From Streptomyces antimycoticus (GTDB lineage: Bacteria > Actinomycetota > Actinomycetes > Streptomycetales > Streptomycetaceae), in assembly GCF_005405925.1 (NCBI RefSeq), contig NZ_BJHV01000001.1:496001-560000 (forward strand): a stretch of 64,000 nt of DNA. Direction: 5' to 3'. Below, piece after piece: positions 1 through 64,000 of the stretch (its first letter is position 1; each line of letters begins with the position of its first letter). The position numbers and the translations under genes were made by a program. The notes beneath the pieces are model-generated. The model was not told the origin of the DNA. It saw only the letters and a list, made by a program, of their open reading frames with translations, and ran no database searches.

Positions 1-834
1 GGCCAGGGTGGCGAGGAAGTCGACGGCGGCGCGGGTGCCGGCGAGGAATTCATAGGGCAGGGTGCCGAATTCGAAGCGCTCGGGGACGTCGTTCGTCGAG
101 GGGAGCAGCTTGTCCGGGGTCAGGGTCTCCAGGAGCTCGGGCCGGCTGGCCAGGACGCCGAGGTGGGGGCCGAAGAACTTATAGGGGGAGCAGCAGAAGA
201 AGTCCGCTCCGAGCTGCTGGATGTCGACATGGGCGTGGGCGGTGTAGTGCACGCCGTCGACGTAGAGCAGCGCCCCGGCCGCGTGCACCCGCCGGGAGAT
301 CTCCGGGATGGCCGGGCGGGTGCCGATCAGGTTGGAGGCGGCGGTGACCGCGACCAGCCGGGTGCGGTCGCCGAGCTGGGCGCTGATGTCGTCGGGGGTC
401 AGTTCGCCGGTCGCGGGGTCGAAGTCGGCCCAGCGGACGGTGGCGCCGGCGGCTTCGGCGGCTTGGATCCAGGGGCGGATGTTGGAGTCGTGGTCCAGCC
501 GGGACACCACGACCTCGTCCCCCGGTGACCAGGTCTTGGCGAGGGTGCGGGAGAAGTCATAGGTGAGCGCGGTGGCGCTGCGCCCGAACACGACCCCGGC
601 CGGGTCGGCGCCGAGCAGATCGCCCATGGCCTGCCGGGCCGACTGGACGAGGGCCTCGGAGTTGCGCTCCCCCGCGGTGAGCCGGCCTCGGTTGGCCAGC
701 GGGTTGGCCAGCGCGTCGGTGATGGCCTCGATGACGGGGAGGGGGGTCTGGGTGCCCCCGGGGCCGTCGAAGTGGGCCGAGCCGGCCTTCAGTGCGGGGA
801 ACTGTGCGCGGATGGCGCTGATGTCGTATGCCAC
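1..834 (-). CDS. Cysteine desulfurase-like PLP aminotransferase, class V (partial, C-terminus outside window)
   Basis: A fold-type I PLP enzyme of the class V aminotransferase group (NifS/Csd-like, close to the cysteine desulfurase-like proteins of the TIGR01976 type). It starts with GTG at 834, behind a good AAGGAG site six bases upstream. The frame runs off the left edge, so about 278 residues are visible. The N-terminal part has a substrate-loop-like stretch FDGPGGTQTP (about residues 22-31). The aspartate that should pair with the pyridine nitrogen lies in LLYVDGVHY (about 189-197), and the cofactor lysine in CCSPYKFFGPH (K219). The substrate cannot be read from sequence: family members include cysteine desulfurases and aminotransferases of unknown role. 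It is divergent from the AI-2E-type permease and I see no suf or isc partners beside it. Confidence 0.85.
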   Translation of the reverse strand, partial: MAYDISAIRAQFPALKAGSAHFDGPGGTQTPLPVIEAITDALANPLANRGRLTAGERNSEALVQSARQAMGDLLGADPAGVVFGRSATALTYDFSRTLAKTWSPGDEVVVSRLDHDSNIRPWIQAAEAAGATVRWADFDPATGELTPDDISAQLGDRTRLVAVTAASNLIGTRPAIPEISRRVHAAGALLYVDGVHYTAHAHVDIQQLGADFFCCSPYKFFGPHLGVLASRPELLETLTPDKLLPSTNDVPERFEFGTLPYEFLAGTRAAVDFLATLA

Positions 835-1037
835 GAGCGACTCCTTGCCGAGGGGTGACCAGGGCGATCTTATGCAGGCACCGGTGCGGAACGGCAGGGG
901 GCGGGGTGGGGCCGCCGCGCCGGGGAGAGGTGTTCCGGCGCCCGGACAGCCACCCTGATTGAATCTGTACGTATGGGGATGAATCACCCTCCTCTTCCAC
1001 CGTGCGGGACCGGGACGCGGAAGGCGGTGGCGCCGAC

Positions 1038-2252
1038 GTGAGCAGCGAGGCTCCTCCCCCGCCCGAGCGACCGAAAGGGCGGGGCAGACGCGCTCGGCGT
1101 GGTGTGACCGGCGGCTCTGCGGGGCGTGCCTCGCGGGCGGTGGCGCGCGCCCGTCACTCCGGCTCCGCGGCCCTGGCGACGGCGGTGCGCCGGGCGGAGG
1201 ACGAGGGCGGGCGGGTCCATCCCGGGCTGCGTCTGGCCACCGCCTACGCATGGCGTCTGCTGGTCATCGGGGTGGCCGTCTATCTGGCGTTCTCGGTGCT
1301 GGGGCAGTTCGAGCTCGTCGCGGTCGCGGTGTTTCTCGCGCTGGTGGCCACCGCCTTGCTGCGGCCGCTGGCCGATCTGCTGGCGCGGGTGCTTCCGAGG
1401 CCACTGGCGGTGGCGCTGGCGGTGTTCGGCACGCTGTTCGCGGTGATGGGGCTGCTGGCGCTGGTGGGGAACGCGGCGGCCGGGGAGGCGGGCCGGCTCG
1501 TGGGTGAGCTGCGCGGCGGGATCGGCCGGATCGAGCGGTGGCTGGAGGGGCCGCCGTTCCATGTCCGGCACGGCGTGCTGTCGGGGGCCCACGACAAGGT
1601 CACCGCATTTGTCTTGCGGCATCGCGCGACGCTGATCAGCAGAGCGCTCAGCAGCGCGGGGCGGGTCGTGGAGGCGGGCACGGCACTGTTCCTGGCCCTG
1701 TTCTGTTCGGTCTTCTTCATTCATTCCGGGGACCGGATGTGGCGGTGGTTCCGGGGCCAGCTCCCCGAGCGCGCCCGGTCTCCGTGGGACCGGGCGGCGC
1801 GGGCGGCGTGGACCACCTTCGCCGGATACACCCGGGGCATCATCGTCGTGGCGGCCTCCAACGCGGCCCTGGTCGGTATCGCGCTGTCCCTGCTGCGGGT
1901 GCCGCTGGCCCTGCCGCTGACACTGCTGGTGTTCTTCGCGACGTTCGTTCCGCTGATCGGCTCGCCCATCGCCCTGGCGGTGGCGACGGTGGTGGCCCTG
2001 GCCGGGCGGGGTCCGGCCATCGCGGCCGTGGTGCTGCTGCTGATCGTGGCGGTCGGTCAGTTCGAGGGCCATGTACTGCATCCGCTGGTGATGAGCTGGG
2101 CGGTACGGCTCCATCCGGTGGTGGTGGCGATTTCGGTCATCGCCGGAAGCATCGTCGCGGGGGTGATCGGGGCGGTCGTGGCGGTGCCCATGGTGTCCGT
2201 CGCCTGGTCGGTGACGCGGGCGCTGCGCCGCCGACCGCCCGACGAGGCCTGA
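1038..2252 (+). CDS. AI-2E family transporter (PF01594-type membrane permease)
   Basis: An integral membrane protein of about 404 residues in the AI-2E/YhhQ-PerM permease superfamily. A basic cytoplasmic N-terminus is followed by paired hydrophobic helices, a soluble middle section, and a C-terminal bundle with the family-typical proline/glycine-rich stretch TFVPLIGSPIALAVA. Homologues have been linked to autoinducer export or Na+/H+ exchange, but the substrate of actinobacterial members is unknown. I chose GTG at 1038, which has a purine-rich AAGGCGGTGG upstream. An in-frame GTG at 1002 would add 12 residues but has no visible ribosome site. It is divergent from the aminotransferase and followed by nsrR, without obvious coupling to either. 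Confidence 0.85.
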   Translation: MSSEAPPPPERPKGRGRRARRGVTGGSAGRASRAVARARHSGSAALATAVRRAEDEGGRVHPGLRLATAYAWRLLVIGVAVYLAFSVLGQFELVAVAVFLALVATALLRPLADLLARVLPRPLAVALAVFGTLFAVMGLLALVGNAAAGEAGRLVGELRGGIGRIERWLEGPPFHVRHGVLSGAHDKVTAFVLRHRATLISRALSSAGRVVEAGTALFLALFCSVFFIHSGDRMWRWFRGQLPERARSPWDRAARAAWTTFAGYTRGIIVVAASNAALVGIALSLLRVPLALPLTLLVFFATFVPLIGSPIALAVATVVALAGRGPAIAAVVLLLIVAVGQFEGHVLHPLVMSWAVRLHPVVVAISVIAGSIVAGVIGAVVAVPMVSVAWSVTRALRRRPPDEA

Positions 2253-2306
2253 CCGGCGCGGGGCCGAAACACCCCACGCGCAGGTGACCGGAACGCACCA
2301 CCTAAA

Positions 2307-2323
2307 TGGCATCTGAGATTCGC
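2307..2323 (+). promoter_or_regulatory. Probable NsrR operator upstream of nsrR (box 1)
   Basis: The 9-bp near-palindrome ATCTGAGAT lies at 2311-2319, about 24 bp before the nsrR start. The identical 9-mer recurs just upstream of hmpA. Its position upstream of the regulator itself suggests autoregulation. Known Streptomyces NsrR sites contain a similar GCATCTGAGAT-like core (from memory). The shared 9-mer is seen directly; the assignment to NsrR is inference. Confidence 0.6.
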
Positions 2324-2342
2324 ATTAAGCTAATGTGTCGCC

Positions 2343-2792
2343 ATGCGGCTGACGAAGTCAACGGACCTGGCACTCCGCACGATCATGCGGCTGGCGGTCA
2401 CCGGAGCCGAGCCCTGCACTGCCCGGCAGGTCGCCGGGGAGATGCAGGTGCCCTACAGCCACCTGGCCAAGGTGGCGGCCCGGCTACAGCACCTGGGCCT
2501 GATCGAGACACGGCGCGGTCGGGGCGGTGGGCTGGCGCTCACCGCGACTGGGCGCACCGCCTCGGTCGGCCAGCTGGTCCGGGAGTTCGAAGGGGTCGGC
2601 GATGTCGTCGACTGCGAGGGGGATGCGCCGTGTCCACTGCGGCAGGGGTGCCGGCTGCGCATGGCGCTGCGCCGGGCACAGGAGGCGTTCCTCGCCTCGC
2701 TCGATCCCCTGACGGTGGACGATCTGGTGGCGTCCCCGACCGGCCCGGTGCTGCTGGGGCTGGTCGGGCGCGCACCCGGTGTGTCCCCGTGA
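2343..2792 (+). CDS. nsrR: Rrf2-family [Fe-S] nitric-oxide-sensing repressor NsrR
   Basis: A 149-residue Rrf2 regulator. An N-terminal winged helix-turn-helix (MRLTKSTDLALRTIMRLAV through a recognition helix near VPYSHLAKVAARL) is followed by the three-cysteine motif CEGDAPCPLRQGC (C-x5-C-x5-C). That spacing is the cluster-binding signature of NsrR, whose [4Fe-4S] cluster is destroyed by NO. The protein should repress hmpA until NO appears. Two lines of context agree: the flavohaemoglobin gene lies directly downstream, and the same operator core sits before both genes. The start lies about 10 bp downstream of a TAATGT-like -10 element with no ribosome site, so the transcript may be leaderless. 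Confidence 0.92.
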   Translation: MRLTKSTDLALRTIMRLAVTGAEPCTARQVAGEMQVPYSHLAKVAARLQHLGLIETRRGRGGGLALTATGRTASVGQLVREFEGVGDVVDCEGDAPCPLRQGCRLRMALRRAQEAFLASLDPLTVDDLVASPTGPVLLGLVGRAPGVSP

Positions 2793-2886
2793 GGCCGCCC
2801 CGTCCGGGGTGCGCACCCCGGGCCCCGTCCCCCTGAGCCGTGATGCCACGGAGGTCGCCATGCCTGCTTCACTCACGCCGCTGAAT

Positions 2887-2905
2887 ACGAATCTGAGATA
2901 CCAGT
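2887..2905 (+). promoter_or_regulatory. Probable NsrR operator in the hmpA promoter (box 2)
   Basis: ATCTGAGAT at 2891-2899 repeats exactly the core found before nsrR. It ends 17 bp before the chosen hmpA start, where a bound repressor would block transcription or initiation. Its position also argues for the 2917 start of hmpA, because longer frames would put the operator inside the coding sequence. Confidence 0.62.
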
Positions 2906-2916
2906 TAGGCCCGCTC

Positions 2917-4128
2917 ATGCTCTCCCAGAAGTCCGCCGAGACCGTCCGCGCCACGCTTCCCGCCGTCGGTGAGGCCATCGGCACCATCGCCGACCTGTTC
3001 TACCGGAAGCTCTTCGCGGCCCACCCCGAACTGCTGCGGAATCTGTTCAACCGGGCCCACCAGGCCGCGGGCACGCAACGGCAGGCTCTCGCGGGCGCGA
3101 TCGCCGCGTTCGCCACCGCCCTCGTGGAGCGGCCCGGCGTCCGCCCCGACGCCCTGCTGAGCCGGATCGCCCACAAGCACGCCTCGCTCGGGGTGAGCGC
3201 CGCGCAGTATCCGGTGGTCCACCGTCATCTGTCCGCCGCCATCGCGGAGGTGCTCGGCGACGCGGCCACCGAAGAGGTGATCGCCGCCTGGGACGAGGTC
3301 TACTGGCTGATGGCCAACTCCCTCATCGAGACCGAGCGGCGGCTGTACGCGGAGCAAGGAGTGCTGGCCGGGGGGACCTGGCGGCAGTGGGAGGTGATCG
3401 AGCGGAGCCGGGAGACGGCGGATGTGGTCACCTTCCGGATACGACCGGCGGACGGCCGCCCCGCCCCGGCGTTCCGAGCGGGCCAGTATGTCTCGGTGCA
3501 GGTGGAACTGGCCGACGGGGCGCGGCAGATCCGCCAGTACAGCCTGACCAACGCCCCCGACGCCACGGTGCGCACCTTCTCCGTCAAGCGCGTGGACGCC
3601 GGCGAGGACCCGGCCGGTGAGGTCTCCGGCCATCTGCACGACCACGTCCACGAGGGCGATGCGCTCACCGTCTCCGCGCCCTACGGCGACATCGTGCTCG
3701 ACGCCACGGACACGCCACTGCTGCTCGCCTCCGCGGGAATCGGCTGCACCCCGATCGTGGCCATGCTGGAGGAGCTGGCGGCCAGAGGCCATCAGGCCCC
3801 GGTCATCGCCGTCCACGCCGACCGCTCCCCCGCCGACCACGCCCTGCGCGCCGACCAGGAGCGGCTGGTCACCAAGCTGGCTCAGAGCACTGCCCACATC
3901 TGGTACGAGCGGCCCGAGGGCGACTGGCCGGCCGAGCGCACCGGCCATGTCGACCTGTCCGGGATCGGGGTCCCGGACGGCGTCCAGGCATATCTCTGCG
4001 GGCCGCTGCCCTTCATGCGGTCGGTGCGGACCCAGCTGCTGGAGCGCGGTGTGCACCCCTCCGCGATCCACTACGAGGTCTTCGGACCCGATCTGTGGCT
4101 GCCACGGGGCGACGACGAGGGTCACTGA
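2917..4128 (+). CDS. hmpA: Flavohaemoglobin, nitric oxide dioxygenase
   Basis: Converts NO and O2 to nitrate with NAD(P)H in the cytoplasm. The 403-residue protein has three parts. First is a globin domain (about 1-140) with the proximal histidine region RIAHKHASLGV. Next is an FAD-binding beta-barrel (RQYSLTNAP, the flavohaemoglobin form of the RxYS FAD motif). Last is an NAD-binding domain with ASAGIGCTP and a C-terminal VFGPD. I start at ATG 2917 (MLSQKSAETV), the usual N-terminus of Streptomyces Hmp; an upstream in-frame start at 2779 would run through the operator. The ribosome site is weak (TTAGG). The gene stands directly after nsrR and is the expected target of that repressor. Confidence 0.95.
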   Translation: MLSQKSAETVRATLPAVGEAIGTIADLFYRKLFAAHPELLRNLFNRAHQAAGTQRQALAGAIAAFATALVERPGVRPDALLSRIAHKHASLGVSAAQYPVVHRHLSAAIAEVLGDAATEEVIAAWDEVYWLMANSLIETERRLYAEQGVLAGGTWRQWEVIERSRETADVVTFRIRPADGRPAPAFRAGQYVSVQVELADGARQIRQYSLTNAPDATVRTFSVKRVDAGEDPAGEVSGHLHDHVHEGDALTVSAPYGDIVLDATDTPLLLASAGIGCTPIVAMLEELAARGHQAPVIAVHADRSPADHALRADQERLVTKLAQSTAHIWYERPEGDWPAERTGHVDLSGIGVPDGVQAYLCGPLPFMRSVRTQLLERGVHPSAIHYEVFGPDLWLPRGDDEGH

Positions 4129-4211
4129 CGCCCGACCCCCCATGATGTTGGCCGGATGAACTCGAATGGCCCAGGGGCCGGTCGCTTTCACCCCGGGGAA
4201 CGTGGGACCGT

Positions 4212-4232
4212 ACGGACACGGGTTCTGTCCGT
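4212..4232. promoter_or_regulatory. Perfect inverted repeat upstream of the methyltransferase
   Basis: Seven-base arms ACGGACA and TGTCCGT flank a 7-base spacer, 57 bp before the start at 4289. The symmetry and position suit an operator for an unknown regulator. No adjacent regulator gene points to an identity. Confidence 0.35.
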
Positions 4233-4288
4233 TCCGTACGCAACCATGCGGAATGTTCCGTCCGGTACCCCCACATCGACGAGGAACC

Positions 4289-5107
4289 ATGGATCGCGAA
4301 AAGATCACTCTCAGCGGCGCTCAGGAGACCTTGCTCGCCACGCTGTACGGCAGGGCGGTCGACAGCCGTTCACCGGACTCCATCCTGCACGACCACGCGG
4401 CCCACGAGGCGGTGGAGCGTGTGGCCTACGACTTCAGCAAAACGGGGATGACGGACACGACGGCCGTCGGCATCGCCCTGCGGGCGAAACAGCTCGACGA
4501 CTGGGCCATGGAGTTCCTGGCCGAACATCAGAAGGCGACCGTGCTCCATCTCGCCTGCGGTCTCGACACCCGGGTGCAGCGCCTCGACCCGCCCTCGTCG
4601 GTGCGCTGGATCGACATCGACTACCCCGAGGTGATCGATCTGCGCCGGAGGCTGCTTCCCGAGCCGTCGGGGAACTACGAGATGGTCGGCGCCTCGGTGA
4701 CCGATGAGGCGTGGCTGCGCGAGGTCCCCGACGACCGGCCCACCGTGGTCGTCGCCGAGGGGCTGACGATGTATCTGCGCAAGGAGGACGGCAAGCGGCT
4801 GATCCAGCGGATCACCGAGCGGTTCCCCAGCGGCCAGCTGCTCTTCGACGTCTACGGGCCGCTGGGCATCCGGCTCCAGAAGATGGTCCCCGCGGTGCGC
4901 AACGCGGGCGCCACACTCCACTGGGGTCTGGACGACCCCCATGAGGTCGAGACCTGGCACCCGGGGCTGACCTGCCTGGACGCGGTGCGCAGCGTGGACA
5001 TGCCGGGGGTGGAGAAGATGCCCACCTCCGGCCGGATGAGCATGCGGGTGATGGCCCATCTGCCCGGCTTCCGGGATGTGGGCCGAATCCTGCGCTACCG
5101 CTTCTAG
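4289..5107 (+). CDS. Class I SAM-dependent methyltransferase (LCM/PF04072 type)
   Basis: A 272-residue protein of the leucine-carboxyl-methyltransferase-like family, often annotated in Streptomyces as an O-methyltransferase connected with polyketide biosynthesis. The SAM-binding motif I is VLHLACGLDTRVQRL (about residues 91-105), followed by the acidic motif II in WIDIDYPEVIDLRR and the family segment VVAEGLTMYL. The ATG at 4289 follows GAGGAACC. The acceptor molecule cannot be predicted. A strong hairpin follows 12 bases after the stop, so it is probably transcribed alone. Confidence 0.85.
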   Translation: MDREKITLSGAQETLLATLYGRAVDSRSPDSILHDHAAHEAVERVAYDFSKTGMTDTTAVGIALRAKQLDDWAMEFLAEHQKATVLHLACGLDTRVQRLDPPSSVRWIDIDYPEVIDLRRRLLPEPSGNYEMVGASVTDEAWLREVPDDRPTVVVAEGLTMYLRKEDGKRLIQRITERFPSGQLLFDVYGPLGIRLQKMVPAVRNAGATLHWGLDDPHEVETWHPGLTCLDAVRSVDMPGVEKMPTSGRMSMRVMAHLPGFRDVGRILRYRF

Positions 5108-5119
5108 CGGACCGCCACG

Positions 5120-5153
5120 AGAGCCCTTGCCCGGTGCCGGGCAAGGGCTCTTT
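5120..5153 (+). terminator. Strong intrinsic-type terminator hairpin
   Basis: Perfect 15-base arms (AGAGCCCTTGCCCGG and its complement) are separated by two bases and followed by TTT. It lies 12 bp after the methyltransferase stop and may also serve the convergent O-methyltransferase transcript. Confidence 0.85.
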
Positions 5154-5164
5154 CCGACCGCTCG

Positions 5165-5181
5165 TGTGCATATGTTGCACA
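5165..5181. repeat. Short perfect inverted repeat between convergent genes
   Basis: TGTGCA and TGCACA flank TATGT. It lies between two convergent genes and after a terminator, so it is not in an obvious promoter. It may be a protein-binding site or chance. Confidence 0.25.
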
Positions 5182-5262
5182 GCAGCGCGGGGATGCCTAT
5201 CCCCGTGACGGACGCAATCAAGGTCTGATCGCCTGATGAGGAGCCGGACGGCCGTGTGATCG

Positions 5263-6273
5263 CTATTTGATGCCCACCAGCATGGAGTAGCCGTCCGTCA
5301 GCGGTTCGATCCGGCTACTGCGGAATCCCGCCTCCGTCATCCAGGCGCGGCCGTCGGCGGCCGTGTACTCGAAACCGGACCGGGTCTCGATGAGCATGTT
5401 CAGGCTCGCCAGCAGACCGAAGGTGTTCTCCTTGCGGTCGTCGTCGATGATGGCGTCGTAGACGAGGACCGCTCCCCCGTCCGGCAGTGCGTCGTACGCC
5501 TTCTTCAGCAGCAGCCGCTTCTCCTCCAGGCCCCACCCGTGCAGGATCTGGCCCAGCACGATGACATCGGCCCCGGGCAGGTCGTCGGTGAAGAAGTCGC
5601 CCGCGTGGAAGGTGAGCCGGTCCTCCAGTCCGAAGGACGCCACGTACTTCTCGAAGACGGGCCGCACCCGGGGCAGCTCGAAGACGCCGCCGCTCATGTG
5701 CGGGTGACGCTGGGCCACCGCCACCGGAAGGCAGCCCACCGCTCCCCCGACGTCCAGCACCGTCCGGTAGTCGGCCCAGGGGAACCGCTCGGCTATCACC
5801 AGCGCCTTGCCCATACTGAGCCCGGTCATTCCGTGCAGGAATCCCTCGAGGCCCTCCTGGTCCCGGTAGATGGCGTCGAATACGTCGCCGCCGTGCTTGT
5901 GCTCGTTCTGCGGTTCGCCGGTTCTCAGCGCCTCGGTGAGCGACCCCCAGAAGGGATACAGCCGGCTGTTGGCCATCTCCAGGATGCCGCCGACATAGGT
6001 GGCCTTCTTACGGTCGAGAAAGGTGTCGGCGGACGGGCTGTTGCGGTACACGCCCCCGGAACGCTCCAGGAATCCGAGGGCGACCAGCGCGTCGAGGAAG
6101 TCGGCGGCGCCACGCGGATGCAGCCCGAGCACCTCGGCCAGGTCACCGCCCGTGCGGGGGCCCTCCGCGAGCTGGGAGAAGAGATCCAGTTCCACCGCGG
6201 TGAGCAGTGCCTTCGACGCCATGAAGCCGAGCCCCACCTGAAGTATGGGCTCGGGGCTGATCTCGTGCCGCAT
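5263..6273 (-). CDS. Acetylserotonin-type O-methyltransferase (PF00891)
   Basis: A 336-residue SAM-dependent O-methyltransferase. The N-terminal winged-helix dimerisation domain covers about residues 10-95 (QVGLGFMASKALLTAVELDL). The catalytic domain has motif I as VLDVGGAVGCLPVAVA and the later VIVLGQILHGWGLEEKRLLL, where the histidine of the ILHxW segment is the usual catalytic base. The ATG at 6273 has GAGGTAG eight bases upstream. Such enzymes act on phenolic hydroxyls in secondary metabolism, but no biosynthetic partner is adjacent, so the substrate is open. A perfect inverted repeat lies about 27 bp upstream. Confidence 0.88.
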   Translation of the reverse strand: MRHEISPEPILQVGLGFMASKALLTAVELDLFSQLAEGPRTGGDLAEVLGLHPRGAADFLDALVALGFLERSGGVYRNSPSADTFLDRKKATYVGGILEMANSRLYPFWGSLTEALRTGEPQNEHKHGGDVFDAIYRDQEGLEGFLHGMTGLSMGKALVIAERFPWADYRTVLDVGGAVGCLPVAVAQRHPHMSGGVFELPRVRPVFEKYVASFGLEDRLTFHAGDFFTDDLPGADVIVLGQILHGWGLEEKRLLLKKAYDALPDGGAVLVYDAIIDDDRKENTFGLLASLNMLIETRSGFEYTAADGRAWMTEAGFRSSRIEPLTDGYSMLVGIK

Positions 6274-6299
6274 TGGGCTACCTCACTGTTTCCCCGGAT

Positions 6300-6316
6300 G
6301 TGCGGTCTCACCGCAC
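6300..6316. promoter_or_regulatory. Perfect inverted repeat in the O-methyltransferase promoter region
   Basis: GTGCGG and CCGCAC flank TCTCA, 27 bp upstream of the O-methyltransferase start. The position fits an operator. No cognate regulator is adjacent. Confidence 0.35.
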
Positions 6317-6500
6317 CTGACCGTATTTCGACCTCCTTACGCTACCGTGCCGTTGCCCCCTACACGGGTCGCCGCCGGACCGCCGGACGAGAGCCGCGAC
6401 CCGCCCCATCCCACCGCGCGAGCGCACCCATGGGACACCATCCAAGAAAGCGATTTCCCCCCTTGTCCTGCGTGACCCTCGGGCATGCGCATCCAGACTC

Positions 6501-6530
6501 TTGACACTGGCTGCGACAGCGCTTTCCATT
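6501..6530 (+). promoter_or_regulatory. Candidate promoter with LacI-like operator for the secreted beta-helix protein
   Basis: TTGACA at 6501-6506 is a consensus -35 box. The following spacer holds GACAGCGCTTTC (6515-6526), a palindrome with one mismatch pair centred on AGCGCT. LacI-family sugar regulators of actinomycetes, such as CebR, bind centres of this kind. The -10 is weak (TTCCAT). Control by a LacI repressor is inference. Confidence 0.4.
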
Positions 6531-6536
6531 CGACGA

Positions 6537-8327
6537 ATGACACCTGGACGACGATCCGTCAGACTCGGCCGACGGCCGCTCGGCCTTCTCGCGGCCGCCG
6601 CCCTCGGCGCGGCCACCCTGGTCGCGCACCCCGTCGCAGCACAAGCCGCACAAGCCGCACAACCAGCGCCGGCCACGCGGGCCGCACCGACCGCCCCCGC
6701 GGCCAAGGGCGCCACCTACTACGTCGACTCCCGCTCCGGGGACGACAGGGCGCCGGGCACCAGCGCCGCCAGGGCCTGGCGCAGCCTCGACCGCGTCGGC
6801 CGGACCACCTTCCGGGCCGGGGACCGCATCCTGCTGAAGGCCGGTGGCTCCTGGAAGGGCCAGTTGTGGCCGAAGGGCTCGGGCGAGAAGAGCCGTCCTA
6901 TCGTGATCGGCAGTTACGGCCCGGGGCCCAAGCCGCGGATCCGCGGGGAGGGCACCGTCGATGACGCGGTGCGGCTGTTCAACCAGGAGTACTGGGAGAT
7001 CCGCGACCTGGACGTCAGCAACGAGACGCCCGCGACCGGGACTCCGGGCGAGAATCTGCGGGATCTGCGCGGCATCCATGTATCGGGGGACAACGCGCGG
7101 CGGCTGGACCACTTCCTCGTCGACGGCGTCGATGTCCATGATGTGACCGGTGAGGTCAACTGGATCAGCGGCGATGTCTCCGGGAACGCCCCGGGGGTGC
7201 GCTTCAAGACCGGATGGGACCGGTCGAAGCGCACCGGGGGGATCGTGTTCGACACGACCGTCCCCGACATCACCGCACCGCCGTCCGCCGCCACCGTGCT
7301 CCACGACATCCGGGTGCAGAACTCCACGGTGCGCGACACCTCGTTCGCGGGCATCGTCCTCAAGCAGTACACCGGCGACGCGAAGGACGCGAACGGCGCC
7401 CCCGTCGCGGTGCCGACCGGGTGGGGCACCCGGACCTCGGCCGCCGACACCGTCTTCACCCCGCATACGGACATCACCATCCGGAACAACTTCATCTCCC
7501 AGGGCGGGACGCCCTACGGCTGCAACGCGATGTATCTGACGAATGTGCGCGGCGCCGTGGTCGACCACAATGTGGTCGACCAGGCGGGGACCTCCGGCAT
7601 CGAGGCGTACTACGCCGACGACGTCGTGATCCAGCGCAACGAGGTGTACCGGACGGAGCAGAAGGCCGAGGGCGCCGACTCCAATGGCATCGACGCCGAC
7701 AAGGGCACCACGCGGGTGCGCATCCAGTACAACTTCGTGCACGACAACGGCGATGGCATTCTGCTGTGCCAGTTCTCCTTCGGCGATGTCGTGGTGCGGT
7801 ACAACATCCTGAGCGGGAACTCCCGGTATCCGCTCTATCTGCACTCCGACCGGGCCGCCTCGGCCGAGGTCTACAACAACACGGTGCACAATCCGGCGAG
7901 CCGGTACCTCGTCTACGGCTACGGCTCCTCCCTGAACGCGCGCTACGACCTGCACGACAACGCCTTCTCCTCGGCGGTCGCCGACGCGAGCCTGACCACC
8001 AGCCCGACCATCCGCTACGCCAACAACTTCTACGGCGGTGCCCCACTGCCCGTCCCCGCCACCGACACCACCGCGCGCACGGGCGACCCCCTGATGGTGA
8101 ACCCTGCGGTGTCCGGGCCGTACGGCACGGCCGACAGCGGCCCGCGGCTGCGCACCGCGCTGGGCTTCGCTCCCCGGCCGGGCTCACCGCTGATCGGCAA
8201 CGGCACCGTCGTCCCGGACAACGGCGGCCGTGACTACCGGGGCACCCCGCTCTACCGCGGCCGCCCCGATATCGGCGCCGTCGAGGGCCCGCCGGGCGGA
8301 GCCCGGGCCGGCCACGGCCGCGCTTGA
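6537..8327 (+). CDS. Secreted right-handed parallel beta-helix protein (pectate-lyase-like fold)
   Basis: About 596 residues. A basic N-terminus with a twin-arginine pair, then a hydrophobic run (GLLAAAALGAATLVA) and an Ala-rich cleavage region near AAQAAQ, indicate export by Sec or Tat. The mature part begins with TYYVDSRSGDDRAPGTS, the opening of many secreted beta-helix polysaccharide-active proteins. It continues with repeated rungs rich in N and D (DHNVVDQAGTSGIEAYYADD, VRYNILSGNSRYPL). The product probably binds or cleaves a polysaccharide, but no lyase triad can be assigned by eye. I start at ATG 6537, although it has no clear ribosome site. The upstream TTG at 6501 coincides with a -35-like box and is unlikely to be the start. 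Confidence 0.8.
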   Translation: MTPGRRSVRLGRRPLGLLAAAALGAATLVAHPVAAQAAQAAQPAPATRAAPTAPAAKGATYYVDSRSGDDRAPGTSAARAWRSLDRVGRTTFRAGDRILLKAGGSWKGQLWPKGSGEKSRPIVIGSYGPGPKPRIRGEGTVDDAVRLFNQEYWEIRDLDVSNETPATGTPGENLRDLRGIHVSGDNARRLDHFLVDGVDVHDVTGEVNWISGDVSGNAPGVRFKTGWDRSKRTGGIVFDTTVPDITAPPSAATVLHDIRVQNSTVRDTSFAGIVLKQYTGDAKDANGAPVAVPTGWGTRTSAADTVFTPHTDITIRNNFISQGGTPYGCNAMYLTNVRGAVVDHNVVDQAGTSGIEAYYADDVVIQRNEVYRTEQKAEGADSNGIDADKGTTRVRIQYNFVHDNGDGILLCQFSFGDVVVRYNILSGNSRYPLYLHSDRAASAEVYNNTVHNPASRYLVYGYGSSLNARYDLHDNAFSSAVADASLTTSPTIRYANNFYGGAPLPVPATDTTARTGDPLMVNPAVSGPYGTADSGPRLRTALGFAPRPGSPLIGNGTVVPDNGGRDYRGTPLYRGRPDIGAVEGPPGGARAGHGRA

Positions 8328-8360
8328 CCTTGTCGTAGCGGCAGGGTTTCTACTGGCACC

Positions 8361-9104
8361 ATGCGCATCGGAGAGATCGCCGCGCTGGTCGGAGTCACCT
8401 CCCGCACCGTGCGGCATTACCACCACATCGGCCTGCTGCCCGAACCCCAGCGGCGGGCCAATGGTTACCGTGTCTACAGCCTCAGGGACGCCATCCTGCT
8501 GGCCCGGATCCGGCGGCTGACCGAGCTCGGGCTCGCCCTGGACGAGGTGCGGGACGTCCTCGCGGACGACGCCGGGCGCGAACTCACCGAAGTGCTGGGC
8601 GAGTTGGACGCCGACCTCGCGCGCCAGGAACACGAGATCCAGCAGCGCCGCAGGGTCCTCAAAGCCCTTCTGGAGGACCCACTCACGCCGGACGCGCCGC
8701 TCTCCCCCGCGCTCATGGAGCTCCTGAAGGTCGCGCCAGCCACCGCCTCGCCGGCCGCCGCCAAGGACCGCGAGCACCTGATCCTGATGGACGGGATCGT
8801 CGGCGGGGACGCGGTGTACGCGGCGCTGCGGCCGCTGGCCGAGGACCCCGCCATACTCCCCCTGTACGAGCGGCTGGACGAGCTGGACGGGGCCGAGGAG
8901 GACGATCCACGGATCGCGGCGCTGGCCGACGACCTCGTCGCCGCCGTACCGGACGAGCTGCTGGCGGCCATCCCGGAGGGCGGCCCCCCGGCGACCGGCT
9001 TCGAGCAGGCGCTTCTCGCCGACTACTCACCCGCCCAGGCCGCGGTGGTGCGCCGGGTGATGGAGAAGCTGACCGCCCAGCTGCGCGACAGGAGGGCGTC
9101 ATGA
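8361..9104 (+). CDS. MerR-family transcriptional regulator
   Basis: A 247-residue regulator. The N-terminal MerR winged helix-turn-helix is clear (MRIGEIAALVGVTSRTVRHY, then GLLPEPQRRANGYRVY), followed by a coiled dimerisation helix around LGELDADLARQEHEIQQRRR. The long C-terminal half is acidic and helical, resembling no ligand domain that I recognise, and has no metal-binding cysteine cluster. TTGACC lies about 35 bp upstream with an extended spacer, as at MerR-controlled promoters. The stop overlaps the start of the next gene by ATGA, so regulator and membrane protein are translationally coupled and the membrane protein may be its target or signal partner. Confidence 0.85.
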   Translation: MRIGEIAALVGVTSRTVRHYHHIGLLPEPQRRANGYRVYSLRDAILLARIRRLTELGLALDEVRDVLADDAGRELTEVLGELDADLARQEHEIQQRRRVLKALLEDPLTPDAPLSPALMELLKVAPATASPAAAKDREHLILMDGIVGGDAVYAALRPLAEDPAILPLYERLDELDGAEEDDPRIAALADDLVAAVPDELLAAIPEGGPPATGFEQALLADYSPAQAAVVRRVMEKLTAQLRDRRAS

Positions 9105-9760
9105 GTTCTCCGATCGCACGGGCGGCGGCGTGGCTGAGGGGCGCGCTGCGCAGCCTCCTCCCGGTGGTCGTGTACCGGCTCCTCGCACACGAGATCCGGT
9201 CCCTGCACAGCCTCGCCCTGTGGGTGCTGCGGCGCCGCCACCAGATCCCCGATGGGGCGCTGGCCGTCGCCTACACCGGACCCCAGACGGCCATGATGTA
9301 CGGGATGGTGTTCGTCTCGGTCGTCGAGACGGTCGCGCTGGCGATGGTGATCCCATGGCCGGCCGTGCACGCGGTCCTGCTCGTCATCGATGTGTACGGG
9401 GTGGTGCTGATCCTCGCCCTGCACGCGGCCTGCGTGGTGCGGCCGCATGTCGTGGGGTCCGATGGCTCGCTGCGCGTACGGTACGGCGCGCTGTTCGACC
9501 TGCGGGTCCCGCCCACCGCCATCGCCACCGCCCGGGTCGACCGGCGCTACCCCGACGGGCGGCTGGTGCGGGTGAGCGCGGACGGGGTGCTCGACCTCGC
9601 GGTGGGCAGCCAGACCACGGTGACGGTGGAGCTGACGGAACCGGTGAAGTTCGTGCGACCGCTGGGCGCGGAGGGCTTCGCCCGTACGCTCCGGTTTCAC
9701 GCGGACGATCCGCGGGAGGCGGTCGCCGCGCTCACCCGGGTTCGGACCGATGCCGGTTGA
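9101..9760 (+). CDS. Membrane protein of unknown function coupled to the MerR regulator
   Basis: 219 residues. An amphipathic N-terminus is followed by two hydrophobic helices (about 65-85 and 88-110: MVFVSVVETVALAMVIPW and HAVLLVIDVYGVVLILALHA) and a C-terminal soluble beta-rich domain of about 100 residues. The layout resembles small actinobacterial proteins with a bacterial PH-like domain. The ATG overlaps the MerR stop. Before the IS insertion downstream, its stop codon would have been only about 6 bp from the convergent luciferase-like gene. No function is assigned. Confidence 0.75.
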   Translation: MSSPIARAAAWLRGALRSLLPVVVYRLLAHEIRSLHSLALWVLRRRHQIPDGALAVAYTGPQTAMMYGMVFVSVVETVALAMVIPWPAVHAVLLVIDVYGVVLILALHAACVVRPHVVGSDGSLRVRYGALFDLRVPPTAIATARVDRRYPDGRLVRVSADGVLDLAVGSQTTVTVELTEPVKFVRPLGAEGFARTLRFHADDPREAVAALTRVRTDAG

Positions 9761-9766
9761 GAGCCA

Positions 9767-10738
9767 CTAGGTGTGCTGACCGGACAGGTTGGTGACGCGG
9801 CTGGCTGGGGTGTGGCCGCTGATTCCGGTGTGGGGTCGGTGGTAGTTGTACCAGTCCAGCCAGTCGGGGAACGCTGCCTGGCGTTCGCTTTCTGAGGTGT
9901 AGGGCTGCTGGTAGGCCCATTCGTCCAGCAGGGTGCGGTGGAAGCGTTCGACTTTGCCGTTTGTCTGTGGTCGCCAGGGGCGGGTCCAGCGGGGGCTGAT
10001 GCCCAGGTCGCGGCAGGTCTGCTGCCAGGTGTTCTTGCTGTAGGCCCAGGCGTTGTCGGTCAGCACCCGCTCGATGGTCACGCCGCGGTCGGCGAACCAG
10101 GCAGCAGCTCGTCGTAGGAAGGCCGCGCAGGTGGCGGCCTTCTCGTCGGGCAGGTCTTCGGTGTAGGCGAGGCGGGTGTGGTCATCCAGTGCGGTGTGGA
10201 GGAAGGCATAGCCGGTCCCGCTCTTGTTCTTACGGCCGGCCGCCCGGCCCAGGGCTTTGTGGCCGCCGCCATCGGGGATACGGCCGAGCTTCTTCACATC
10301 GATGTGGACCAGCTCGCCCGGCCGGGAGCGTTCATAGCGGCGGACGGGTTCGCCGGTGGCCCGGTCGCAGGCGGCAAGTGGTGGCAGGCCGTGGCGTTGG
10401 AGGATGCGGTGGGCGGTGGAGGCGGCGACACAGGCACGGGCGGCCAGCCGCAGTGGGCCGATGTGGTGTTCACGGCGCATCCGCAGCACCCGCTCCTCCA
10501 CGTGGGCGGGGGTCCGGTGTGGTGAGTAGTGGGGGCGGCTGGAGCGGTCGCTCATGCCTGCCGCCCCGTGGTGGCGGTAGCGCTGGGCCCAGCGGGCGGC
10601 GGTGGTGTGGCTGACCTGGAAGCGTTCAGCGGCCCGTCGCAGCGGCCAGCCGTCCTCGACGACGCACCGGGCCAGACGCAGCCTGCCGGTCGGGGTCAGC
10701 GGGGCGTTACGGTGGATCAACGAGGGCCTCCTGGGCAT
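9767..10738 (-). CDS. IS481-family transposase (DDE integrase core)
   Basis: A 323-residue transposase from ATG 10738. An upstream in-frame start at 10792 would add an unlikely 18 residues. The N-terminal helix-turn-helix reads AAERFQVSHTTAARWAQRY, and a second one follows near ARACVAASTAHRILQ. The catalytic rve core has aspartates in VHIDVKK and LTDNAWAY and a glutamate in GKVERFHRTLLDEW, which is the DDE triad. The final sense codon spans the element edge and the stop TAG is provided by the CTAG target duplication at 9767-9769. The element's gene therefore needs its insertion target to terminate. Confidence 0.92.
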   Translation of the reverse strand: MPRRPSLIHRNAPLTPTGRLRLARCVVEDGWPLRRAAERFQVSHTTAARWAQRYRHHGAAGMSDRSSRPHYSPHRTPAHVEERVLRMRREHHIGPLRLAARACVAASTAHRILQRHGLPPLAACDRATGEPVRRYERSRPGELVHIDVKKLGRIPDGGGHKALGRAAGRKNKSGTGYAFLHTALDDHTRLAYTEDLPDEKAATCAAFLRRAAAWFADRGVTIERVLTDNAWAYSKNTWQQTCRDLGISPRWTRPWRPQTNGKVERFHRTLLDEWAYQQPYTSESERQAAFPDWLDWYNYHRPHTGISGHTPASRVTNLSGQHT

Positions 10739-10841
10739 CGGCGGTAGGTGTCGCAATCTCCACCGAAACCAGAAGGCCCTCGCCCCGTTCAAGCACCCCT
10801 CACAGCGCGTCGCCCGTCACCAACGTGCCGGGACAGCACAA
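9771..10841 (-). mobile_element. Intact IS481-family insertion sequence with CTAG target duplication
   Basis: A 1071-bp element bounded by CTAG at 9767-9770 and 10842-10845. The ends are imperfect inverted repeats of about 26 bp: the left begins GTGTGCTGACCGGACAGG, the complemented right end begins TTGTGCTGTCCCGGCACG, and both continue GTTGGTGACG. One intact transposase gene fills it. IS481 elements commonly target CTAG. The intact ends, duplication and reading frame point to recent arrival. Confidence 0.9.
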
Positions 10842-11717
10842 CTAGGCCGATGCGCTGATGAGCTCGTCGGTGACCCACCGTGCGACATCGGCGGGGTAGG
10901 GCGCCGCCAGGCCGAGGATGATGTGCCGGAAGCCCGCGCCGATCGCCTCCGCGATCGCGGCCCGGGTGACGCCGGGCTGATCGTAGGAGACGGACAGGAC
11001 GATCGAGCGGGTGATCGCGGCGGGGTCGCGGCCGATCTCGGCGCAGTAGCGGTCCAGCAGTGCGCTGCGGTTGATGGCGTCGCCGATCTCGCCGCCGGGC
11101 ATGTTCCACACGTCCGCATGCTCGGCCACCACGCGCAGCGTGGCGGACGAGCGTCCGCCGATGACGATCGGAGGGTGGGGGCGCTGGACGGGCTTGGGGT
11201 TGCCGAACGCACCGGTGAGCTGGTGATAGGTGCCGTGGAAGTCGAACGGCTTCTCCTCGGTCCATAGCCGCCGGATCAGCGTGCAGGCTTCGGCGAGGCT
11301 GCCCACGGCGTGCGCGGAGTCGTGGAAGGGCAGGCCGTGTGCCGCGTACTCACGCCGGGCCAGGGGGTGGCCGGGCCGTGAGCCGACGCCGATGCCGAAC
11401 TCCAGCCGACCGTCGGAGACGATGTCGACGGTCGTGGCGATCTTGGCCAGCATCGCGGGCGGCCGGAACCTGTTGCTGGTCACCAGCAGGCCGAGCCGGA
11501 GCCGGCGGGTGTGGGCGGCGAGGGCCGTCAGCAGCGTCCAGCCTTCGTAGGCCGGTCCGTCCGGGTCGCCGCCGATCGGCATGAGGTGGTCGAACAGCCA
11601 TGCGTGCTCGATCTCCGGGATCGTGTCCGCCTCGCGCCAGACCCGCAGGACGTCGTGGTAGTCGACCTGCATGGGGGCGGTCATGATCCCGAAACGGGGC
11701 GGGGGTGTCTGTGACAT
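10842..11717 (-). CDS. Luciferase-like monooxygenase, F420-dependent type
   Basis: A 291-residue TIM-barrel flavin or F420-dependent oxidoreductase (LLM family). Typical segments are HAWLFDHLMPI, LGLLVTSNRFRPPAMLAK, FGIGVGSRPGHPLARREYAA and PPIVIGGRSSATLRVVAEHADVWN. It starts at ATG 11717 with AAAGGA upstream. The stop codon TAG lies inside the CTAG duplicated by the adjacent IS481 element, so the gene keeps its full length although the element sits on its last codon. The substrate is unknown. A symmetric operator-like sequence lies about 160 bp upstream. Confidence 0.85.
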   Translation of the reverse strand: MSQTPPPRFGIMTAPMQVDYHDVLRVWREADTIPEIEHAWLFDHLMPIGGDPDGPAYEGWTLLTALAAHTRRLRLGLLVTSNRFRPPAMLAKIATTVDIVSDGRLEFGIGVGSRPGHPLARREYAAHGLPFHDSAHAVGSLAEACTLIRRLWTEEKPFDFHGTYHQLTGAFGNPKPVQRPHPPIVIGGRSSATLRVVAEHADVWNMPGGEIGDAINRSALLDRYCAEIGRDPAAITRSIVLSVSYDQPGVTRAAIAEAIGAGFRHIILGLAAPYPADVARWVTDELISASA

Positions 11718-11872
11718 GGAGCCGTCGGTCCTTTCGGCACCGGCAGCGGCACCTGGAGCGCGCTGCCGAGGTTCAAGCGGAACAGCTTCTGGCCGGCCAA
11801 CTTCCGGAAGGATACGGAGGCGTGGTGGCCATGCGCGGCGTGGTCGCCGGGTCCCTGCTCTGACAACACAAG

Positions 11873-11919
11873 CAAGCGGAACGTCGCTCCGGTAACGATA
11901 CGGAACACCGTTCCGCTTG
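11873..11919. promoter_or_regulatory. Nested inverted repeats upstream of the LLM monooxygenase (TetR-type operator)
   Basis: An outer pair, CAAGCGGAACG (11873-11883) and CGTTCCGCTTG (11909-11919), encloses the tight palindrome CGGAACACCGTTCCG (11901-11915). CGGAAC-n3-GTTCCG is a common shape of TetR-family operators. No TetR gene is directly adjacent; the nearest lies at 14.2 kb. The rest of 11718-12080 shows no gene. Confidence 0.45.
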
Positions 11920-12016
11920 GCAAGTCCGGTGGCGGAACGAGCGGCGCGGCGAACGACAGCGACAAGGGCGCGCGGCTCGCAACCCGGCCCAGGCGGGCGG
12001 ACGATCGCGCCCGATT

Positions 12017-12035
12017 TCTGAGTACCTTCTGAGTA
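12017..12035 (+). repeat. Direct repeat TCTGAGTA x2 upstream of yiaA-like gene
   Basis: TCTGAGTA at 12017-12024 and again at 12028-12035. The 11-bp spacing is one helical turn, which suits a dimer or tandem DNA-binding protein. It ends 45 bp before the ATG at 12081, which makes a promoter role plausible. Confidence 0.35.
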
Positions 12036-12080
12036 TCCGGACGGATGCGGGGACCGCCGCATCCGCCGATTCTTGTCCGC

Positions 12081-12368
12081 ATGAGTGAGACACCGGTCAA
12101 GCAGCAGAGCACGGCCGCGTTCTACGGTCAGGCGGTCGCCTCCTTCGCCGTCGCCATGGCCGCCACCGCCATCGGTATCTTCCAGCTGAGCGCCGACGCC
12201 TGGGTGCGCGGCTTCCTGGCCATCTCCGTGCTCTACCTGGTGACGTCCGCCTTCACCCTGGCCAAGGTGATCCGGGACCGGCAGGAGGCCGGGCAGATCG
12301 TCAGCCGGGTCGACCAGGCGCGGGTGGACAAGCTGCTCGCCGCACACGACCCCTTCGAAAAGCTGTGA
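12081..12368 (+). CDS. YiaA/YiaB-family inner-membrane protein
   Basis: A 95-residue protein of the YiaAB family (PF05360). It has two hydrophobic helices (about residues 14-34, FYGQAVASFAVAMAATAIGIF, here given only in part, and 42-62, GFLAISVLYLVTSAFTLAKV) and a charged C-terminal tail. The family has no proven biochemical role. No clear ribosome site precedes ATG 12081, so the message may be leaderless or weakly translated. A one-turn direct repeat lies in its promoter region. Confidence 0.8.
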   Translation: MSETPVKQQSTAAFYGQAVASFAVAMAATAIGIFQLSADAWVRGFLAISVLYLVTSAFTLAKVIRDRQEAGQIVSRVDQARVDKLLAAHDPFEKL

Positions 12369-12460
12369 ACGCCTTCGGGCCGCCCGCCACTACGCGTCCA
12401 TGACAAGCCCTTTGGCCCAGGGCCGCCGTGGACCACCGCGACCCGCTGTGACTCCAGCGC

Positions 12461-13020
12461 CTAAAGCGTTGACCGGTTTCCCGCGTCGACGCCCTCCGGG
12501 GGCGGTCCGCTGGTGCCCCGTACCGTCAGCTTCGGATCCAGCACCGCCTCCCGCGGCTCCGGCGCCGTGCCCTCCAGCCGCTCCACCGACGAACCGCACC
12601 GCGTACTCGGCCATGAGCACCGCGTCCTGGCGGACCGTGGTCAGGCCGATCGGCATCAGATGGGAGAGGTGGCTGTCGTCGTAGCCGACGACGGACAGAT
12701 CGCGCGGGACGTCGACGCCCGCCTGGGTCAGGGTCATCAACAGCCCCATCGCGCAACGGTCGTTGCCCGCGAGGACCGCGGTCGGCAGAGCCCGGTCCGC
12801 GGCCGCCGTCGATGTGCACGATCCGGCGGTGACCCCGTTCGACGAGGTGCTCCATGACCTGCCGTACGCCCTTGCCCTCGGCCGTGTGCACACTGTCGAC
12901 GCGGGCGTGGGGGACCCGGCGGCCGACGGAGACGGTGACCGTGCGGTGTCCCAGCGCGTCGATGTCCGCGGGCTGCGCGTCGGGGCCGAGCAGCAGGGCT
13001 TTGTCGGCCCAGTATGGGGT
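12461..13020 (-). pseudogene. LacI-family regulator remnant
   Basis: Pieces of a LacI effector domain are readable in three frames. First is ALLLGPDAQPADIDAL to ERGHRRIVHIDGG (about 13010-12810). Then, after a loss of roughly 60 residues, comes LPTAVLAGNDRCAMGLLM to GYDDSHLSHLMPIGLTTV (about 12790-12600). The C-terminal DPKLTVRGTSGPPP ends at the stop at 12461. The N-terminal DNA-binding half is missing; the remnant stops just before the alcohol dehydrogenase. Truncation, internal deletion and frameshift together mean true decay, not a sequencing slip. Confidence 0.85.
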
Positions 13021-13060
13021 GGGCCGCTTATGGCTCTGCGCGTGATCCGTCGGATGGAAC

Positions 13061-14110
13061 TCAGGGGTGCATGACGATCTTTCCCACGTGCTCCCTGCGA
13101 GAGAGTTCTTCCTGGGCCTGAGCGGCCTGGTCCAGTGGGAAGGTCGCCGCGATGACGGGCTGGACCTCTGCCCGACGAGCCAGGTCCATGAGGAGGCCGA
13201 AGTGTGTGGGCGTGTGCATCGCGGACCCGATGACCTGGGCGTTGTGCAGGTAGAGACGGCGCACGTCAAAGGTCACATCGTAGCCACCGAGTGCGCCGGC
13301 GATGACCCACCGGCCCCCTTCGCGCAGCAGCGGCAGCCCCTCGCTGACCAGTTCGCCGGCCACGACGTCGAGTGCGACGTCGATGCCCTCCGGGGCGGCA
13401 GTGCGGATCTGCTCGGCGACGTCTCCTGCGCGGTCGATGACTTCGTGCGCGCCTGCTTCGCGCACCGCATCGATCTTGGGTCCGCTACTGATGGCGAGCA
13501 CCCTTGCGCCGCGCACACGGGCGATCTGCACCAGCGCGAGGCCGACGCCGCCGGACGCTCCCGAGACCAGGGCGGTCTCCCCCTTCTGCAGCCGGCCTCG
13601 CTCGATCACGCCCAGCGCCGTGCCGTAGGCGGTCGGCAACGTCGCGAGCTGGTCGTCCGTGAGCGGCGATTCCGTCACGTCATGTACACGCTCCACCGGC
13701 GCCGTCACGTACTCGGCGTATCCCCCGTCGCGTTCACTCCCCATCAGGCCCACCGGGTGGGCGTCCGGCCCTTCGGTGTCGTAGATCGCGGGGTCGACGA
13801 CCACTCGGCGTCCGACGAGGCTCCCCTCCACCCCGGTCCCGACGGCCACGACGCGGCCGGCCACGTCGGCGCCCTGGATACGCGGGAAGTCGATCGGGCC
13901 GCGCCAGCCCGACATCGCCTTCGGGTCTCCCGGACGGCCGTAGGCGCCCTCCCGAGTCCACAGGTCGGTGTTGTTCAGCGCTACTGCGCTGACCTGGACC
14001 AGTACCTCTCCCGCCCGCGGGGCAGGGACGGCGACCTCCGTCAGCTCAAGAACCTCCGGCCCTCCGTGCCCTGTGATTCGCACCGCTCGCATGAACTGGG
14101 ACGCACTCAT
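13061..14110 (-). CDS. Zinc-type alcohol dehydrogenase / quinone oxidoreductase family protein (MDR)
   Basis: A 349-residue medium-chain dehydrogenase/reductase. The GroES-like N-terminal domain includes GADVAGRVVAVGTGVEG. The Rossmann domain carries LVSGASGGVGLALVQIAR (NADPH motif near residues 183-200). The catalytic zinc cysteine is absent, so it is probably an NADPH quinone or enoyl reductase-like enzyme, not a zinc alcohol dehydrogenase. The start has GGAGG about 9 bases upstream. It is divergent from a TetR gene 74 bp away, with a direct-repeat operator between them, a classic regulator-target pair. Confidence 0.88.
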   Translation of the reverse strand: MSASQFMRAVRITGHGGPEVLELTEVAVPAPRAGEVLVQVSAVALNNTDLWTREGAYGRPGDPKAMSGWRGPIDFPRIQGADVAGRVVAVGTGVEGSLVGRRVVVDPAIYDTEGPDAHPVGLMGSERDGGYAEYVTAPVERVHDVTESPLTDDQLATLPTAYGTALGVIERGRLQKGETALVSGASGGVGLALVQIARVRGARVLAISSGPKIDAVREAGAHEVIDRAGDVAEQIRTAAPEGIDVALDVVAGELVSEGLPLLREGGRWVIAGALGGYDVTFDVRRLYLHNAQVIGSAMHTPTHFGLLMDLARRAEVQPVIAATFPLDQAAQAQEELSRREHVGKIVMHP

Positions 14111-14133
14111 CGCTTGAACCTCCTCGCAGGTAT

Positions 14134-14174
14134 ACTGATCTGTGAATATCCCTCACCGTACACCGATCTGTGAA
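14134..14174. promoter_or_regulatory. Direct-repeat operator between MDR dehydrogenase and TetR gene
   Basis: AC(T/C)GATCTGTGAA occurs at 14134-14146 and 14162-14174, 28 bp apart start to start. It lies in the short divergent spacer. The second copy reaches close to the TetR start, as expected for an autoregulated divergon. Confidence 0.5.
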
Positions 14175-14184
14175 GGGGCCCGCA

Positions 14185-14760
14185 GTGCAGGAAGCGCGGC
14201 CTATGACGCCGGCTGGCCGCCGCATCGTGGCGGCCGCAGAGGAGTTGTTCTACAACCGCGGAATCACAGCGGTCGGCGTGGATCTGATTGCTGAGCGCTC
14301 AGGGGTAACCAAGCGGACCCTGTACAACCAGTTCGGTTCGAAAGACCGCCTCGTGGCGACTTATCTCACGGGCCGTGACCAGCGCTGGCGCTCACTCGTC
14401 CGTGCCGCCGTCGATGCCAGCAACACTCCCGCCGAGGCCGTCACCGCACCCTTCGAGGCACTGCGGACCTGGAGCGAAACCAACACCCGCGGATGCGCCT
14501 TCATCAACGCACTCGCCGAACTCCCGGACCCCTCGCATCCCGCACACCGCATCGCCGCGAACCAGAAGCTCTGGCTGCTGAACCTGTTCGAGGAACTCGC
14601 CACCACAGCGGGCTGCTCGCACCCGGCCACCCTCGCCACCCAACTCCTCGTGCTGCACGAGGGTGCTGTCGCCACGCGGCCCCTCTCGTTCGACAGCCTT
14701 CCGGAGAGCACCGACCTGGCACGAGTCCTGGTTCAAGCCAGCACGTCGCCCCGCCGCTAG
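14185..14760 (+). CDS. TetR/AcrR-family transcriptional regulator
   Basis: About 191 residues from GTG 14185 (AAGGGG upstream); ATG 14203 with AGGAAG upstream is equally possible. The N-terminal TetR helix-turn-helix is clear (AAEELFYNRGITAVGVDLIAE, RSGVTKRTLYNQFGSKDRLV). The C-terminal domain is alpha-helical (RGCAFINALAELPDPSHPAH). It is divergent from the MDR dehydrogenase and probably represses it by binding the direct repeats at 14134-14174. The ligand is unknown. Confidence 0.9.
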   Translation: MQEARPMTPAGRRIVAAAEELFYNRGITAVGVDLIAERSGVTKRTLYNQFGSKDRLVATYLTGRDQRWRSLVRAAVDASNTPAEAVTAPFEALRTWSETNTRGCAFINALAELPDPSHPAHRIAANQKLWLLNLFEELATTAGCSHPATLATQLLVLHEGAVATRPLSFDSLPESTDLARVLVQASTSPRR

Positions 14761-14861
14761 AGCGTTTTCGACAAGGTGCTGCCGTTCGGCCACGCTGGGC
14801 GGCACCCGGTGCCTGCGATCGCAAGACGGAGGATGTAACGCCTGCGGAGCAGGCGGTGGGT

Positions 14862-15390
14862 TCAGCCTGCCAGCTGCTGCAGCCATTCGCGCAGCAATGC
14901 CGTCTCCGTGTCTCGCAGAGGTACCCCGGCGCCCGCAGCCGGGGGCCCGGTGGTGAGCGCGGTGTGAAGTGCGGCATCGAGGGCGAGTGCGCGCGAGGCC
15001 AGGTCCGACCCGGATGAGGCGGGCGCGTCCGTGGTGATCGAGGCGATGACGGTGTCCCGCAGCCGTGTCGAAGTGGTCAGGTCCCGCTCCGAGGACTCTT
15101 CGCCGATCAGCGCCAGGGTGGCACCCGTTGTCGCCGCGTGGATGACGCGGGTCGCCTGCTCCACCGGAACCCGAAGGCGCCCGCCCTCGGCCGCCCGGCG
15201 CAGCAGTCTCACCAGCAGGGCGTGCGCCTCGTCCGCGGCCGGGGGCCGCCGCCCGGGCTGCACAGTGCCGTACATGAGCACGTAGAACGCGGGGGGGGTG
15301 CGCGTCCATCAGTTCCCAGTCGGTGTCGCTGAGGGAGGCGACCTGGGGTGGTTCCGGTTGAGTGAGACGGCGATGACTGGTCTGTCTCAC
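14862..15390 (-). pseudogene. TetR-family regulator C-terminal fragment, frameshifted
   Basis: Reading on the minus strand, SDTDWELMDAHPP is followed, after a shift at the G8 run 15291-15298, by YGTVQPGRRPPAADEAHALL and RLRVPVEQATRVIHAATTGA to the stop at 14862. This resembles the ligand-binding half of a TetR/AcrR regulator. No helix-turn-helix half precedes it. Removing one base from the homopolymer joins the two parts (AHPPAFYVLMYG). A sequencing slip is possible, but the missing N-terminus shows real truncation. Confidence 0.7.
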
Positions 15391-15639
15391 GCAACCTGGT
15401 ACGGCGCCGGCTCGGTATCGCGGCCTGCGGCTGGACGCGTCAGCACGCCCTGCGCTGAGCGGCCCGAAGGCGTACGCGAGCTGCCGCGGCGGGCCGGGAC
15501 GTCTGTCGCCCCTTCCCCTTGGTTGACCAGGGGGCCGACGTCATGCTGGACGTGTTTGCCCTGCGCAGCGCGTCCCTGACCAGGCAAGAGGCCATTGGGC
15601 CAAGCTGCGTGCGGGGGCGGGTTGACCTGTCTCAGCACG

Positions 15640-16231
15640 CGGGGCATCGAGATCACCGCGGACCTCGAATGCCCCCTGATGAACTCGGAGTTCAACGGCC
15701 GCCCCGAGCGCGCCGCCGAGAGCGAGGCCGCCTTCTGGCGCTCGTTGGAGGAACTGCTGCCGCTCTTCGAACGCGAGGGCATCGCCCTCAACCTCGAAGC
15801 CCACCCGGACGACTTCTGCGAGGAGCCCCCCGCCGTCGACCTGGTCCGCGCCATCAACAAGCCCTATGTGAACTACCTCTACTGCGCTCCGCACACCTTC
15901 CACCTCTCCGGTGCCGAGCCGACGGCGGACATCGCGGCGATGATGCGCTACGCGGGCGACAAGCTCCAGCGTGTGCACATCGCGGACTCCTTCGACCACA
16001 AGGGCTCCTCCGGGCTGCGCTACATCCTCAACCCGCCCGGCACCCCCGCCCGCATCCACCAGCACCTGGACATCGGCCGGGGTGAAGTTGACTGGGACAC
16101 CTTCTTCGGCGCCCTCCGCGAGCTGAACTTCGACGGAGTGGCCACCGCCTGTGTCTTCGCCTGGGAGGCACGGGCCCGGGAGTCATCCGCCTTCATGCTG
16201 CACCCGTATCCGCGAGGAGCTCACCGCGTGA
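15640..16231 (+). pseudogene. Sugar phosphate isomerase/epimerase fragment (AP2Ec TIM barrel)
   Basis: Clear homology from GIEITADLECPLMNSEFNGR through LNLEAHPDDFCEEPPAVDLV, KLQRVHIADSFDHKG and FDGVATACVFAWEARA marks a xylose-isomerase-like TIM barrel of the type used in inositol and sugar catabolism. Metal-ligand positions are visible (E in LNLEAHP, H and D in HIADSFDH). The first third of the barrel is missing upstream of 15640. A one-base insertion near 16206 throws off the last residues: restored, they would read RIREELTA and stop at 16229-16231. Truncated and frameshifted, it is taken as decayed. Confidence 0.8.
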
Positions 16232-16410
16232 AACGGGGTGGTCGGACCGGATGTGCCGGGTCCGGCCACCTTCCGCACCGGCGCAGGCATCGGCCGACGC
16301 ACCGGCGGAGCGCCAAAGTCCCGTTAAAGGTCATCACGGTGGCGTAAGAGGAGCGTCAGGGTGCATCAGGGTGCGTTCCACCCGCCCTGCGCCCCGCTTA
16401 GCGTGCCCGT

Positions 16411-16935
16411 ATGGAACGGCTGATGGGCGGGCCCGCCCGGACGCCCCGTGGCGGCCGTCCGCGTGCGGGCGCGCGGTGGGCGGTGTGTCTCGCGCTGGCG
16501 TTCGGCGGGGTGACGACGCTGCTCGACTGGGCCTCGGGCGGGCTCACCGTGGGGCGGGCCGACCTGTGGGCCCTGCTCGCGGTGGTGGTGTTCACCATAC
16601 TGCGGCCACCGCGGGTGACGGCAGGCGACGGCCGGCTGACCGTACGGGGCTTTGTAGGCGTCCACCGGGTACACACCGACGCCCTGGCCGGGGTGTGGCA
16701 GGACGGCCGGATCGCCACCCGCCTGGTCCTACGCGACGTCTACGGCCATCGGGTGACGCTCGACCTCCGCGTCCTGGTCGCGGATCCCCTGCTGTGGCAT
16801 GAGCTGGACACCGGTGCGCGGCGCTCCCTCGAACGCGGTACGTTGCGACACGGCACGGAGGTCCTGCGGCTGCTGGGCCGGCACCTCGACAACACGGCCA
16901 CCCGGGGGATCCTCGAGGCGTCCGGCTTGGAGTAG
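16411..16935 (+). CDS. Small membrane protein, PH-like domain, function unknown
   Basis: 174 residues. A basic N-terminus is followed by two hydrophobic helices (about residues 24-45 and 50-68, WAVCLALAFGGVTTLLDW and DLWALLAVVVFTILRP). A beta-rich soluble part (LTVRGFVGVHRVHTDALAGV) then resembles the PH-like domain of many small Streptomyces membrane proteins. TAGCGT lies 7 bases before the ATG and there is no ribosome site, so a leaderless message is likely. No partner gene is evident. Confidence 0.7.
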   Translation: MERLMGGPARTPRGGRPRAGARWAVCLALAFGGVTTLLDWASGGLTVGRADLWALLAVVVFTILRPPRVTAGDGRLTVRGFVGVHRVHTDALAGVWQDGRIATRLVLRDVYGHRVTLDLRVLVADPLLWHELDTGARRSLERGTLRHGTEVLRLLGRHLDNTATRGILEASGLE

Positions 16936-16995
16936 GCGGGGCGGGCGCGGACCGTACATGACCGGGCCACCGATCGCGTCTATGGCGGCGGCAGA

Positions 16996-18048
16996 TCACC
17001 CACGCAATGCCCGCAGGTGGGCACTGCGGACGTCGGCGGTCTGCCCCTGCACCACCAGGAACAGACCCTCCCGGGCCAGCCGCTGCGCGGGGCTGCCGAG
17101 ACCGAACGCCCGGCCGCCGCCCGCGACGATCGCCGCGGTGGTGGCGGCGCGCAGCACGTCGTAGGCCCGGGTCTTCACCGCGAGCCGGTCCGCCAGGCGC
17201 TCCCCCGCGGGAACCTCGTCCACCAGCGCGTACGCCTCCCGGCGCACCTCACGCAGCCACTCGCCCAGCACCTGCGCCGTCTCCTTCGCCTCCGCGTCCC
17301 CGGCGGCCTCCAGCAGGTCCAGGGCCGCGCCGGCCACGCCGAACACGGCCGGGTTGGGGTTGGTGTTCTTCGGCCGGTCCGCGATCGCCCACTCCTCGTA
17401 GGGACGGCTCCAGACCACGGCCTCCTCTGGCACCACCAGGCCGTCCAGCTCCAGGCCGACTGTGCGGGTGCCGGTCAGCGCGGCGAGCTCTAGCTGTGGT
17501 GTGGGGCGCAGACCGGGCTGCTCACGGGCGTCCGCGAAGGCGAACAACGCCTCGCCGTCGTCGGTGACCCCGGCGAGGAGCACCACGTCGTTCAGGCCCC
17601 AGCCGGTGTACCACGGCACCCGGCCGTCGAAGCGCCTGCCGCCCGGGACCCGGGTGACCCGCACCGGCTTGCGTGGGTAGGCCCGCAGATGGGAGAAGGC
17701 GATACCGGACAGCAGCGTGCCGTCGCACAGCGGCCGCAGCAGCCGCTCGCGCGCCGGGGAGTCGGCGGCGGAGAGCATCCTGACCGGGCTGTGGTGCTGA
17801 GCCTGTACAAAGTAGGTGGAACAGCAGGCCCCGGCGAGGATTTCGGCGATCTCGCGGGCGACCGCGTCCGGCGCCTGCGCCCCGCCGTACGCCACCGGGC
17901 CGCCCACCCCGAGCACCCCGGACCTCTTGACCTCGGCGATCGTGGCCGGGGAGACGCCCTCGCGGTCGGCGGACTCGGCACCGGGCGCCAGCACCTCGTC
18001 GGCCAGGCGCCGGGCCGCCTCGATCAGCGTCGGGGCCGGGGCGGTCAT
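16996..18048 (-). CDS. Acyl-CoA dehydrogenase family protein
   Basis: 350 residues with the acyl-CoA dehydrogenase layout. The N-terminal helical domain (ADEVLAPGAESADREGVSP, GVGGPVAYGGAQAPDAVARE) is followed by a beta domain (GIAFSHLRAYPRKPVRVTR, GRRFDGRVPWYTGWGLND) and a C-terminal helical bundle ending GSPAQRLAREGLFLVVQG. The usual catalytic glutamate region is not recognisable, so it may be a flavin-dependent hydroxylase or dehydrogenase of the same fold acting outside beta-oxidation. The start has AAAGGAG 6 bases upstream. It is convergent with the membrane protein at 16411, with no visible partner. Confidence 0.8.
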   Translation of the reverse strand: MTAPAPTLIEAARRLADEVLAPGAESADREGVSPATIAEVKRSGVLGVGGPVAYGGAQAPDAVAREIAEILAGACCSTYFVQAQHHSPVRMLSAADSPARERLLRPLCDGTLLSGIAFSHLRAYPRKPVRVTRVPGGRRFDGRVPWYTGWGLNDVVLLAGVTDDGEALFAFADAREQPGLRPTPQLELAALTGTRTVGLELDGLVVPEEAVVWSRPYEEWAIADRPKNTNPNPAVFGVAGAALDLLEAAGDAEAKETAQVLGEWLREVRREAYALVDEVPAGERLADRLAVKTRAYDVLRAATTAAIVAGGGRAFGLGSPAQRLAREGLFLVVQGQTADVRSAHLRALRG

Positions 18049-18107
18049 GACGGCTCCTTTCGTTGGCTCGTCGGCGTGTGCGATGTCCTGCGGCGTCGAG
18101 CAGCTTA

Positions 18108-18251
18108 CGCGTGAGCGTCGGAGCGGCGGCCGGCCTGGTCGGCGCGGCCGTGGCGCTGTTCGTGCTGCCTGGCCGCGCTACCGGGGCGACGGCGCCCGAG
18201 CCGGAGTCCGAGGAAGCGGGACAGCCGGGATCACAGCGGGGCGCGGAGTGA
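18108..18251 (+). pseudogene. C-terminal tail of an MFS-type transporter (fragment)
   Basis: A frame with one strong membrane helix (VSVGAAAGLVGAAVALFVLP) followed by a short hydrophilic tail and stop looks like the last helix and tail of a drug-efflux MFS protein. Nothing upstream supplies the rest. It overlaps the end of the convergent di-iron protein gene by about 20 bp. It could instead be a chance hydrophobic frame. Confidence 0.4.
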
Positions 18252-19244
18252 GGACCGGCCCTCCCGCCAGGCGCCCAGAAGCTCCTCGGCGAGGCGGTCT
18301 TCCAGGAACACGGTGGCGTCGACGCCGAACGCCACGTCCGCGGCCAGTCCCGGTTCGCGCTTCAGGAGCTCGTCGATCACCCCATGGCGTACGACCTGCT
18401 CGTGGACGGCGTCGGCCTCCACATGTTCGGTGTAGAAGAACACCGCCGCCTCGCCCGCACCGAACCGTCGCAGCGCCTGGGCCAGCCGGTCGGACGCGGG
18501 TGAGGAGGTGATCTCGACCGTCGCGAAGTGTCCCACCAGAGCGCCGCGCAGCGCCCTGTGCAGCCCCAGCAGCGACATCATGTTGACCACCGCCAGCATC
18601 CGCGCCGATGTGGCGTCCAGATAGTGGTTGTACGCGGGATCCAGCGCCAGGTCGGTCATCAGATCGGCGAACAGCTCCGCGTGGACCCGCTCGCCGCGCC
18701 CGGCCCCGAACTCGTCGTACTCCACCGCCGCCATCGCCGCCTTGGCCTGGCCGCGCAGTCGCGGAATGACCCACACATGCGGGTCGGCCTCCTTGAGCTG
18801 GTACAGCGACCGATGCGCGATGTACTCACGCAGCTGCCACAGCTCACCCTCGTCCCGGAGGTAGTGCGACACTCCCGTTCCGTCGGCCGGCTCCACCAGC
18901 AGCTCGGCCACGGCGGTGTCCGGGTCGTCGTGGGTGGTGGCATCGGAGCGCAGCGCAGCCAGAAAGCGGCGCTCCAGTGCCTGCCGTACCCGGAGCAGAT
19001 CCGGGTCCCACTCCCACGCGTCGTCCACACCGGAAAAGCTCTGGTAGTGGAGTTCGTAGCACACGTACAGCGCGAGCTGCAGATCACCGCCGTAGGGATC
19101 GGCCTCTTGGAGCGACGGGCCGACGGGCAGTTTCGCGCTGCCGGGCTCCCGTACCAGGGCGTCGACGAGCGCGCCGGACGCCTCTCCCCGCGCCGTGGGC
19201 AGGGACATCAGCCGGGTCGGATTCGCCGGACGCGTTTCGCTCAC
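18231..19244 (-). CDS. Haem-oxygenase-like iron-containing redox enzyme (HDO/PF14518 family)
   Basis: 337 residues from GTG 19244, which has AGAGGGAA upstream. A longer frame would read through the upstream repeat array and is rejected. The fold is the all-helical haem-oxygenase-like di-iron (HDO) type. Plausible iron ligands lie in ALYVCYELHYQSF (E and H), in EYDEFGAGRGERVHAELF (E/H) and in FFYTEHVEADAVHEQV, an H-x3-D-x2-H pattern typical of the third ligand helix. Characterised HDOs (UndA, BesC, SznF) use O2 to cleave, desaturate or N-oxygenate small acids and amino acids. Its only close same-strand neighbour is a PLP decarboxylase of basic amino acids, suggesting a joint pathway. The substrate is not known. 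Confidence 0.85.
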   Translation of the reverse strand: MSETRPANPTRLMSLPTARGEASGALVDALVREPGSAKLPVGPSLQEADPYGGDLQLALYVCYELHYQSFSGVDDAWEWDPDLLRVRQALERRFLAALRSDATTHDDPDTAVAELLVEPADGTGVSHYLRDEGELWQLREYIAHRSLYQLKEADPHVWVIPRLRGQAKAAMAAVEYDEFGAGRGERVHAELFADLMTDLALDPAYNHYLDATSARMLAVVNMMSLLGLHRALRGALVGHFATVEITSSPASDRLAQALRRFGAGEAAVFFYTEHVEADAVHEQVVRHGVIDELLKREPGLAADVAFGVDATVFLEDRLAEELLGAWREGRSSLRAPL

Positions 19245-19256
19245 TGTTCCCTCTGC

Positions 19257-19377
19257 CTCTGTCGTGGTGACCGTCTCTGTCGTGGTGGGCTGACTCTGTC
19301 GTGGTGGCCATCTCTGTTGAGGTGGCCACCTCTGTTGAGGTGGCATCTCTGTTGAGGTGGCACCTCTGTTGAGGTCG
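19257..19377. repeat. Seven-copy 17-19 bp tandem repeat between decarboxylase and di-iron enzyme genes
   Basis: CTCTGT(C/T)G(T/A)GGTGG-like units begin at 19257, 19275, 19294, 19312, 19330, 19347 and 19364. The first three carry CTCTGTCGTGGTG and the last four CTCTGTTGAGGTG, so two variants each spread locally. The array fills most of the 163-bp gap between two genes that are probably co-transcribed and ends 12 bp from the start codon region of the downstream gene. Confidence 0.85.
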
Positions 19378-19407
19378 GCCCGCCTCGAGCCGACCTGCGC
19401 CGGTGCG

Positions 19408-20886
19408 TCAGTCGGCTCCGGTCCCTTCGACCAGGACGCGGATGGTGTTCAGCGCGGGGTCGGCCGCGTCGGGGAGGTTCATCCCGGCCTTCACTCCGGT
19501 GCGCAAATAGTCCAGGACCGGCTGCTTCAGCACCTCGCCGGGCAGCACGGCCGGTATGCCCGGTGGGTAGGGGGTGACCATCTCGGCCGCCACCCGGCCT
19601 GCCGCGCGGGCCACGGGCAGGTCCTCCACGGAGCCGAAGTAGGCGTCCCGCGGCAGGCAGGACTGCTCCATTCGCAACTCGCCCGGTGCGGGTACGGCCA
19701 CCTCGGGAGCGGGCCGCAGATCGTCCATGTGGCCGACCAGGTCGCGCAGCGCGGTGAGCAGCGGGCCGGTCGTCGAGGGGTCGTCGGCGTGGGTGAGCTG
19801 GGTGCTGATCCGCCGGTGGTCGGCCAGGTGGGCGTTGATGTCGTGGTGTTCCCGGAGCCAGTCGGCCGCCCGGTAGCCACTGACCGCGAGCTCGGTGAGA
19901 TCGGTGACGACCGGGAACGGGTCGAAGTCAACGGCGAGACCCGGGCCCACGTAGTCCGCGCGCCCGTCCACGTGCAGTCCGTCGATGGCCGCGATCTCCT
20001 CGCGTACCGCATGCGCCCGGCGCAGCGCGGCGCCGAGCAGTTCCTCGCCGTTCAGCGCCATCTGCCGACGCCATCCGTCCATTCCCGCGTAGAGGAGCAC
20101 GGACGGACTCGTGGTGCCGAGCAGATCGGCGCGGGACTTCAGGAGGGCCGGGTCGATCAGGTCGCCGCGCAGATGGAACACCGAGCCCTGCTCCAGGCCG
20201 CTGCCCATCTTGTGGATGCTGGTCACGCAGACGTCGGCACCCGCGTCCATGGCCCAGCTCGGCAGCTCGGAACAGAACGGCAGATGCGCTCCCCACGCCT
20301 CGTCGACGATCAGCGGGCGTCCGCGCCGATGGCAGATCTCGGCGATCTCCGCCAGATCGGCGCAGGATCCGTACGGAGTGGGGCTGGTCACCAGGGCGCC
20401 CCTGGCCTCCGGATGTGCGTCGAACGCCCGCTCGAATGACGCGGCCGACGGGGGATGGGCGATGTGGCGGGCACCGTCCCATTCGGGTTCCACCCAGACC
20501 GGCCGGACACCGGACATGATCAGGCCGGAGATCACCGATTTATGGGCGTCCCGACCCACCAGCAACGTCTCGTGGGGGCCGGCGACCGCCAGCATCGCCG
20601 CCTTGACGGAGAGCGAGCTGCCGCAGGTCGAGAAGAACGTGTGCTCGGCGCGCACCGCGTCCGCCATCAGCTCCTCGGCACGCTCCAGCACGCGGCCCGA
20701 TCCCAGCCGGTCGTCCAGGCCACCGAAGGCGAGGAGGTCGGCGCGGAACACCTCCTCACCCAGGACCTTGACGACCTCCGGGTCGGCGCCCCTGCCCTGT
20801 TTGTGCCCGGGCGGGGTGAAGGGGAGGGCGCCACGCTCGTGGTAGCGGGCCAGGGCCTCCAGGACGGGAGCCTGCGTGTGATCCAT
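19408..20886 (-). CDS. Orn/Lys/Arg decarboxylase-family PLP enzyme
   Basis: About 492 residues from ATG 20886; a GTG at 20907 would add seven. A fold-type I PLP enzyme of the Orn/Lys/Arg decarboxylase major-domain family. Recognisable are LPFTPPGHKQGRG near the N-terminus, FFSTCGSSLSVKAAMLA, the aspartate in PLIVDEAWGAHLPF, and the cofactor lysine in VTSIHKMGSGLEQG. At this length it resembles the shorter actinobacterial and Gram-positive arginine/lysine decarboxylase group (SpeA/Cad-like), not the 700-residue enterobacterial enzymes. Product would be a diamine or a modified amino acid. The di-iron HDO gene follows on the same strand across a tandem-repeat spacer. Confidence 0.88.
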   Translation of the reverse strand: MDHTQAPVLEALARYHERGALPFTPPGHKQGRGADPEVVKVLGEEVFRADLLAFGGLDDRLGSGRVLERAEELMADAVRAEHTFFSTCGSSLSVKAAMLAVAGPHETLLVGRDAHKSVISGLIMSGVRPVWVEPEWDGARHIAHPPSAASFERAFDAHPEARGALVTSPTPYGSCADLAEIAEICHRRGRPLIVDEAWGAHLPFCSELPSWAMDAGADVCVTSIHKMGSGLEQGSVFHLRGDLIDPALLKSRADLLGTTSPSVLLYAGMDGWRRQMALNGEELLGAALRRAHAVREEIAAIDGLHVDGRADYVGPGLAVDFDPFPVVTDLTELAVSGYRAADWLREHHDINAHLADHRRISTQLTHADDPSTTGPLLTALRDLVGHMDDLRPAPEVAVPAPGELRMEQSCLPRDAYFGSVEDLPVARAAGRVAAEMVTPYPPGIPAVLPGEVLKQPVLDYLRTGVKAGMNLPDAADPALNTIRVLVEGTGAD

Positions 20887-20960
20887 GGGCCACGGGTGCC
20901 CCGCCACCTGGACGGGAAACCGTGTGACGCCGCGCCGGGCGGCCGGGCGTCACAGCCCTG

Positions 20961-21026
20961 CAGCGGACTTCAGGGGTCCGTCAGCGGACCTTCAGGGGCC
21001 CGTGTCAGCGGCCCTTCAGCGATCCT
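20961..21026. repeat. Three imperfect ~22-bp tandem repeats
   Basis: CAGCGGACTTCAGGGGTCCG, CAGCGGACCTTCAGGGGCCC and CAGCGGCCCTTCAGCGATCC follow each other at 20961, 20982 and 21006. They fill the gap between the DUF6328 gene and the decarboxylase gene and touch the DUF6328 stop. With the array at 19257 this brackets the decarboxylase by two repeat clusters. Confidence 0.6.
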
Positions 21027-21541
21027 CAGCTCTCCCTGCGCGAGCGATGGAAAAGCCAGGCCGCGGGGACGAACCAGCAGAGCACAAACCAGATCAAGGC
21101 CGCGGCCGCCAGCCAGAGCGCGGTGGCGTCGGCCACGACGACACGCAGGATCAGCAGCAGCGCCGATGCCACCGTGCACAGCAGCAGCACCAGCCCGGCC
21201 ACGGTGAAGCGGGAGGCCCAGTCCACCGTTTCCGGCTTCAGCCGGCGTCCGGTGACGATCCGGTGCAAGGAGACCGGCGCGATCAACGCTCCAGTGGCCG
21301 CCGCCCCCAGAAGGACGGTCACCACGTAGATGGACCGGTCCACCTGGCCAAGGCTCTGGAAGTGCGGGGTGAAGGCGACCGTGAGCAGGAAGGCGAAGAG
21401 AATCTGCACGCCCGTCTGCGTCACCCTCACCTCCTGCAGCAACTCGGCCCACTTGCGGTCGGCCCGCTCCTCCCGGGTCTCCACACGGCCGGACCGCACT
21501 TCACCGTCCTCGTTCCTCGGCGCCTCGTGGTCGTCATGCAT
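21026..21541 (-). CDS. DUF6328 membrane protein
   Basis: 171 residues from ATG 21541 with AAGGAGG about 9 bases upstream. A charged N-terminus (ETREERADRKWAELLQEVRV) is followed by four hydrophobic helices: TQTGVQILFAFLLTVAF, YVVTVLLGAAATGALIAPV, FTVAGLVLLLCTVASALLL and ALWLAAAALIWFVLCWFV. The motif SLHRIVTGRRLKPETV between helices 2 and 3 is characteristic of this actinobacterial family. No biochemical function is known. Genes of this kind often sit near stress or DUF6480 genes, as here. Confidence 0.8.
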   Translation of the reverse strand: MHDDHEAPRNEDGEVRSGRVETREERADRKWAELLQEVRVTQTGVQILFAFLLTVAFTPHFQSLGQVDRSIYVVTVLLGAAATGALIAPVSLHRIVTGRRLKPETVDWASRFTVAGLVLLLCTVASALLLILRVVVADATALWLAAAALIWFVLCWFVPAAWLFHRSRRES

Positions 21542-21708
21542 CAACGGGCCTCCTTCGCGTCCACCCCGTGTTCCCAGCCACTCCAAAAGGTGAACATGAC
21601 AGTGCGAGGCCACGAGTCGGTGGAGAGGAAGGAGAGCGACACCTGACACAAGGCGCTCCGACAGCCCCCGAGTGCCAGGCACGCGGGGGGCCGGGCCTCC
21701 CTGGTCAC

Positions 21709-21939
21709 CTACAGCACGGCGATCGCGAACGCGACGCAGAAGGCCGCGAACAGCACCACAAAGGCCCAGATGATGATCGTGGGGCCCGTCGACCAGCCTT
21801 TCGTGGGGTTGTACGTCTCCTGGGGGCCCGCTTCCGAGAGGCCGTCCTCGGCCGGTGGGGTCTCCCCCGGGGGGACGCCCACGCTGGGCCGTAGTCCGGA
21901 GTTGCGCTCGGGGTCCGGGACTGGGTTCGTCTGATCCAT
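21709..21939 (-). CDS. DUF6480 small membrane protein
   Basis: 76 residues from ATG 21939 with AAAGGAG upstream. A proline-rich N-terminus (GVPPGETPPAEDGLSEAGPQ) and one C-terminal helix (IIIWAFVVLFAAFCVAFAIA) match the DUF6480 pattern of streptomycetes. Function unknown. The gene lies in the same direction as the DUF6328 gene 168 bp downstream and the Clp ATPase upstream. Confidence 0.75.
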   Translation of the reverse strand: MDQTNPVPDPERNSGLRPSVGVPPGETPPAEDGLSEAGPQETYNPTKGWSTGPTIIIWAFVVLFAAFCVAFAIAVL

Positions 21940-22023
21940 CTCCGATGCGCTCCTTTCCACCTTCGGGGCGCCGCCTGACCGGGGCCCGCCACCCCGCACG
22001 ACCCGTACGAGGCGGTGGCCCCG

Positions 22024-22059
22024 GTGGAACACTTTCCACGATACGGCGGAAAGCCGCCG
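22024..22059 (-). terminator. Two adjacent hairpins after the Clp ATPase gene
   Basis: GTGGAA-CACT-TTCCAC (22024-22039) and CGGCGG-AAAG-CCGCCG (22044-22059), both perfect six-base stems with four-base loops. They start 35 bp past the Clp stop in its direction of transcription. No U-run follows, so they may instead be processing or binding sites. Confidence 0.4.
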
Positions 22060-22093
22060 GGCACGGCGTGGCGTTCGCGGCCCACCGTGAGCG

Positions 22094-24643
<2,550 letters not shown>

Positions 24644-24853
24644 GGCCTTCCGTTCCGCGGTCCCGGCCAGGCGTGCGGACCGGGCCCGCTGTCTTGACAG
24701 GCGTGATCCTTTCCGGGCGCGGGTGCCCGGGAGGCGCCCGGCTTACACCTGCGCTCCCCCGGCCCGTACGGCCGTCACGGACCACGTCGCGGCCGGGCGT
24801 CACCGTGCGCTCGATCACCTGGCTAGGGTGATCCGGCATACCGAGGACATCGC

Positions 24854-26641
24854 GTGACCAGCAGGAGGTGGCGAGTGGGGCCAGCCGATCCCCTGGCGAT
24901 TCGGGTCCCGGTCGGGGAAGGCTCCGATCGCTGGGCCAGCCGGGCCACCCCTCGCCGCGTCCTGCTGGTGGTGCACAACGTCACCTCTGCCGGACGCCTG
25001 CTGGACGTGCTGCCGCTGTTCCACGACGACTTCCGGGTGCAACTGCTGGCCACGTCGACGGAGTCGTCCGCCTTCCAAGGGGGAATCCGCGAGCTGTTCG
25101 CCGAGCTGGGGCTGCCCGTGCTGCCCTGGGAACAGGCGCTGGCAACACCGGTGGACCTGGCGGTTTCCGCCAGCTTCGGTGGTCGACTCGACCGCCTTCA
25201 CGGCAGGTTAGCCGTACTGTCCCATGGCGTCGGATACACCAAGAAGCTGCTGGTGACGGAAGCCGGAGGCCGCGAGCCGACGTTCGGGCTGTCACCGGAG
25301 TGGCTGCTCGCGAACGGCGAACCCTTCGTGGACGGCCTGGTGCTGTCCCACCCGGAGCAGCTGGAGCGGTTGCGGCGTGTATGCCCCGAAGCCGAGGAGG
25401 CGGCCGTCCTCGCGGGCGACCCGTGCTTCGACCGCCTGCTGGCCGGCCGCGCCTATCGTGAGCGGTTCCGGCGGGCTCTGGGTGTGCGGCGCGGTCAGCG
25501 GCTCGTCGTGCTCAACTCCACCTGGAATCCGGAGGGTCTCTTCGGAAACGGCGGTGGCCATGACATCCTGCCGAGTCTGCTGCCACGGCTCGCCGCCGAG
25601 TTGCCGGCCGACGACTACCGGCTGGTGGCCGTGCTGCATCCGAACATCTGGTATGGGCACGGCCCGGGGCAGATCCGGGTGTGGCTGGACCGGGCCCGCC
25701 GCAGCGGTCTCACCTTGATCGACCCCGTGCACGCCTGGCGGCAGGCGCTGCTGGCGGCGGATGTCGTGGTGGGGGATTTCGGGGCGGTCTCCTACTACGC
25801 CGCGGCGCTGGGCATCCCCGTACTGCTGGCGTCCGCCACACAGGACAGGCTGGATCCCGCGGCGCCACTCGCCACGTTCGTCCGGGAGGCGCCGCGGCTC
25901 GATCCGCATGGCCCGCTACGGGATCAGCTGGAGGAACTGCTGGCGTGGCACCGCCCGCTCGCCGGTCCGGCGGAGTTCACCAGCTCGGCCCCGGGTGCCT
26001 CGGCGGCGCTGCTGCGGCGGCTCTTCTACGGCCTGATGGATCTCCCCGAGCCCGCGGCCCCCGCGCTGCTGGAGCCGCTGCCCCTGCCACCGTACGATCC
26101 CCCACGGCGCACGGCTCCCCTGAACGTCCGTACCCATGTGCACGGAACCGAGGTCCGGATCGAGCGCACCACGGGGCACCCGTACGACGCGGTCGGCGAC
26201 ACCCACCTCGCCGTGCACGAGGACACCCGCGACCCCGGCGACCTGGCCCTGGCCGACGTGATCGTACGCGAGGGGCAGCCGGACGACCCCCGCCTCGGTG
26301 GCCCGGAGGAGTGGAGCACGGAGGTGCTGGACCGGCATCCGCACTGTGCGCTCGCCGTGTATGTGAGCGGGCCGGACCGGTGCACGGTGCGCGGCCGGGA
26401 TCACGGCGTGTTCCAGCTGAAGGCGGGCCCGGGTGCGGACGCCGATCCGGCCGCGTACGCCTCCTCGCTGCACGCCTGGCTGGCGGGCGGCCGGACCGTG
26501 CCGCCCGGTGGGACGACGCTCCGGGTGCACACGGCCGGCGGCGTGCACCCGGTGGCGGTGGTGCCCGCTAGCGCGGGGTTTGGCAGCTCAGCCGCAGACG
26601 GGCGAGATGGTTCAGGTGCGGAGTCGCCTTCTCCGGGTTGA
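24854..26641 (+). CDS. GT-B-fold-like protein of unknown function
   Basis: 595 residues. The N-terminal two thirds look like a two-Rossmann GT-B fold, as in CDP-glycerol glycerophosphotransferases and UDP-glycosyltransferases. Supporting segments are RRVLLVVHNVTSAGRLLDVL, LVVLNSTWNPEGLF, YRLVAVLHPNIWYGHGPGQI and the acceptor/donor-like ADVVVGDFGAVSYYAAALGI. Transferases of this kind keep a similar histidine/aspartate-rich C-terminal half. The last 170 residues are of no known family. Relatives are sometimes labelled translation initiation factor 2 in databases, which the sequence does not support. Its 3' end overlaps the convergent NB-ARC gene by 74 bp. Confidence 0.6.
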   Translation: MTSRRWRVGPADPLAIRVPVGEGSDRWASRATPRRVLLVVHNVTSAGRLLDVLPLFHDDFRVQLLATSTESSAFQGGIRELFAELGLPVLPWEQALATPVDLAVSASFGGRLDRLHGRLAVLSHGVGYTKKLLVTEAGGREPTFGLSPEWLLANGEPFVDGLVLSHPEQLERLRRVCPEAEEAAVLAGDPCFDRLLAGRAYRERFRRALGVRRGQRLVVLNSTWNPEGLFGNGGGHDILPSLLPRLAAELPADDYRLVAVLHPNIWYGHGPGQIRVWLDRARRSGLTLIDPVHAWRQALLAADVVVGDFGAVSYYAAALGIPVLLASATQDRLDPAAPLATFVREAPRLDPHGPLRDQLEELLAWHRPLAGPAEFTSSAPGASAALLRRLFYGLMDLPEPAAPALLEPLPLPPYDPPRRTAPLNVRTHVHGTEVRIERTTGHPYDAVGDTHLAVHEDTRDPGDLALADVIVREGQPDDPRLGGPEEWSTEVLDRHPHCALAVYVSGPDRCTVRGRDHGVFQLKAGPGADADPAAYASSLHAWLAGGRTVPPGGTTLRVHTAGGVHPVAVVPASAGFGSSAADGRDGSGAESPSPG

Positions 26642-28691
26642 GCAGGCGCTCGGCCTCGGCGATCTTCGTCAGCGCCCCGGCGTGGTCACCGGCGTCGTGC
26701 AGCGTCTCGGCGAGGTCGGTGAGGGCGCGGGCCTGGTTGTACGCCTCTCCCCGTTCCGCGAAGAAGTCGCGCGCGGTCTCCAGACGGACGCGGGATTCCT
26801 CCAGCCGGCCCAGACCGCGCAGGGCTCGCCCCTGGTGGCGTTCGGCCAGGGCGAGGGCACGTGGCAGGTCCTCCGCGCCTTCCTGGCCGGGAGCGATCCG
26901 CCGGTAGATGCGCTCCGCCTCGACGAACCGCTCGTATGCCGCGTCGTACCGCCAGTCGTTCAGCTTCAGCAGGCCCAGCATCTCGACGGACGACGCCTCG
27001 CCCCGTAGGTGTCCCGCGGCGCGTTCACACGCGGCGGCGGTGTGCACCGCGCGGTCGGCCTCGTTCCACAGCCTCAATTCGCCCAGACAGTGGCCCAGTT
27101 GGAAGTGGAGCGCGCCCGCCATGCGGGAATCCGCGTGATGCCGGTCGGCACACCGGGCCGCGATCCGCAGGGCGGGCAGCACCTCGTCCCAGAACCCGGC
27201 CTTCAGCTGCACCGGCCACAGTGCGCGGGCCATGCGCATCGCCGTGTCGATGTGTTGGTACTCCTCCGCCACGGACACCGCCCGGACCACGTTTCCGGTC
27301 TCGGCCAGCAGCGCCGCCATGCCCTCGGCCTCGTCACGGTACGGAGTGCCCCGCGCCGGTGCCGGCTCGGTCCGCCAGCTCTGCGGCAGCGCCGCGTGCG
27401 CGGCGTGCAGGGCTCGGTTCAGCAGTCCGTCGAGGGCCCGGGACATCGCCGCGGAGCACTCCGGGATCCCGTGTTCCAGGGCTGCGGTGTCCGCCAGAAC
27501 GCGACGTACCTCGGGCCGGAAGCGGTAGCGGCCGTCGCCCAGGGCCTCCACCAGCTGGGCGTCGGCCGCTTCGGCGAGCATCCCGGCGGCTTCCTCCTGG
27601 CCGACCGCGGCGGTGTCCCCCGCCAGCCGGGCGTCGATCGCGGGCCAGCCGCCCAGAGCGGTCAGCCGGCAGAGCCGTGCCGTCTCCGGCCGAAGGCGGC
27701 GGCAGGCGCTGCGCACCATGCCGTGGACCGGATGGCGCGCCGTGGACTCCGCCCCGTCCTCCGGCAGCGGCGGCTCCTCGGCCAGCAGACTCATCGCCGC
27801 GGCCTTCAGGGCGAAGGCGTTGCCCGCGCAGTGGCCGAGCAGCGACGGCATCCGGGGCTTGGCCAGCGCCACCCTCTCCGGGCCTGCCACCTTGCGCAGC
27901 AACGTCACCGCGTCCCGGTCGCTCAGCGGCGGCACCTCGACGCGCTCCGCCTCCAGCGCGAAGGCCGGACCGGAGGCGACCACCAGCAGGAAGACGTCCG
28001 GCGTGGCCGGGACAAGGGCGCGGACCTGCGCGGCCGAGGACGCGTGATCGATCACCACGAGCGCCCTGCGGCCGGCCAGCAACCGGCGATAGAGGCCCAC
28101 GCGCGCCGACTCCGCGGGCGGAATCCCCTCGGGCTCGACACCCATCTGCCCCAGCAGGCGCAGCACGACGGCAGACGGCTCCAGTCCGCTCTCCCCGGCG
28201 GCGTCCCGAAGGTCGACGTAGAACTGCCCGTCGGGGTACTGAGCGATCTGCTCGGCACCCCAGTGGAGAGCCACCGCGCTGGTTCCGATCCCCGGCGGCC
28301 CGTATAACAGCGCGACACGTGGCCGCCCCGCCGCGGCGCGGGTCGCCTCGCGCTTCAGTCGCCGCAAGACGGCCTGACGGTCAGTGAAATCCCTTGTGGC
28401 AGGCGGAAGTCCGGCTCCTGGGCGGAGCGCCACGTCGTCGTCTTGCAAGGTCCGCAGCAAAATGGCCCACTCGCCACCGCGCCGCGGATCCCCGCTGAGG
28501 CGCGCGTGCATCTCCCGCGCCAGCACCTCCCACCCCTCCGGGGTGGCCGGCAGCGGCGTCTCCCGCCCCAGGGTCCGTCTCACCAGTGCGCCCGTCGACA
28601 GCAGCATCTGCTTGCCCATCTCCCCGGCGGCGCCGTTCCCCACCGCGGTGAGGAATGCGGTGAGCGCACTCACCGTCACGACCTCGAACAC
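26568..28691 (-). CDS. NB-ARC/TPR ATPase-like signalling protein with altered Walker A
   Basis: 707 residues from GTG 28691, which has GGGGAGGGG upstream. An N-terminal hydrophobic helix and effector-like region (SALTAFLTAVGNGAAGEMGK) are followed by an NB-ARC module: GPPGIGTSAVALH (P-loop), ALVVIDHASSA (Walker B) and LLGHCAGNAFALKAAA (GxP-like region). About 300 residues of helical, TPR-like repeats follow (HLRGEASSVEMLGLLKLNDW, LERHQGRALRGLGRLEESRV, with leader residues adjusted for length). The P-loop reads G-I-G-T-S, where the invariant lysine of GKT/S is threonine, so nucleotide binding may be impaired or different. Such STAND proteins act in actinobacterial signalling or defence. Confidence 0.75.
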   Translation of the reverse strand: MFEVVTVSALTAFLTAVGNGAAGEMGKQMLLSTGALVRRTLGRETPLPATPEGWEVLAREMHARLSGDPRRGGEWAILLRTLQDDDVALRPGAGLPPATRDFTDRQAVLRRLKREATRAAAGRPRVALLYGPPGIGTSAVALHWGAEQIAQYPDGQFYVDLRDAAGESGLEPSAVVLRLLGQMGVEPEGIPPAESARVGLYRRLLAGRRALVVIDHASSAAQVRALVPATPDVFLLVVASGPAFALEAERVEVPPLSDRDAVTLLRKVAGPERVALAKPRMPSLLGHCAGNAFALKAAAMSLLAEEPPLPEDGAESTARHPVHGMVRSACRRLRPETARLCRLTALGGWPAIDARLAGDTAAVGQEEAAGMLAEAADAQLVEALGDGRYRFRPEVRRVLADTAALEHGIPECSAAMSRALDGLLNRALHAAHAALPQSWRTEPAPARGTPYRDEAEGMAALLAETGNVVRAVSVAEEYQHIDTAMRMARALWPVQLKAGFWDEVLPALRIAARCADRHHADSRMAGALHFQLGHCLGELRLWNEADRAVHTAAACERAAGHLRGEASSVEMLGLLKLNDWRYDAAYERFVEAERIYRRIAPGQEGAEDLPRALALAERHQGRALRGLGRLEESRVRLETARDFFAERGEAYNQARALTDLAETLHDAGDHAGALTKIAEAERLLNPEKATPHLNHLARLRLSCQTPR

Positions 28692-29031
28692 ACCAGCCCC
28701 TCCCCTGGTACCCATCCGGACCTTGGCCGGACTGTATCCCCGCAGCCACCACAGGAGACAGCCGAGTCTCGCCGACTCCGCTCGACGGCCGCCCGTCCGA
28801 CCACGATAAGCGACAGACGCACAACACTTCGTCACTTCCCTCGGGATACGGAACGGGGGGGCAGTCGCGCCGCCGGTGACGAAACCCTCGCGGTGCGACG
28901 GTCGCGTTCTTGCGAGACGCTGGGAACAGGGGAGCGTGCCCGGGTAGTGGCGACGGGCCGCGGGGTCGCGCCCGGCAGTGGCGGCGCACATCCGGGGTGA
29001 CCTCTGCACCGAGTGAGGAAGGCGGGCCGTG
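28692..29031. other. Divergent intergenic region, no gene seen
   Basis: About 340 bp between the NB-ARC gene and the molybdenum hydroxylase operon. It must hold both promoters, but I find no convincing -35/-10 pair, long inverted repeat or RNA gene in it. Confidence 0.5.
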
Positions 29032-29600
29032 ATGAGCGCTTCGGATACGGACGCCATGAGGCGGAGCCAGGGCGAGCCGGCCCCCTCTCGGCGATCACGT
29101 TGAACGTCAACGATCAGGTGCGGCGTCTCGAGGTGGATCCGCGGACCTCGCTGCTCGACGCGCTGCGCGAGCAGCTGCGCATGAGCGGGACCAAGAAGGG
29201 GTGTGATCACGGGCAGTGCGGTGCGTGCACGGTGCTGATCAACGGCCGGCGCGTCAACTCCTGTCTGACGCTCGCGGTCATGCATGAGGACGACGAGATC
29301 GTGACGATCGAGGGCCTGGGCGATCCCGACCACCTGGGCCCCATCCAACGGGCCTTCGTCGAGCGTGACGGCTTCCAGTGCGGCTACTGCACTCCCGGCC
29401 AGATCTGTTCGGCCGTCGGCATGCTCGCCGAGGTGGCCGCGGGCTGGCCCAGCCACGCCACCGCCGACGTGTCCGCGCCGCGGATCACCTTGACCGATGA
29501 GGAGATCCGCGAGCGGATGAGCGGCAACATCTGCCGGTGCGCCGCCTATCCGAACATCGTCGCGGCCATCCGCGACAGCGCGGAGGGAGGCCCGCGATGA
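29032..29600 (+). CDS. Molybdenum hydroxylase (xanthine dehydrogenase family) 2Fe-2S subunit, frameshift near N-terminus
   Basis: Small subunit of a three-part molybdenum hydroxylase of YagTSR type. It carries electrons from the Mo centre to FAD through two [2Fe-2S] clusters. The plant-type cluster is [21 protein letters not shown] and the second is [10 protein letters not shown] plus [12 protein letters not shown], each given in part. The natural N-terminus seems to start at ATG 29032 behind GAGGAAGG, but this frame stops at 29101. The conserved [14 protein letters not shown] begins one base out of frame at about 29093. Adding one base there joins the two. An alternative GTG at 29013 opens the second frame directly. 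It overlaps the FAD subunit by ATGA. Confidence 0.85.
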
Positions 29601-30580
29601 GGTCCTTCACCTACGAGCGGGCGACGGACACACAGGACGCCGTCACCGCCGTGGCGCGATCCGGCGCGAAGTTCATCAGCGGCGGCACCAATCTGCTCGA
29701 CCTGATGAAGCTCGACATCGAGGATCCCAGCCATCTGGTGGACATCAGCAGGCTTCCGCTGCGGGACATCGAGGAGCTGCCGGACGGCGGGCTGCGCATC
29801 GGCGCCCAGACGCGGAATTCCGACGTGGCCGCCGATGCCCGGGTGCGCACGCGCTATCCGGTGCTGTCGGAGGCGCTGGTATCGGGGGCCTCGGGCCAGT
29901 TGCGCAACAAGGCGTCCACCGGCGGAAATCTGCTGCAGCGCACGCGCTGTCCCTACTTCTACGACACGGCCGCGGGCTGCAACAAGCGGACCCCCGGATC
30001 CGGCTGCGCGGCGATCGGGGGGTTCAACCGGATACACGCGATCCTCGGCGCCAGCGACTCCTGCATCGCCACCCACCCCTCGGACATGGCCGTCGCGATG
30101 GCCACGCTCGACGCGGAGATCGAGCTGCTCCGGGCCGACGGCTCGGTGCGCCGCGTCGCCATCACGGACTTCTACCGGCTGCCGGGCGACACCCCGAACA
30201 TCGAGACCGTGCTGGCTCCCGATGAGATGATCACGGCCGTGGCGCTGCCCTCGCCCCCGCCCGGTCGGCAGCTCTACCGCAAGGTGCGCGACCGGGCGTC
30301 GTACGAGTTCGCGCTGGTCTCGGTGGCGGCCATCGTCTCGGCCGGTCAGGGAACGATCAGCGAGGCACGCGTGGCATTCGGTGGAGTGGCGCACAAGCCG
30401 TGGCGGTCCGTCGAGGCGGAGGACGCGCTGACGGGCCGTCCGGCCACGATGGCCACCTACCGCGACGCGGCCGAGGCGGCGATGCGCGACGCGGTCGGGC
30501 GGGGTGACAACGACTTCAAGATCGAGCTGGCCAAGCGCACGCTGTGCCGCACGCTGGCGCAAGCGGCCCAGCCGAGCTGA
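29597..30580 (+). CDS. Molybdenum hydroxylase FAD-binding subunit
   Basis: A 327-residue medium subunit (CO-dehydrogenase flavoprotein family). FAD pyrophosphate binding is shown by [16 protein letters not shown]. An additional cysteine cluster, [20 protein letters not shown] with further C in GSGCAAIGG, is the [4Fe-4S]-type insertion known from YagS and 4-hydroxybenzoyl-CoA reductase. [20 protein letters not shown] and the C-terminal CO-deh_flav_C domain follow. It starts at ATG 29597 within the stop of the small subunit behind GGAGG, and the large-subunit gene follows after 9 bp with its own GGAGG, so all three form one operon. Confidence 0.92.
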
Positions 30581-30589
30581 GGAGGCGAG

Positions 30590-32820
30590 ATGATCGGGCA
30601 AGCCATGCAGCGTGTCGACGGCCCGCTGAAGGTCGCCGGCCGGGCCGCCTACGCCTACGAGCACTGGGAGGCCGGCCAACCGCTCTACGGGTTCATCGTC
30701 GGCGCGACGATCGGCAAGGGCCGCATCATCGAGATCGACTCCGGGGACGCCGAAGGCGCACCCGGAGTGCGCATGGTGATGACGCATCGCAACGCCCCGA
30801 GCAGGGCATCCGCGATGAGTCCATTCCGTTCGAATACTGGCGCGCCCAGCCGGTGCTGACCGGCCCGGACATCCACTACTACGGCGAGCCGGTGGCACTG
30901 GTCGTCGCCGAGACCTTCGAGCAGGCCCGGGCGGCGGCCGAGCTCGTCGAGGTGGAGTACGCGGGCGGACGGGGGCGCTTCGCCTTCGCCGAGCACGAAG
31001 GTGAGGCGTACGTCCCGAAAACGGTCAACGCCGGACTGCCCACGGACACGTCGGTGGGCGATTTCGATGCCGGATTCGCCGACGCGGCGGTCAAGGTCGA
31101 CCAGCACTACACGACGCCGTATGGGCTCTCCCTGCCCATCGAACCGAACGCGTGCCTGGTGGCGCCGCGTGATGAGGACCTGATCGTCTATGTCAGCTCC
31201 CAGATCGTCGACGCGGCGCAGGCATCGATCGCCAACACGCTGCGGATCGACCCGGCGCGGGTTCACGTCTTCACCCCCTTCGTCGGCGGCGGTTTCGGAT
31301 CCAAGCTGGGCATCCACTCCGAGACGATCCTGGCGGCGCTCGCCGCCCGCGAACTGGACCAGCCGGTCAAGGTCGCGCTGACCCGGCAGCAGGTCTTCCA
31401 GCTCGTCGGCATGCGCCCCACATCGAACCAGCGGGTCCGACTGGGCGCGGAGCGCGACGGACGGCTGGCCGCCATCGCCCATGACGTCACGATGCACACC
31501 AACCCGGACGTGGAGTACGCCGAGCAGACCGCCGCCACCAGCCGCAGCCTCTATGCCGCGCCCCACCGGCTCACCAGTCACCGGCTCACGCCGCTCGACC
31601 TGCCGCGTGGCACGGACGTCCGCGCGCCGGGCGAGGAACCGGGCCTGCTGGCGGTCGAGTCGGCGATGGACGAGCTGGCCGATACGCTCGGGATGGACCC
31701 GGTCGAGCTGCGGATCCGCAATGAGCCCACCCTCGACCCCGAGCGAGGCGTGCCGTACAGCGACCGGCACCTGGTCGAATGTCTGCGCGAAGGCGCGAGC
31801 CAGTTCGGCTGGGAGCACCGCCCCGCCACTCCTGCGAGCAGGCGCGAGGGACGGTGGCTGGTCGGCTACGGGATGGCCGTGGCCATCCGGGTACATCTCC
31901 AAGGGCCGGCCGCGGCGCGGGTGCGGTTGGAGGCGGATGGCACCGCCGTCGTCCAGACGGATATGACCGACATCGGCACCGGGACGTACACCATCCTCAC
32001 TCAGGTCGCGGCCGGCGGGCTCGGTCTGCCGCCCGACCGGGTGCGCATCGAGCTCGGGCGTTCCGACAACCCCACAAGCTGGGGATCCGGTGGCTCGTGG
32101 GGCGCCGCGAACTCCAGCACCGCGGTGCACCGGGCGTGCGCGACGCTGCGCGAGAAACTGCTGGCCGAGGCGCACGACGACACGCGCTCCGCGCTGCGGG
32201 GCCTGGACCCGGCAGACGCCGTGTTCTCCGAGGGCGACGTCCGCATCGGTGGGGCGTCGGAGCCGCTGAGCGAGCTGGTCGCGCGCAACCACCCCGGCGG
32301 TGTGGAGGCGGAGGGCGAGACCCGCTTCATGGGCGATGAGCCCAACTACACCAACTACTCGATCCACACCTACGGAGCCCATTTCGCCGAAGTGGGCGTC
32401 GACGCGGACACCGCCGAGATCCGGCTGCGGCGGATGCTCGGCGTGTTCTCCGTGGGCCGCCTGCTCAACCCGAAGACGGCCCGCTCGCAGCTGATCGGCG
32501 GCATGATCTGGGGCGCCGGCGCCGCCCTCGAGGAAGAGGCCGTCGTCGACCCACGCTCCGGCGCCTTCGTCAACCGGGACTTCGCGCAATACCTGGTGCC
32601 CGTCAACGCCGACATCCCCGACGTCGAGGCCGTCGTCCTGGACGGATACGACGACAAGGCCAATGTCCTCGGCGCGAAGGGTATCGGCGAGGTGGGCATC
32701 TGCGGGGCCGGTGCGGCGGTGGCGAACGCGGTGTTCAACGCCACCGGTGTGCGTGTGCGCGACTTCCCCATCACGCTGGAGAAGCTGTTGCCCGGGCTAC
32801 CACCCATGGAGGACGCCTGA
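30590..32820 (+). pseudogene. Molybdenum hydroxylase Mo-cofactor subunit, single frameshift at about 30795
   Basis: Large catalytic subunit (YagR-like, aldehyde/xanthine dehydrogenase). It starts at ATG 30590, but the frame ends about 270 bases later. The conserved sequence continues from EQGIRDESIPFEYWRAQPV in the next frame to the stop at 32820. The break is at GCCCCGAG (30794-30801); one more C restores NAPE. Domain signs are FTPFVGGGFGSKLG (Mo-pterin contact), LPRGTDVRAPGEEPGLL, and GAKGIGEVGICGAG, whose glutamate is the catalytic base. The rest of the 740-residue protein is well preserved, so I favour a base-calling error over a dead gene. The substrate is probably an aldehyde or N-heterocycle. 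Confidence 0.85.
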
Positions 32821-32925
32821 ACGCGCGCGACGGCCATGCCGATGTGTCGGCCGGCAGGACGTGCTTCGAGAGGCTGGGCAGCCTGGGTTCTGTCCGGCGG
32901 ATCATGTGAACACTAGGCTGCGGCG

Positions 32926-33699
32926 ATGGACCGAGTGAGCGACATGCCCGAGATTCTCGCCCAGCCCGCGGATCCGGCCCGGGTGAATGACTACGACAGC
33001 TTCGCCGAGGCGTACTCGGCGGAAACCGAGAACAGCCTCGTGAACGCCTACTACGCGCGGCCCGCGATGTTAGCCCTCGCCGGAGACGTGGCCGGTCGCC
33101 GGGTGCTGGACGCCGGCTGCGGCTCGGGGCCGCTGTCCGCCGCGCTGCGCGAGCGCGGTGCCGTCGTCACCGGGATCGACGCCAGTGCCGGCATGCTGGC
33201 ACTGGCCAGGCGGCGGCTGGGTGACGACGTGGCCTTGCACCTGGCCGACCTGGGCGACCCCCTGCCGTTCGCCGACGGGGAGTTCGACGACGTGGTCGCG
33301 TCGCTGGTGCTGCACTATCTGGAGGACTGGGGGCCGACACTGGCCGAGATGCGGCGCGTACTCAGGCCCGGCGGCCGGCTGATCGCGTCGGTGGACCACC
33401 CTTTCGTGGCTTACACGTTCCAGGAATCTCTGCCCGACTATTTCGCGACCACCAGCTATACCTTCGACTGGGCGTTGAACGGGCAGTCGTTCCCGATGAG
33501 GTTCTGGCGCAAGCCGTTGCACGCGATGACCGGTACCTTCACCAGCGCCGGCTTCCGCGTTGCCGTCATCAGCGAGCCGCAGCCCGATCCGGCCGCCCGT
33601 GAACTGTTCCCCGACGGCTTTCATGACCTTTCGACCAAACCCACCTTCCTGTTCTTCGTCGTCGAGGTGCCGCCGTCGGCTGCCGGCTCGGACGAGTAG
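32926..33699 (+). CDS. Class I SAM-dependent methyltransferase
   Basis: 257 residues with a Methyltransf_11/25 core. Motif I is VLDAGCGSGPLSAALRERGA (about 57-76), followed by VTGIDASAGMLALARRR, the post-motif FDDVVASLVLHYLEDWG and MRRVLRPGGRLIASVDHP. ATG 32926 has no ribosome site but a TAGGCT box 11 bases upstream, typical of a leaderless start. An internal GTG at 32935 is an alternative. It converges on the polyketide operon. It could modify that product, but nothing in the sequence shows it. Confidence 0.85.
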   Translation: MDRVSDMPEILAQPADPARVNDYDSFAEAYSAETENSLVNAYYARPAMLALAGDVAGRRVLDAGCGSGPLSAALRERGAVVTGIDASAGMLALARRRLGDDVALHLADLGDPLPFADGEFDDVVASLVLHYLEDWGPTLAEMRRVLRPGGRLIASVDHPFVAYTFQESLPDYFATTSYTFDWALNGQSFPMRFWRKPLHAMTGTFTSAGFRVAVISEPQPDPAARELFPDGFHDLSTKPTFLFFVVEVPPSAAGSDE

Positions 33700-33726
33700 A
33701 CGGCGGGGGCCGCCGCGGCGGCGGCG

Positions 33727-34029
33727 TCACGCGCCGGAGCCGCCCACGGCCGGCCGCCGGAGGCGACCGACCAGCGCGGCCATGCTCCGCGCGGTCCTGA
33801 AGTTGTCCATCTGGAGATCCGCGCCGCGCACGGCGATGCCGTACGTCTGCTCCAGGTGCACCACCAGCTCCATGGCGAAGAGCGAGGACAGCCCGCCGGA
33901 GCCGAAGACATCCGCGTCGGCAGACCAGGTTTTCCCGGTCCGCAGTTCGAGGTGGTGCAGCAGTTCCGTCTCGATGTCGCCCGGGTCGCCCAGGGGCTCC
34001 GGAACCGCCCGGTCTGATGGCATGGCCAT
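33727..34029 (-). CDS. Discrete acyl carrier protein
   Basis: 100 residues from ATG 34029, with an AGGGAG/AAAAGGG ribosome region. Typical ACP helices surround DADVFGSGGLSSLFAMELVV, in which the first serine of LSS is the phosphopantetheine site (about S48). The usual DSL triplet is replaced by GLS, a change seen in ACPs of unusual synthases. It is the last gene of the minus-strand operon, 120 bp after the Rieske oxygenase. A free ACP beside a P450 and a Rieske oxygenase could carry a starter acid or an intermediate while it is oxidised. Confidence 0.85.
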   Translation of the reverse strand: MAMPSDRAVPEPLGDPGDIETELLHHLELRTGKTWSADADVFGSGGLSSLFAMELVVHLEQTYGIAVRGADLQMDNFRTARSMAALVGRLRRPAVGGSGA

Positions 34030-34148
34030 GCCCTTTTCTCCCTCGTGCTCGTAGAAGCGCCTTCGATCCGCCCCGGGGCCTCGTCGTCCGGCCGTCGCCG
34101 GTCGAGGTCGACCGGCGACTCCGCCATCCCGTGCCCAGTCGCCCGCGC

Positions 34149-35258
34149 TCACTCCTCCGAACGGCTCACCTCGGAGCGCTCGGGCCGCGGGGGGACCAGA
34201 TCGCCCGAGGGTTCCGTGTAGAACTGCTGCGCCCACTGCCGGTACCGGCCGATCGGACCGTCGCCCTTGGCGAGCCGGGGGCGCGCGACGTGCTCCTGGT
34301 GGTGCCACATCAGCAGGTCCGCGCCGGTGTCGACACTGCCCACCCGTTGCAGGACTTCGCTGAGCAGCCGGGCCACGGGCATCACCGCCGGGCGCCCCAG
34401 CCAGTCCGGCACCCCCGGGAGTCCGTTCAGCTCCAGCTTCGTGCCGAAGCGGACCTGCATCCGCCCCGGGGCGGTCGGGGTCGCGTGGAGCATCACATAG
34501 AGGCTTCCCGCACCCGCGGGCAGGACCGTCCGTGCCGCGATGGTGGCCAGTCCGATCACCGTGAGCGTGTAGGACTGGTGGAACCCACGCATCATCGTGT
34601 TGCGCGCGGTCGCGGTGACCGTGCTGACCGGTTCCCCCGTCACCGGCAGGCCCTCGATGTCGACCTCCTCCAGACCGTGCAGGGCCGGCAGATGGCCCCA
34701 GTCGAAGGCGTTCTCGATGACGTCCTGCGGGTGACCGGCGATGTCGAACGTGGCGTGGCTGAACGGCTGCCGGGCGTCCATCGGGAAGAGCGGGACGTCC
34801 CACTGCGGGGGCATGCCGAGGGCGTGCCACCACACATAGACCGCGCCGTTGGCCTCGCATACCGGGTACTGCGTGAGCGACGCCTTCGGCGGCGGCTGGT
34901 CGTAGCCCGTGCGCACACAGGCACCGGACGGGTCGAACGCGAACCGGTGGAAGGGGCAGACGATGTCCTCGCCCTCGACCGATCCGCCGACGCCGAGATG
35001 GGCTCCGAGGTGCGGGCACTGGGGCCGGACCGCCCGCAGCACGCCCTTGGCCGTCCGGTAGAGGACGACCTCGGCGCCCGCGAGCCGCCGGGTGGTGAGG
35101 GACCCGGCCCGCAGCTCGTCGCTGAAGGCCAGGCAGAACCACCCGTTCGGGTAGGGCCGTGAGGCAGCGTGCAGGGTGTCGGCCGGCTCCGCGGCGTGCA
35201 GGCTGATCTCCCGGGAGCCGAGCAACTGCTTCACCAGGGGCTTGAGGTGAGGCCTCAT
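34149..35258 (-). CDS. Rieske non-haem iron oxygenase
   Basis: 369 residues. The Rieske centre is C81-x-H83 and C101-x2-H104 (CPHLGAHLG and CPFHRFAFD). The mononuclear iron site appears in ENAFDWGHLPALHG, a D-x2-H-x4-H motif at D186, H189 and H194. The size and lack of a beta subunit suit the single-component KshA/cholesterol-desaturase-like branch that hydroxylates or desaturates aliphatic rings and chains. It needs an external reductase, which is not present here. The start is 4 bp after the P450 stop, so both are surely co-expressed and probably act on the polyketide in sequence. Confidence 0.88.
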   Translation of the reverse strand: MRPHLKPLVKQLLGSREISLHAAEPADTLHAASRPYPNGWFCLAFSDELRAGSLTTRRLAGAEVVLYRTAKGVLRAVRPQCPHLGAHLGVGGSVEGEDIVCPFHRFAFDPSGACVRTGYDQPPPKASLTQYPVCEANGAVYVWWHALGMPPQWDVPLFPMDARQPFSHATFDIAGHPQDVIENAFDWGHLPALHGLEEVDIEGLPVTGEPVSTVTATARNTMMRGFHQSYTLTVIGLATIAARTVLPAGAGSLYVMLHATPTAPGRMQVRFGTKLELNGLPGVPDWLGRPAVMPVARLLSEVLQRVGSVDTGADLLMWHHQEHVARPRLAKGDGPIGRYRQWAQQFYTEPSGDLVPPRPERSEVSRSEE

Positions 35259-35262
35259 GAGA

Positions 35263-36723
35263 TCACTTCCCGTGCTTCACCGGGCAGGCGGCGGCGCCCG
35301 GCTGGGTGGACGGCTGGACGGAGGCGGACAGCGGTGCGGCGGCGCTCCGTTCCGCGTCGCCGGCGCCGGAGGGCCGCCGCTCGGTGAGCCGCAGGCGCAG
35401 TCCCCGTGAACTCAGGCTGGTTTCCACCTTGGGCTGGAACGGCTGGTCGCCGACCGGGGTCAGCTCCCAGCGCTCGACGATGGCGGTCAGCGCCAGGATG
35501 GCCTCGGTGAGGGCGAACTGGTCCCCGATGCACTTGCGGGCACCGGCGCCGAACGGGATGTAGGTGGCCCGGTCGGGCTGGGCGTCGAGCCAGCGGTCCG
35601 GGTCGAACCGGTCGGGCTCGTCGTAGAGGTCGGCCCGGCGGTGCAGAAGGTAGGGGCTGAGCACGATGGTGCTGCCGCCCTTGAACCGCACGCCGCCCAG
35701 TTCGGCGTCCTCCCGGACGACACGGGTCATCATCCAGGCCGGCGGATACAGCCGCAGCGTCTCGGTCACCACCCGGGAGGCCAGGCCGAGCGAGGGCAGA
35801 TGCGCGGGGTCGAGCTTCTTGCCCGCCAGGACCCGGTCGGTCTCGGCCTTCAGACGGTGCTGGACGTCCGGGTTCGTCGCGAGCAGGTGCAGCGCCCAGG
35901 CCAGGGTGATGGCCGTGGTCTCCATGCCGCCGAGGAAGAACGTGAGGGCCTCGTCGGCGAGTTCGGCGTCGTTCAACTGCCGTCGGCCGTCCTCGCTCTC
36001 CTCGTCGACCGCGGCGACCAGCGTGGAGAGCAGATCGGCGTGGTCGGTGGGATCGGCCCGCCGCTCGGCGATGATCTCCGCGATGGTGGCGGCCAGCCGG
36101 GTGCGGGCGTCGTCGTAGCGCCGCTTCTGCCGGGTCGGCAGGCGCCGCAGCAGGGCCGGCGTCATCATCCGGCGGAAGAACGCGCTCACGATCACCGCGG
36201 TGTCGGCCAGGCACCGTTGCATGGTCTCCGCCGGCAGCGCCCCGCTGAACATCGTCTCCATGGTGGCCCGCGTCGTGAGCGTCATCATCTCCTGGGTGAC
36301 GTCGAGGACGTCGCCGTCCCGCCAGGAGCCCGCCTTGGCCGCGGCCGCCCGCGCGAACACCGCACCGTACCCGGCGAGGCGGGTCGGGTGGAACGAGGGC
36401 TGGCACAGCCGGCGCTGCCGCCGGTGCAGGGGGTAGGCGCAGGTGGACAGGCCGTCGCCGATCACCTCGCGGATCCGGTCGTAGATCGGGCCGCCCTTGT
36501 CGAAGGTCCGGTCGTTGAGGAACACCTGCCGGGTCAGGTCGGGGTCGCAAATCATCACGGCGGAGCTCGGGCCGAGCCGGACGCGGACCATCTCGCGGTA
36601 TCCGGACAGCGACATGATGAACGCCAGCGGATCACGGAGCAGCGGCAGCGCGTGGCCCAGCAGCGGCCACGCCCGCGGGGCGAGCGGCACCGACTCGGCC
36701 GAGGCCGTACTCGTGTCTGTCAT
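35263..36723 (-). CDS. Cytochrome P450 of the polyketide operon
   Basis: 486 residues from ATG 36723, preceded by GTGAGG. The I-helix reads FFLGGMETTAITLAWAL (oxygen-binding G-x-E-T-T). The ExxR pair is in VVTETLRLYPPAWMM. The PERF-like region is DRFDPDRWL, and the haem loop is IPFGAGARKCIGDQFAL with the ligand cysteine. Length and the unusual C-terminal tail (ending AACPVKHGK) resemble pentalenene-oxygenase-like CYPs more than the 400-residue CYP105 type. No ferredoxin gene is near. Tightly packed between the KAS III and Rieske genes (8 and 4 bp gaps), it is a likely tailoring enzyme. Confidence 0.9.
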   Translation of the reverse strand: MTDTSTASAESVPLAPRAWPLLGHALPLLRDPLAFIMSLSGYREMVRVRLGPSSAVMICDPDLTRQVFLNDRTFDKGGPIYDRIREVIGDGLSTCAYPLHRRQRRLCQPSFHPTRLAGYGAVFARAAAAKAGSWRDGDVLDVTQEMMTLTTRATMETMFSGALPAETMQRCLADTAVIVSAFFRRMMTPALLRRLPTRQKRRYDDARTRLAATIAEIIAERRADPTDHADLLSTLVAAVDEESEDGRRQLNDAELADEALTFFLGGMETTAITLAWALHLLATNPDVQHRLKAETDRVLAGKKLDPAHLPSLGLASRVVTETLRLYPPAWMMTRVVREDAELGGVRFKGGSTIVLSPYLLHRRADLYDEPDRFDPDRWLDAQPDRATYIPFGAGARKCIGDQFALTEAILALTAIVERWELTPVGDQPFQPKVETSLSSRGLRLRLTERRPSGAGDAERSAAAPLSASVQPSTQPGAAACPVKHGK

Positions 36724-36731
36724 GGGGAACC

Positions 36732-37751
36732 TCACTTCTTCGTTGAGTGGCCGGCCGACACCGCGGTGACGGGATCGCGGGTGATCTCCAGCAGCGCGGT
36801 GGTCCAGCGGAAGCCGAGCCCGAAACTCACGACGAGGACCCGTTCTCCGGCCCGCAGCGTGCCGGAGCGGAACTCCCGGTCGAGCGCGAGCAGGACGTCA
36901 CACGGTCCGCAGTGGCCGAGGTGCCGGCCGAAGGTCCAGCTGGTGTCGGCGGCCCGCAGGCCCAGCGGCGCACCGCCGAGCAGCAGGTCGAGCACCTCCG
37001 ACCCGATCGCGATGGGCAGCACACGCGCGATGCCCTCCGGGCGGACGCCGGTCTCCTCGAGGACGGTCTCGACACAGCGGCGCGTGGACTGCCGCAGCGC
37101 GTCGATGTACGGCATGAATCCGGTCTCCTCGACGAGGAGCGGCCGGCCGCTGCCGTCGGGCGCCGTCCGGGCCCGGGTCAGCACCTCCAGCTGCGGCTGC
37201 GCGGCCTGATCGGTCGCCAGCAGCCGTGCGAAGCCCGTCCCCCGGGTGAGGACGGCGGCGGCGCCGGAGTCGCCGGCCAGATGCCCCATCTCCGAGACGT
37301 GGCCCCACCGCTCGGGCCGGAACCGGACACCGGCGGTCACCAGCGCGGCCTTCGCTACCGGTTTGGCGGTGAGGTGTTCGGCCGCGGTGACCAGCGCGGC
37401 TCCCCCGCCGTCGCTGGCGGCGCCCAGCTCGATCGCGTTGGTGTCCGGCCCGCCGAGCACCCGCAGCAGATAGGCGGAGGGCGCGTAGTGGTCCTCGTCC
37501 TGGAAGTTGGCGTGCACCAGCAGGCTCAGGTCGGCGCCCGTGACGTCCGCGTGGCGCAGTGCCTTCAGGCCGGCGCGGGCGGCCATCTGTGACGGCGTGC
37601 TGTCCGTGGAGACGGCGGCCGAGGTGAATCCGTTGAGCGCGACCAGGGAGGGCGGCCCGTTGTCCACCGGCTTGTCCCACGGCTCGTGTTTCTGCCGGAT
37701 CGGCGGTATCCAGGAACCGGTCCCGGCGATCGTGATGTCCTGCCACAACAC
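36732..37751 (-). CDS. KAS III-fold acyltransferase with Ser-His-Asp site (CerJ/DpsC-like)
   Basis: About 339 residues from GTG 37751, which has GAGGAG six bases upstream; an in-frame GTG at 37772 lacks one. The fold is thiolase/FabH. By alignment in the head to FabH, the nucleophile cysteine is serine (ELGAASDGGGAAL, S113), the histidine of the PHQAN segment is isoleucine (RVLPIAIGSEV), and the asparagine position is histidine with an aspartate five residues later (HLGHCGPCDVLL, H280 and D285). CerJ and DpsC, as I recall them, have His and Asp with the same spacing, and DpsC has the serine. The protein should therefore transfer an acyl group, as starter or as ester, rather than condense chains. 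Confidence 0.85.
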   Translation of the reverse strand: MLWQDITIAGTGSWIPPIRQKHEPWDKPVDNGPPSLVALNGFTSAAVSTDSTPSQMAARAGLKALRHADVTGADLSLLVHANFQDEDHYAPSAYLLRVLGGPDTNAIELGAASDGGGAALVTAAEHLTAKPVAKAALVTAGVRFRPERWGHVSEMGHLAGDSGAAAVLTRGTGFARLLATDQAAQPQLEVLTRARTAPDGSGRPLLVEETGFMPYIDALRQSTRRCVETVLEETGVRPEGIARVLPIAIGSEVLDLLLGGAPLGLRAADTSWTFGRHLGHCGPCDVLLALDREFRSGTLRAGERVLVVSFGLGFRWTTALLEITRDPVTAVSAGHSTKK

Positions 37752-37796
37752 TGCTGTCTCCTCGGCTGTCACGAATCGGCTGTCAGGACCCGGCTG

Positions 37797-40700
37797 TCAG
37801 GAACGGACCGGTCGTGGCGCGTCGCCGCGGGGCCGGACGAGTTCTCCGCTGTGGTCCAGGGCGTGTGCGCTGACCCCGGATATCCGGGCCAGCACCCGCC
37901 CGTCACCGGTCAGCGCGGTCAGCTCCCCGGTGGCGAAGTCGCAGTGCAGCCTGATGACCGGATGCAGCGCGCTGAGCCGACAGTCGTCGCCCGGCCCACC
38001 CAGGTCGACCTCGTCGAGGCCGGCCATCGGCCCGACCAGCGGTGGAAGGTCACCGCGCGGCGGCAGCAGCAACAGGTGCACCATCGCGTCCAGCAGGATC
38101 GCCGGTACGGTCATCCCGGCCAGGACCGGAGCCCAGGCGGCGTGGTCCAGACGGAACCTGGCGCTGTTGCCGTCCGGCCCGCGGGCGTAGTCACCGGTGC
38201 CGGCGAATGGTCCGGTGAGCGAGATCGGCGGATCCGGGGAGTACACCGGCATCGCGAAGTCGGGCTCGGGTTCGTGGCCGGAGAAGTCGGGTGGTCCGGC
38301 GAGCACCGGGAAACGGTCCGCGAGCAGCACCCGCGTCTCGCACAGCAGGTCGTTGAAGCGCAGTACCTTGCCGTTCTTGCCGATCCGGTGTGCCGTGATC
38401 CTCACGGCCACCTCGGCGCGGTCGCCCGCACGGCTCACCACCCGGGCCTCCACCGCGACGCTGCGCATCGGCCCGGCGAGCCGGACCGTGATCGACGACC
38501 GGCAGACGAGACCGCGGAACCCGGTGACCCGCAGTCCGGGACAGAGGGTGGCCGCCGCCGCGGCCGCCGCCTCCAGGGTGAACGTGCCCGCGAGCGTGTA
38601 CTCGCCGTTGACCTGGTGATGACGCATCCACCGCCCGTCCCGCTCGGCGAGGGTGCCCGGATCCCAGGTCTTGGTGAACACGGCCCAGTCGTCGCCCCGG
38701 TACAGCACGCCGTCGAGCAGCGGCGTGGTCAACTCCGGGTCCGGCGGGGCCGGATCCGGCGCGTCCGGGGCCTCGATCCGCGGTTCGACGCGGGAGCCGT
38801 GGGTGCTGATGCCGCGCCGGGCCAGCAGGACGCGTTCCTCCTCCCGGATGAAGAACGCCACTCCGTTCGCCGGCGGCCGGGTCACCGCGGACAGGAACTG
38901 CGCACGTCCCTGCGCGGTGCTGATGTAGGCGTCCATCTTGTTGCGTTTGAGGGTCTCCCGCATGGTGACGCTGCTGGCGACGCCGACCTCGCGCCAGCCG
39001 CTCCACAGGACCGCGATCTCGTGGCCGCCCGCCGGGCCGTGCCGCTGTGCCCTGGCGCTCGCGTACGCGAGGTACTCGTTGACGGCGCAGTAGTCGATGT
39101 CGCCGGGCGCGGGGGCGAGCGTCGCCAGGGTGCTGAAGTTGCACCAGATCCGGGGCGTGTGCCCGGCCAGGGCCCGCTTCAGGTTGCGGTAGCCGGTCGC
39201 CTTGGTGGCCCGCACGGCCCGGAAGTCCGTGAGGGTCTTGGCGTGCAGGGCGCGCGAGCGCAGGTCGAGGACGGTGTTGATGAGCAGGTCGATCCGCCCG
39301 TGCCGGTCGAGGATCTCGCCGATGACGGCGGTGGTGCGTTCGGCGTCGAGGACGTCGCACACGCGGTGGTGGACCCGGTCCGGGCCGCACAGCTCCGCCA
39401 GCCGTCGCACCGTACGGCGCACCTCCAGGCGCGCCTCGGCCTTCTCGTAGGCGACGCGCAGCTCGCGCACGGAGGCGTCGGGACGTCGTCGGCGCTCGGC
39501 GGCCATGAACTCGGCCTGCGATGGCAGCGAGTCGTCGGCATCCGGCAGCGGGGTGCGGCCGATGACGTACACAAACGGCCGGTCGGTGCTGTTCGCCACC
39601 TCGTGCAGCAGCTCGGGAGTGATCCCCCGGGCGCCACCGAAGGCGACCACGACCGCCCCGGAGGGCAGCGGGACGCCATCGGACGGGGACACGGGGTCGT
39701 CGGCCACGGCCAGGGCCAACCAGTCGTCCCCGCGGCAGGCCAGCGTGTGGGTCGGCACCTGGGCTGTGCCCGCCCGCGCCAACTGGTCCAGCGCCGCCGC
39801 CGCGTCCACCGCGTCGCTGATCAGGGTCAGCCCGCCGCACTGCGGCACCTCGGCCCGCACGGAGCGGACGAGACCGGTGAACAGCCCGCTCAGCGGGGGC
39901 GGCAGATCGTCCGGCACCTCTCCGAGCAGCAGCGCGGCGAGCGAGCCGCCGGAGCGCAGCGCGGGCAGCGCCGCCTGGAGCGTGGTGAAGGCGAGGTCCT
40001 GGAGGTCCTCCACCCGGGCGGCCTCGGCCTCCTCGTACCCGCCGTCGTCGACCGGCAGCCGGGACAGCACCCGGATGTGGCGCGGGACGAACGGCAGGCC
40101 GGTCAGCGCGCCGGGCGCGTCCTCGGGCGGGACATGGGCGGTGCCCGCGATGCCCGGCCGCGGTGACCAGACGGCGGTGTCCGGGCCGGTGACCACGGCG
40201 GCGAGGTCCGGGGCGTCGGTGATGACGACGGTGCCCGGCGGGATCGACGGCGTGGCGGGCTCGGCCGGCGGCGGGCCGGTCGGCACGAGGCGGAAGGTCT
40301 GACGGCGGCCGGTGAACTCCTCGGTGTGCTCAGCCCCGTCCTGCTCCGACCCGGCGTGCTCCGACTGGACGGGGGCCGGGTCGGCGTGCCCGGATCCGGT
40401 GTGCGCGGGTCCGGTGTGCGCGGACCCGGTGTGCGCGGACCCGGTGCGTTCTGGGTCGGCGCGTTCGGGTTCGGCCTGTTCCGAGCCGGTGAGCGCGTCC
40501 CGCAGGCCCGCGGGCGGGGTGAACCGGATCAGCGGCGAGCCGGTGGCGGCAGGCCGGACCACGGTGTCCGTCTCCGTGACGACGGCCTTGAGAACCGTCA
40601 GCAGGGCGTCCAGGGAGAGATAGGTGTGTCCGGTGCCGGCCAGTACGGGAAGGGCGTGCGAGGGCGTGACCGGGTGCCGGGGGTCGGCGACGGCGACCTC

Positions 40701-43700
40701 GGTGGAGAGCGTGCCCAGGACGGGAAGTCCGTGCTCCAGCGCGGTCGAGCGCCGGGTGACCGCCAGGACCGCGGCGCCCTCCGCGATGGACCGGCCCTCC
40801 GGCACCAGGTGGGCGAGGTGCCGGTCCCAGCCGCTGATCGGCCGCAGACACACGGCGCCGATCAGGGCGAGGTCGCAGGCCCGGTGCCGGAGTTGACGCA
40901 GGGCCAGGTCGACGGCCGTGTGCGCGGAGTCCCGCTGGGAGTAGACGCTGGTCCCCAGGCCCTGGAAGTCGTAGTAGTTGGCGGCCCGGCCCGACAGGAT
41001 GCAGGAGACCGCGCCGGTGAAGTCGTCCTCGTTCAGATCGCCGGGGATCACTCCCTTGGCCTCCGCCATGCCCTTCTCGAGGTACTCCTTGAGCACCTGG
41101 GCCTGCGCCGGGTCGGGCAGCAGGTCGAACGCGGTGGCGCACTCGGCGGCGTGCACCCGCAGCGCCGCCTGGGTGTTGTGCGTGGTCGGCAGCGTCGAGC
41201 CCATCACGATCGCCGTGGTGGGCCGTAGGCTCGTGCCCGGCTCGCCGAGCCGCTCCAGCAGCGGGCCCAGCGCCTGGAGCACCATCAGGTGGGCGGCGTC
41301 CATGTGCCGCATCGTCAGCGGCGGGATGCGTACATCACGCGGCGAGGGCAGGGGGTACGGCGTGCCGAAACCGGGCTCCGGGAGCGGCCCGTCGCCACGG
41401 AGCCAGGCGGGCACCTGGTCGGGCTCCATGCCGGGAAGATGGGTGTTCCAGCCGACGACGACCAGGTCCTCCCTGTCGTCGCGCACATCGACGCCCCGCC
41501 TCCGCGCGGGGACGGACCGTGGCGCGTGGTCGGACAGGACCACATGCGCGTCCGCCCCGCCGAGGCCGAACGACGACACCCCGACGACGCGCGGTCGCGC
41601 CCCGTCGGCCGGCCAGGGGGCGTCCTTGACCGGCACGGTCAGCCGCTCGCCGTCGCCCAGCAACGGATGCGGATCGGTGACCACGGGCTGGCCGGGCACC
41701 GCTCCGCGTTCGAGGGCGACCAGCGCATGTGCGACCGAGACCAGGCCCGCCAGTACCCCGGTGTGCCCGAAGACCTGCTTGTTCGACGTCAGCAGACACG
41801 TCCGCTCGCCCGGCCCGAGCCGGGACAGCAACGAGCGGAGCTCGATCTCGTCGCCGACCGGCGTCCCGGTGCCGTGCGCCACGACCCAGTCCACGTCGTC
41901 GGCCTCGACGCCCGCGTCGGCCCAGGCACGGGCGATCGCCAGCTCCTGCCCGCGCGTGGCCGGGGCGTGGATGCCCTTGCCCCGTCCGTCGGCGGCGAGT
42001 CCGGTGCCCCGGATGACGCCGAGCACCCGGTCGCCGTCCGCGACGGCCCGCGCGTACGGCTTCAGAACGAGCGCGACGGCGCCCTCGCCGATCAGGGTCC
42101 CGTCGGCCGCCCGGTCGAAGGGCCGTACCCGGCCGCTCATCGAGATGCCCTGGGCCCGGCAGAAGAGCGTGAACCCGATTGGCTCGATCACCGAGGTGCC
42201 GCCGGCCAGCGCCACGTCGCAGGAACCCTCGCGCAGCGCCTTGACCGCCGCGTCCAGGGCGAACAGTCCGCTGGCGCAGGCCGCGTCGAGGGTCAGGTGC
42301 TGTGTGTCACCGGGGATCAGCCCGCGTAACGCGTTGCGGACGACGGACGCGGGCAGGTAGGACTGCGGGTCGCCGCCGTCACCGCCGTACTGCGCGCTGA
42401 TCGCGTGGTCGGCGAGTTCCGCCAGCCAGTCACCGTCCCGGTCGGCGGGGATCGCCTCGCGCACCATGCGCCGGTACTCGTCGCCGAGGACGATGCCCTG
42501 GGGGCCGAGCCCGGTCTGGTCGTGGATGCCGGTGGTCGCGGTGAGCCAGCGGTCCGTCGGACGCCGGCGCACCCCCGCCAGCGCCTGGACGGCACAGTGC
42601 CGCAGCCAGCGGGTGGTCCGCGGCCAGCCGGGGTGTCCGATGTTCCCGTCCGGTTCGGCGATCGAGGCAGGGTCCGGCACGAAGTCGTGGAGGTATCCGG
42701 CCTCGCGGACGTAGAAGGCGTCGGTCTCCTCGCGGGTGGGAGCCCAGAAGTGCTTCAGGTCGAAGGCGGACGGCTCGCTGGAGAGCAGGACGCCCTCCCG
42801 CAGCCGGTCCCAGAACTCCGCCGTGTTGTTGGCCCCGGGCAGTGCCAGGCCGAGTCCGACCACCGCGACGGCGCCGGGATCCGCCTCGGCCGACGCCGCG
42901 TCCGGCACCCCGTCCGGCACCTCGGCCGACACCGGGGTCACCGCTGGTCGGGGTGGTGGGGGCGGTGCGGGTACCGGTGCGGCCGCGGATGGTGCGGGGG
43001 CTGACGGCGCGGGGGCGGAAAGCGCGGTCGCGGGCGGCGCGGTGGCCGGTACGGCCGCGGAAGGCGCGGACGCCGACGGCGCCGACGCCGACGCCGACGC
43101 CGACACAACCGGGCGGCGCACGGGCTTGCTCACCTGGTCGGCCAGTCTGCTGTGCAATCGCAGGCCCTGCATTCCGCCGATGCTGATACCACCGTCGGCG
43201 ACGAGGGTCTGCCCGGTGATGAAACCGGCGTCCTCGTGGAGGAGGTGCACGATCAACCGGGCCGCCTCCGGCGTCGAGAGGGTGCGGTTCATCAGTTCGT
43301 CGGCCACGTCCGTGCCGCCGAACGTCGCCGGACCGTCGAGGTTCACAACGATCTCGCTGGCGACGGAGCCCAGCAGCACGGTGTTGACCCGGATGCCCTG
43401 GCCGACCAGTTCCAGCGCGAGATAGCGGACCAGCGACTCCAGGGCCGCCTTGGTGACACCACCGGGACCGTAGCCCGGAACCGGCTGGTGCGCCCCGACG
43501 CTGGACAGGCAGAGGATGCTCGCGCCCTCGCGTCCCGCCATCAGCTCGGCCGCCCGGCGTGAACAGTGGTAGGCCGCCATCACGTTGGTGGACCACGCCC
43601 GCTGCCAGTAGGTGTCGTCGATGTCGAACAGGGGCAGGAACGCCCCGCCCGCGGCGTTGTTGATCAGGATGTCCAGGCCACCGTGGCGCTCCTGGACCAG

Positions 43701-43934
43701 GTCGAACATCCGGTCGATCTCGCTGGTCTTGGCCACGGAGGCGCGGATGAACTCGCAGCTGTGGCCGTCCTGTTCCAGTTCCTCCTGGAGCAGCTTCGCC
43801 TGGTCGACCGAGTGGAAGTAGTTCACGATCACATGGGCGCCGCCCCGCGCCAGGCGGCGCACGATGTCCGCGCCGAGACTCTTCGCGGCGCCCGTCACGA
43901 GGGCGACCTTGCCCCGCAGGCTGTCGTCCGTCAC
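37797..43934 (-). CDS. Iterative polyketide synthase: FabL-type ER, KS, Cys-less KS, KR, DH
   Basis: 2045 residues from GTG 43934, overlapping the AT-ACP stop (GTGA) behind GGAGG. (1) Residues 1-262 form an SDR domain with VTGAAKSLG and Tyr-x6-Lys in GYGPGGVTKAAL, the spacing of enoyl-ACP reductase FabL. (2) An Ala/Pro linker runs to 353. (3) KS, 355-805: C553 in LDAACASGL, H687 in VAHGTGT, H724 in SNKQVFGHTG. (4) A second KS-like domain, about 824-1145, lacks the cysteine (GLGTSVYSQRDSAHT), like a chain-length factor. (5) A linker with HTGSA repeats. (6) KR, about 1425-1720: GGARGIT, S1601, Y1615, N1619. (7) DH, about 1745-2030: HHQVNGEYTLAG and LDAMVHLLL. It has no AT, ACP or thioesterase of its own. 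KS plus inactive KS recalls PUFA synthases. Confidence 0.9.
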   Translation of the reverse strand: MTDDSLRGKVALVTGAAKSLGADIVRRLARGGAHVIVNYFHSVDQAKLLQEELEQDGHSCEFIRASVAKTSEIDRMFDLVQERHGGLDILINNAAGGAFLPLFDIDDTYWQRAWSTNVMAAYHCSRRAAELMAGREGASILCLSSVGAHQPVPGYGPGGVTKAALESLVRYLALELVGQGIRVNTVLLGSVASEIVVNLDGPATFGGTDVADELMNRTLSTPEAARLIVHLLHEDAGFITGQTLVADGGISIGGMQGLRLHSRLADQVSKPVRRPVVSASASASAPSASAPSAAVPATAPPATALSAPAPSAPAPSAAAPVPAPPPPPRPAVTPVSAEVPDGVPDAASAEADPGAVAVVGLGLALPGANNTAEFWDRLREGVLLSSEPSAFDLKHFWAPTREETDAFYVREAGYLHDFVPDPASIAEPDGNIGHPGWPRTTRWLRHCAVQALAGVRRRPTDRWLTATTGIHDQTGLGPQGIVLGDEYRRMVREAIPADRDGDWLAELADHAISAQYGGDGGDPQSYLPASVVRNALRGLIPGDTQHLTLDAACASGLFALDAAVKALREGSCDVALAGGTSVIEPIGFTLFCRAQGISMSGRVRPFDRAADGTLIGEGAVALVLKPYARAVADGDRVLGVIRGTGLAADGRGKGIHAPATRGQELAIARAWADAGVEADDVDWVVAHGTGTPVGDEIELRSLLSRLGPGERTCLLTSNKQVFGHTGVLAGLVSVAHALVALERGAVPGQPVVTDPHPLLGDGERLTVPVKDAPWPADGARPRVVGVSSFGLGGADAHVVLSDHAPRSVPARRRGVDVRDDREDLVVVGWNTHLPGMEPDQVPAWLRGDGPLPEPGFGTPYPLPSPRDVRIPPLTMRHMDAAHLMVLQALGPLLERLGEPGTSLRPTTAIVMGSTLPTTHNTQAALRVHAAECATAFDLLPDPAQAQVLKEYLEKGMAEAKGVIPGDLNEDDFTGAVSCILSGRAANYYDFQGLGTSVYSQRDSAHTAVDLALRQLRHRACDLALIGAVCLRPISGWDRHLAHLVPEGRSIAEGAAVLAVTRRSTALEHGLPVLGTLSTEVAVADPRHPVTPSHALPVLAGTGHTYLSLDALLTVLKAVVTETDTVVRPAATGSPLIRFTPPAGLRDALTGSEQAEPERADPERTGSAHTGSAHTGPAHTGSGHADPAPVQSEHAGSEQDGAEHTEEFTGRRQTFRLVPTGPPPAEPATPSIPPGTVVITDAPDLAAVVTGPDTAVWSPRPGIAGTAHVPPEDAPGALTGLPFVPRHIRVLSRLPVDDGGYEEAEAARVEDLQDLAFTTLQAALPALRSGGSLAALLLGEVPDDLPPPLSGLFTGLVRSVRAEVPQCGGLTLISDAVDAAAALDQLARAGTAQVPTHTLACRGDDWLALAVADDPVSPSDGVPLPSGAVVVAFGGARGITPELLHEVANSTDRPFVYVIGRTPLPDADDSLPSQAEFMAAERRRRPDASVRELRVAYEKAEARLEVRRTVRRLAELCGPDRVHHRVCDVLDAERTTAVIGEILDRHGRIDLLINTVLDLRSRALHAKTLTDFRAVRATKATGYRNLKRALAGHTPRIWCNFSTLATLAPAPGDIDYCAVNEYLAYASARAQRHGPAGGHEIAVLWSGWREVGVASSVTMRETLKRNKMDAYISTAQGRAQFLSAVTRPPANGVAFFIREEERVLLARRGISTHGSRVEPRIEAPDAPDPAPPDPELTTPLLDGVLYRGDDWAVFTKTWDPGTLAERDGRWMRHHQVNGEYTLAGTFTLEAAAAAAATLCPGLRVTGFRGLVCRSSITVRLAGPMRSVAVEARVVSRAGDRAEVAVRITAHRIGKNGKVLRFNDLLCETRVLLADRFPVLAGPPDFSGHEPEPDFAMPVYSPDPPISLTGPFAGTGDYARGPDGNSARFRLDHAAWAPVLAGMTVPAILLDAMVHLLLLPPRGDLPPLVGPMAGLDEVDLGGPGDDCRLSALHPVIRLHCDFATGELTALTGDGRVLARISGVSAHALDHSGELVRPRGDAPRPVRS
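40391..40450. repeat. Four 15-bp repeats in the PKS linker
   Basis: CGG(A/G)(T/C)CCGGTGTGCG units at 40391, 40406, 40421 and 40436 (the last diverged). They encode a HTGSA/HTGPA five-residue repeat in the linker between the second KS-like domain and the KR. The frame is kept, so unit number can vary without breaking the protein. Confidence 0.8.
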
Positions 43935-45463
43935 CCGGCGGCCTCCGCCCGGCCCTGTACGACGCCCTCGGCGATCCGGCGCAGCGTACCGGCGGTCAGC
44001 AGCGAGGAGTTCGACCTCAGATCGGGCAGGTCGTACCGCTCGGAGACCCGGCCGAGCAGGGTGACCTGCTTGAGCGACTCCACGCCCAGCTCGGACTCCA
44101 GACCGTCGTCCTCGCCGAGCAGGTCCGGCGGGTAGCCCAGGAAGTCACCGTAGAGCGTACGCAGCTCGGCCAGCACCGTTTCGTAGTCCAGCCCGGCGGA
44201 CGGCGGGGCCACCGCGTCCACCGGAGGTGCCGGTGTGACAGGAGCCGCTGGAGCCTGGGCGGTTGCCGGAGCGGGCGGAGCGCAGGAGATGACTGGACCG
44301 GCCGGGACGGGCGGAGCGGGGGCGATGACCGGAGCGGCCGGGACGGGCGGAGCGGGGGGCTCCGCGTAGGGCGCCGGGGCGGCGGGCACGGAGACCCGGG
44401 CCGGCGCCTCGACGACGGCGACGGCCGAAGGCGGGCCGGCCGGCTCGGGCGCGCTCACCCGCGCGGAGGGCAGGATCCTGTCGCCCGGCCGCGCCGACGG
44501 GCGCGAGGAGAACGCGCCGATCGCCGTGGTGTCCTCGGCCAACGCCCGGACGGCACCGACCGGATCGCTCTCGCTGAGCGGTACGACACACCGCACACCC
44601 GGGACCGACGACTCGACGAACTTGGTGACGACGGGCCACTCCCCGCACTCGACGAAGACGTCGGCACCCGCCGCGTGCAGGTCGCGGACCGTCTGCAGCA
44701 TCCGGACCCGGGCGGTGAGCGCGCCGGCGACCAGGTCGACCGGGTCGTCGTCGCCGACGTCGCGCCCCAGCCAGGGTGAGCGCACGCGCCAGCGCCCGGA
44801 ACCGTACGCGACCCTCGGTGCGGTCGTGCGGAGATCCCGCGCGGCCTGCGCCATCGCCGGAGTGTGCGTCGGGTGCGGGACATCCAGGGGAAGGCTCGGC
44901 CAGCCGAGCGCGTCGGCCACCCGCTCCACATGCCGGATCAGTTCCTCGGGCCCGCTGATGACGCTCTGTCGAGGGGCGTTCTCGCAGGCCAGCACCAGGT
45001 GGGGATGGTCGATCAGCCCGGCGAGCGACTCCGCCCGGCGACCGTCCACACCGACCGCGAGCATCTTGCCCCGCCAGCTCTGCCGGGTCAGCGCCTGGGA
45101 CCGGGCCACGGCCAGGCGGGCGGCGTCCTCCACCGGCAGGTGGCCCGCGGCGGCGAGGGCCCATAATTCCCCGATGCTCTGTCCGACGATCGCGATGGGC
45201 TCGACGCCTTCGGCGACCAGCATGTGGTGCGTCGCGAGGCTGACGGCGAAGATCTCCAGATACTGGACCTCGGGACCGCGCCGGTCGCTCGTGCCGTCGT
45301 CCTCGATCAGCCTGGTGCTGATGTCGGGCAGTCCCAGGCCCCCGGCTGCCTTGTCGATGCGGGACAGCGCGTCACGGACGGTCTCGTAACGGTCGTAGAG
45401 GTCGCGAAGGACGCCCCCGCGCGGAGCGGCCACAGTTCCGGGCATGACGAAGACAGCATCCAC
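43931..45463 (-). CDS. Acyltransferase-ACP protein of the polyketide synthase
   Basis: 510 residues from ATG 45463; an AGGTGG precedes it closely. N-terminal acyltransferase (1-about 300): VFVMPGT replaces the usual VFxFPGQ, the nucleophile elbow is IVGQSIGELWA (S96), and the histidine region is VPHPTHTPAMAQAA. The extender-specificity motif is not a standard malonyl or methylmalonyl type. A Pro/Ala linker (about 320-420) follows. The C-terminal ACP carries ELGVESLKQVTLL, where the serine takes the phosphopantetheine. Translationally coupled to the large synthase, it provides the AT and ACP missing there. It is the first gene of the operon, so the promoter lies upstream of 45463. Confidence 0.88.
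   Translation of the reverse strand: MDAVFVMPGTVAAPRGGVLRDLYDRYETVRDALSRIDKAAGGLGLPDISTRLIEDDGTSDRRGPEVQYLEIFAVSLATHHMLVAEGVEPIAIVGQSIGELWALAAAGHLPVEDAARLAVARSQALTRQSWRGKMLAVGVDGRRAESLAGLIDHPHLVLACENAPRQSVISGPEELIRHVERVADALGWPSLPLDVPHPTHTPAMAQAARDLRTTAPRVAYGSGRWRVRSPWLGRDVGDDDPVDLVAGALTARVRMLQTVRDLHAAGADVFVECGEWPVVTKFVESSVPGVRCVVPLSESDPVGAVRALAEDTTAIGAFSSRPSARPGDRILPSARVSAPEPAGPPSAVAVVEAPARVSVPAAPAPYAEPPAPPVPAAPVIAPAPPVPAGPVISCAPPAPATAQAPAAPVTPAPPVDAVAPPSAGLDYETVLAELRTLYGDFLGYPPDLLGEDDGLESELGVESLKQVTLLGRVSERYDLPDLRSNSSLLTAGTLRRIAEGVVQGRAEAAG
44288..44359. repeat. Two 36-bp direct repeats in the AT-ACP linker
   Basis: Near-identical units beginning GATGAC(T/C)GGA lie at 44288-44323 and 44324-44359. 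They encode a repeated PPVPA(A/G)PVI segment of the flexible linker between AT and ACP. Confidence 0.75.
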
Positions 45464-46518
45464 CTGTGCATCACCCTCATTTCGGTCCCGGCCTCCGGCG
45501 AGGCCTCATCCGCCGACCGGGCTCCGAAACGCCATGACGGCGCGACAAAGCCCTCGGCAATACGTTCACTTACTGCGCTATACCGGAGTGGTGGGTCCAA
45601 CGAAATGGACCCCGGGCAGAAATTCGTTTCCCTGCGCATTTCGCGTCGTTCAGGGCCCGCATTTACGGTATCTGGGCATCTTCCGGAGCGGCAATGATGT
45701 TCAGGCAGCTAGTTTCAGCCTAAATCGATCATGCATTTCAATTTAGCCAATCACCCGCAGGCACCCTTGCCGCCACGCGAGGTCGCATGCTACTCCCGGC
45801 CGCCCCGCCGTAAGTACTGCCACCTTAGGGCCACTTGCTCCCGATTTACTTTCGGACATTCGTGCATGATTCAACCGCACAGTCGGCATGCCGTGCCGAT
45901 CCGACATGACCGGGGCCGGTCACACGGCCGACGTCGGTCGTATACCGTGGCCCGCCCGGTCCAGCCCGTCCGATACGTCCACCATTTCGACATTCGGCCA
46001 ATCAGCCGGCCCATGAGGCGGGGTCATGTTTACCGGCGACACCGCCGAACCACCACCGGAACGGCGCCTTTTCGGCGGCGGCCCGCAGGCCATGACCGTG
46101 GCGCCGCGATGACCTGATTCCGGCGGCGGAGACAAGCCGATGCCCGGCAGGCCGGGGGAACCGTCGTCGAGACCTGCGATTCGCCATGGCGTTCGGGCAG
46201 GTGAGGACGCCGACCACGGAACGGAGCGACCACACCCGCCTCGGTCACCGGATCCTCCTCGGCCACGGACGGGTACGCGGCGCGGCCTCCGGCCATCGAC
46301 GCGTACGCGGACGCGCGCATCCTGCCTACGACAGAGACAGAAGCCGCTGGGGCAGCGAAACAACGGTTTCGCTCGGCTGAATGACAGGTCGAGATAGTGG
46401 GTCCCGGCACGGCCCGAAACGTCGGCCACGAATTGTCACTTACCTCTATCAGAGGGCAACGGATCCGCGACGACGGGCAGCCGCACGCGCGACGTTCCGT
46501 AATAGGACCGGCCACCGC
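45464..46518. other. Long non-coding region upstream of the polyketide operon
   Basis: About 1050 bp with no credible gene on either strand. Between about 45540 and 45970 the base composition is visibly less GC-rich than the flanks. It must hold the promoter of the AT-ACP/PKS operon. On the minus strand TTGCCG and GATACC boxes 16 bp apart (around 45675-45705) are one candidate. No regulator gene, RNA gene or repeat array is evident. Confidence 0.6.
45592..45611. promoter_or_regulatory. Inverted repeat upstream of the polyketide operon
   Basis: GGGTCC and GGACCC flank an 8-base AT-rich spacer (AACGAAAT), 129 bp upstream of the AT-ACP start. It is the clearest symmetric element in the promoter region and could be an operator for a pathway regulator located elsewhere. 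Confidence 0.4.
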
Positions 46519-47965
46519 TCAGCGGGATGCGCGAGCCTCCCAATCAGGCGTCTCGCCCTTGGGCTTGGGCGGTACGCAGAACCATGCGAGACCCGCGGCG
46601 GCCAGGTAGGCGAGCGCACCGATGGCCATGCCGGTGCGCAGCCCCTCGCCGTAGTCGGCAGCCGTGGCCAGCAGGGTGCCACCGAGTGCCACACCGATGG
46701 CGCTTCCGAGTTGGCGGGTGGTGTTGAACAGGGCGGAGGCGGTCCCCGAGCACGCCGCGGGCGCGGCGCCCATGACGGTGGAGGTGGAACCGGTGAGCGC
46801 GAAGAGGTACCGAATCCCGCAACCATCATCGGGGCCACCAGCAGCGGGTAGGCGGGCTCAACTCCCGCCGCGACCCAGCCGGCCGGCCCCAGGCCCGCCA
46901 GAAGCATGCCGGTGAACACCAGCGGACGGTCGCCGGTCGTACGGGCCGGCCGCCCGGACAGTACGGAGGCGAACATGGTCATCGCCACCGCGGGGAACAG
47001 CGCCAGGCCGGTGACGAGGGCGCTGTAGCCGCGCTGGTGCTGGAAGTCCAGGCTGGCGGTGAACACCATGCCGTAGAAGCCGAAATTGAACAGCAGGCCG
47101 ATGACGGCTCCGCCGCCCAGCGCACGCGAGCGCAACAGGCTCGGCGGAACGGCGGGCGAGTGGGCCAGCCGCTCGCGCACCAGGAACGCCATCGCGGCCA
47201 GGACGGACAGACCCACCCCGGCGAGGACGGCCGGATCGGACCACCCACGCCGGCCGGCCTCGTTGAGCGCGGCGGTCAGCGAGGCCACCGCCGCCACCAC
47301 CGCGCACTGCGCCGGCCAGTCCACGGCCCGGCCGGTGAGCCGGTCGGAGGGTGCCACATGGCGCAGCGTCAGCACCGGGCAGGCGACGCCGACGGGCAGG
47401 TTGATGAGGAACACCCACCGCCAGCCCACGGTGGAGACCAGCAGCCCGCCCAGCAGCGGCCCCGCCGAGGCCGCGATGCCCGCGATGGAGCCCCAGACCC
47501 CGAATGCCCGCGAGCGGGCGGCCGCAGCCGGATACGCCTGCCGGAGAAGGGCCAGCGAGCCGGGCACGATCAACGCCGCACCGAGGCCCTCCACCACTCG
47601 GGCAGCGACCAGGACAGGAGCGCTCGGCGCGAAGGCGCACGCGGCCGAGGACACGGTGAACACCGCCACGCCGGTACAGAAGACCGGCGGTTTCCCAGCC
47701 TGTCCCCCAGCGCACCGCCGCTCAACAGGAACCCGGCGAAGACCAGGGTGTACCCGTCGGTGATCCACTGGATGCCGGTGAGCGAAGCCGACAGCTCCCG
47801 GCCGACCACCGGCACGGCCACGTTGATGACCGTCACGTCCAGGATCACCATGAAGTACCCGGCACACACGGCCAGCAGCGGGACCCAGGACCGCATGCCG
47901 GACACCGGGCCGGACTCAGGGGAGGAGGCGGGCTCGCCGCCACCGGCCGACTCCGCGAACGCCAC
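46519..47965 (-). pseudogene. MFS drug-efflux transporter (EmrB/QacA type), two frameshifts
   Basis: A 14-helix-type exporter readable in three frames. GTG 47965 leads through SWVPLLAVCAGYFMVILDV and GYTLVFAGFLLSGGALGDRL. After a lost base near 47685 comes VFCTGVAVFTVSSAACAFAP to LAPMMVAGFGTS adjusted (about 46830). After a second lost base near 46804 comes GAAPAACSGTASALFNTTRQ to the stop at 46519. Motif C-like TRQLGSAIGVALGG and the antiporter signatures are preserved. Each break is cured by one base, so the gene may be intact in the organism. It is the nearest transporter to the polyketide operon and could export its product. Confidence 0.82.
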
Positions 47966-48077
47966 GCTCCCGACTCCGTCCCGCCCACGAAGGCTCTACG
48001 GCAAAAGGCACAATAAGGGATGGGTGGGGTGTGCAGAGAAGATCAGCGGCCCGGATCACGGGGTGGATACTGGACAC

Positions 48078-48872
48078 GTGGCCCACCCTCACGAAAATCC
48101 GCAGTCCCTCCCCACCGAGCTGCGTCCCTACCTGGAGGAACTCGTCCGGCGCACCCGCACGGTGTGCGGGCCTCATCTGGTGAGTGTCTTCGCGGTCGGT
48201 TCCCTGGCGCTGCGGGACTATCGGCACGGGCGCAGCGACGCCGATGTGACGGTCGTCGTGGAGCCGTCACCGCCCGGACCGGCCCTGCACGACCTGGCCG
48301 GGGCCCTCTCCCACCCCCACCTGCCCTGCCCGGCGGCGGGCCTGGAACTGGTGGTCTACGGAACGGATTTCCTCAGCCGCCCCTCCGCTGCGGCCGGGTA
48401 CCTACTGGACCTCAACACCGGCCCGCTGCTGCCGAACCGCGCCGACTTCGACGCGGCACGGTCCCCGGCGTTCTGGTATGCCATCGACCGCTCCGTCGCC
48501 CATCAGACCGGGCTCTCGCTGTTCGGCCGCCCCGCACGGGAGGTGATCGCCGCGCCGGAGCGCCCGCACCTGCTCGCCGCGATCCGCGCTTCCGTCCGTG
48601 AGCACAGCGACGGCGAAGGTCACCTCGCGGACAACCGTGTGCTCAACGGCTGCCGCTCGGTGGTGTTCTGCCGTACGGGTCGCTGGATGGCCAAGCGCGG
48701 GGCCGCGCGGGAAGTCGCCCAGGAGGACTTCCGGCCGCTCGTCGAGGCCGCGGTGCGCAGCTTCGAGCGCCCCCGCTCATCCGCGATCCCCCTGCCCGCC
48801 GCCGAGGTGCGCACCTTCCTGACCTGGGTACACGAACGCGTCGATCAAACCGCCCGGGAGAGCGGGGCCTGA
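48078..48872 (+). CDS. Nucleotidyltransferase (aminoglycoside adenylyltransferase-like)
   Basis: 264 residues from GTG 48078, which probably starts a leaderless message (GGATAC lies 13 bases upstream and there is no ribosome site). The polymerase-beta-type core has VSVFAVGSLALRDYRHGRSD and ADVTVVVEP: G-S followed by D-x-D metal ligands. The C-terminal helical domain (NRVLNGCRSVVFCRTGRWMA, KRGAAREVA) matches the DUF4111-like half of ANT(3'')/AadA enzymes. It may adenylylate an aminoglycoside or another hydroxylated molecule. Residue-level evidence for resistance is lacking, so the resistance role is only a possibility. Confidence 0.8.
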   Translation: MAHPHENPQSLPTELRPYLEELVRRTRTVCGPHLVSVFAVGSLALRDYRHGRSDADVTVVVEPSPPGPALHDLAGALSHPHLPCPAAGLELVVYGTDFLSRPSAAAGYLLDLNTGPLLPNRADFDAARSPAFWYAIDRSVAHQTGLSLFGRPAREVIAAPERPHLLAAIRASVREHSDGEGHLADNRVLNGCRSVVFCRTGRWMAKRGAAREVAQEDFRPLVEAAVRSFERPRSSAIPLPAAEVRTFLTWVHERVDQTARESGA

Positions 48873-48911
48873 GCGGGACCTCCAGCGTGAGGGGGCAGGG
48901 CGGATACCCCT

Positions 48912-49595
48912 CTACAGCTCCAGAAACGTCGAAACCGCCTCCGTGAACGCCTTCGGGTCCGCGCTGTGGATCAGGTGCCCGACCGGGATGGTGACCATGC
49001 GTCCGCCGGGGATGCGGTGGGCCAGCTCGGCGACGCCGTCCTGGGGCACATGACTACCTGGGCCACCGGCCACCACCAGAGTGTCGGCGGTGATCCTGGC
49101 AAGCCGCTCCCACCCCACCGGGTCCGGTGTGTCGATCTGCTTCCTGATGGCCCGCACCATCTCCCAGTCGAAGGTCAGCTCGCCCTCCGGCTTGGCCGGG
49201 GTGGTCGGCCGCCGGGGACGCGGAACCCCGACATCCTCCAGGACGAGCCGCGCCACCCGCTGCGGATGGTCCGACGCGATCAGGTAGGCCACGATCCCAC
49301 CCATCGAGTGGCCTACCAGCTCCACCTGGCCAAGTGCCAGCTCGTCCAGCACGGCGAGTACGTCGGCCCGCATGAGTTCGAGGGAGTAATCCCTCGGCCA
49401 GTCACTTTGGCCGTGGCCACGAAGGTCGAGGGCGTAGACCCGCCGGCTCCGGGCGAGGACGGGCGCCACCACATCCCAGTCGGTGGCGTCCTCCCCCAGA
49501 GCGTGCAACAGCACCAGCGGCGGAGCATCCGGCGGGCCCGACACCTGATACGCCAGCCGGATCCCTCCCAGCTCCACCGAACAATGATCAGCCAT
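48912..49595 (-). CDS. Alpha/beta-hydrolase
   Basis: 227 residues with the alpha/beta-hydrolase fold. The oxyanion loop is LVLLHALGEDATDWD. The strand-4 motif YALDLRGHGQSDWPRDY is typical of lactonase/haloperoxidase-like members. The nucleophile elbow is VELVGHSMGGIVAYL (S about 96), and the C-terminal histidine lies in VTIPVGHLIHSADP. The protein is short because the cap domain is small. Physiological substrate unknown. A GTG/ATG start choice is not critical here: ATG 49595 is preceded by a weak purine stretch. It lies 83 bp downstream of the alcohol dehydrogenase and may be read through from it. Confidence 0.85.
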   Translation of the reverse strand: MADHCSVELGGIRLAYQVSGPPDAPPLVLLHALGEDATDWDVVAPVLARSRRVYALDLRGHGQSDWPRDYSLELMRADVLAVLDELALGQVELVGHSMGGIVAYLIASDHPQRVARLVLEDVGVPRPRRPTTPAKPEGELTFDWEMVRAIRKQIDTPDPVGWERLARITADTLVVAGGPGSHVPQDGVAELAHRIPGGRMVTIPVGHLIHSADPKAFTEAVSTFLEL

Positions 49596-49638
49596 ACCCG
49601 GAGGCTAGGCGAAAGCCCCCCACCGGCAGAACGGCCTT

Positions 49639-49678
49639 CGCCGACAGCAGACCCGGCTCGCCGACAGCAGACCCGGCT
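49639..49678. repeat. Perfect 20-bp tandem duplication at the dehydrogenase stop
   Basis: CGCCGACAGCAGACCCGGCT occurs twice in direct succession (49639-49658 and 49659-49678). The second copy touches the stop codon of the alcohol dehydrogenase. Perfect identity suggests a recent slippage or duplication event. Confidence 0.85.
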
Positions 49679-50787
49679 CAAGGCCGCAGCAGAATCCGGA
49701 TCGGGTTGCCCTCCCGGTCGCGCAGCCGGCGGATGGCCTCGTTCACTTCCTCCAGTGGCAGGATCGCGCTGACCGACCCGGAGATGTCCAGACGGCCGCG
49801 GGCGGTCAGCTCGACCAGGTCCTCCAGATGCTCCATGCGATACCCGGTGTGTCCGATCACGGTGTGACGGTTGCGCACGAAGTGGAGTTCCGGGCCCATG
49901 GACAGCGGGTCGGGAGAGATGCCGACGAGCACCAGGCGGCCCCGATGGCCGAGGGCGCGCTCTGCCTGGGTGAAGGAGGGCGTGCGCCCGACGCAGTCGA
50001 AGGCGACGTCCAGGCCCTTGCCCGCCGTGATCTCCTTCAGCCTGGCCCGGGTGTCATCGTCCGTCGGGTCGAGCGCGAAGTCGGCGCCCAGGGCGAGGGC
50101 GCGCTCGCGCGCGGCGGGCAGGGGGTCGAGGGCGACGATCGGGGAGGCGCCGCAGATGCGGGTCAACTGCACGAGGTGGGTACCGAGGCCCCCCAGTCCC
50201 CAGATGCCCACGGATTCGGCGGACCGCAACTGGGCGGTGTCGATCGCGCCGTACGGGGTGGACACGGCGTCGGCGAGCACGGCGGCGTGTTCCAGGGGTA
50301 CGGAGTCGGGCACGGCGATGAGCGTGGTGGCGTCGGTCAGTACGTACTCGGCCCAGGCCCCGTCGTAGTGGAAGGCCATGACCTGGAGGTCCTCACAGGT
50401 GTTCGTGCCACCGCCGAACCGGCAGGCGGGACACGTGCCGCAGGCCTTCCCCGCGCCCAGGACCACCCGGTCGCCCGCGTTCCAGTGCCCGGCGCCGGCG
50501 CCGACCGCCGCCACCACGCCCGACGCCTCGTGCCCCGGGGTGACCACCGGCAGCCGGGGTGCGATATGGCCGTCGAGCTGGCTCAGGTCCGACTGGCAGA
50601 TGCCGCACGCGGCCACCTTGACCACGACCTCGCCCGCTCCCGGCCGGGGCACGGGCACATCCTCGACCGTGAGCGTGCCCGCTGCCGCATCGAACCGCGC
50701 CGCGCGCATCGTGGCCGGGAGGACGTCCGCCACCGCGTCCACCGTTGAGTGCGCGTCGGAGCGTATCGGTCCTGCGTCCAAGGTCAT
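49678..50787 (-). CDS. Zinc-dependent alcohol dehydrogenase (MDR)
   Basis: 369 residues from ATG 50787 with AAAGGAA upstream. Catalytic zinc ligands are in AACGICQSDLSQLDG (C) and TPGHEASGVVAAVG (H-E). The structural zinc loop ACGTCPACRFGGGTNTC has the four cysteines. The NAD(P) site is VGIWGLGGLGTHLVQLTR. The family oxidises alcohols or reduces aldehydes. A non-conserved 25-residue N-terminal extension precedes MRAARFD; a start near that methionine is possible. It follows the TetR and P450 genes on the same strand and is probably in one transcript with them. Confidence 0.9.
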   Translation of the reverse strand: MTLDAGPIRSDAHSTVDAVADVLPATMRAARFDAAAGTLTVEDVPVPRPGAGEVVVKVAACGICQSDLSQLDGHIAPRLPVVTPGHEASGVVAAVGAGAGHWNAGDRVVLGAGKACGTCPACRFGGGTNTCEDLQVMAFHYDGAWAEYVLTDATTLIAVPDSVPLEHAAVLADAVSTPYGAIDTAQLRSAESVGIWGLGGLGTHLVQLTRICGASPIVALDPLPAARERALALGADFALDPTDDDTRARLKEITAGKGLDVAFDCVGRTPSFTQAERALGHRGRLVLVGISPDPLSMGPELHFVRNRHTVIGHTGYRMEHLEDLVELTARGRLDISGSVSAILPLEEVNEAIRRLRDREGNPIRILLRP

Positions 50788-50919
50788 CGGTGGTTCCTTT
50801 CAGGTGCTTCGCCGGATGGAGCGGCCGGTCACCGCGCCGGTACGGGGACGGCGAGTGATCATGATGCCGCACGCAGTCTGCCGCATGCGGCGCATCCGAT
50901 GGCAGGCCCTGAGGCCCCG

Positions 50920-51567
50920 TCACCGATGTGCGTCGCGCAGCAGAGTGTCGACGGTGCGGTCGACGAAGGTGGTGAGTTCCTGTGCGTTGTGGCGCCCGAA
51001 GGTGGAGGTCCACAGGGCGAAGCGGCCGAAGAGGGCGGACCACAGGAGGATCGCGGTCTGCTCGGCACCGTCGGGCCAGCGCAGCCCTTCCTCTTCACAT
51101 GCGTGGATGGCGTCCAGCCACTGCTGCCAGAGCAGGCGGGCCGGGTGGGTCTGGCCGGGCTCGCCGAAGGTGGACGCGTTATGACCGAACATCAGGCGGA
51201 TGACACCGCGCTCGGTGCGGGCGAAGGTGCAGAAGGCGTTCGCCTGGGCGCGGAGGCGTTCACCGGCGTCGGCACCGTGGTCGGCCGCCTGGGCATCGGC
51301 TTCACGCATGGCCGCCACGACACGTTGGTAGCCGTCCTCGGCGACGGCGCGCGCGAGCTGGTCCTTGTCGGCGAAGTGCAGATACATGCTCTGGGCGGCG
51401 ATGCCGACTTCGCGGGCGACCTCCCGGAGGGAGACCGGCAGCGGGTTTTCCGTGAGTTTCCGGTCAAGGAGCCGTGCCACGGCAGCCAGAATCTCCGCGC
51501 GGAGCCGGTCCCCCTGGCCGCGGGGATTGCGCCTGCGTGTGGTGTCGGTGGCGGTGTCCTCGTTCAT
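50920..51567 (-). CDS. TetR/AcrR-family regulator in the P450/dehydrogenase unit
   Basis: About 215 residues from ATG 51567 (GAGGTGC upstream). The helix-turn-helix is VSLREVAREVGIAAQSMYLHFADKDQL, given here across its turn in shortened form as REVGIAAQSMYLHF. The C-terminal domain contains TFARTERGVIRLMFGHNAST, the TetR_C type common in actinomycetes. It is placed between a P450 (upstream) and an alcohol dehydrogenase (downstream), all on the minus strand with gaps of 59 and 132 bp, so it is likely the autoregulated controller of this oxidative unit. I see no clear palindrome in the gap. Confidence 0.88.
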   Translation of the reverse strand: MNEDTATDTTRRRNPRGQGDRLRAEILAAVARLLDRKLTENPLPVSLREVAREVGIAAQSMYLHFADKDQLARAVAEDGYQRVVAAMREADAQAADHGADAGERLRAQANAFCTFARTERGVIRLMFGHNASTFGEPGQTHPARLLWQQWLDAIHACEEEGLRWPDGAEQTAILLWSALFGRFALWTSTFGRHNAQELTTFVDRTVDTLLRDAHR

Positions 51568-51626
51568 GCACCTCATTCTGCGATACCTCGTTGGCCAGTC
51601 CTTCTGCCGTCAGGGGTCCGCCCGGC

Positions 51627-52862
51627 TCACCAGGTGACCGGAAGGGAGTTGAGACCGTAGACGATGCGATTCTTCTTGAACGGCAGCTCGTCCTGGGCGA
51701 TGGCGAGCCGCAGCCCGGGGATGCGTTCGAAGAGCCGCGGCCAGGCGACCTGCATCTCCACCCGCGCCAGGTTCTGGCCCAGGCACTGGTGGGAGCCGAA
51801 TCCGAACGCCACGTGGCGACGGGCGTTGCGCGCGATGTCGAGCGTGTCCGCGGGACACTCGCCCTCGTTGGCACCGAAGGCGCGGGGGTCCCGGTTTCCG
51901 GCGATCAGCGAGACGATGACTCCCTCGCCCCTGCGGACAAGCTGCCCGCCCACCTCGACGTCTTCAAGGGCCACACGCCGCGGATCGGTGGAGACGATGC
52001 TCCAGTAGCGCAGCATCTCCTCCGCGGCGCTCGGGGCCAACTCGGGGTGGGCCCGCAGCCGGTCGCGCTGGTCAGGGTTGACCAGGAGCGCCACCGTACC
52101 CAGGCTCAGCATGTTGGCGGTGGTCTCGTGCCCGGCGCCGACCAGGATCCCGACCAGAACGGGCAGCATCTCGGCCGCGAACCCGTCCGGGCCGGTGTGG
52201 TGGGCCAGCAGCCGGCTGATCATGTCATCCGAGGGCTCACGGCGTTTGCGCTCGACAAGGGCCTCGTAGTACTCGAACGCCTCCCGCTGTGTACGGGCGC
52301 GCTCCTCGTGGCTGACGTCCAGGTCCGTCCCGGCGTTGGCGTGCCGCTCGAAGAGGTCGTGGTCCTCGTAAGGGACGCCGAGGATGAGGCAGATGGCCCG
52401 GGAGGGCAGGGGAAGCGCGAAGTCCCGGATGAAGTCGGCCGGGCCGCCCTTGGCGAGCATGGCGTCGATCAACTCGTCCGTGATCCCCAGCAGGTTCTCG
52501 CGCATCGCCTGCGTGCGCTTGACGCTGAACTCCTTGGTGAGCATCTGCCGGAGCCGGGCGTGCTCGGGGTCGTCCAGCCGCAGGAACAGACCGCCCTCGT
52601 GTTCGGGCTGGTTGGAGTGGACCAGCGGGAAGTCGGGGTTGCGCACATCGGCGCTGAAGGACGGGCTGGAGAGAACGGCCCGGATGTCCGCGTGCCGGGT
52701 GGCCAGCCAATGCGTGGAGCCGTCCCAGATGGTGACCTTGTGAAGACCGCCGGCTTCCCGGAACGCGGTGTGCTGTGGAGGTGCGCTGAACGGACACGTG
52801 CGCGGGGCGGGGAAGAACGGTGCGTCCTCGGTGGACGCGGCCTCGGATGCGGTGGTCGTCAT
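51627..52862 (-). CDS. Cytochrome P450 (CYP105/107-like soluble type)
   Basis: 411 residues from ATG 52862, directly behind GGAAGGCGAG. Recognisable parts are LRLDDPEHARLRQMLTKEFS (C-helix), the I-helix VGILVGAGHETTANMLSLG, the ExxR in AAEEMLRYWSIV, and the haem loop HVAFGFGSHQCLGQNLARVE with the ligand cysteine. The active-site acid-alcohol pair (E-T) is present. The electron donor is not encoded nearby. As the first gene of a P450/TetR/dehydrogenase set it may hydroxylate a substrate whose alcohol the dehydrogenase then oxidises; this is inference from order only. Confidence 0.92.
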   Translation of the reverse strand: MTTTASEAASTEDAPFFPAPRTCPFSAPPQHTAFREAGGLHKVTIWDGSTHWLATRHADIRAVLSSPSFSADVRNPDFPLVHSNQPEHEGGLFLRLDDPEHARLRQMLTKEFSVKRTQAMRENLLGITDELIDAMLAKGGPADFIRDFALPLPSRAICLILGVPYEDHDLFERHANAGTDLDVSHEERARTQREAFEYYEALVERKRREPSDDMISRLLAHHTGPDGFAAEMLPVLVGILVGAGHETTANMLSLGTVALLVNPDQRDRLRAHPELAPSAAEEMLRYWSIVSTDPRRVALEDVEVGGQLVRRGEGVIVSLIAGNRDPRAFGANEGECPADTLDIARNARRHVAFGFGSHQCLGQNLARVEMQVAWPRLFERIPGLRLAIAQDELPFKKNRIVYGLNSLPVTW

Positions 52863-53114
52863 CTCGCCTTCCTTGCTGAGGAGTTGATGTCAACCTGACA
52901 TGCGTCACCTTACGAGTGTCTGGCTAAGCGAGGCAAGGACTGCCCGGCCGTCAGGACATGGCCACGCCGAGATGCCGACCGCGTGTGCGCCCCCTGTGGG
53001 CCAGTCGACGCGGCCACCGCGCCAGCTCAACGGCGGGATCAGCCTCCACGTGGCATTCACACGCATGTACCATCCAGCACCAACGTGGTGTGCGCCCAGA
53101 TGAGGGAGCTTGTA

Positions 53115-53729
53115 GTGGACACTCCTGCCGATAACACCAGCCTGAAATCCCAGTACGCGGCTCAAGTTGCCGCCGATCTGGAACGCAACTCCGCCGAGCA
53201 CGAGCGTCTCAGCGCCGAAATCGCCTCACTGCAACAGCAGTTGGCGGTGCTGGAAGACAACCGGGCGCTCCTGCTCAGCATGCGAGAGACCCTCGGTGAC
53301 GACGCCGTTGGTGGCGCACCGGAGAACGGCGGCGTCAGCGACTCCGGCGATGGTTCGTCCGCGACACGGGAGCCCGCGGCGCTGCCTGCCACGCGCAAGC
53401 CCAGGAAGAAGGCCGACGCGACCGGCGGAAAGCGGAAGGGTACGGAGTCACCCGGCAGCCGCCCGAACCGCAAGCCGGTGCGCGAAGCGGGCGCGCCCAC
53501 GCTCCGGGAGCTCGTACGTGATGACCTCACCCAGCACGGCGAGCCCCGCTCCGCGGCCGAGATCACCGCCACTCTCACCCAGGCTCTTCCGGGACGCGAC
53601 ATCAAGCCCACGGTGGTGCGCAGCACCCTCGAATCACTCGTCGCCAAGGGCGAAGCACACCGCACCAAGCAGCAGAAGTCCGTCTTCTATTCGACCGCCA
53701 CCCCGGACGCGGACACCGTTCCGCACTGA
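53115..53729 (+). CDS. Hypothetical coiled-coil/winged-helix protein
   Basis: 204 residues from GTG 53115, preceded by GGGAG at the right distance; ATG 53100 is possible. Residues 5-60 form a coiled coil (EHERLSAEIASLQQQLAVLE). Then comes a basic, disordered Lys/Arg/Pro stretch (about 85-135). The C-terminal 65 residues look like a winged helix (LRELVRDDLTQHGEPRSAAE, TVVRSTLESLVAKGEAHRTK). The combination suggests a DNA-binding, possibly nucleoid-related protein. No named family is recognised. It is divergent from the P450. Confidence 0.7.
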   Translation: MDTPADNTSLKSQYAAQVAADLERNSAEHERLSAEIASLQQQLAVLEDNRALLLSMRETLGDDAVGGAPENGGVSDSGDGSSATREPAALPATRKPRKKADATGGKRKGTESPGSRPNRKPVREAGAPTLRELVRDDLTQHGEPRSAAEITATLTQALPGRDIKPTVVRSTLESLVAKGEAHRTKQQKSVFYSTATPDADTVPH

Positions 53730-53747
53730 CGCGCGGGTGTGCCACAT

Positions 53748-54656
53748 TCAGCGCGGATGACGGGCGTGGCGGCGCTCCCGGAGCAGCACCCGGGCGGTGG
53801 CCGGCAGCGGAGGGCGGGCGGGGGCGCGGAGGACGCCGGGGCCCTTGGCGGCGGCCGCCGTGGCCGTGAGCTGCTCGATCTCGATCATGGCGCGGAACAG
53901 CGGGCGGCCCTCGGGCGGCGCGAGGCCGACCAGGCTCCGGCTGGTGGACAGGGACTGGCGGGCCCGGCCGAGCACGTGGGCCAGCAGGCTCCGGGTTCCG
54001 GTGGTGTCCCGGGCGTCCTCCAGGTCGACGCGGCTGACACCATGCGCGCCGAGGGTCTCCCGCACCAGGTTCAGGCGCCCGTCGGCGAGGTCTTCGGACA
54101 GGTCGTTGACGAAGTCCAGGCGCTGACTGCCGTCGATGTACACGCGGCATGCCTCGCGGTAGCCCACCGGGGTGTCCTCCCCGGCGATCAGGCCCGCGAT
54201 CAGCATGAACGCCGGTAGCGCATACGTGTCGACGTAACGCTGGTAGTCCGCCTCGGTGGCGAATCCGGTGAACTCCAGCTCCAGTGGGGCCGCGTCGAGG
54301 AAGTCCTCGACCCGCTCGCGCAGCCCGGGGTGCGCGGAGACGGTGTGCAGCAGCGGTCGTACGGCAGCATGCTCGCTTTCGCCACCGGCCAGGCCGTCAC
54401 GCACCTGTTTCGCCCACTCCGCGAAGGCCCCGGCGCGCTCCTCGGCGGGGCCGCTGTCGAGGAGGGTGTCGGTGCGATGCATGAAGGCGGTCGCCGCGAT
54501 CAGATGGGGCAGCAACGGCGGGGGCAGCAGCAGGCGCGCGGCGAGGTAGGAGCTGCGCCGATAGGCCGCCACCAGTTTCCGCTGGTGCGTATAGTCCTCC
54601 CGCAGCCGGGGAACGCTGATCCCCGCGGCATCCAGCGCCGTGCCCCACAGGCCCAT
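53748..54656 (-). CDS. Squalene/phytoene synthase family protein
   Basis: 302 residues from ATG 54656, behind GGGAGGG. The fold is that of trans-isoprenoid head-to-head synthases. The two acidic motifs are HRTDTLLD (helix C, a DTxxD-like variant) and DFVNDLSED (helix H). Between them lie YVDTYALPAFMLIAGLIAGE and CRVYIDGSQRLDFVNDLSED. The enzyme could join two prenyl diphosphates to presqualene, phytoene or a related product. No other isoprenoid gene is adjacent, and the C-terminal 50 residues are Arg/Pro-rich. The first motif has an unusual spacing, so activity is not certain. Confidence 0.82.
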   Translation of the reverse strand: MGLWGTALDAAGISVPRLREDYTHQRKLVAAYRRSSYLAARLLLPPPLLPHLIAATAFMHRTDTLLDSGPAEERAGAFAEWAKQVRDGLAGGESEHAAVRPLLHTVSAHPGLRERVEDFLDAAPLELEFTGFATEADYQRYVDTYALPAFMLIAGLIAGEDTPVGYREACRVYIDGSQRLDFVNDLSEDLADGRLNLVRETLGAHGVSRVDLEDARDTTGTRSLLAHVLGRARQSLSTSRSLVGLAPPEGRPLFRAMIEIEQLTATAAAAKGPGVLRAPARPPLPATARVLLRERRHARHPR

Positions 54657-54895
54657 GCCCGACCCTCCCGATGTCTTCATGTGTCCTGGCGGCCGTCCCC
54701 GGACTCCGGCGGGCCCCGGCCCCGGCCACAGAACACTCCCCCGTACGGCCAACCGGTGGCAATCCGCACCGGCGTGTGAAAGCGCCGTACCTGCGTGCCG
54801 CCGTCCTCGGTAGAGGCTACCGTCGCCATCCCGCGCCACCTGGCAGACACGGGGCACGCCTCGGTCTCCCCTGCCACGCCGCTGCGATGCACGCC

Positions 54896-56114
54896 CTAGC
54901 GGCGGCTGCGTACGAGCAGTTGGAGAAAGTGCGGCGTGCCGATCACCGCGGTCATCAGACCGGCACCGAGCTGAGCCGGGGCGATCACCGTGCGGCCCAG
55001 CAAGTCCGCGGCGAGGACGCAACTGACCGCGGCGCCCGCGAACGCCGCCCCGGCCATCCCCCACGCCCCGGCCACGGGAGCCGTTGTCACAAGGAGCACG
55101 GCGCCGAGCGCGGCCCCGCCCGAGACGCCCAGGACGGCGGGTTCGGCGAGCGGGTTGCGGGTCACAGCCTGGACGAGTGTTCCGGCCAGGGCGAGTGCCG
55201 CGCCCGCGAGGAGCGCCGCGAGCACCCTGGGACCCGGGTCTCCAGGACGAAGGAGACGGTCCGACCCGCCCTGCCCTGTGCCCAGTTCGCCACGTCTCCC
55301 AGCAACAACTTGCTGTCCCCCAGCAGTACGGCGGCGATCGTCACGCCGATGAGCACCGCCGCGAGCACGGCGTGGTGGTCAGGAAGACGGCGCCGACCAG
55401 GCTGGTGGCAACGCCGGTCGGTACGGCGACCGCCACGTCCGCCGGCACGGCCGCGCGCAGCAGTACGTCCGAGCCGAGCACCAGCACCGCACCGGCCAGG
55501 CCCGCGACGGGAACGCCGGCGCGGGTCCGCGAGTACGCGCGGAACCTGCGGGCGAGGGGGCGTACGAGGGCGGGCGCGCACAGGCCGACGAAGCCGATCG
55601 GTCCGGCGAGGGTGACGGCCGCCGCGGAGAGCAGCGTCGCGAGCACGACGACCGTGACCCGGGTGGCGCGGACCGGGACGCCGAGGCCGCGGGCGGCGTC
55701 GTCGCCGAGCGCCAGGGCGTCCATGCGGCGGGCGAGGAGCAGCAGTCCGGCGAGTCCGACGAGGCCGATGGGCGCCATCTGCACGACGCCGTCGAACCCG
55801 TTCTGGGAGATGCTGCCCTGGTTCCACTGGAAGAGGCCCTTCGTCCGCTCGGGGAAGAGCAGGAGCAGCCCTTCGGTGACGGCGGTGAGGCCGAGGGCGA
55901 GGGCGAGGGCACTGCCGGCGAGCACGAGCCGGACGCTTCCCGTGCCCAGGCCCGACAGTCCGAGCACGACGGCCGCCGCCACGAGCCCGCCGATGAACGC
56001 GACACCGGAGGAGGCGAGCAGCGGGAGTGAGGTGCCGGTGACGGCGGCCACACCGAGGGCCAGGTAGGAGCCTGCGGCTCGCACTTGGGAGGGGGTCGCG
56101 AGGCCCGTCCGCAC
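54896..56114 (-). pseudogene. FecCD-type siderophore ABC permease, decayed
   Basis: Parts of a fused FecCD permease can be read. The later two thirds of the first half run from SYLALGVAAVTGTSLPLLAS to GPIGFVGLCAPALVRPLARR and VPTGVATSLVGAVFL (56070-55385). A shift follows, then the start of a second half ([20 protein letters not shown]). After another lost base near 55230 come [20 protein letters not shown] and finally [20 protein letters not shown] to the stop. Helices 4-8 of the second half are missing, and the beginning of the first half is absent. The gene is truly defective, and no binding protein or ATPase gene is next to it. Confidence 0.85.
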
Positions 56115-56150
56115 GACGGTCGTCGCCCGGACAGGTCCCCGGTGGCGTCT

Positions 56151-56795
56151 TCACATGATCTTGCCTGGTGCCGCGGGTGCCAGCCGTGCTACCGGCGGCA
56201 GCGGCGAGTGCTGCGGGGAGGCACGAAATGCCTGGATGACGAGCCCGGCGAAGCGCCGGGAGGCCGCGACCCGGGTGGCCTTCGATGTGGTGTGAATCCC
56301 CCTGTTGGCCATGAGCATGAGGATCAGGTCGTCCAGGACGAAGTCGGGGCGCAGATGGCCGGCGTCCTTGGCACGGTGGGCCAGTTCGGCGATCGACTTC
56401 AGCGCGTACGCACGCTCCGCGGCGAAGTCCATCGCGTCGGGGAAGGTCGACATGAAGGCTTCGGTGAAGCCTCGACTGCGTGCGTGCAGCTCACAGGTCT
56501 TCTCGATCACGAGGCAGAAGCCGCGCCACGGGTCCGGCTCGGCGAGCCCCTCGTCGACGAGGACGTGGCATGCGCGCATCTCGTCCGCGAAGGCCTCGGT
56601 GGCCAGCATCTGCTTGGTCGGGAAACGGCGGTACAGGGTGGCGGGGCCGACCCCGGCGTGCCGGGCGATCTCCCGCATCGGCACATTCAGACCTTCGGTG
56701 GCGAACAGCGCGCGGGCCGCGTCGAGGATGCGTCCGCGGTTGTCCAGGGCGTCGGAGCGGAGGGGATGAGGCAAACGGTCGGTCACCACTCTCAC
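56151..56795 (-). CDS. TetR/AcrR-family regulator divergent from quinone oxidoreductase
   Basis: About 214 residues. Several in-frame GTG codons (56795, 56789, 56786) are possible starts and none has a strong ribosome site. The helix-turn-helix region is FATEGLNVPMREIARHAGVG followed by PATLYRRFPTKQML. The C-terminal ligand domain is of the TetR_C_33-like type (RAYALKSIAELAHRAKDAGH, LRPDFVLDDLILML). A perfect palindrome lies immediately upstream in the 160-bp divergent spacer, so it should repress itself and the oxidoreductase. Confidence 0.88.
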   Translation of the reverse strand: MRVVTDRLPHPLRSDALDNRGRILDAARALFATEGLNVPMREIARHAGVGPATLYRRFPTKQMLATEAFADEMRACHVLVDEGLAEPDPWRGFCLVIEKTCELHARSRGFTEAFMSTFPDAMDFAAERAYALKSIAELAHRAKDAGHLRPDFVLDDLILMLMANRGIHTTSKATRVAASRRFAGLVIQAFRASPQHSPLPPVARLAPAAPGKIM

Positions 56796-56803
56796 TTTAG
56801 CCA

Positions 56804-56823
56804 AACGGACGGGGGCGTCCGTT
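56804..56823. promoter_or_regulatory. TetR operator palindrome
   Basis: AACGGAC and GTCCGTT flank a 6-base GGGGGC spacer, directly next to the TetR start and between the divergent genes. Perfect arms, position and TetR neighbour make this a good operator candidate. Confidence 0.65.
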
Positions 56824-56905
56824 AGCGTCCGAAGGCAGAGGAGTCCGGCGCTTCACCGAATGTGGCCCCTCGGCGCCGGGACCAGGGTCGGGCGGCCCCG
56901 ACCGG

Positions 56906-56939
56906 TCCCGGCCGGTCCCCATCGATCCCGGCCGGTCCC
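56906..56939. repeat. 14-bp direct repeats upstream of quinone oxidoreductase
   Basis: TCCCGGCCGGTCCC occurs at 56906-56919 and 56926-56939, two helical turns apart and each centred on the palindrome CCGGCCGG. The second ends 17 bp before the start codon. It may be a second regulatory element or simple-sequence drift. Confidence 0.4.
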
Positions 56940-56956
56940 AGAACAAGGAGACGACA

Positions 56957-57918
56957 TTGAAGGCAGTCGCGATCCAGGCGTTCGGACGCCCCGAAGGTCT
57001 GGCGGTCATCGACCTCCCCACCCCCACCCCCGCCGCGGGACAGGTGCTCATCGCCAATGAGGCGATCGGCGTCGGCGGCGTCGACGTCCTGATCCGAAGC
57101 GGTGTTCTCGCCTCCTACGGCTTCGAGGAAGGCCATATCCCCGGCAGCGAGGTAGCGGGCATCGTGACCGCGGTCGGCGACGGCGTCGACACGTCATGGG
57201 TCGGTCAGCGCGTATGGGCGTTCACCGGCGTGAGTGGCGGCTACGTCGAACAGGCGATCGCCTCGGTCGAGGAGATCCTGCCCCTCCCCGCGAAGCTGTC
57301 GCCGGTCGACGCGGTGACGCTCGGGAGCTCCGGAGTGGTGGCCCACTTCGGCCTCGCCCATGCCCACTTCGCTCCTGGCGAGTCCGTGCTGGTGCGCGGC
57401 GCGGCCGGCAGCATCGGGATCATGACGGTCCAGCTCGCGGCTCGTGGCGGCGCCGGCGCGGTGGCGGTCACGACGTCGTCGGCCGAGCGTGGTGATCGCC
57501 TGCGCAAGCTCGGCGCGACCCATGTGCTCGACCGCTCCGGCGAGGGCGGCGAGGGCGCCCCGAGGGCTACGACGTCATCATTGACATCGTCGCCGGTGCG
57601 GACATGCCCTCCTTCTTCGCCAAGCTCAACCCGAACGGTCGCATGGTGGCCGTCGGCTTGGTCGGAGGCCAGCCGCCGGCGGACTTCGGCATGACGATGA
57701 TGGCGGCGTTCCAGAAGTCGATGTCCTTCGCCACCTTCAGCGCCGACACCGTGACCGAAGCCGATCGACGTGCGGTGCGGACCGAGCAGTTCGCTGCCGC
57801 AAGCCGTGGCGAGCTGCGGATGGTGGTGCATGAGCTGCTGCCGTTGGAGGACGCCGTGCCGGCACACCGGAAGATGGACGCCGGTGAGGTGTTCGGCAGG
57901 ATCGTGCTGACACCGTGA
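56957..57918 (+). CDS. Zinc-type/quinone oxidoreductase (MDR), single frameshift near 57558
   Basis: An NADPH-dependent MDR of quinone-oxidoreductase type. It starts at TTG 56957 with AAGGAG 7 bases upstream. The N-terminal domain (MKAVAIQAFGRPEGLAVIDL, GSEVAGIVTAVGDGVD) and nucleotide site (VLVRGAAGSIGIMTVQLAAR) are intact. The frame then breaks in GCCCCGAG at 57557-57564 and the conserved sequence continues one frame over (GYDVIIDIVAG, NPNGRMVAVGLVGG) to the stop at 57918. One additional C gives GAPEGYDV. The divergent TetR gene and operator suggest a functioning, inducible gene, so a sequencing slip is likely. Restored length is about 320 residues. Confidence 0.85.
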
Positions 57919-57990
57919 TCGTGGCGGGCGCGGGGCCGTGACAGGGTACGTACCCCGGGGAAGTTCCCCGGCTCGGTGCAGGGAGGGCGC

Positions 57991-58812
57991 GTGGCATCCG
58001 TGAGCGGGCAGGGCGACGGCGGCACGTGGCCCTCGGGGCTGGATGAGGCGATACGCGCCACCGCGGCCGACATCGCCACAACGCTGCGCGGCGCACCCGA
58101 CACCGGGGCTCCGGTGCCCGGGTCACAGTGGACGGTCGGAGAGGCGGCGGCGCATCTGGCGCAGGCCAACGAGCTGATGGCGCACCTCGCGGAGGGGAAG
58201 ACACGCAGCTACGGGGACGGCACGCCGCGCGGGCTGGCCGAGGCCAACCAGCTCGCGCTCGCCGCGTTCGCCGAGCGCCGGGCCGAGCCGCTGGCCGCCA
58301 TGATCGTGGAGCAGGCCGATGCCTTCCTCCGGTCGGCGACCCGGCCCGCGTCACCCGGAGAGCTGGTCACGCCGATGGGCCCGATGAGCCTGGACGTACT
58401 GGGGTCGTATCTGCTGACCCATATGCTCGGCCACGGCTATGACCTCGCCCGTGCGCTGGGCCGCCCGCACATGATCAACCGGGACCGGGTCGAGCTGACC
58501 CTGCCCTTCCTGATCAGGGCCATGCCACGGGTGGTCGACACCACGGCCACCGCCGGGCTCACCGCCCGCTTCACCGTCCGCCTCCGGGGTGGCGCCCGCT
58601 TCGGCACCACCTTCACCGACGGGGCGGTGACCGTCACCCCGCACCCGCCGAGCCGCCCGGACTGCACCATCCTCACCGAGCCCGTCGCCTTCCTTCTGAT
58701 GGCACTGGGCCGCCTCGGCCCGTGGGGCGCCGCCGCCAGAGGCCACGTCCTCGCCTGGGGCCGGAAGCCCTGGCTCGCCCCACGGTTTCCCACACTCTTC
58801 ACCGCGCCCTGA
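57991..58812 (+). CDS. Maleylpyruvate isomerase-family protein (TIGR03083-like)
   Basis: 273 residues from GTG 57991, with GGGAGGG upstream. The N-terminal DinB/MDMPI-like four-helix bundle has candidate metal histidines in GEAAAHLAQANELMAH and LLTHMLGHGYDLARALG. The C-terminal domain is SCP2/MDMPI-C-like (GARFGTTFTDGAVTVTPHPP, LTEPVAFLLMALGRLGPWGA). Characterised relatives are mycothiol-dependent isomerases or transferases, and actinomycetes hold many paralogues of unknown substrate. A convergent hairpin follows its stop. Confidence 0.8.
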   Translation: MASVSGQGDGGTWPSGLDEAIRATAADIATTLRGAPDTGAPVPGSQWTVGEAAAHLAQANELMAHLAEGKTRSYGDGTPRGLAEANQLALAAFAERRAEPLAAMIVEQADAFLRSATRPASPGELVTPMGPMSLDVLGSYLLTHMLGHGYDLARALGRPHMINRDRVELTLPFLIRAMPRVVDTTATAGLTARFTVRLRGGARFGTTFTDGAVTVTPHPPSRPDCTILTEPVAFLLMALGRLGPWGAAARGHVLAWGRKPWLAPRFPTLFTAP

Positions 58813-58820
58813 TCCGGCCA

Positions 58821-58860
58821 CGGACCGGATCGGACCGGTCCGGTCCGGTCCGGTCCGGAT
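58821..58860. terminator. Bidirectional hairpin of GGTCC repeats between convergent genes
   Basis: The stretch is built of repeated CGGTC/GGACC units: a left arm around CGGACCGGATCGGACCGG faces a right arm of four CCGGT units. It lies between the stops at 58812 and 58885 and can fold on either strand. Confidence 0.6.
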
Positions 58861-58884
58861 GGCCTGCCACGGACGCCCCGTGGC

Positions 58885-59577
58885 TCAGGCGGCGCAGGCC
58901 GGATGGCCCCAGCCGTCGGAGTTCTTACTGATCGTCTCTCCCTTGGCGTAGGGCGTTCCGCAGCGGCACCGGCCCGGGAACTTCGCCTTGATGGAGGCCT
59001 TGGAGCGGGTGCCTGTCCCCCGCTGTGCCGCCGTCGTGCGCGGGCGCGCCGTGCCACCGCGGCCCGCTGAGCGTGTCGTCGTCTGGGCCTCGGGGGGTGG
59101 CAGGGCGGAGCCGAGCGAGGTACCCGCGGGCTGCTGGGTGCGGGCGGTGTGGCTGGCCGCCCCGTCGGCGGCCGCGTTGAACGGGTCCCCGTCGACCTGG
59201 TGCGCCGGAACGTAGACGAATTCCACCTTGCGGCCGTCCAGGAGCTCGTCGATACGCATCACGAGCTCGCGGTTGGCCACCGGCGATCCCGAGGCGGTCT
59301 TCCACCCCTTCTTCCGCCACCCGGGCAGCCATGTGGTGACCGCCTTCATCGCGTACTGCGAGTCCATGCGTACCTGCAGCGGCACGGCCGCGTCGGTGGA
59401 CTCCAACAGCCTTTGCAGTGCGGTGAGCTCGGCCACGTTGTTGGTCGCGGTGCCGAGCGGCCCGGCCTCCCAGCGCTCCACCGCACCGTCGGTGCCCGCG
59501 ATGACCCATGCCCAGGCCGCGGGCCCGGGGTTTCCCTTCGATGCCCCGTCACACGCGGCGATGATCTGTTCTGCCAT
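58885..59577 (-). CDS. rnhA: Ribonuclease HI with zinc-ribbon-like C-terminal extension
   Basis: 230 residues from ATG 59577, in a leaderless-looking context (CAGTAT 10 bases upstream). The RNase H domain (1-about 145) has the four carboxylates: D in AACDGASKGNPGP, E in NNVAELTALQRLL, D in VRMDSQYAMKAV, and D in the final HQVDGDPFNAAADGAA. It cleaves RNA in RNA-DNA hybrids. The extension (about 145-230) is a basic linker followed by KFPGRCRCGTPYAKGE and HPACA, three cysteines and a histidine that could bind zinc and nucleic acid. The standard enzyme is only about 155 residues. Confidence 0.9.
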   Translation of the reverse strand: MAEQIIAACDGASKGNPGPAAWAWVIAGTDGAVERWEAGPLGTATNNVAELTALQRLLESTDAAVPLQVRMDSQYAMKAVTTWLPGWRKKGWKTASGSPVANRELVMRIDELLDGRKVEFVYVPAHQVDGDPFNAAADGAASHTARTQQPAGTSLGSALPPPEAQTTTRSAGRGGTARPRTTAAQRGTGTRSKASIKAKFPGRCRCGTPYAKGETISKNSDGWGHPACAA

Positions 59578-59891
59578 ACGTCGATACTGCCAGCACTCCT
59601 CATGCGAGACGGCGGAGACCTGGTCATCGGCGGTCCGGGGCTGCGCCGATGATGGGCCGAGCCGCCCACTCCCACTCATCACGCGAGCCCTCACGCGAGT
59701 CGCGGCCGAGGCCGACCGGTCCTTCCCTTGACCATTGGGCGTTCATCGGATCCGCACCGAACGGGCACACTATGTACACGCGTTCGGGCTTCGCGCATGG
59801 GAATCTCCCAGAGCTTGTGCCTTGAACATCCGTACTCGCGGCGCCGGTTGGCGGTCCGGGTACTCATCTAGGAGAGGACACCCCCCACATC

Positions 59892-60722
59892 ATGTCCACT
59901 CATCGCCCGAGCCGATCACGGCGCCTTCCCCTGCTGGCCGTAGTGGCCGTGGCCGGTATCGCCGCCCCTTCGGTCGCCGCCGCCAACACACCGGCCGCGA
60001 CCGACACCAACCGGCCCACGGCCGTGCAGGCGCTGGACGACACCTACTACCAGGACGCGATAGGCAAGAGCGGCCCGGAGCTGAAGGCTGCGCTGCACAC
60101 GATCATCAGCGACCAGACCAAGGTGTCCTACGACGAGGTATGGGACGCGCTGAAGTCCACGGACGAGGACCCGGACAACTCGTCGAACGTCATCCTCCTC
60201 TACTCCGGCCGCTCCCAGTCCAAGGACGCGAGCGGCGGTAACCCCGACGACTGGAACCGCGAGCACGTCTGGGCGAAGTCGCACGGCGACTTCGGCACGG
60301 CCACCGGGCCCGGCACCGACCTGCACCACCTGCGCCCCACCAACGTCACGGTGAACAGCATCCGCGGCAACAAGGACTTCGACAACGGCGGCCAGGACGT
60401 GCCCGACGCCCCCGGCAACCGCACCGACGACGACTCCTTCGAACCCCGTGACCAGGTCAAGGGCGATGTCGCGCGGATGATCCTCTACATGGCCGTCCGC
60501 TACGACGGAGACGACGGCTTCGCCGACCTCGAGCCCAACGACAACGTCGACAACGGCTCCGCGCCGAATATCGGCCGCCTGTCCGTACTGAAGGAGTGGA
60601 GCGCCGAGGACCCGCCCGACGCCTTCGAGAAGAACCGCAACCAGGTCATCTACGACAGCTTCCAGCACAACCGGAACCCGTTCATCGACCACCCCGAATG
60701 GGTCGACTCCATCTGGAAGTAA
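59892..60722 (+). CDS. Secreted endonuclease I family nuclease
   Basis: 276 residues. A signal peptide is clear (RRLPLLAVVAVAGIAAPSVA, with cleavage near AAAN). The mature protein matches the endonuclease I family (PF04231). The segment DDWNREHVWAKSHGDFG includes the His-metal finger H, and DLHHLRPTNVTVNSIRGNKD contains the asparagine and further H. YYQDAIGKSGPELKAALHTI opens the fold as usual. It degrades extracellular DNA or RNA, perhaps for nutrient recovery. GGAGAGGA lies 12 bases before ATG, a little far. A strong terminator follows. Confidence 0.9.
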   Translation: MSTHRPSRSRRLPLLAVVAVAGIAAPSVAAANTPAATDTNRPTAVQALDDTYYQDAIGKSGPELKAALHTIISDQTKVSYDEVWDALKSTDEDPDNSSNVILLYSGRSQSKDASGGNPDDWNREHVWAKSHGDFGTATGPGTDLHHLRPTNVTVNSIRGNKDFDNGGQDVPDAPGNRTDDDSFEPRDQVKGDVARMILYMAVRYDGDDGFADLEPNDNVDNGSAPNIGRLSVLKEWSAEDPPDAFEKNRNQVIYDSFQHNRNPFIDHPEWVDSIWK

Positions 60723-60733
60723 CCCGCGGCTCC

Positions 60734-60779
60734 GCCGATGCCTCTGTCCTGGCGCATGCGCCGGGGCAGAGGCATCGGC
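60734..60779 (+). terminator. Long terminator hairpin after the endonuclease gene
   Basis: Perfect 13-base arms GCCGATGCCTCTG (60734-60746) and its complement (60767-60779) enclose a second small palindrome (GGCGCATGCGCC). It lies 11 bp after the stop. Confidence 0.85.
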
Positions 60780-60857
60780 CGCGGTGGCCACCATGGCCCC
60801 GGCTCCGTCATGCCACCTGGCTCCGGACGGCCGTGCCCCCTGTGGTAGGCAGTCCCC

Positions 60858-61598
60858 GTGCGTATTCTCTTGCCGCTGCCCGACCGGGACTTCGACGTCA
60901 CCGAGGTGGCCGTGCCGTGGAAGCTCCTGACCGACCTCGGCCATGAGGTGGTGATCGCCACCGAACACGGCGACGGCCCGCCGGCCGCCGATCCGCTGCT
61001 GATCACCGGAGTGCTCTTCGGGCAACTCGGCGCGGAGTCCGAGCCCAAGGAGTTCTACCGGCAGCTCACCGACGCGTCCGCCTTCCACCACCCCCTCGCA
61101 TGGGCGGACCTCGAGCCCGAGGCGTACGACGGGCTGATCCTGCCCGGCGGCCACGCCCCGGGGATGCGCCAGTACCTCGGCTCCGACGTCCTGCGCGAGA
61201 AGATCGCGGAATTCTGGCGACTGGACCGCCCGGTCGGCGCCATATGCCACGGCGTCCTCACCCTGGCCCGCACCAACGACCCGGCCACCGGCCGCAGCCT
61301 CCTCGCCGACCGGCGCACCACCTGCCTGCCCGCGTACATGGAGCGGACCGCCTACTACCTCACGGCCTGGCGCCGCGGCCGCTATTACCGTACCTATCCG
61401 GCCTACGTCCAGGACGAGGTCGTCGCCGCCCTGAACGACCCCGCCCAGTTCGAACGCGGACCCATCGAACTGCGGCGCCGCGGCACAGCCACCGACGACA
61501 CCCCCGCCTTCGTCGTCCAGGACGACCGATACCTGTCCGCCCGCTGGCCCGGTGACGCCTACCTCTTCGCGCGGCGCTTCGCCGAGATGCTCACCTGA
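60858..61598 (+). CDS. DJ-1/PfpI family protein (type 1 glutamine amidotransferase-like)
   Basis: 246 residues from GTG 60858, with a TAGGCA box at leaderless distance. The flavodoxin-like DJ-1/PfpI core shows VVIATEHGDGPPAADP, YDGLILPGGHAPGMRQYLGS and the nucleophile cysteine in VGAICHGVLTLART, followed by the family histidine. Residues after 150 (YLTAWRRGRYYRTYPAYVQD) form an insertion typical of the longer actinobacterial group. Its role may be chaperone, glyoxalase-like or amidase; sequence alone cannot decide. It is convergent with the lipoprotein, with a shared hairpin. Confidence 0.85.
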   Translation: MRILLPLPDRDFDVTEVAVPWKLLTDLGHEVVIATEHGDGPPAADPLLITGVLFGQLGAESEPKEFYRQLTDASAFHHPLAWADLEPEAYDGLILPGGHAPGMRQYLGSDVLREKIAEFWRLDRPVGAICHGVLTLARTNDPATGRSLLADRRTTCLPAYMERTAYYLTAWRRGRYYRTYPAYVQDEVVAALNDPAQFERGPIELRRRGTATDDTPAFVVQDDRYLSARWPGDAYLFARRFAEMLT

Positions 61599-61681
61599 AG
61601 GACCCGGCCCCCGCGGCGAACGCAGGAACCGGCCACTGCCCCGCCTCTCCCGGGCAGGGCAGAACGGCGCCGACAACGGCA

Positions 61682-61718
61682 GTCGGCCCCGACACATGGG
61701 CGCAGTGTCAGGGCCGAC
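61682..61718. terminator. Bidirectional terminator hairpin
   Basis: GTCGGCCC-GACAC faces GTGTC-GGGCCGAC across a 9-base loop, with one mismatch between the two stem parts. It lies between the PfpI stop (61598) and the convergent lipoprotein stop (61746). Confidence 0.75.
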
Positions 61719-61745
61719 GGTGAATACGCTCAGGCTCAACAGCCC

Positions 61746-61982
61746 TTAGTCATCAACGCACTTGGGGTACTTCGATCCCCGGTTGCAGTCGTGGTAGTCG
61801 TACTTGCTGACCCGGAACTTCTTCTCGTCACCACCCTTGGCCGGATCGACGACCAAGTAGAACTTCTTCCCGTCCTTGACCTTGTCGCTGACTGTCCCAT
61901 CAGGGCCCCGGTCAAAGTCCTGCGCACACCCGGCGAGTGTGAGGGCTGAACATGCCAGGAGGGCAAGGGCAAGGCGACGCAT
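61746..61982 (-). CDS. Small lipoprotein
   Basis: 78 residues. A short signal (MRRLALALLACSALTLAGC) ends in the lipobox LAGC, so the mature protein begins with a lipidated cysteine and is anchored outside the membrane. The remaining 58 residues are charged (DGKKFYLVVDPAKGGDEKKF) with two further cysteines (HDCNRGSKYPKC), which could form a disulfide. The function is not known. I see no operon partner. Confidence 0.8.
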   Translation of the reverse strand: MRRLALALLACSALTLAGCAQDFDRGPDGTVSDKVKDGKKFYLVVDPAKGGDEKKFRVSKYDYHDCNRGSKYPKCVDD

Positions 61983-62059
61983 GTCGTGCTCCGATCAACG
62001 TGAGAATTGCGAGACAGTCTAGGGCCTCCGGAACATGCGCAGGCCAGGGGTCCTGAGGG

Positions 62060-63942
62060 TCAGTTGCTGCGCCGGGCCTTCGTCAGCGCCCGGTGCAGCA
62101 CCTCCTCGGCGAAGGCGGGCAGCCGCGTATCAGCGGCGGGTCCGTGCATGTCCATGTTGAGGACGATGTTGTCCTGCCGCACGAGCACCTGACCACCACC
62201 GTCCCACCGCCACCACACCGCCTCCTGCCCGAGGCCCAGCATCAACCTGCGACGCCCATCGTGTTCTCCGCTGATGTCTGCCGTCCTCCGCAGGAGGAGG
62301 GGTATCCGGCCACGGGTTGTGAGTGCGCGGGGCTGCGGGGTGTCCACCGCGTCGTCGATGACGGGGATGATTCCGAAGAGGGCCGCTACGGCGAGCAGGG
62401 GCGGCGAACCGATGCCGAGCGGCCCCTCCACGGGCCGGTTGTAGCCGGTGGGTGTCAGCGCCACCAGGCCCATCGCCATGGCGGCGATCACCGCCGCGTG
62501 GCGTACCGGCCACGGCAGCGCGCGTGGCAGGCTCCACCAGGTCACCTCCGGGGTGCCCAGGGTCCGGGCGTGGCGAGCGAGGAGCGTGAGCCAGCGGTGT
62601 GCGTCTTCGGCGTCCCACTGCCGCCCCGGGCCCGCGGCGGCGAGGGAGGCGTCGTAGGTGGCGGGCACGAACTGGTCGAGGAGGTGTGCCTCGATGGCCG
62701 CGGGGCCGGGGAAGCGGCTGGGGTCCAGCAGTTCGGCCGGGTCCCGGCCGGTGTCGCTGTACGCCTTGCGGGCCAGCGACGCCATCAGCGGGGTGGCCAG
62801 CACCTCGCCGAGGACCCGGGCCCGCGCCGCGCGCGCCGGGTCGGTCGTGCGGGGATCGAGCACCTGCCGCCAGGAGCTGCCGGCTCTGGGCGACGGGGCG
62901 GCGGTGCGGGAAAGATAGGCCGTGAGGTCGGCGAGGGTGAGCGGCCGCACGCTGACGGCGGCGGCACCGGTGAGCACGCGCGCCTCCCCGCCGCGTCGCG
63001 GTATTCGCCCTCGCGGCTGGTGAGGACGATCTGTGCGGCCCGGTCGAGAGTTCCGTTCAGGGTGCGCAGGGCCTGTGGCCGCACCGCCGCGGGCAGTTCG
63101 TCGAATCCGTCGAGAACGGGCAACAGGCGGCCGGTGCGGAGCAGTTCGCGTGCGATGTCCCGGGCGGAGGCGGTGCCGGTGGCCACTGAGGCGTATCGCG
63201 TACCGAGCAGTTCGGCCGCCCACTCCCATAAGTCGGGCTGAGCCTGGGGCCGCCAGGTGGCGAGGGGCAGGATCACCGGGATCCTCTCGCCGGGGGCGCG
63301 GCGTTCGAGGCGGTCGAGTGCAAGACGGACCATGAGCACGGACTTCCCGGTACCGGCCGGGCCGAGTACGACGAGCCGGCCCGACGGCACCCGGTCGAGC
63401 ACATCGGCGATCTCCTCGAACCGCCCGCCGAGATCGACCGGGCCGCCGCCGGTGACGTTCTCCCAGTGGTCGATCAGGTCCTGGGCGGCGGTGTCCCAAC
63501 GGACCGGGATCGGCGCCGGATCCTGCAGGCGGCGCAGCCGCTCCTCACGGCCCAACTGCTCCCGCACGGCGCTCGCGAGCCGGTCGGCCGCCGCGTTCAG
63601 CTCCGGGCCGGAGAGGTCGCCCCACAGGACTCTGGAGCGGCGGTGGCGCAAGATGGCACGGACTGCCAGCCACACGCCCAACGTGGCCAGCGCCATTGCC
63701 GCCGGCCCGAGCATCGGACCGGGCAGCGCGGAAGCGTCCCCACCGTCCCGTGCGCTGAGGGTGAACAGACTCGCGCCCGCCGCCACCGAGCAGGCCGCGA
63801 GCAACAGTCGACCCGCGAGCTGAAGGCCGGTGACCGGGCGGCGGCCGTCGTTGAAGTGGATACCGCCGTAGATGGTGTGCGCCTGGATCACCGTGTGCGC
63901 GCTGCCAGAGAACTCGTTGCGCGCCACCGGCTCGCCCTGCAT
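62060..63942 (-). CDS. NACHT-type ATPase membrane protein, single frameshift near 62986
   Basis: From ATG 63942 with AAGGGGGAG upstream. The N-terminus holds HTVIQAHTIYGGIHFND, a short segment common at the start of streptomycete NACHT and effector-associated proteins. Two hydrophobic helices follow (LLLAACSVAAGASLFTL, AAMALATLGVWLAVRAIL). The NACHT core then has Walker A VVLGPAGTGKSVLM, Walker B LLPVLDGFDELP and sensor-like QIVLTSREGEYRD. At a four-G run (62986-62989) the frame breaks; one more G gives DAAGEARVLTG, and the conserved C-terminal part (VRPLTLADLTAYLSR, further membrane helices) runs to 62060. Total about 627 residues. STAND ATPases of this kind are suspected in signalling or phage defence. 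Confidence 0.78.
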
Positions 63943-64000
63943 GCGCTCCCCCTTACGCATCCCCCGCACATGGTGACGCAGGCGCCGCGCGGGTGTACAC

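Follow-up and report, generated by a model that had tools for sequence, protein, structure and literature searches.

The question raised by the six minus-strand genes at positions 33727..45463 of the window (the whole stretch of 64,000 nucleotides of Streptomyces antimycoticus DNA analyzed here, contig NZ_BJHV01000001.1) is whether they represent an undescribed biosynthetic system, as proposed in an earlier note on this DNA, or a known one. We confirmed all six ORFs from their coordinates and translations, in the place and orientation described before (Table 1). Their codon usage is that of coding sequence and their order is kept in other genera, so that the set cannot be due to chance. With the longest possible starts, the intergenic gaps are -4, 24, -4, 4, and 119 bp. 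The overlap and the 4-bp gap given in the earlier note (-4, 45, 8, 4, and 120 bp) thus stand, the other three values becoming 24, -4, and 119; its gaps of 45 and 8 bp are compatible with later start codons. The earlier start of galC gives the N-terminus common to most aligned homologs.

Table 1. Features of the six-gene locus (positions in the window).
Feature	Position	Strand	Details
galA homolog, AT and C-terminal acyl carrier domain	43931..45463	-	510 aa; motifs GQSIGE (AT), GVESLK (carrier)
galB homolog, ER-KS-KS0-KR-DH	37797..43934	-	2045 aa; FabL-like ER Y155-x6-K162; DH a weak Pfam match
KS domain of GalB	41532..42866	-	about residues 357-801; C553, H687, H724
KS0 (chain-length-factor-like) domain of GalB	40524..41462	-	about residues 825-1137; Cys-less
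galC homolog, KAS III-like	36732..37772	-	346 aa; Ser120, His287, Asp292
galD homolog, cytochrome P450	35263..36735	-	490 aa; Pfam/NCBIfam and gene order
galE homolog, Rieske oxygenase	34149..35258	-	369 aa; CPH...CPFH; KshA-type C-terminal domain
HADH deletion scar (methoxymalonyl cassette)	34030..34148	-	tblastn and blastn
Stand-alone ACP, intact, methoxymalonyl-ACP cassette	33727..34029	-	100 aa; sequence GSGGLSSLFAMEL

Identity of the locus

Judging from sequence comparison, the six-gene locus is almost certainly the galbonolide (rustmicin/neorustmicin) gal/gbn biosynthetic cluster. Galbonolide is an antifungal 14-membered macrolide, which fits the oxidized product of an iterative reducing synthase predicted in the earlier note. 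GalB shared 90% identity with E5DHQ1, a beta-ketoacyl synthase of S. galbus (83% of the query, best local alignment), and 96-98% with S. melanosporofaciens and S. antimycoticus proteins. From its sequence, its species, and titles in reference lists, we infer that E5DHQ1 is GalB itself.

The search for the same gene order in other genomes, suggested in the note, recovered A-B-C-D-E in the same order and on one strand in 19 of the 36 loci found in one search of genome contigs, other genera included, this comparison being with the loci of relatives and not with S. galbus itself. The ACP lay downstream of E in all 19. Elsewhere, galA of L001 is cut by a contig end, and four loci that matched only part of GalB (L031, L033, L035, and L036) were dropped from further use. 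A plasmid search with GalB gave at least two records covering at least 80% of the query, with matches of 84% (H1, Streptomyces sp. NBC_01237) and 32% among the matches listed.

Both knockout and heterologous expression have been published for gal/gbn, according to the available parts of PMC11463028 and PMC11074319. All the galbonolides detected in Streptomyces AgN23 are lost once gbnB is disrupted, and a legend in the same excerpt lists gbnA-E together with gbnH-K (PMC11463028). In the accessible text of PMC11074319, galABCDE are enough for galbonolide B, for which galG-K are dispensable, and galGHIJK are required for galbonolide A. The galbonolide cluster is already known, and identity, synteny, and the published knockout contradict the claim of an undescribed, candidate new system: the order matches a characterized cluster of known product. 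That the locus is a divergent relative making a new, non-galbonolide oxidized polyketide is very improbable: the wider AT-ACP plus ER-KS-KS0-KR-DH family has distant members whose products are unknown (L015, L016, L021-L024, L027, L030, L032, and L034), but this reading is opposed by the GalB identities, by the colinearity of A-E with 19 other loci, and by the galbonolides of a violaceusniger-clade strain with the same gene set (PMC11463028, available part) and the galbonolide B of Streptomyces 11-1-2, which has galABCDE (PMC11074319, available part).

Domains of the synthase and the role of GalC

Pfam and NCBIfam gave AT and PP-binding domains for the first gene, a FabL-like SDR, KS, and KR for the second, ACP_syn_III_C for the third, P450 for the fourth, Rieske and KshA_C for the fifth, and PP-binding for the sixth. 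Together with the motifs, these calls agree with the assignment made before (AT-ACP, ER-KS-KS0-KR-DH, Ser-KAS III, P450, Rieske, free ACP), the DH being weak. We assigned this putative DH from a PKS-DH match of 23.9 bits, under the Pfam cut-off of 27, and from conserved His residues; a PDB sequence search with the C-terminal DH stretch of GalB at E 0.01 returned no match.

The KS residues Cys553, His687, and His724 of GalB were invariant in 17/17 aligned proteins. For KS0, Pfam gives no separate domain call in GalB; a profile built from 17 KS0 stretches hit ketosynthases and, in PDB 6riw (“ORF10”), the second of the KS-like halves. We take 6riw to be PfaC of Moritella, the KS-CLF subunit of a PUFA synthase. 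At the KS0 nucleophile position none of the 17 aligned proteins has Cys, and KS0 has YSQRDSAHTA at the site where an active KS reads DTACSSGLTA. The predicted structure of the KS-KS0 pair had a mean pLDDT of 88.8.

In GalC, Ser120, His287, and Asp292 were invariant in 10/10 aligned proteins; the nucleophile is Ser, not Cys, and the second catalytic His is missing. Since Ser, His, and Asp are present but the second His is not, we predict GalC to be an acyltransferase, most likely passing acyl groups to oxygen or a carrier in the manner of CerJ and ChlB3, and not forming C-C bonds. The mechanisms given in the available part of PMC9573744 are Cys113-His296-Asp301 for ChlB3 and a His266-His297 pair for DpsC. 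A condensing or starter-selecting KAS III resembling DpsC, and not an O- or S-acyltransferase, is the less probable reading, though one to be taken seriously, DpsC being the best PDB match of GalC (E 9e-32, followed by ChlB3 and others including CerJ) and having a Ser nucleophile as well. However, at the position of the DpsC His in VVLPHMG, which we equate with His266 of PMC9573744, GalC has Ala, and GalC retains the His and Asp, spaced by five residues, with which CerJ and ChlB3 carry out acyl transfer. GalC relatives from galbonolide-type clusters grouped together with identities of at least 60%; the full-length proteins that came next were at about 40%. The predicted GalC model was poor (pLDDT 64.9) and not usable.

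Deletion of the methoxymalonyl enzymes and retention of their carrier

In relatives, the ACP sits inside a methoxymalonyl-ACP cassette of the order HADH-ACP-ACDH-FkbH-OMT. Here, the four other genes are gone and the ACP is intact; the 119-bp gap between galE and the ACP is a scar of HADH (3-hydroxyacyl-CoA dehydrogenase; blastn 71/86, E 1e-21; tblastn E 2e-6). The local methoxymalonyl extender enzymes were deleted in the source lineage. By relatedness and cassette position, the sixth gene is a methoxymalonyl-ACP carrier: it occupies the carrier's place, adjoins the HADH scar, and several of its relatives carry the name methoxymalonate biosynthesis (acyl carrier) protein in their sources. The free ACP that the earlier note had counted in the synthase set does exist; it is the carrier of this cassette and probably not part of the core. 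Galbonolides are listed among clusters with a five-gene methoxymalonyl-ACP subcluster in the available part of PMC6395733. A second, paralogous and complete cassette, OMT-FkbH-ACDH-ACP-HADH, lies 2.2 Mb away (C1:2717431-2721624), its FkbH at C1:2718214-2719290.

We searched FkbH in 12 + 18 genomes, reduced to 26 by four duplicates recognized by identical coordinates (G411=G435, G139=G445, G284=G447, and G396=G440); this set excludes the genomes of L008 and L025, two loci truncated within the cluster, and that of L020, which was searched apart. Local FkbH was lost in 9 of the 26 galbonolide-type genomes, all nine keeping an intact ACP. A further FkbH scoring 330 bits or more, a threshold for methoxymalonyl-like FkbH picked after the scores were seen, was present elsewhere in 9/9 loss genomes versus 2/17 with local FkbH intact. 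For any FkbH above the family cut-off, the counts were 9/9 versus 7/17 (p 0.0039), or 5/5 versus 7/17 (p 0.040) with a five-genome clade counted as one, in rows that are not independent, eight of the nine loss genomes being Streptomyces of 10.4-12 Mb so that clade and genome size confound the comparison. The surroundings of the other FkbH genes were viewed in seven of the nine loss genomes (G437 and G441 left out). Loss of the local methoxymalonyl enzymes required five changes by parsimony, at least three of them forced by well-supported branches. In a single Pseudonocardia genome (L020; A-E 56-60% identical), no matching ACP was found in locus or assembly, and no FkbH.

The second FkbH in 9/9 versus 2/17 genomes, the ACP kept in all nine, and the Pseudonocardia genome with neither suggest that the galbonolide ACP is charged in trans, a hypothesis for which clade and genome size are confounders. 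We see even chances that in several lineages the galbonolide locus lost enzymes for making methoxymalonyl-ACP, kept the ACP, and now has it charged by the cassette of another polyketide cluster. Rather unlikely, in our view, is that the ACP was kept because it belongs to the core of the galbonolide synthase and is required for galbonolide B too. Its retention in 9/9 genomes would also fit this explanation, as would purifying selection in five close loss genomes (pooled pN/pS 0.29; the 0.50 of intact loci comes from more diverged pairs and is no fair comparison), but the Pseudonocardia genome, the additional FkbH of all loss genomes, and the sufficiency of galABCDE for galbonolide B (PMC11074319, available part) argue against it.

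L010/G396 retains FkbH but is without OMT in the stretch examined, which the idea of charging in trans leaves unexplained. Streptomyces 11-1-2, a geldanamycin producer, is reported with galbonolide B, and with no word of A being detected, in the accessible text of PMC11074319, and we counted this report against supply in trans.

Proposed pathway and comparison with known systems

GalA would load the extender units. GalB would build the chain iteratively with variable reduction, following the published reading and the domains seen here. GalC may act in chain release or lactonization, or in acyl-group shuttling; GalD and GalE, from their families and the literature, would oxidize the macrolactone. 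The sixth gene is the carrier protein of the methoxymalonyl extender route. With the local extender enzymes deleted, the locus alone should yield galbonolide B, and galbonolide A would draw methoxymalonyl from the second cassette.

The identification removes a false lead, the best new-system candidate of the window being a known antifungal cluster, and offers a testable case of one biosynthetic cluster relying on another for an extender unit. If true, a cluster scored in genome mining as lacking galG-K may still yield galbonolide A, and the part of the cassette that must stay local would be the carrier protein.

The likeness to PUFA synthases seen in the earlier note holds for the arrangement of an active KS and, behind it, a KS0/CLF lacking the Cys; in 6riw, KS matches the first KS-like half and KS0 the second. 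The locus differs in its single ACPs and in having an SDR-type ER, KR, and DH in one protein; as also noted before, tandem ACPs and a PfaD-type reductase are absent, here from a Pfam scan of the six genes and ten flanking ORFs. A new PUFA-like or fatty-acid-like system is ruled out by identity and synteny with galbonolide-type clusters.

GalC is related in sequence to DpsC, ChlB3, and CerJ, with nucleophile, His, and Asp in register, but has a Ser nucleophile without a second His; the nucleophile and His-x4-Asp without that His, seen in 10/10 proteins, would place it with the CerJ/ChlB3 type. Compared with FkbG-K type methoxymalonyl-ACP cassettes, the ACP is in the same place as the carrier of relatives, whereas the four other genes are absent at the locus and a paralogous full cassette exists 2.2 Mb off. 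Finally, the locus shares with the gal/gbn clusters of S. galbus, AgN23, and LZ35 the core gene set, as given in the available parts of the publications, with five genes in set order on one strand as in relatives and a GalB with 90% identity to the protein from S. galbus; it differs from them by the deletion of local HADH, ACDH, FkbH, and OMT, the adjacent galG-K being reduced to the ACP and the HADH scar.

Identity and distribution of the gene cluster

The six genes that the earlier note took for an apparently undescribed reducing polyketide/fatty-acid-like cluster, a candidate new system, were found on the minus strand with the domains it described, although the Pfam match of the GalB DH fell under the family cut-off. 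The intergenic gaps, given in the note as -4, 45, 8, 4 and 120 bp, come to -4, 24, -4, 4 and 119 bp when the longest ORFs are taken; the values of 45 and 8 bp fit later start codons. The cluster is the already known galbonolide system, here with a lineage-specific decay of the extender cassette. In a protein search whose scoring was limited to the candidates sharing most words, the full-length relatives of GalB were 98% (Streptomyces antimycoticus), 96% (S. melanosporofaciens) and 90% identical (S. galbus E5DHQ1, named “beta-ketoacyl synthase” in the database). S. galbus is a known galbonolide producer, and E5DHQ1 is probably its GalB.

The GalB-based scan of genome contigs recovered 36 loci, and the A-B-C-D-E order on one strand seen in the window recurred in 19 of them, always with an ACP farther downstream; these included Micromonospora loci and L001, whose galA is cut by the contig end. 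Rustmicin (galbonolide) has been described from Micromonospora. Two loci (L008 and L025) were cut by contig ends, and four matched GalB partially and nothing more. The Pseudonocardia locus L020 has A-E without the ACP and an additional P450, which suggests that its product may be oxidised differently. GalC was present at 71% identity or more in 11 of the 392 sampled Streptomyces genomes, including that of the window.

Ten distant actinomycete clusters (L015, L016, L021-L024, L027, L030, L032, L034) encode an AT-ACP together with an ER-KS-KS0-KR-DH protein at ~29-42% identity: L015 and L016 have A-B-C (35-42%) and the other eight A and B alone (~29-40%). Apart from a 31% P450 in L027, none of the ten gave a match to galD or galE. 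Similar full-length proteins (33-34% identity to GalB) occur in Burkholderia and Methylocapsa. Unexplored products may lie in this wider AT-ACP plus ER-KS-KS0-KR-DH family.

Galbonolide clusters have been published. In Streptomyces sp. AgN23, a strain of the S. violaceusniger clade that produces galbonolide A, disruption of gbnB abolished all detected galbonolides (A, B, E, G), and the figure legend lists gbnA-E with the methoxymalonyl set gbnH-K (PMC11463028). Galbonolide B is stated to need galABCDE alone, a core carried by strain 11-1-2, and galbonolide A to require galGHIJK (PMC11074319). A similar cluster is reported in an ant-associated Pseudonocardia (PMC5183585), and heterologous expression in S. 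coelicolor yielded galbonolide B (PMC8724576, PMC6693128).

The flanks were collinear with stretches of the related Streptomyces G423, G055 and G204 (~90-97% DNA identity), and the genes neighbouring the six included no additional PKS parts. The adjacent methyltransferase gene, unmatched at that place in both genomes compared (G423 and G055), appears to have arisen here by insertion or replacement.

Features of the window and of the loci compared with it
Feature	Location	Strand	Remark
Molybdopterin dehydrogenase pair	29537-32820		
Methyltransferase gene	32926-33699	+	between ACP and molybdopterin dehydrogenase genes
galA-galE homologues and stand-alone ACP	33727-45463	-	
MFS efflux gene	46449-47867		
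Alpha/beta hydrolase and alcohol dehydrogenase	48912-50787		
TetR regulator and another P450	50920-52862		
Second complete cassette, OMT-FkbH-ACDH-ACP-HADH	C1:2717431-2721624		beside modular PKS genes, 2.2 Mb from the galbonolide locus
Stretch holding this second cassette and the modular PKS genes (L069, L070)	G000:C1:2702503-2721624		thioesterase-like piece at stretch edge
Extra pentalenolactone-synthase-like P450, Pseudonocardia	L020:16601-17962		between galC and galD

Loss of the methoxymalonyl-ACP cassette

In relatives, galE is followed by genes for a 3-hydroxyacyl-CoA dehydrogenase (HADH), the ACP, an acyl-CoA dehydrogenase (ACDH) and FkbH, then by one for an O-methyltransferase (OMT) on the opposite strand; the ACP is the sole gene of this methoxymalonyl-ACP cassette left in the window, HADH, ACDH, FkbH and OMT being gone. 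The 119-bp galE-ACP gap was 83% identical to L001 HADH DNA over 86 columns (blastn E 1e-21), 16 of 17 further bases matched the HADH 3' end (blastn E 0.001) and tblastn also matched HADH (E 2e-6); the gap is a scar of this gene. The same four genes are absent from four close relatives, G423, G055 and G204 (gaps of 119-120 bp) and G189 (52 bp), and from G135. G431 (L012) has an internally deleted HADH and a fused ACDH-FkbH remnant without OMT, L011 lacks FkbH, and L006 lacks FkbH and OMT in the stretch examined. At L010 and L111 (G440/G396), HADH, ACP, ACDH and FkbH are intact and OMT was absent from the downstream stretch examined.

Mapped on the GalE tree (26 rows), the loss required five changes, at least three of them forced by well-supported branches. 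The ACP was intact, with its GLSSL motif, in all nine loss genomes. In the five close genomes, its pairwise dN/dS was 0.07-0.46 and its pooled pN/pS 0.29, versus 0.17 for GalE; the ACP has thus been under selection since the deletion, if the latter is shared by descent. Searches of open-licence papers, most of them as listings, showed no description of repeated cassette loss with ACP retention.

The window's genome (11.17 Mb, three contigs) encodes a second complete cassette. Among 26 distinct galbonolide-type genomes, a further FkbH scoring 330 bits or more, a threshold chosen post hoc, was present in 9/9 without a local FkbH versus 2/17 with it intact (Fisher p 1.8e-5), or 5/5 versus 2/17 with the five-genome clade counted once (p 8e-4), the rows being related and clade and genome size confounding the comparison. 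With any other FkbH above the family cut-off, the counts were 9/9 versus 7/17 (p 0.0039; p 0.040 with the clade collapsed). In the seven loss genomes inspected, ACP and ACDH adjoin the other FkbH, and OMT or part of HADH occurs at one copy at least in each. The single contrasting genome is that of L020, in whose assembly neither FkbH nor a matching ACP was found. This pattern fits a charging of the galbonolide ACP in trans by a foreign cassette, a scenario we consider evenly balanced. Against it, L010/G396 has neither a nearby OMT nor another FkbH, and the excerpt of PMC11074319 reports galbonolide B, not A, as detected in 11-1-2.

Domains of GalB and GalC compared with known enzymes

A 2014 study by Kim reportedly treats GalA-C as a highly reducing single-module PKS and assigns GalD to the P450s and GalE to the Rieske proteins. 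At its N-terminus GalB has an SDR with the enoyl-reductase-type motif Tyr155-x6-Lys162 (both residues invariant in 13/13); its best enoyl-ACP reductase match was FabL, under the curated cut-off, and its PDB match 3oic. The KS residues Cys553, His687 and His724 were invariant in 17/17, and KS0 has SQRDS, AHRDS, GGLDS or similar at the nucleophile position, with Cys in 0/17. The KS-KS0 structure was predicted with a mean pLDDT of 88.8 and a pTM of 0.93. The profile of 17 KS0 stretches aligned to residues 537-699 of PDB 6riw, with some catalytic KS domains scoring equally or better, beyond the 4-478 covered by the KS of GalB.

By sequence, the closest solved structures to GalC were DpsC (4xs7, E 9e-32), ChlB3 (7eqi) and, lower down, CerJ (3s3l). 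PMC9573744 gives the pair His296-Asp301 for ChlB3, present also in CerJ, and His266-His297 for DpsC. GalC Ser120 pairs with the Ser of DpsC, His287/Asp292 align to the GH..GGGD region of that protein, and the VVLPHMG His of DpsC, taken for His266, faces an Ala. With His287/Asp292 kept and Ala opposite this presumed His266, we favour for GalC a probable role in acyl transfer (release/lactonisation, or shuttling) rather than in C-C bond formation.
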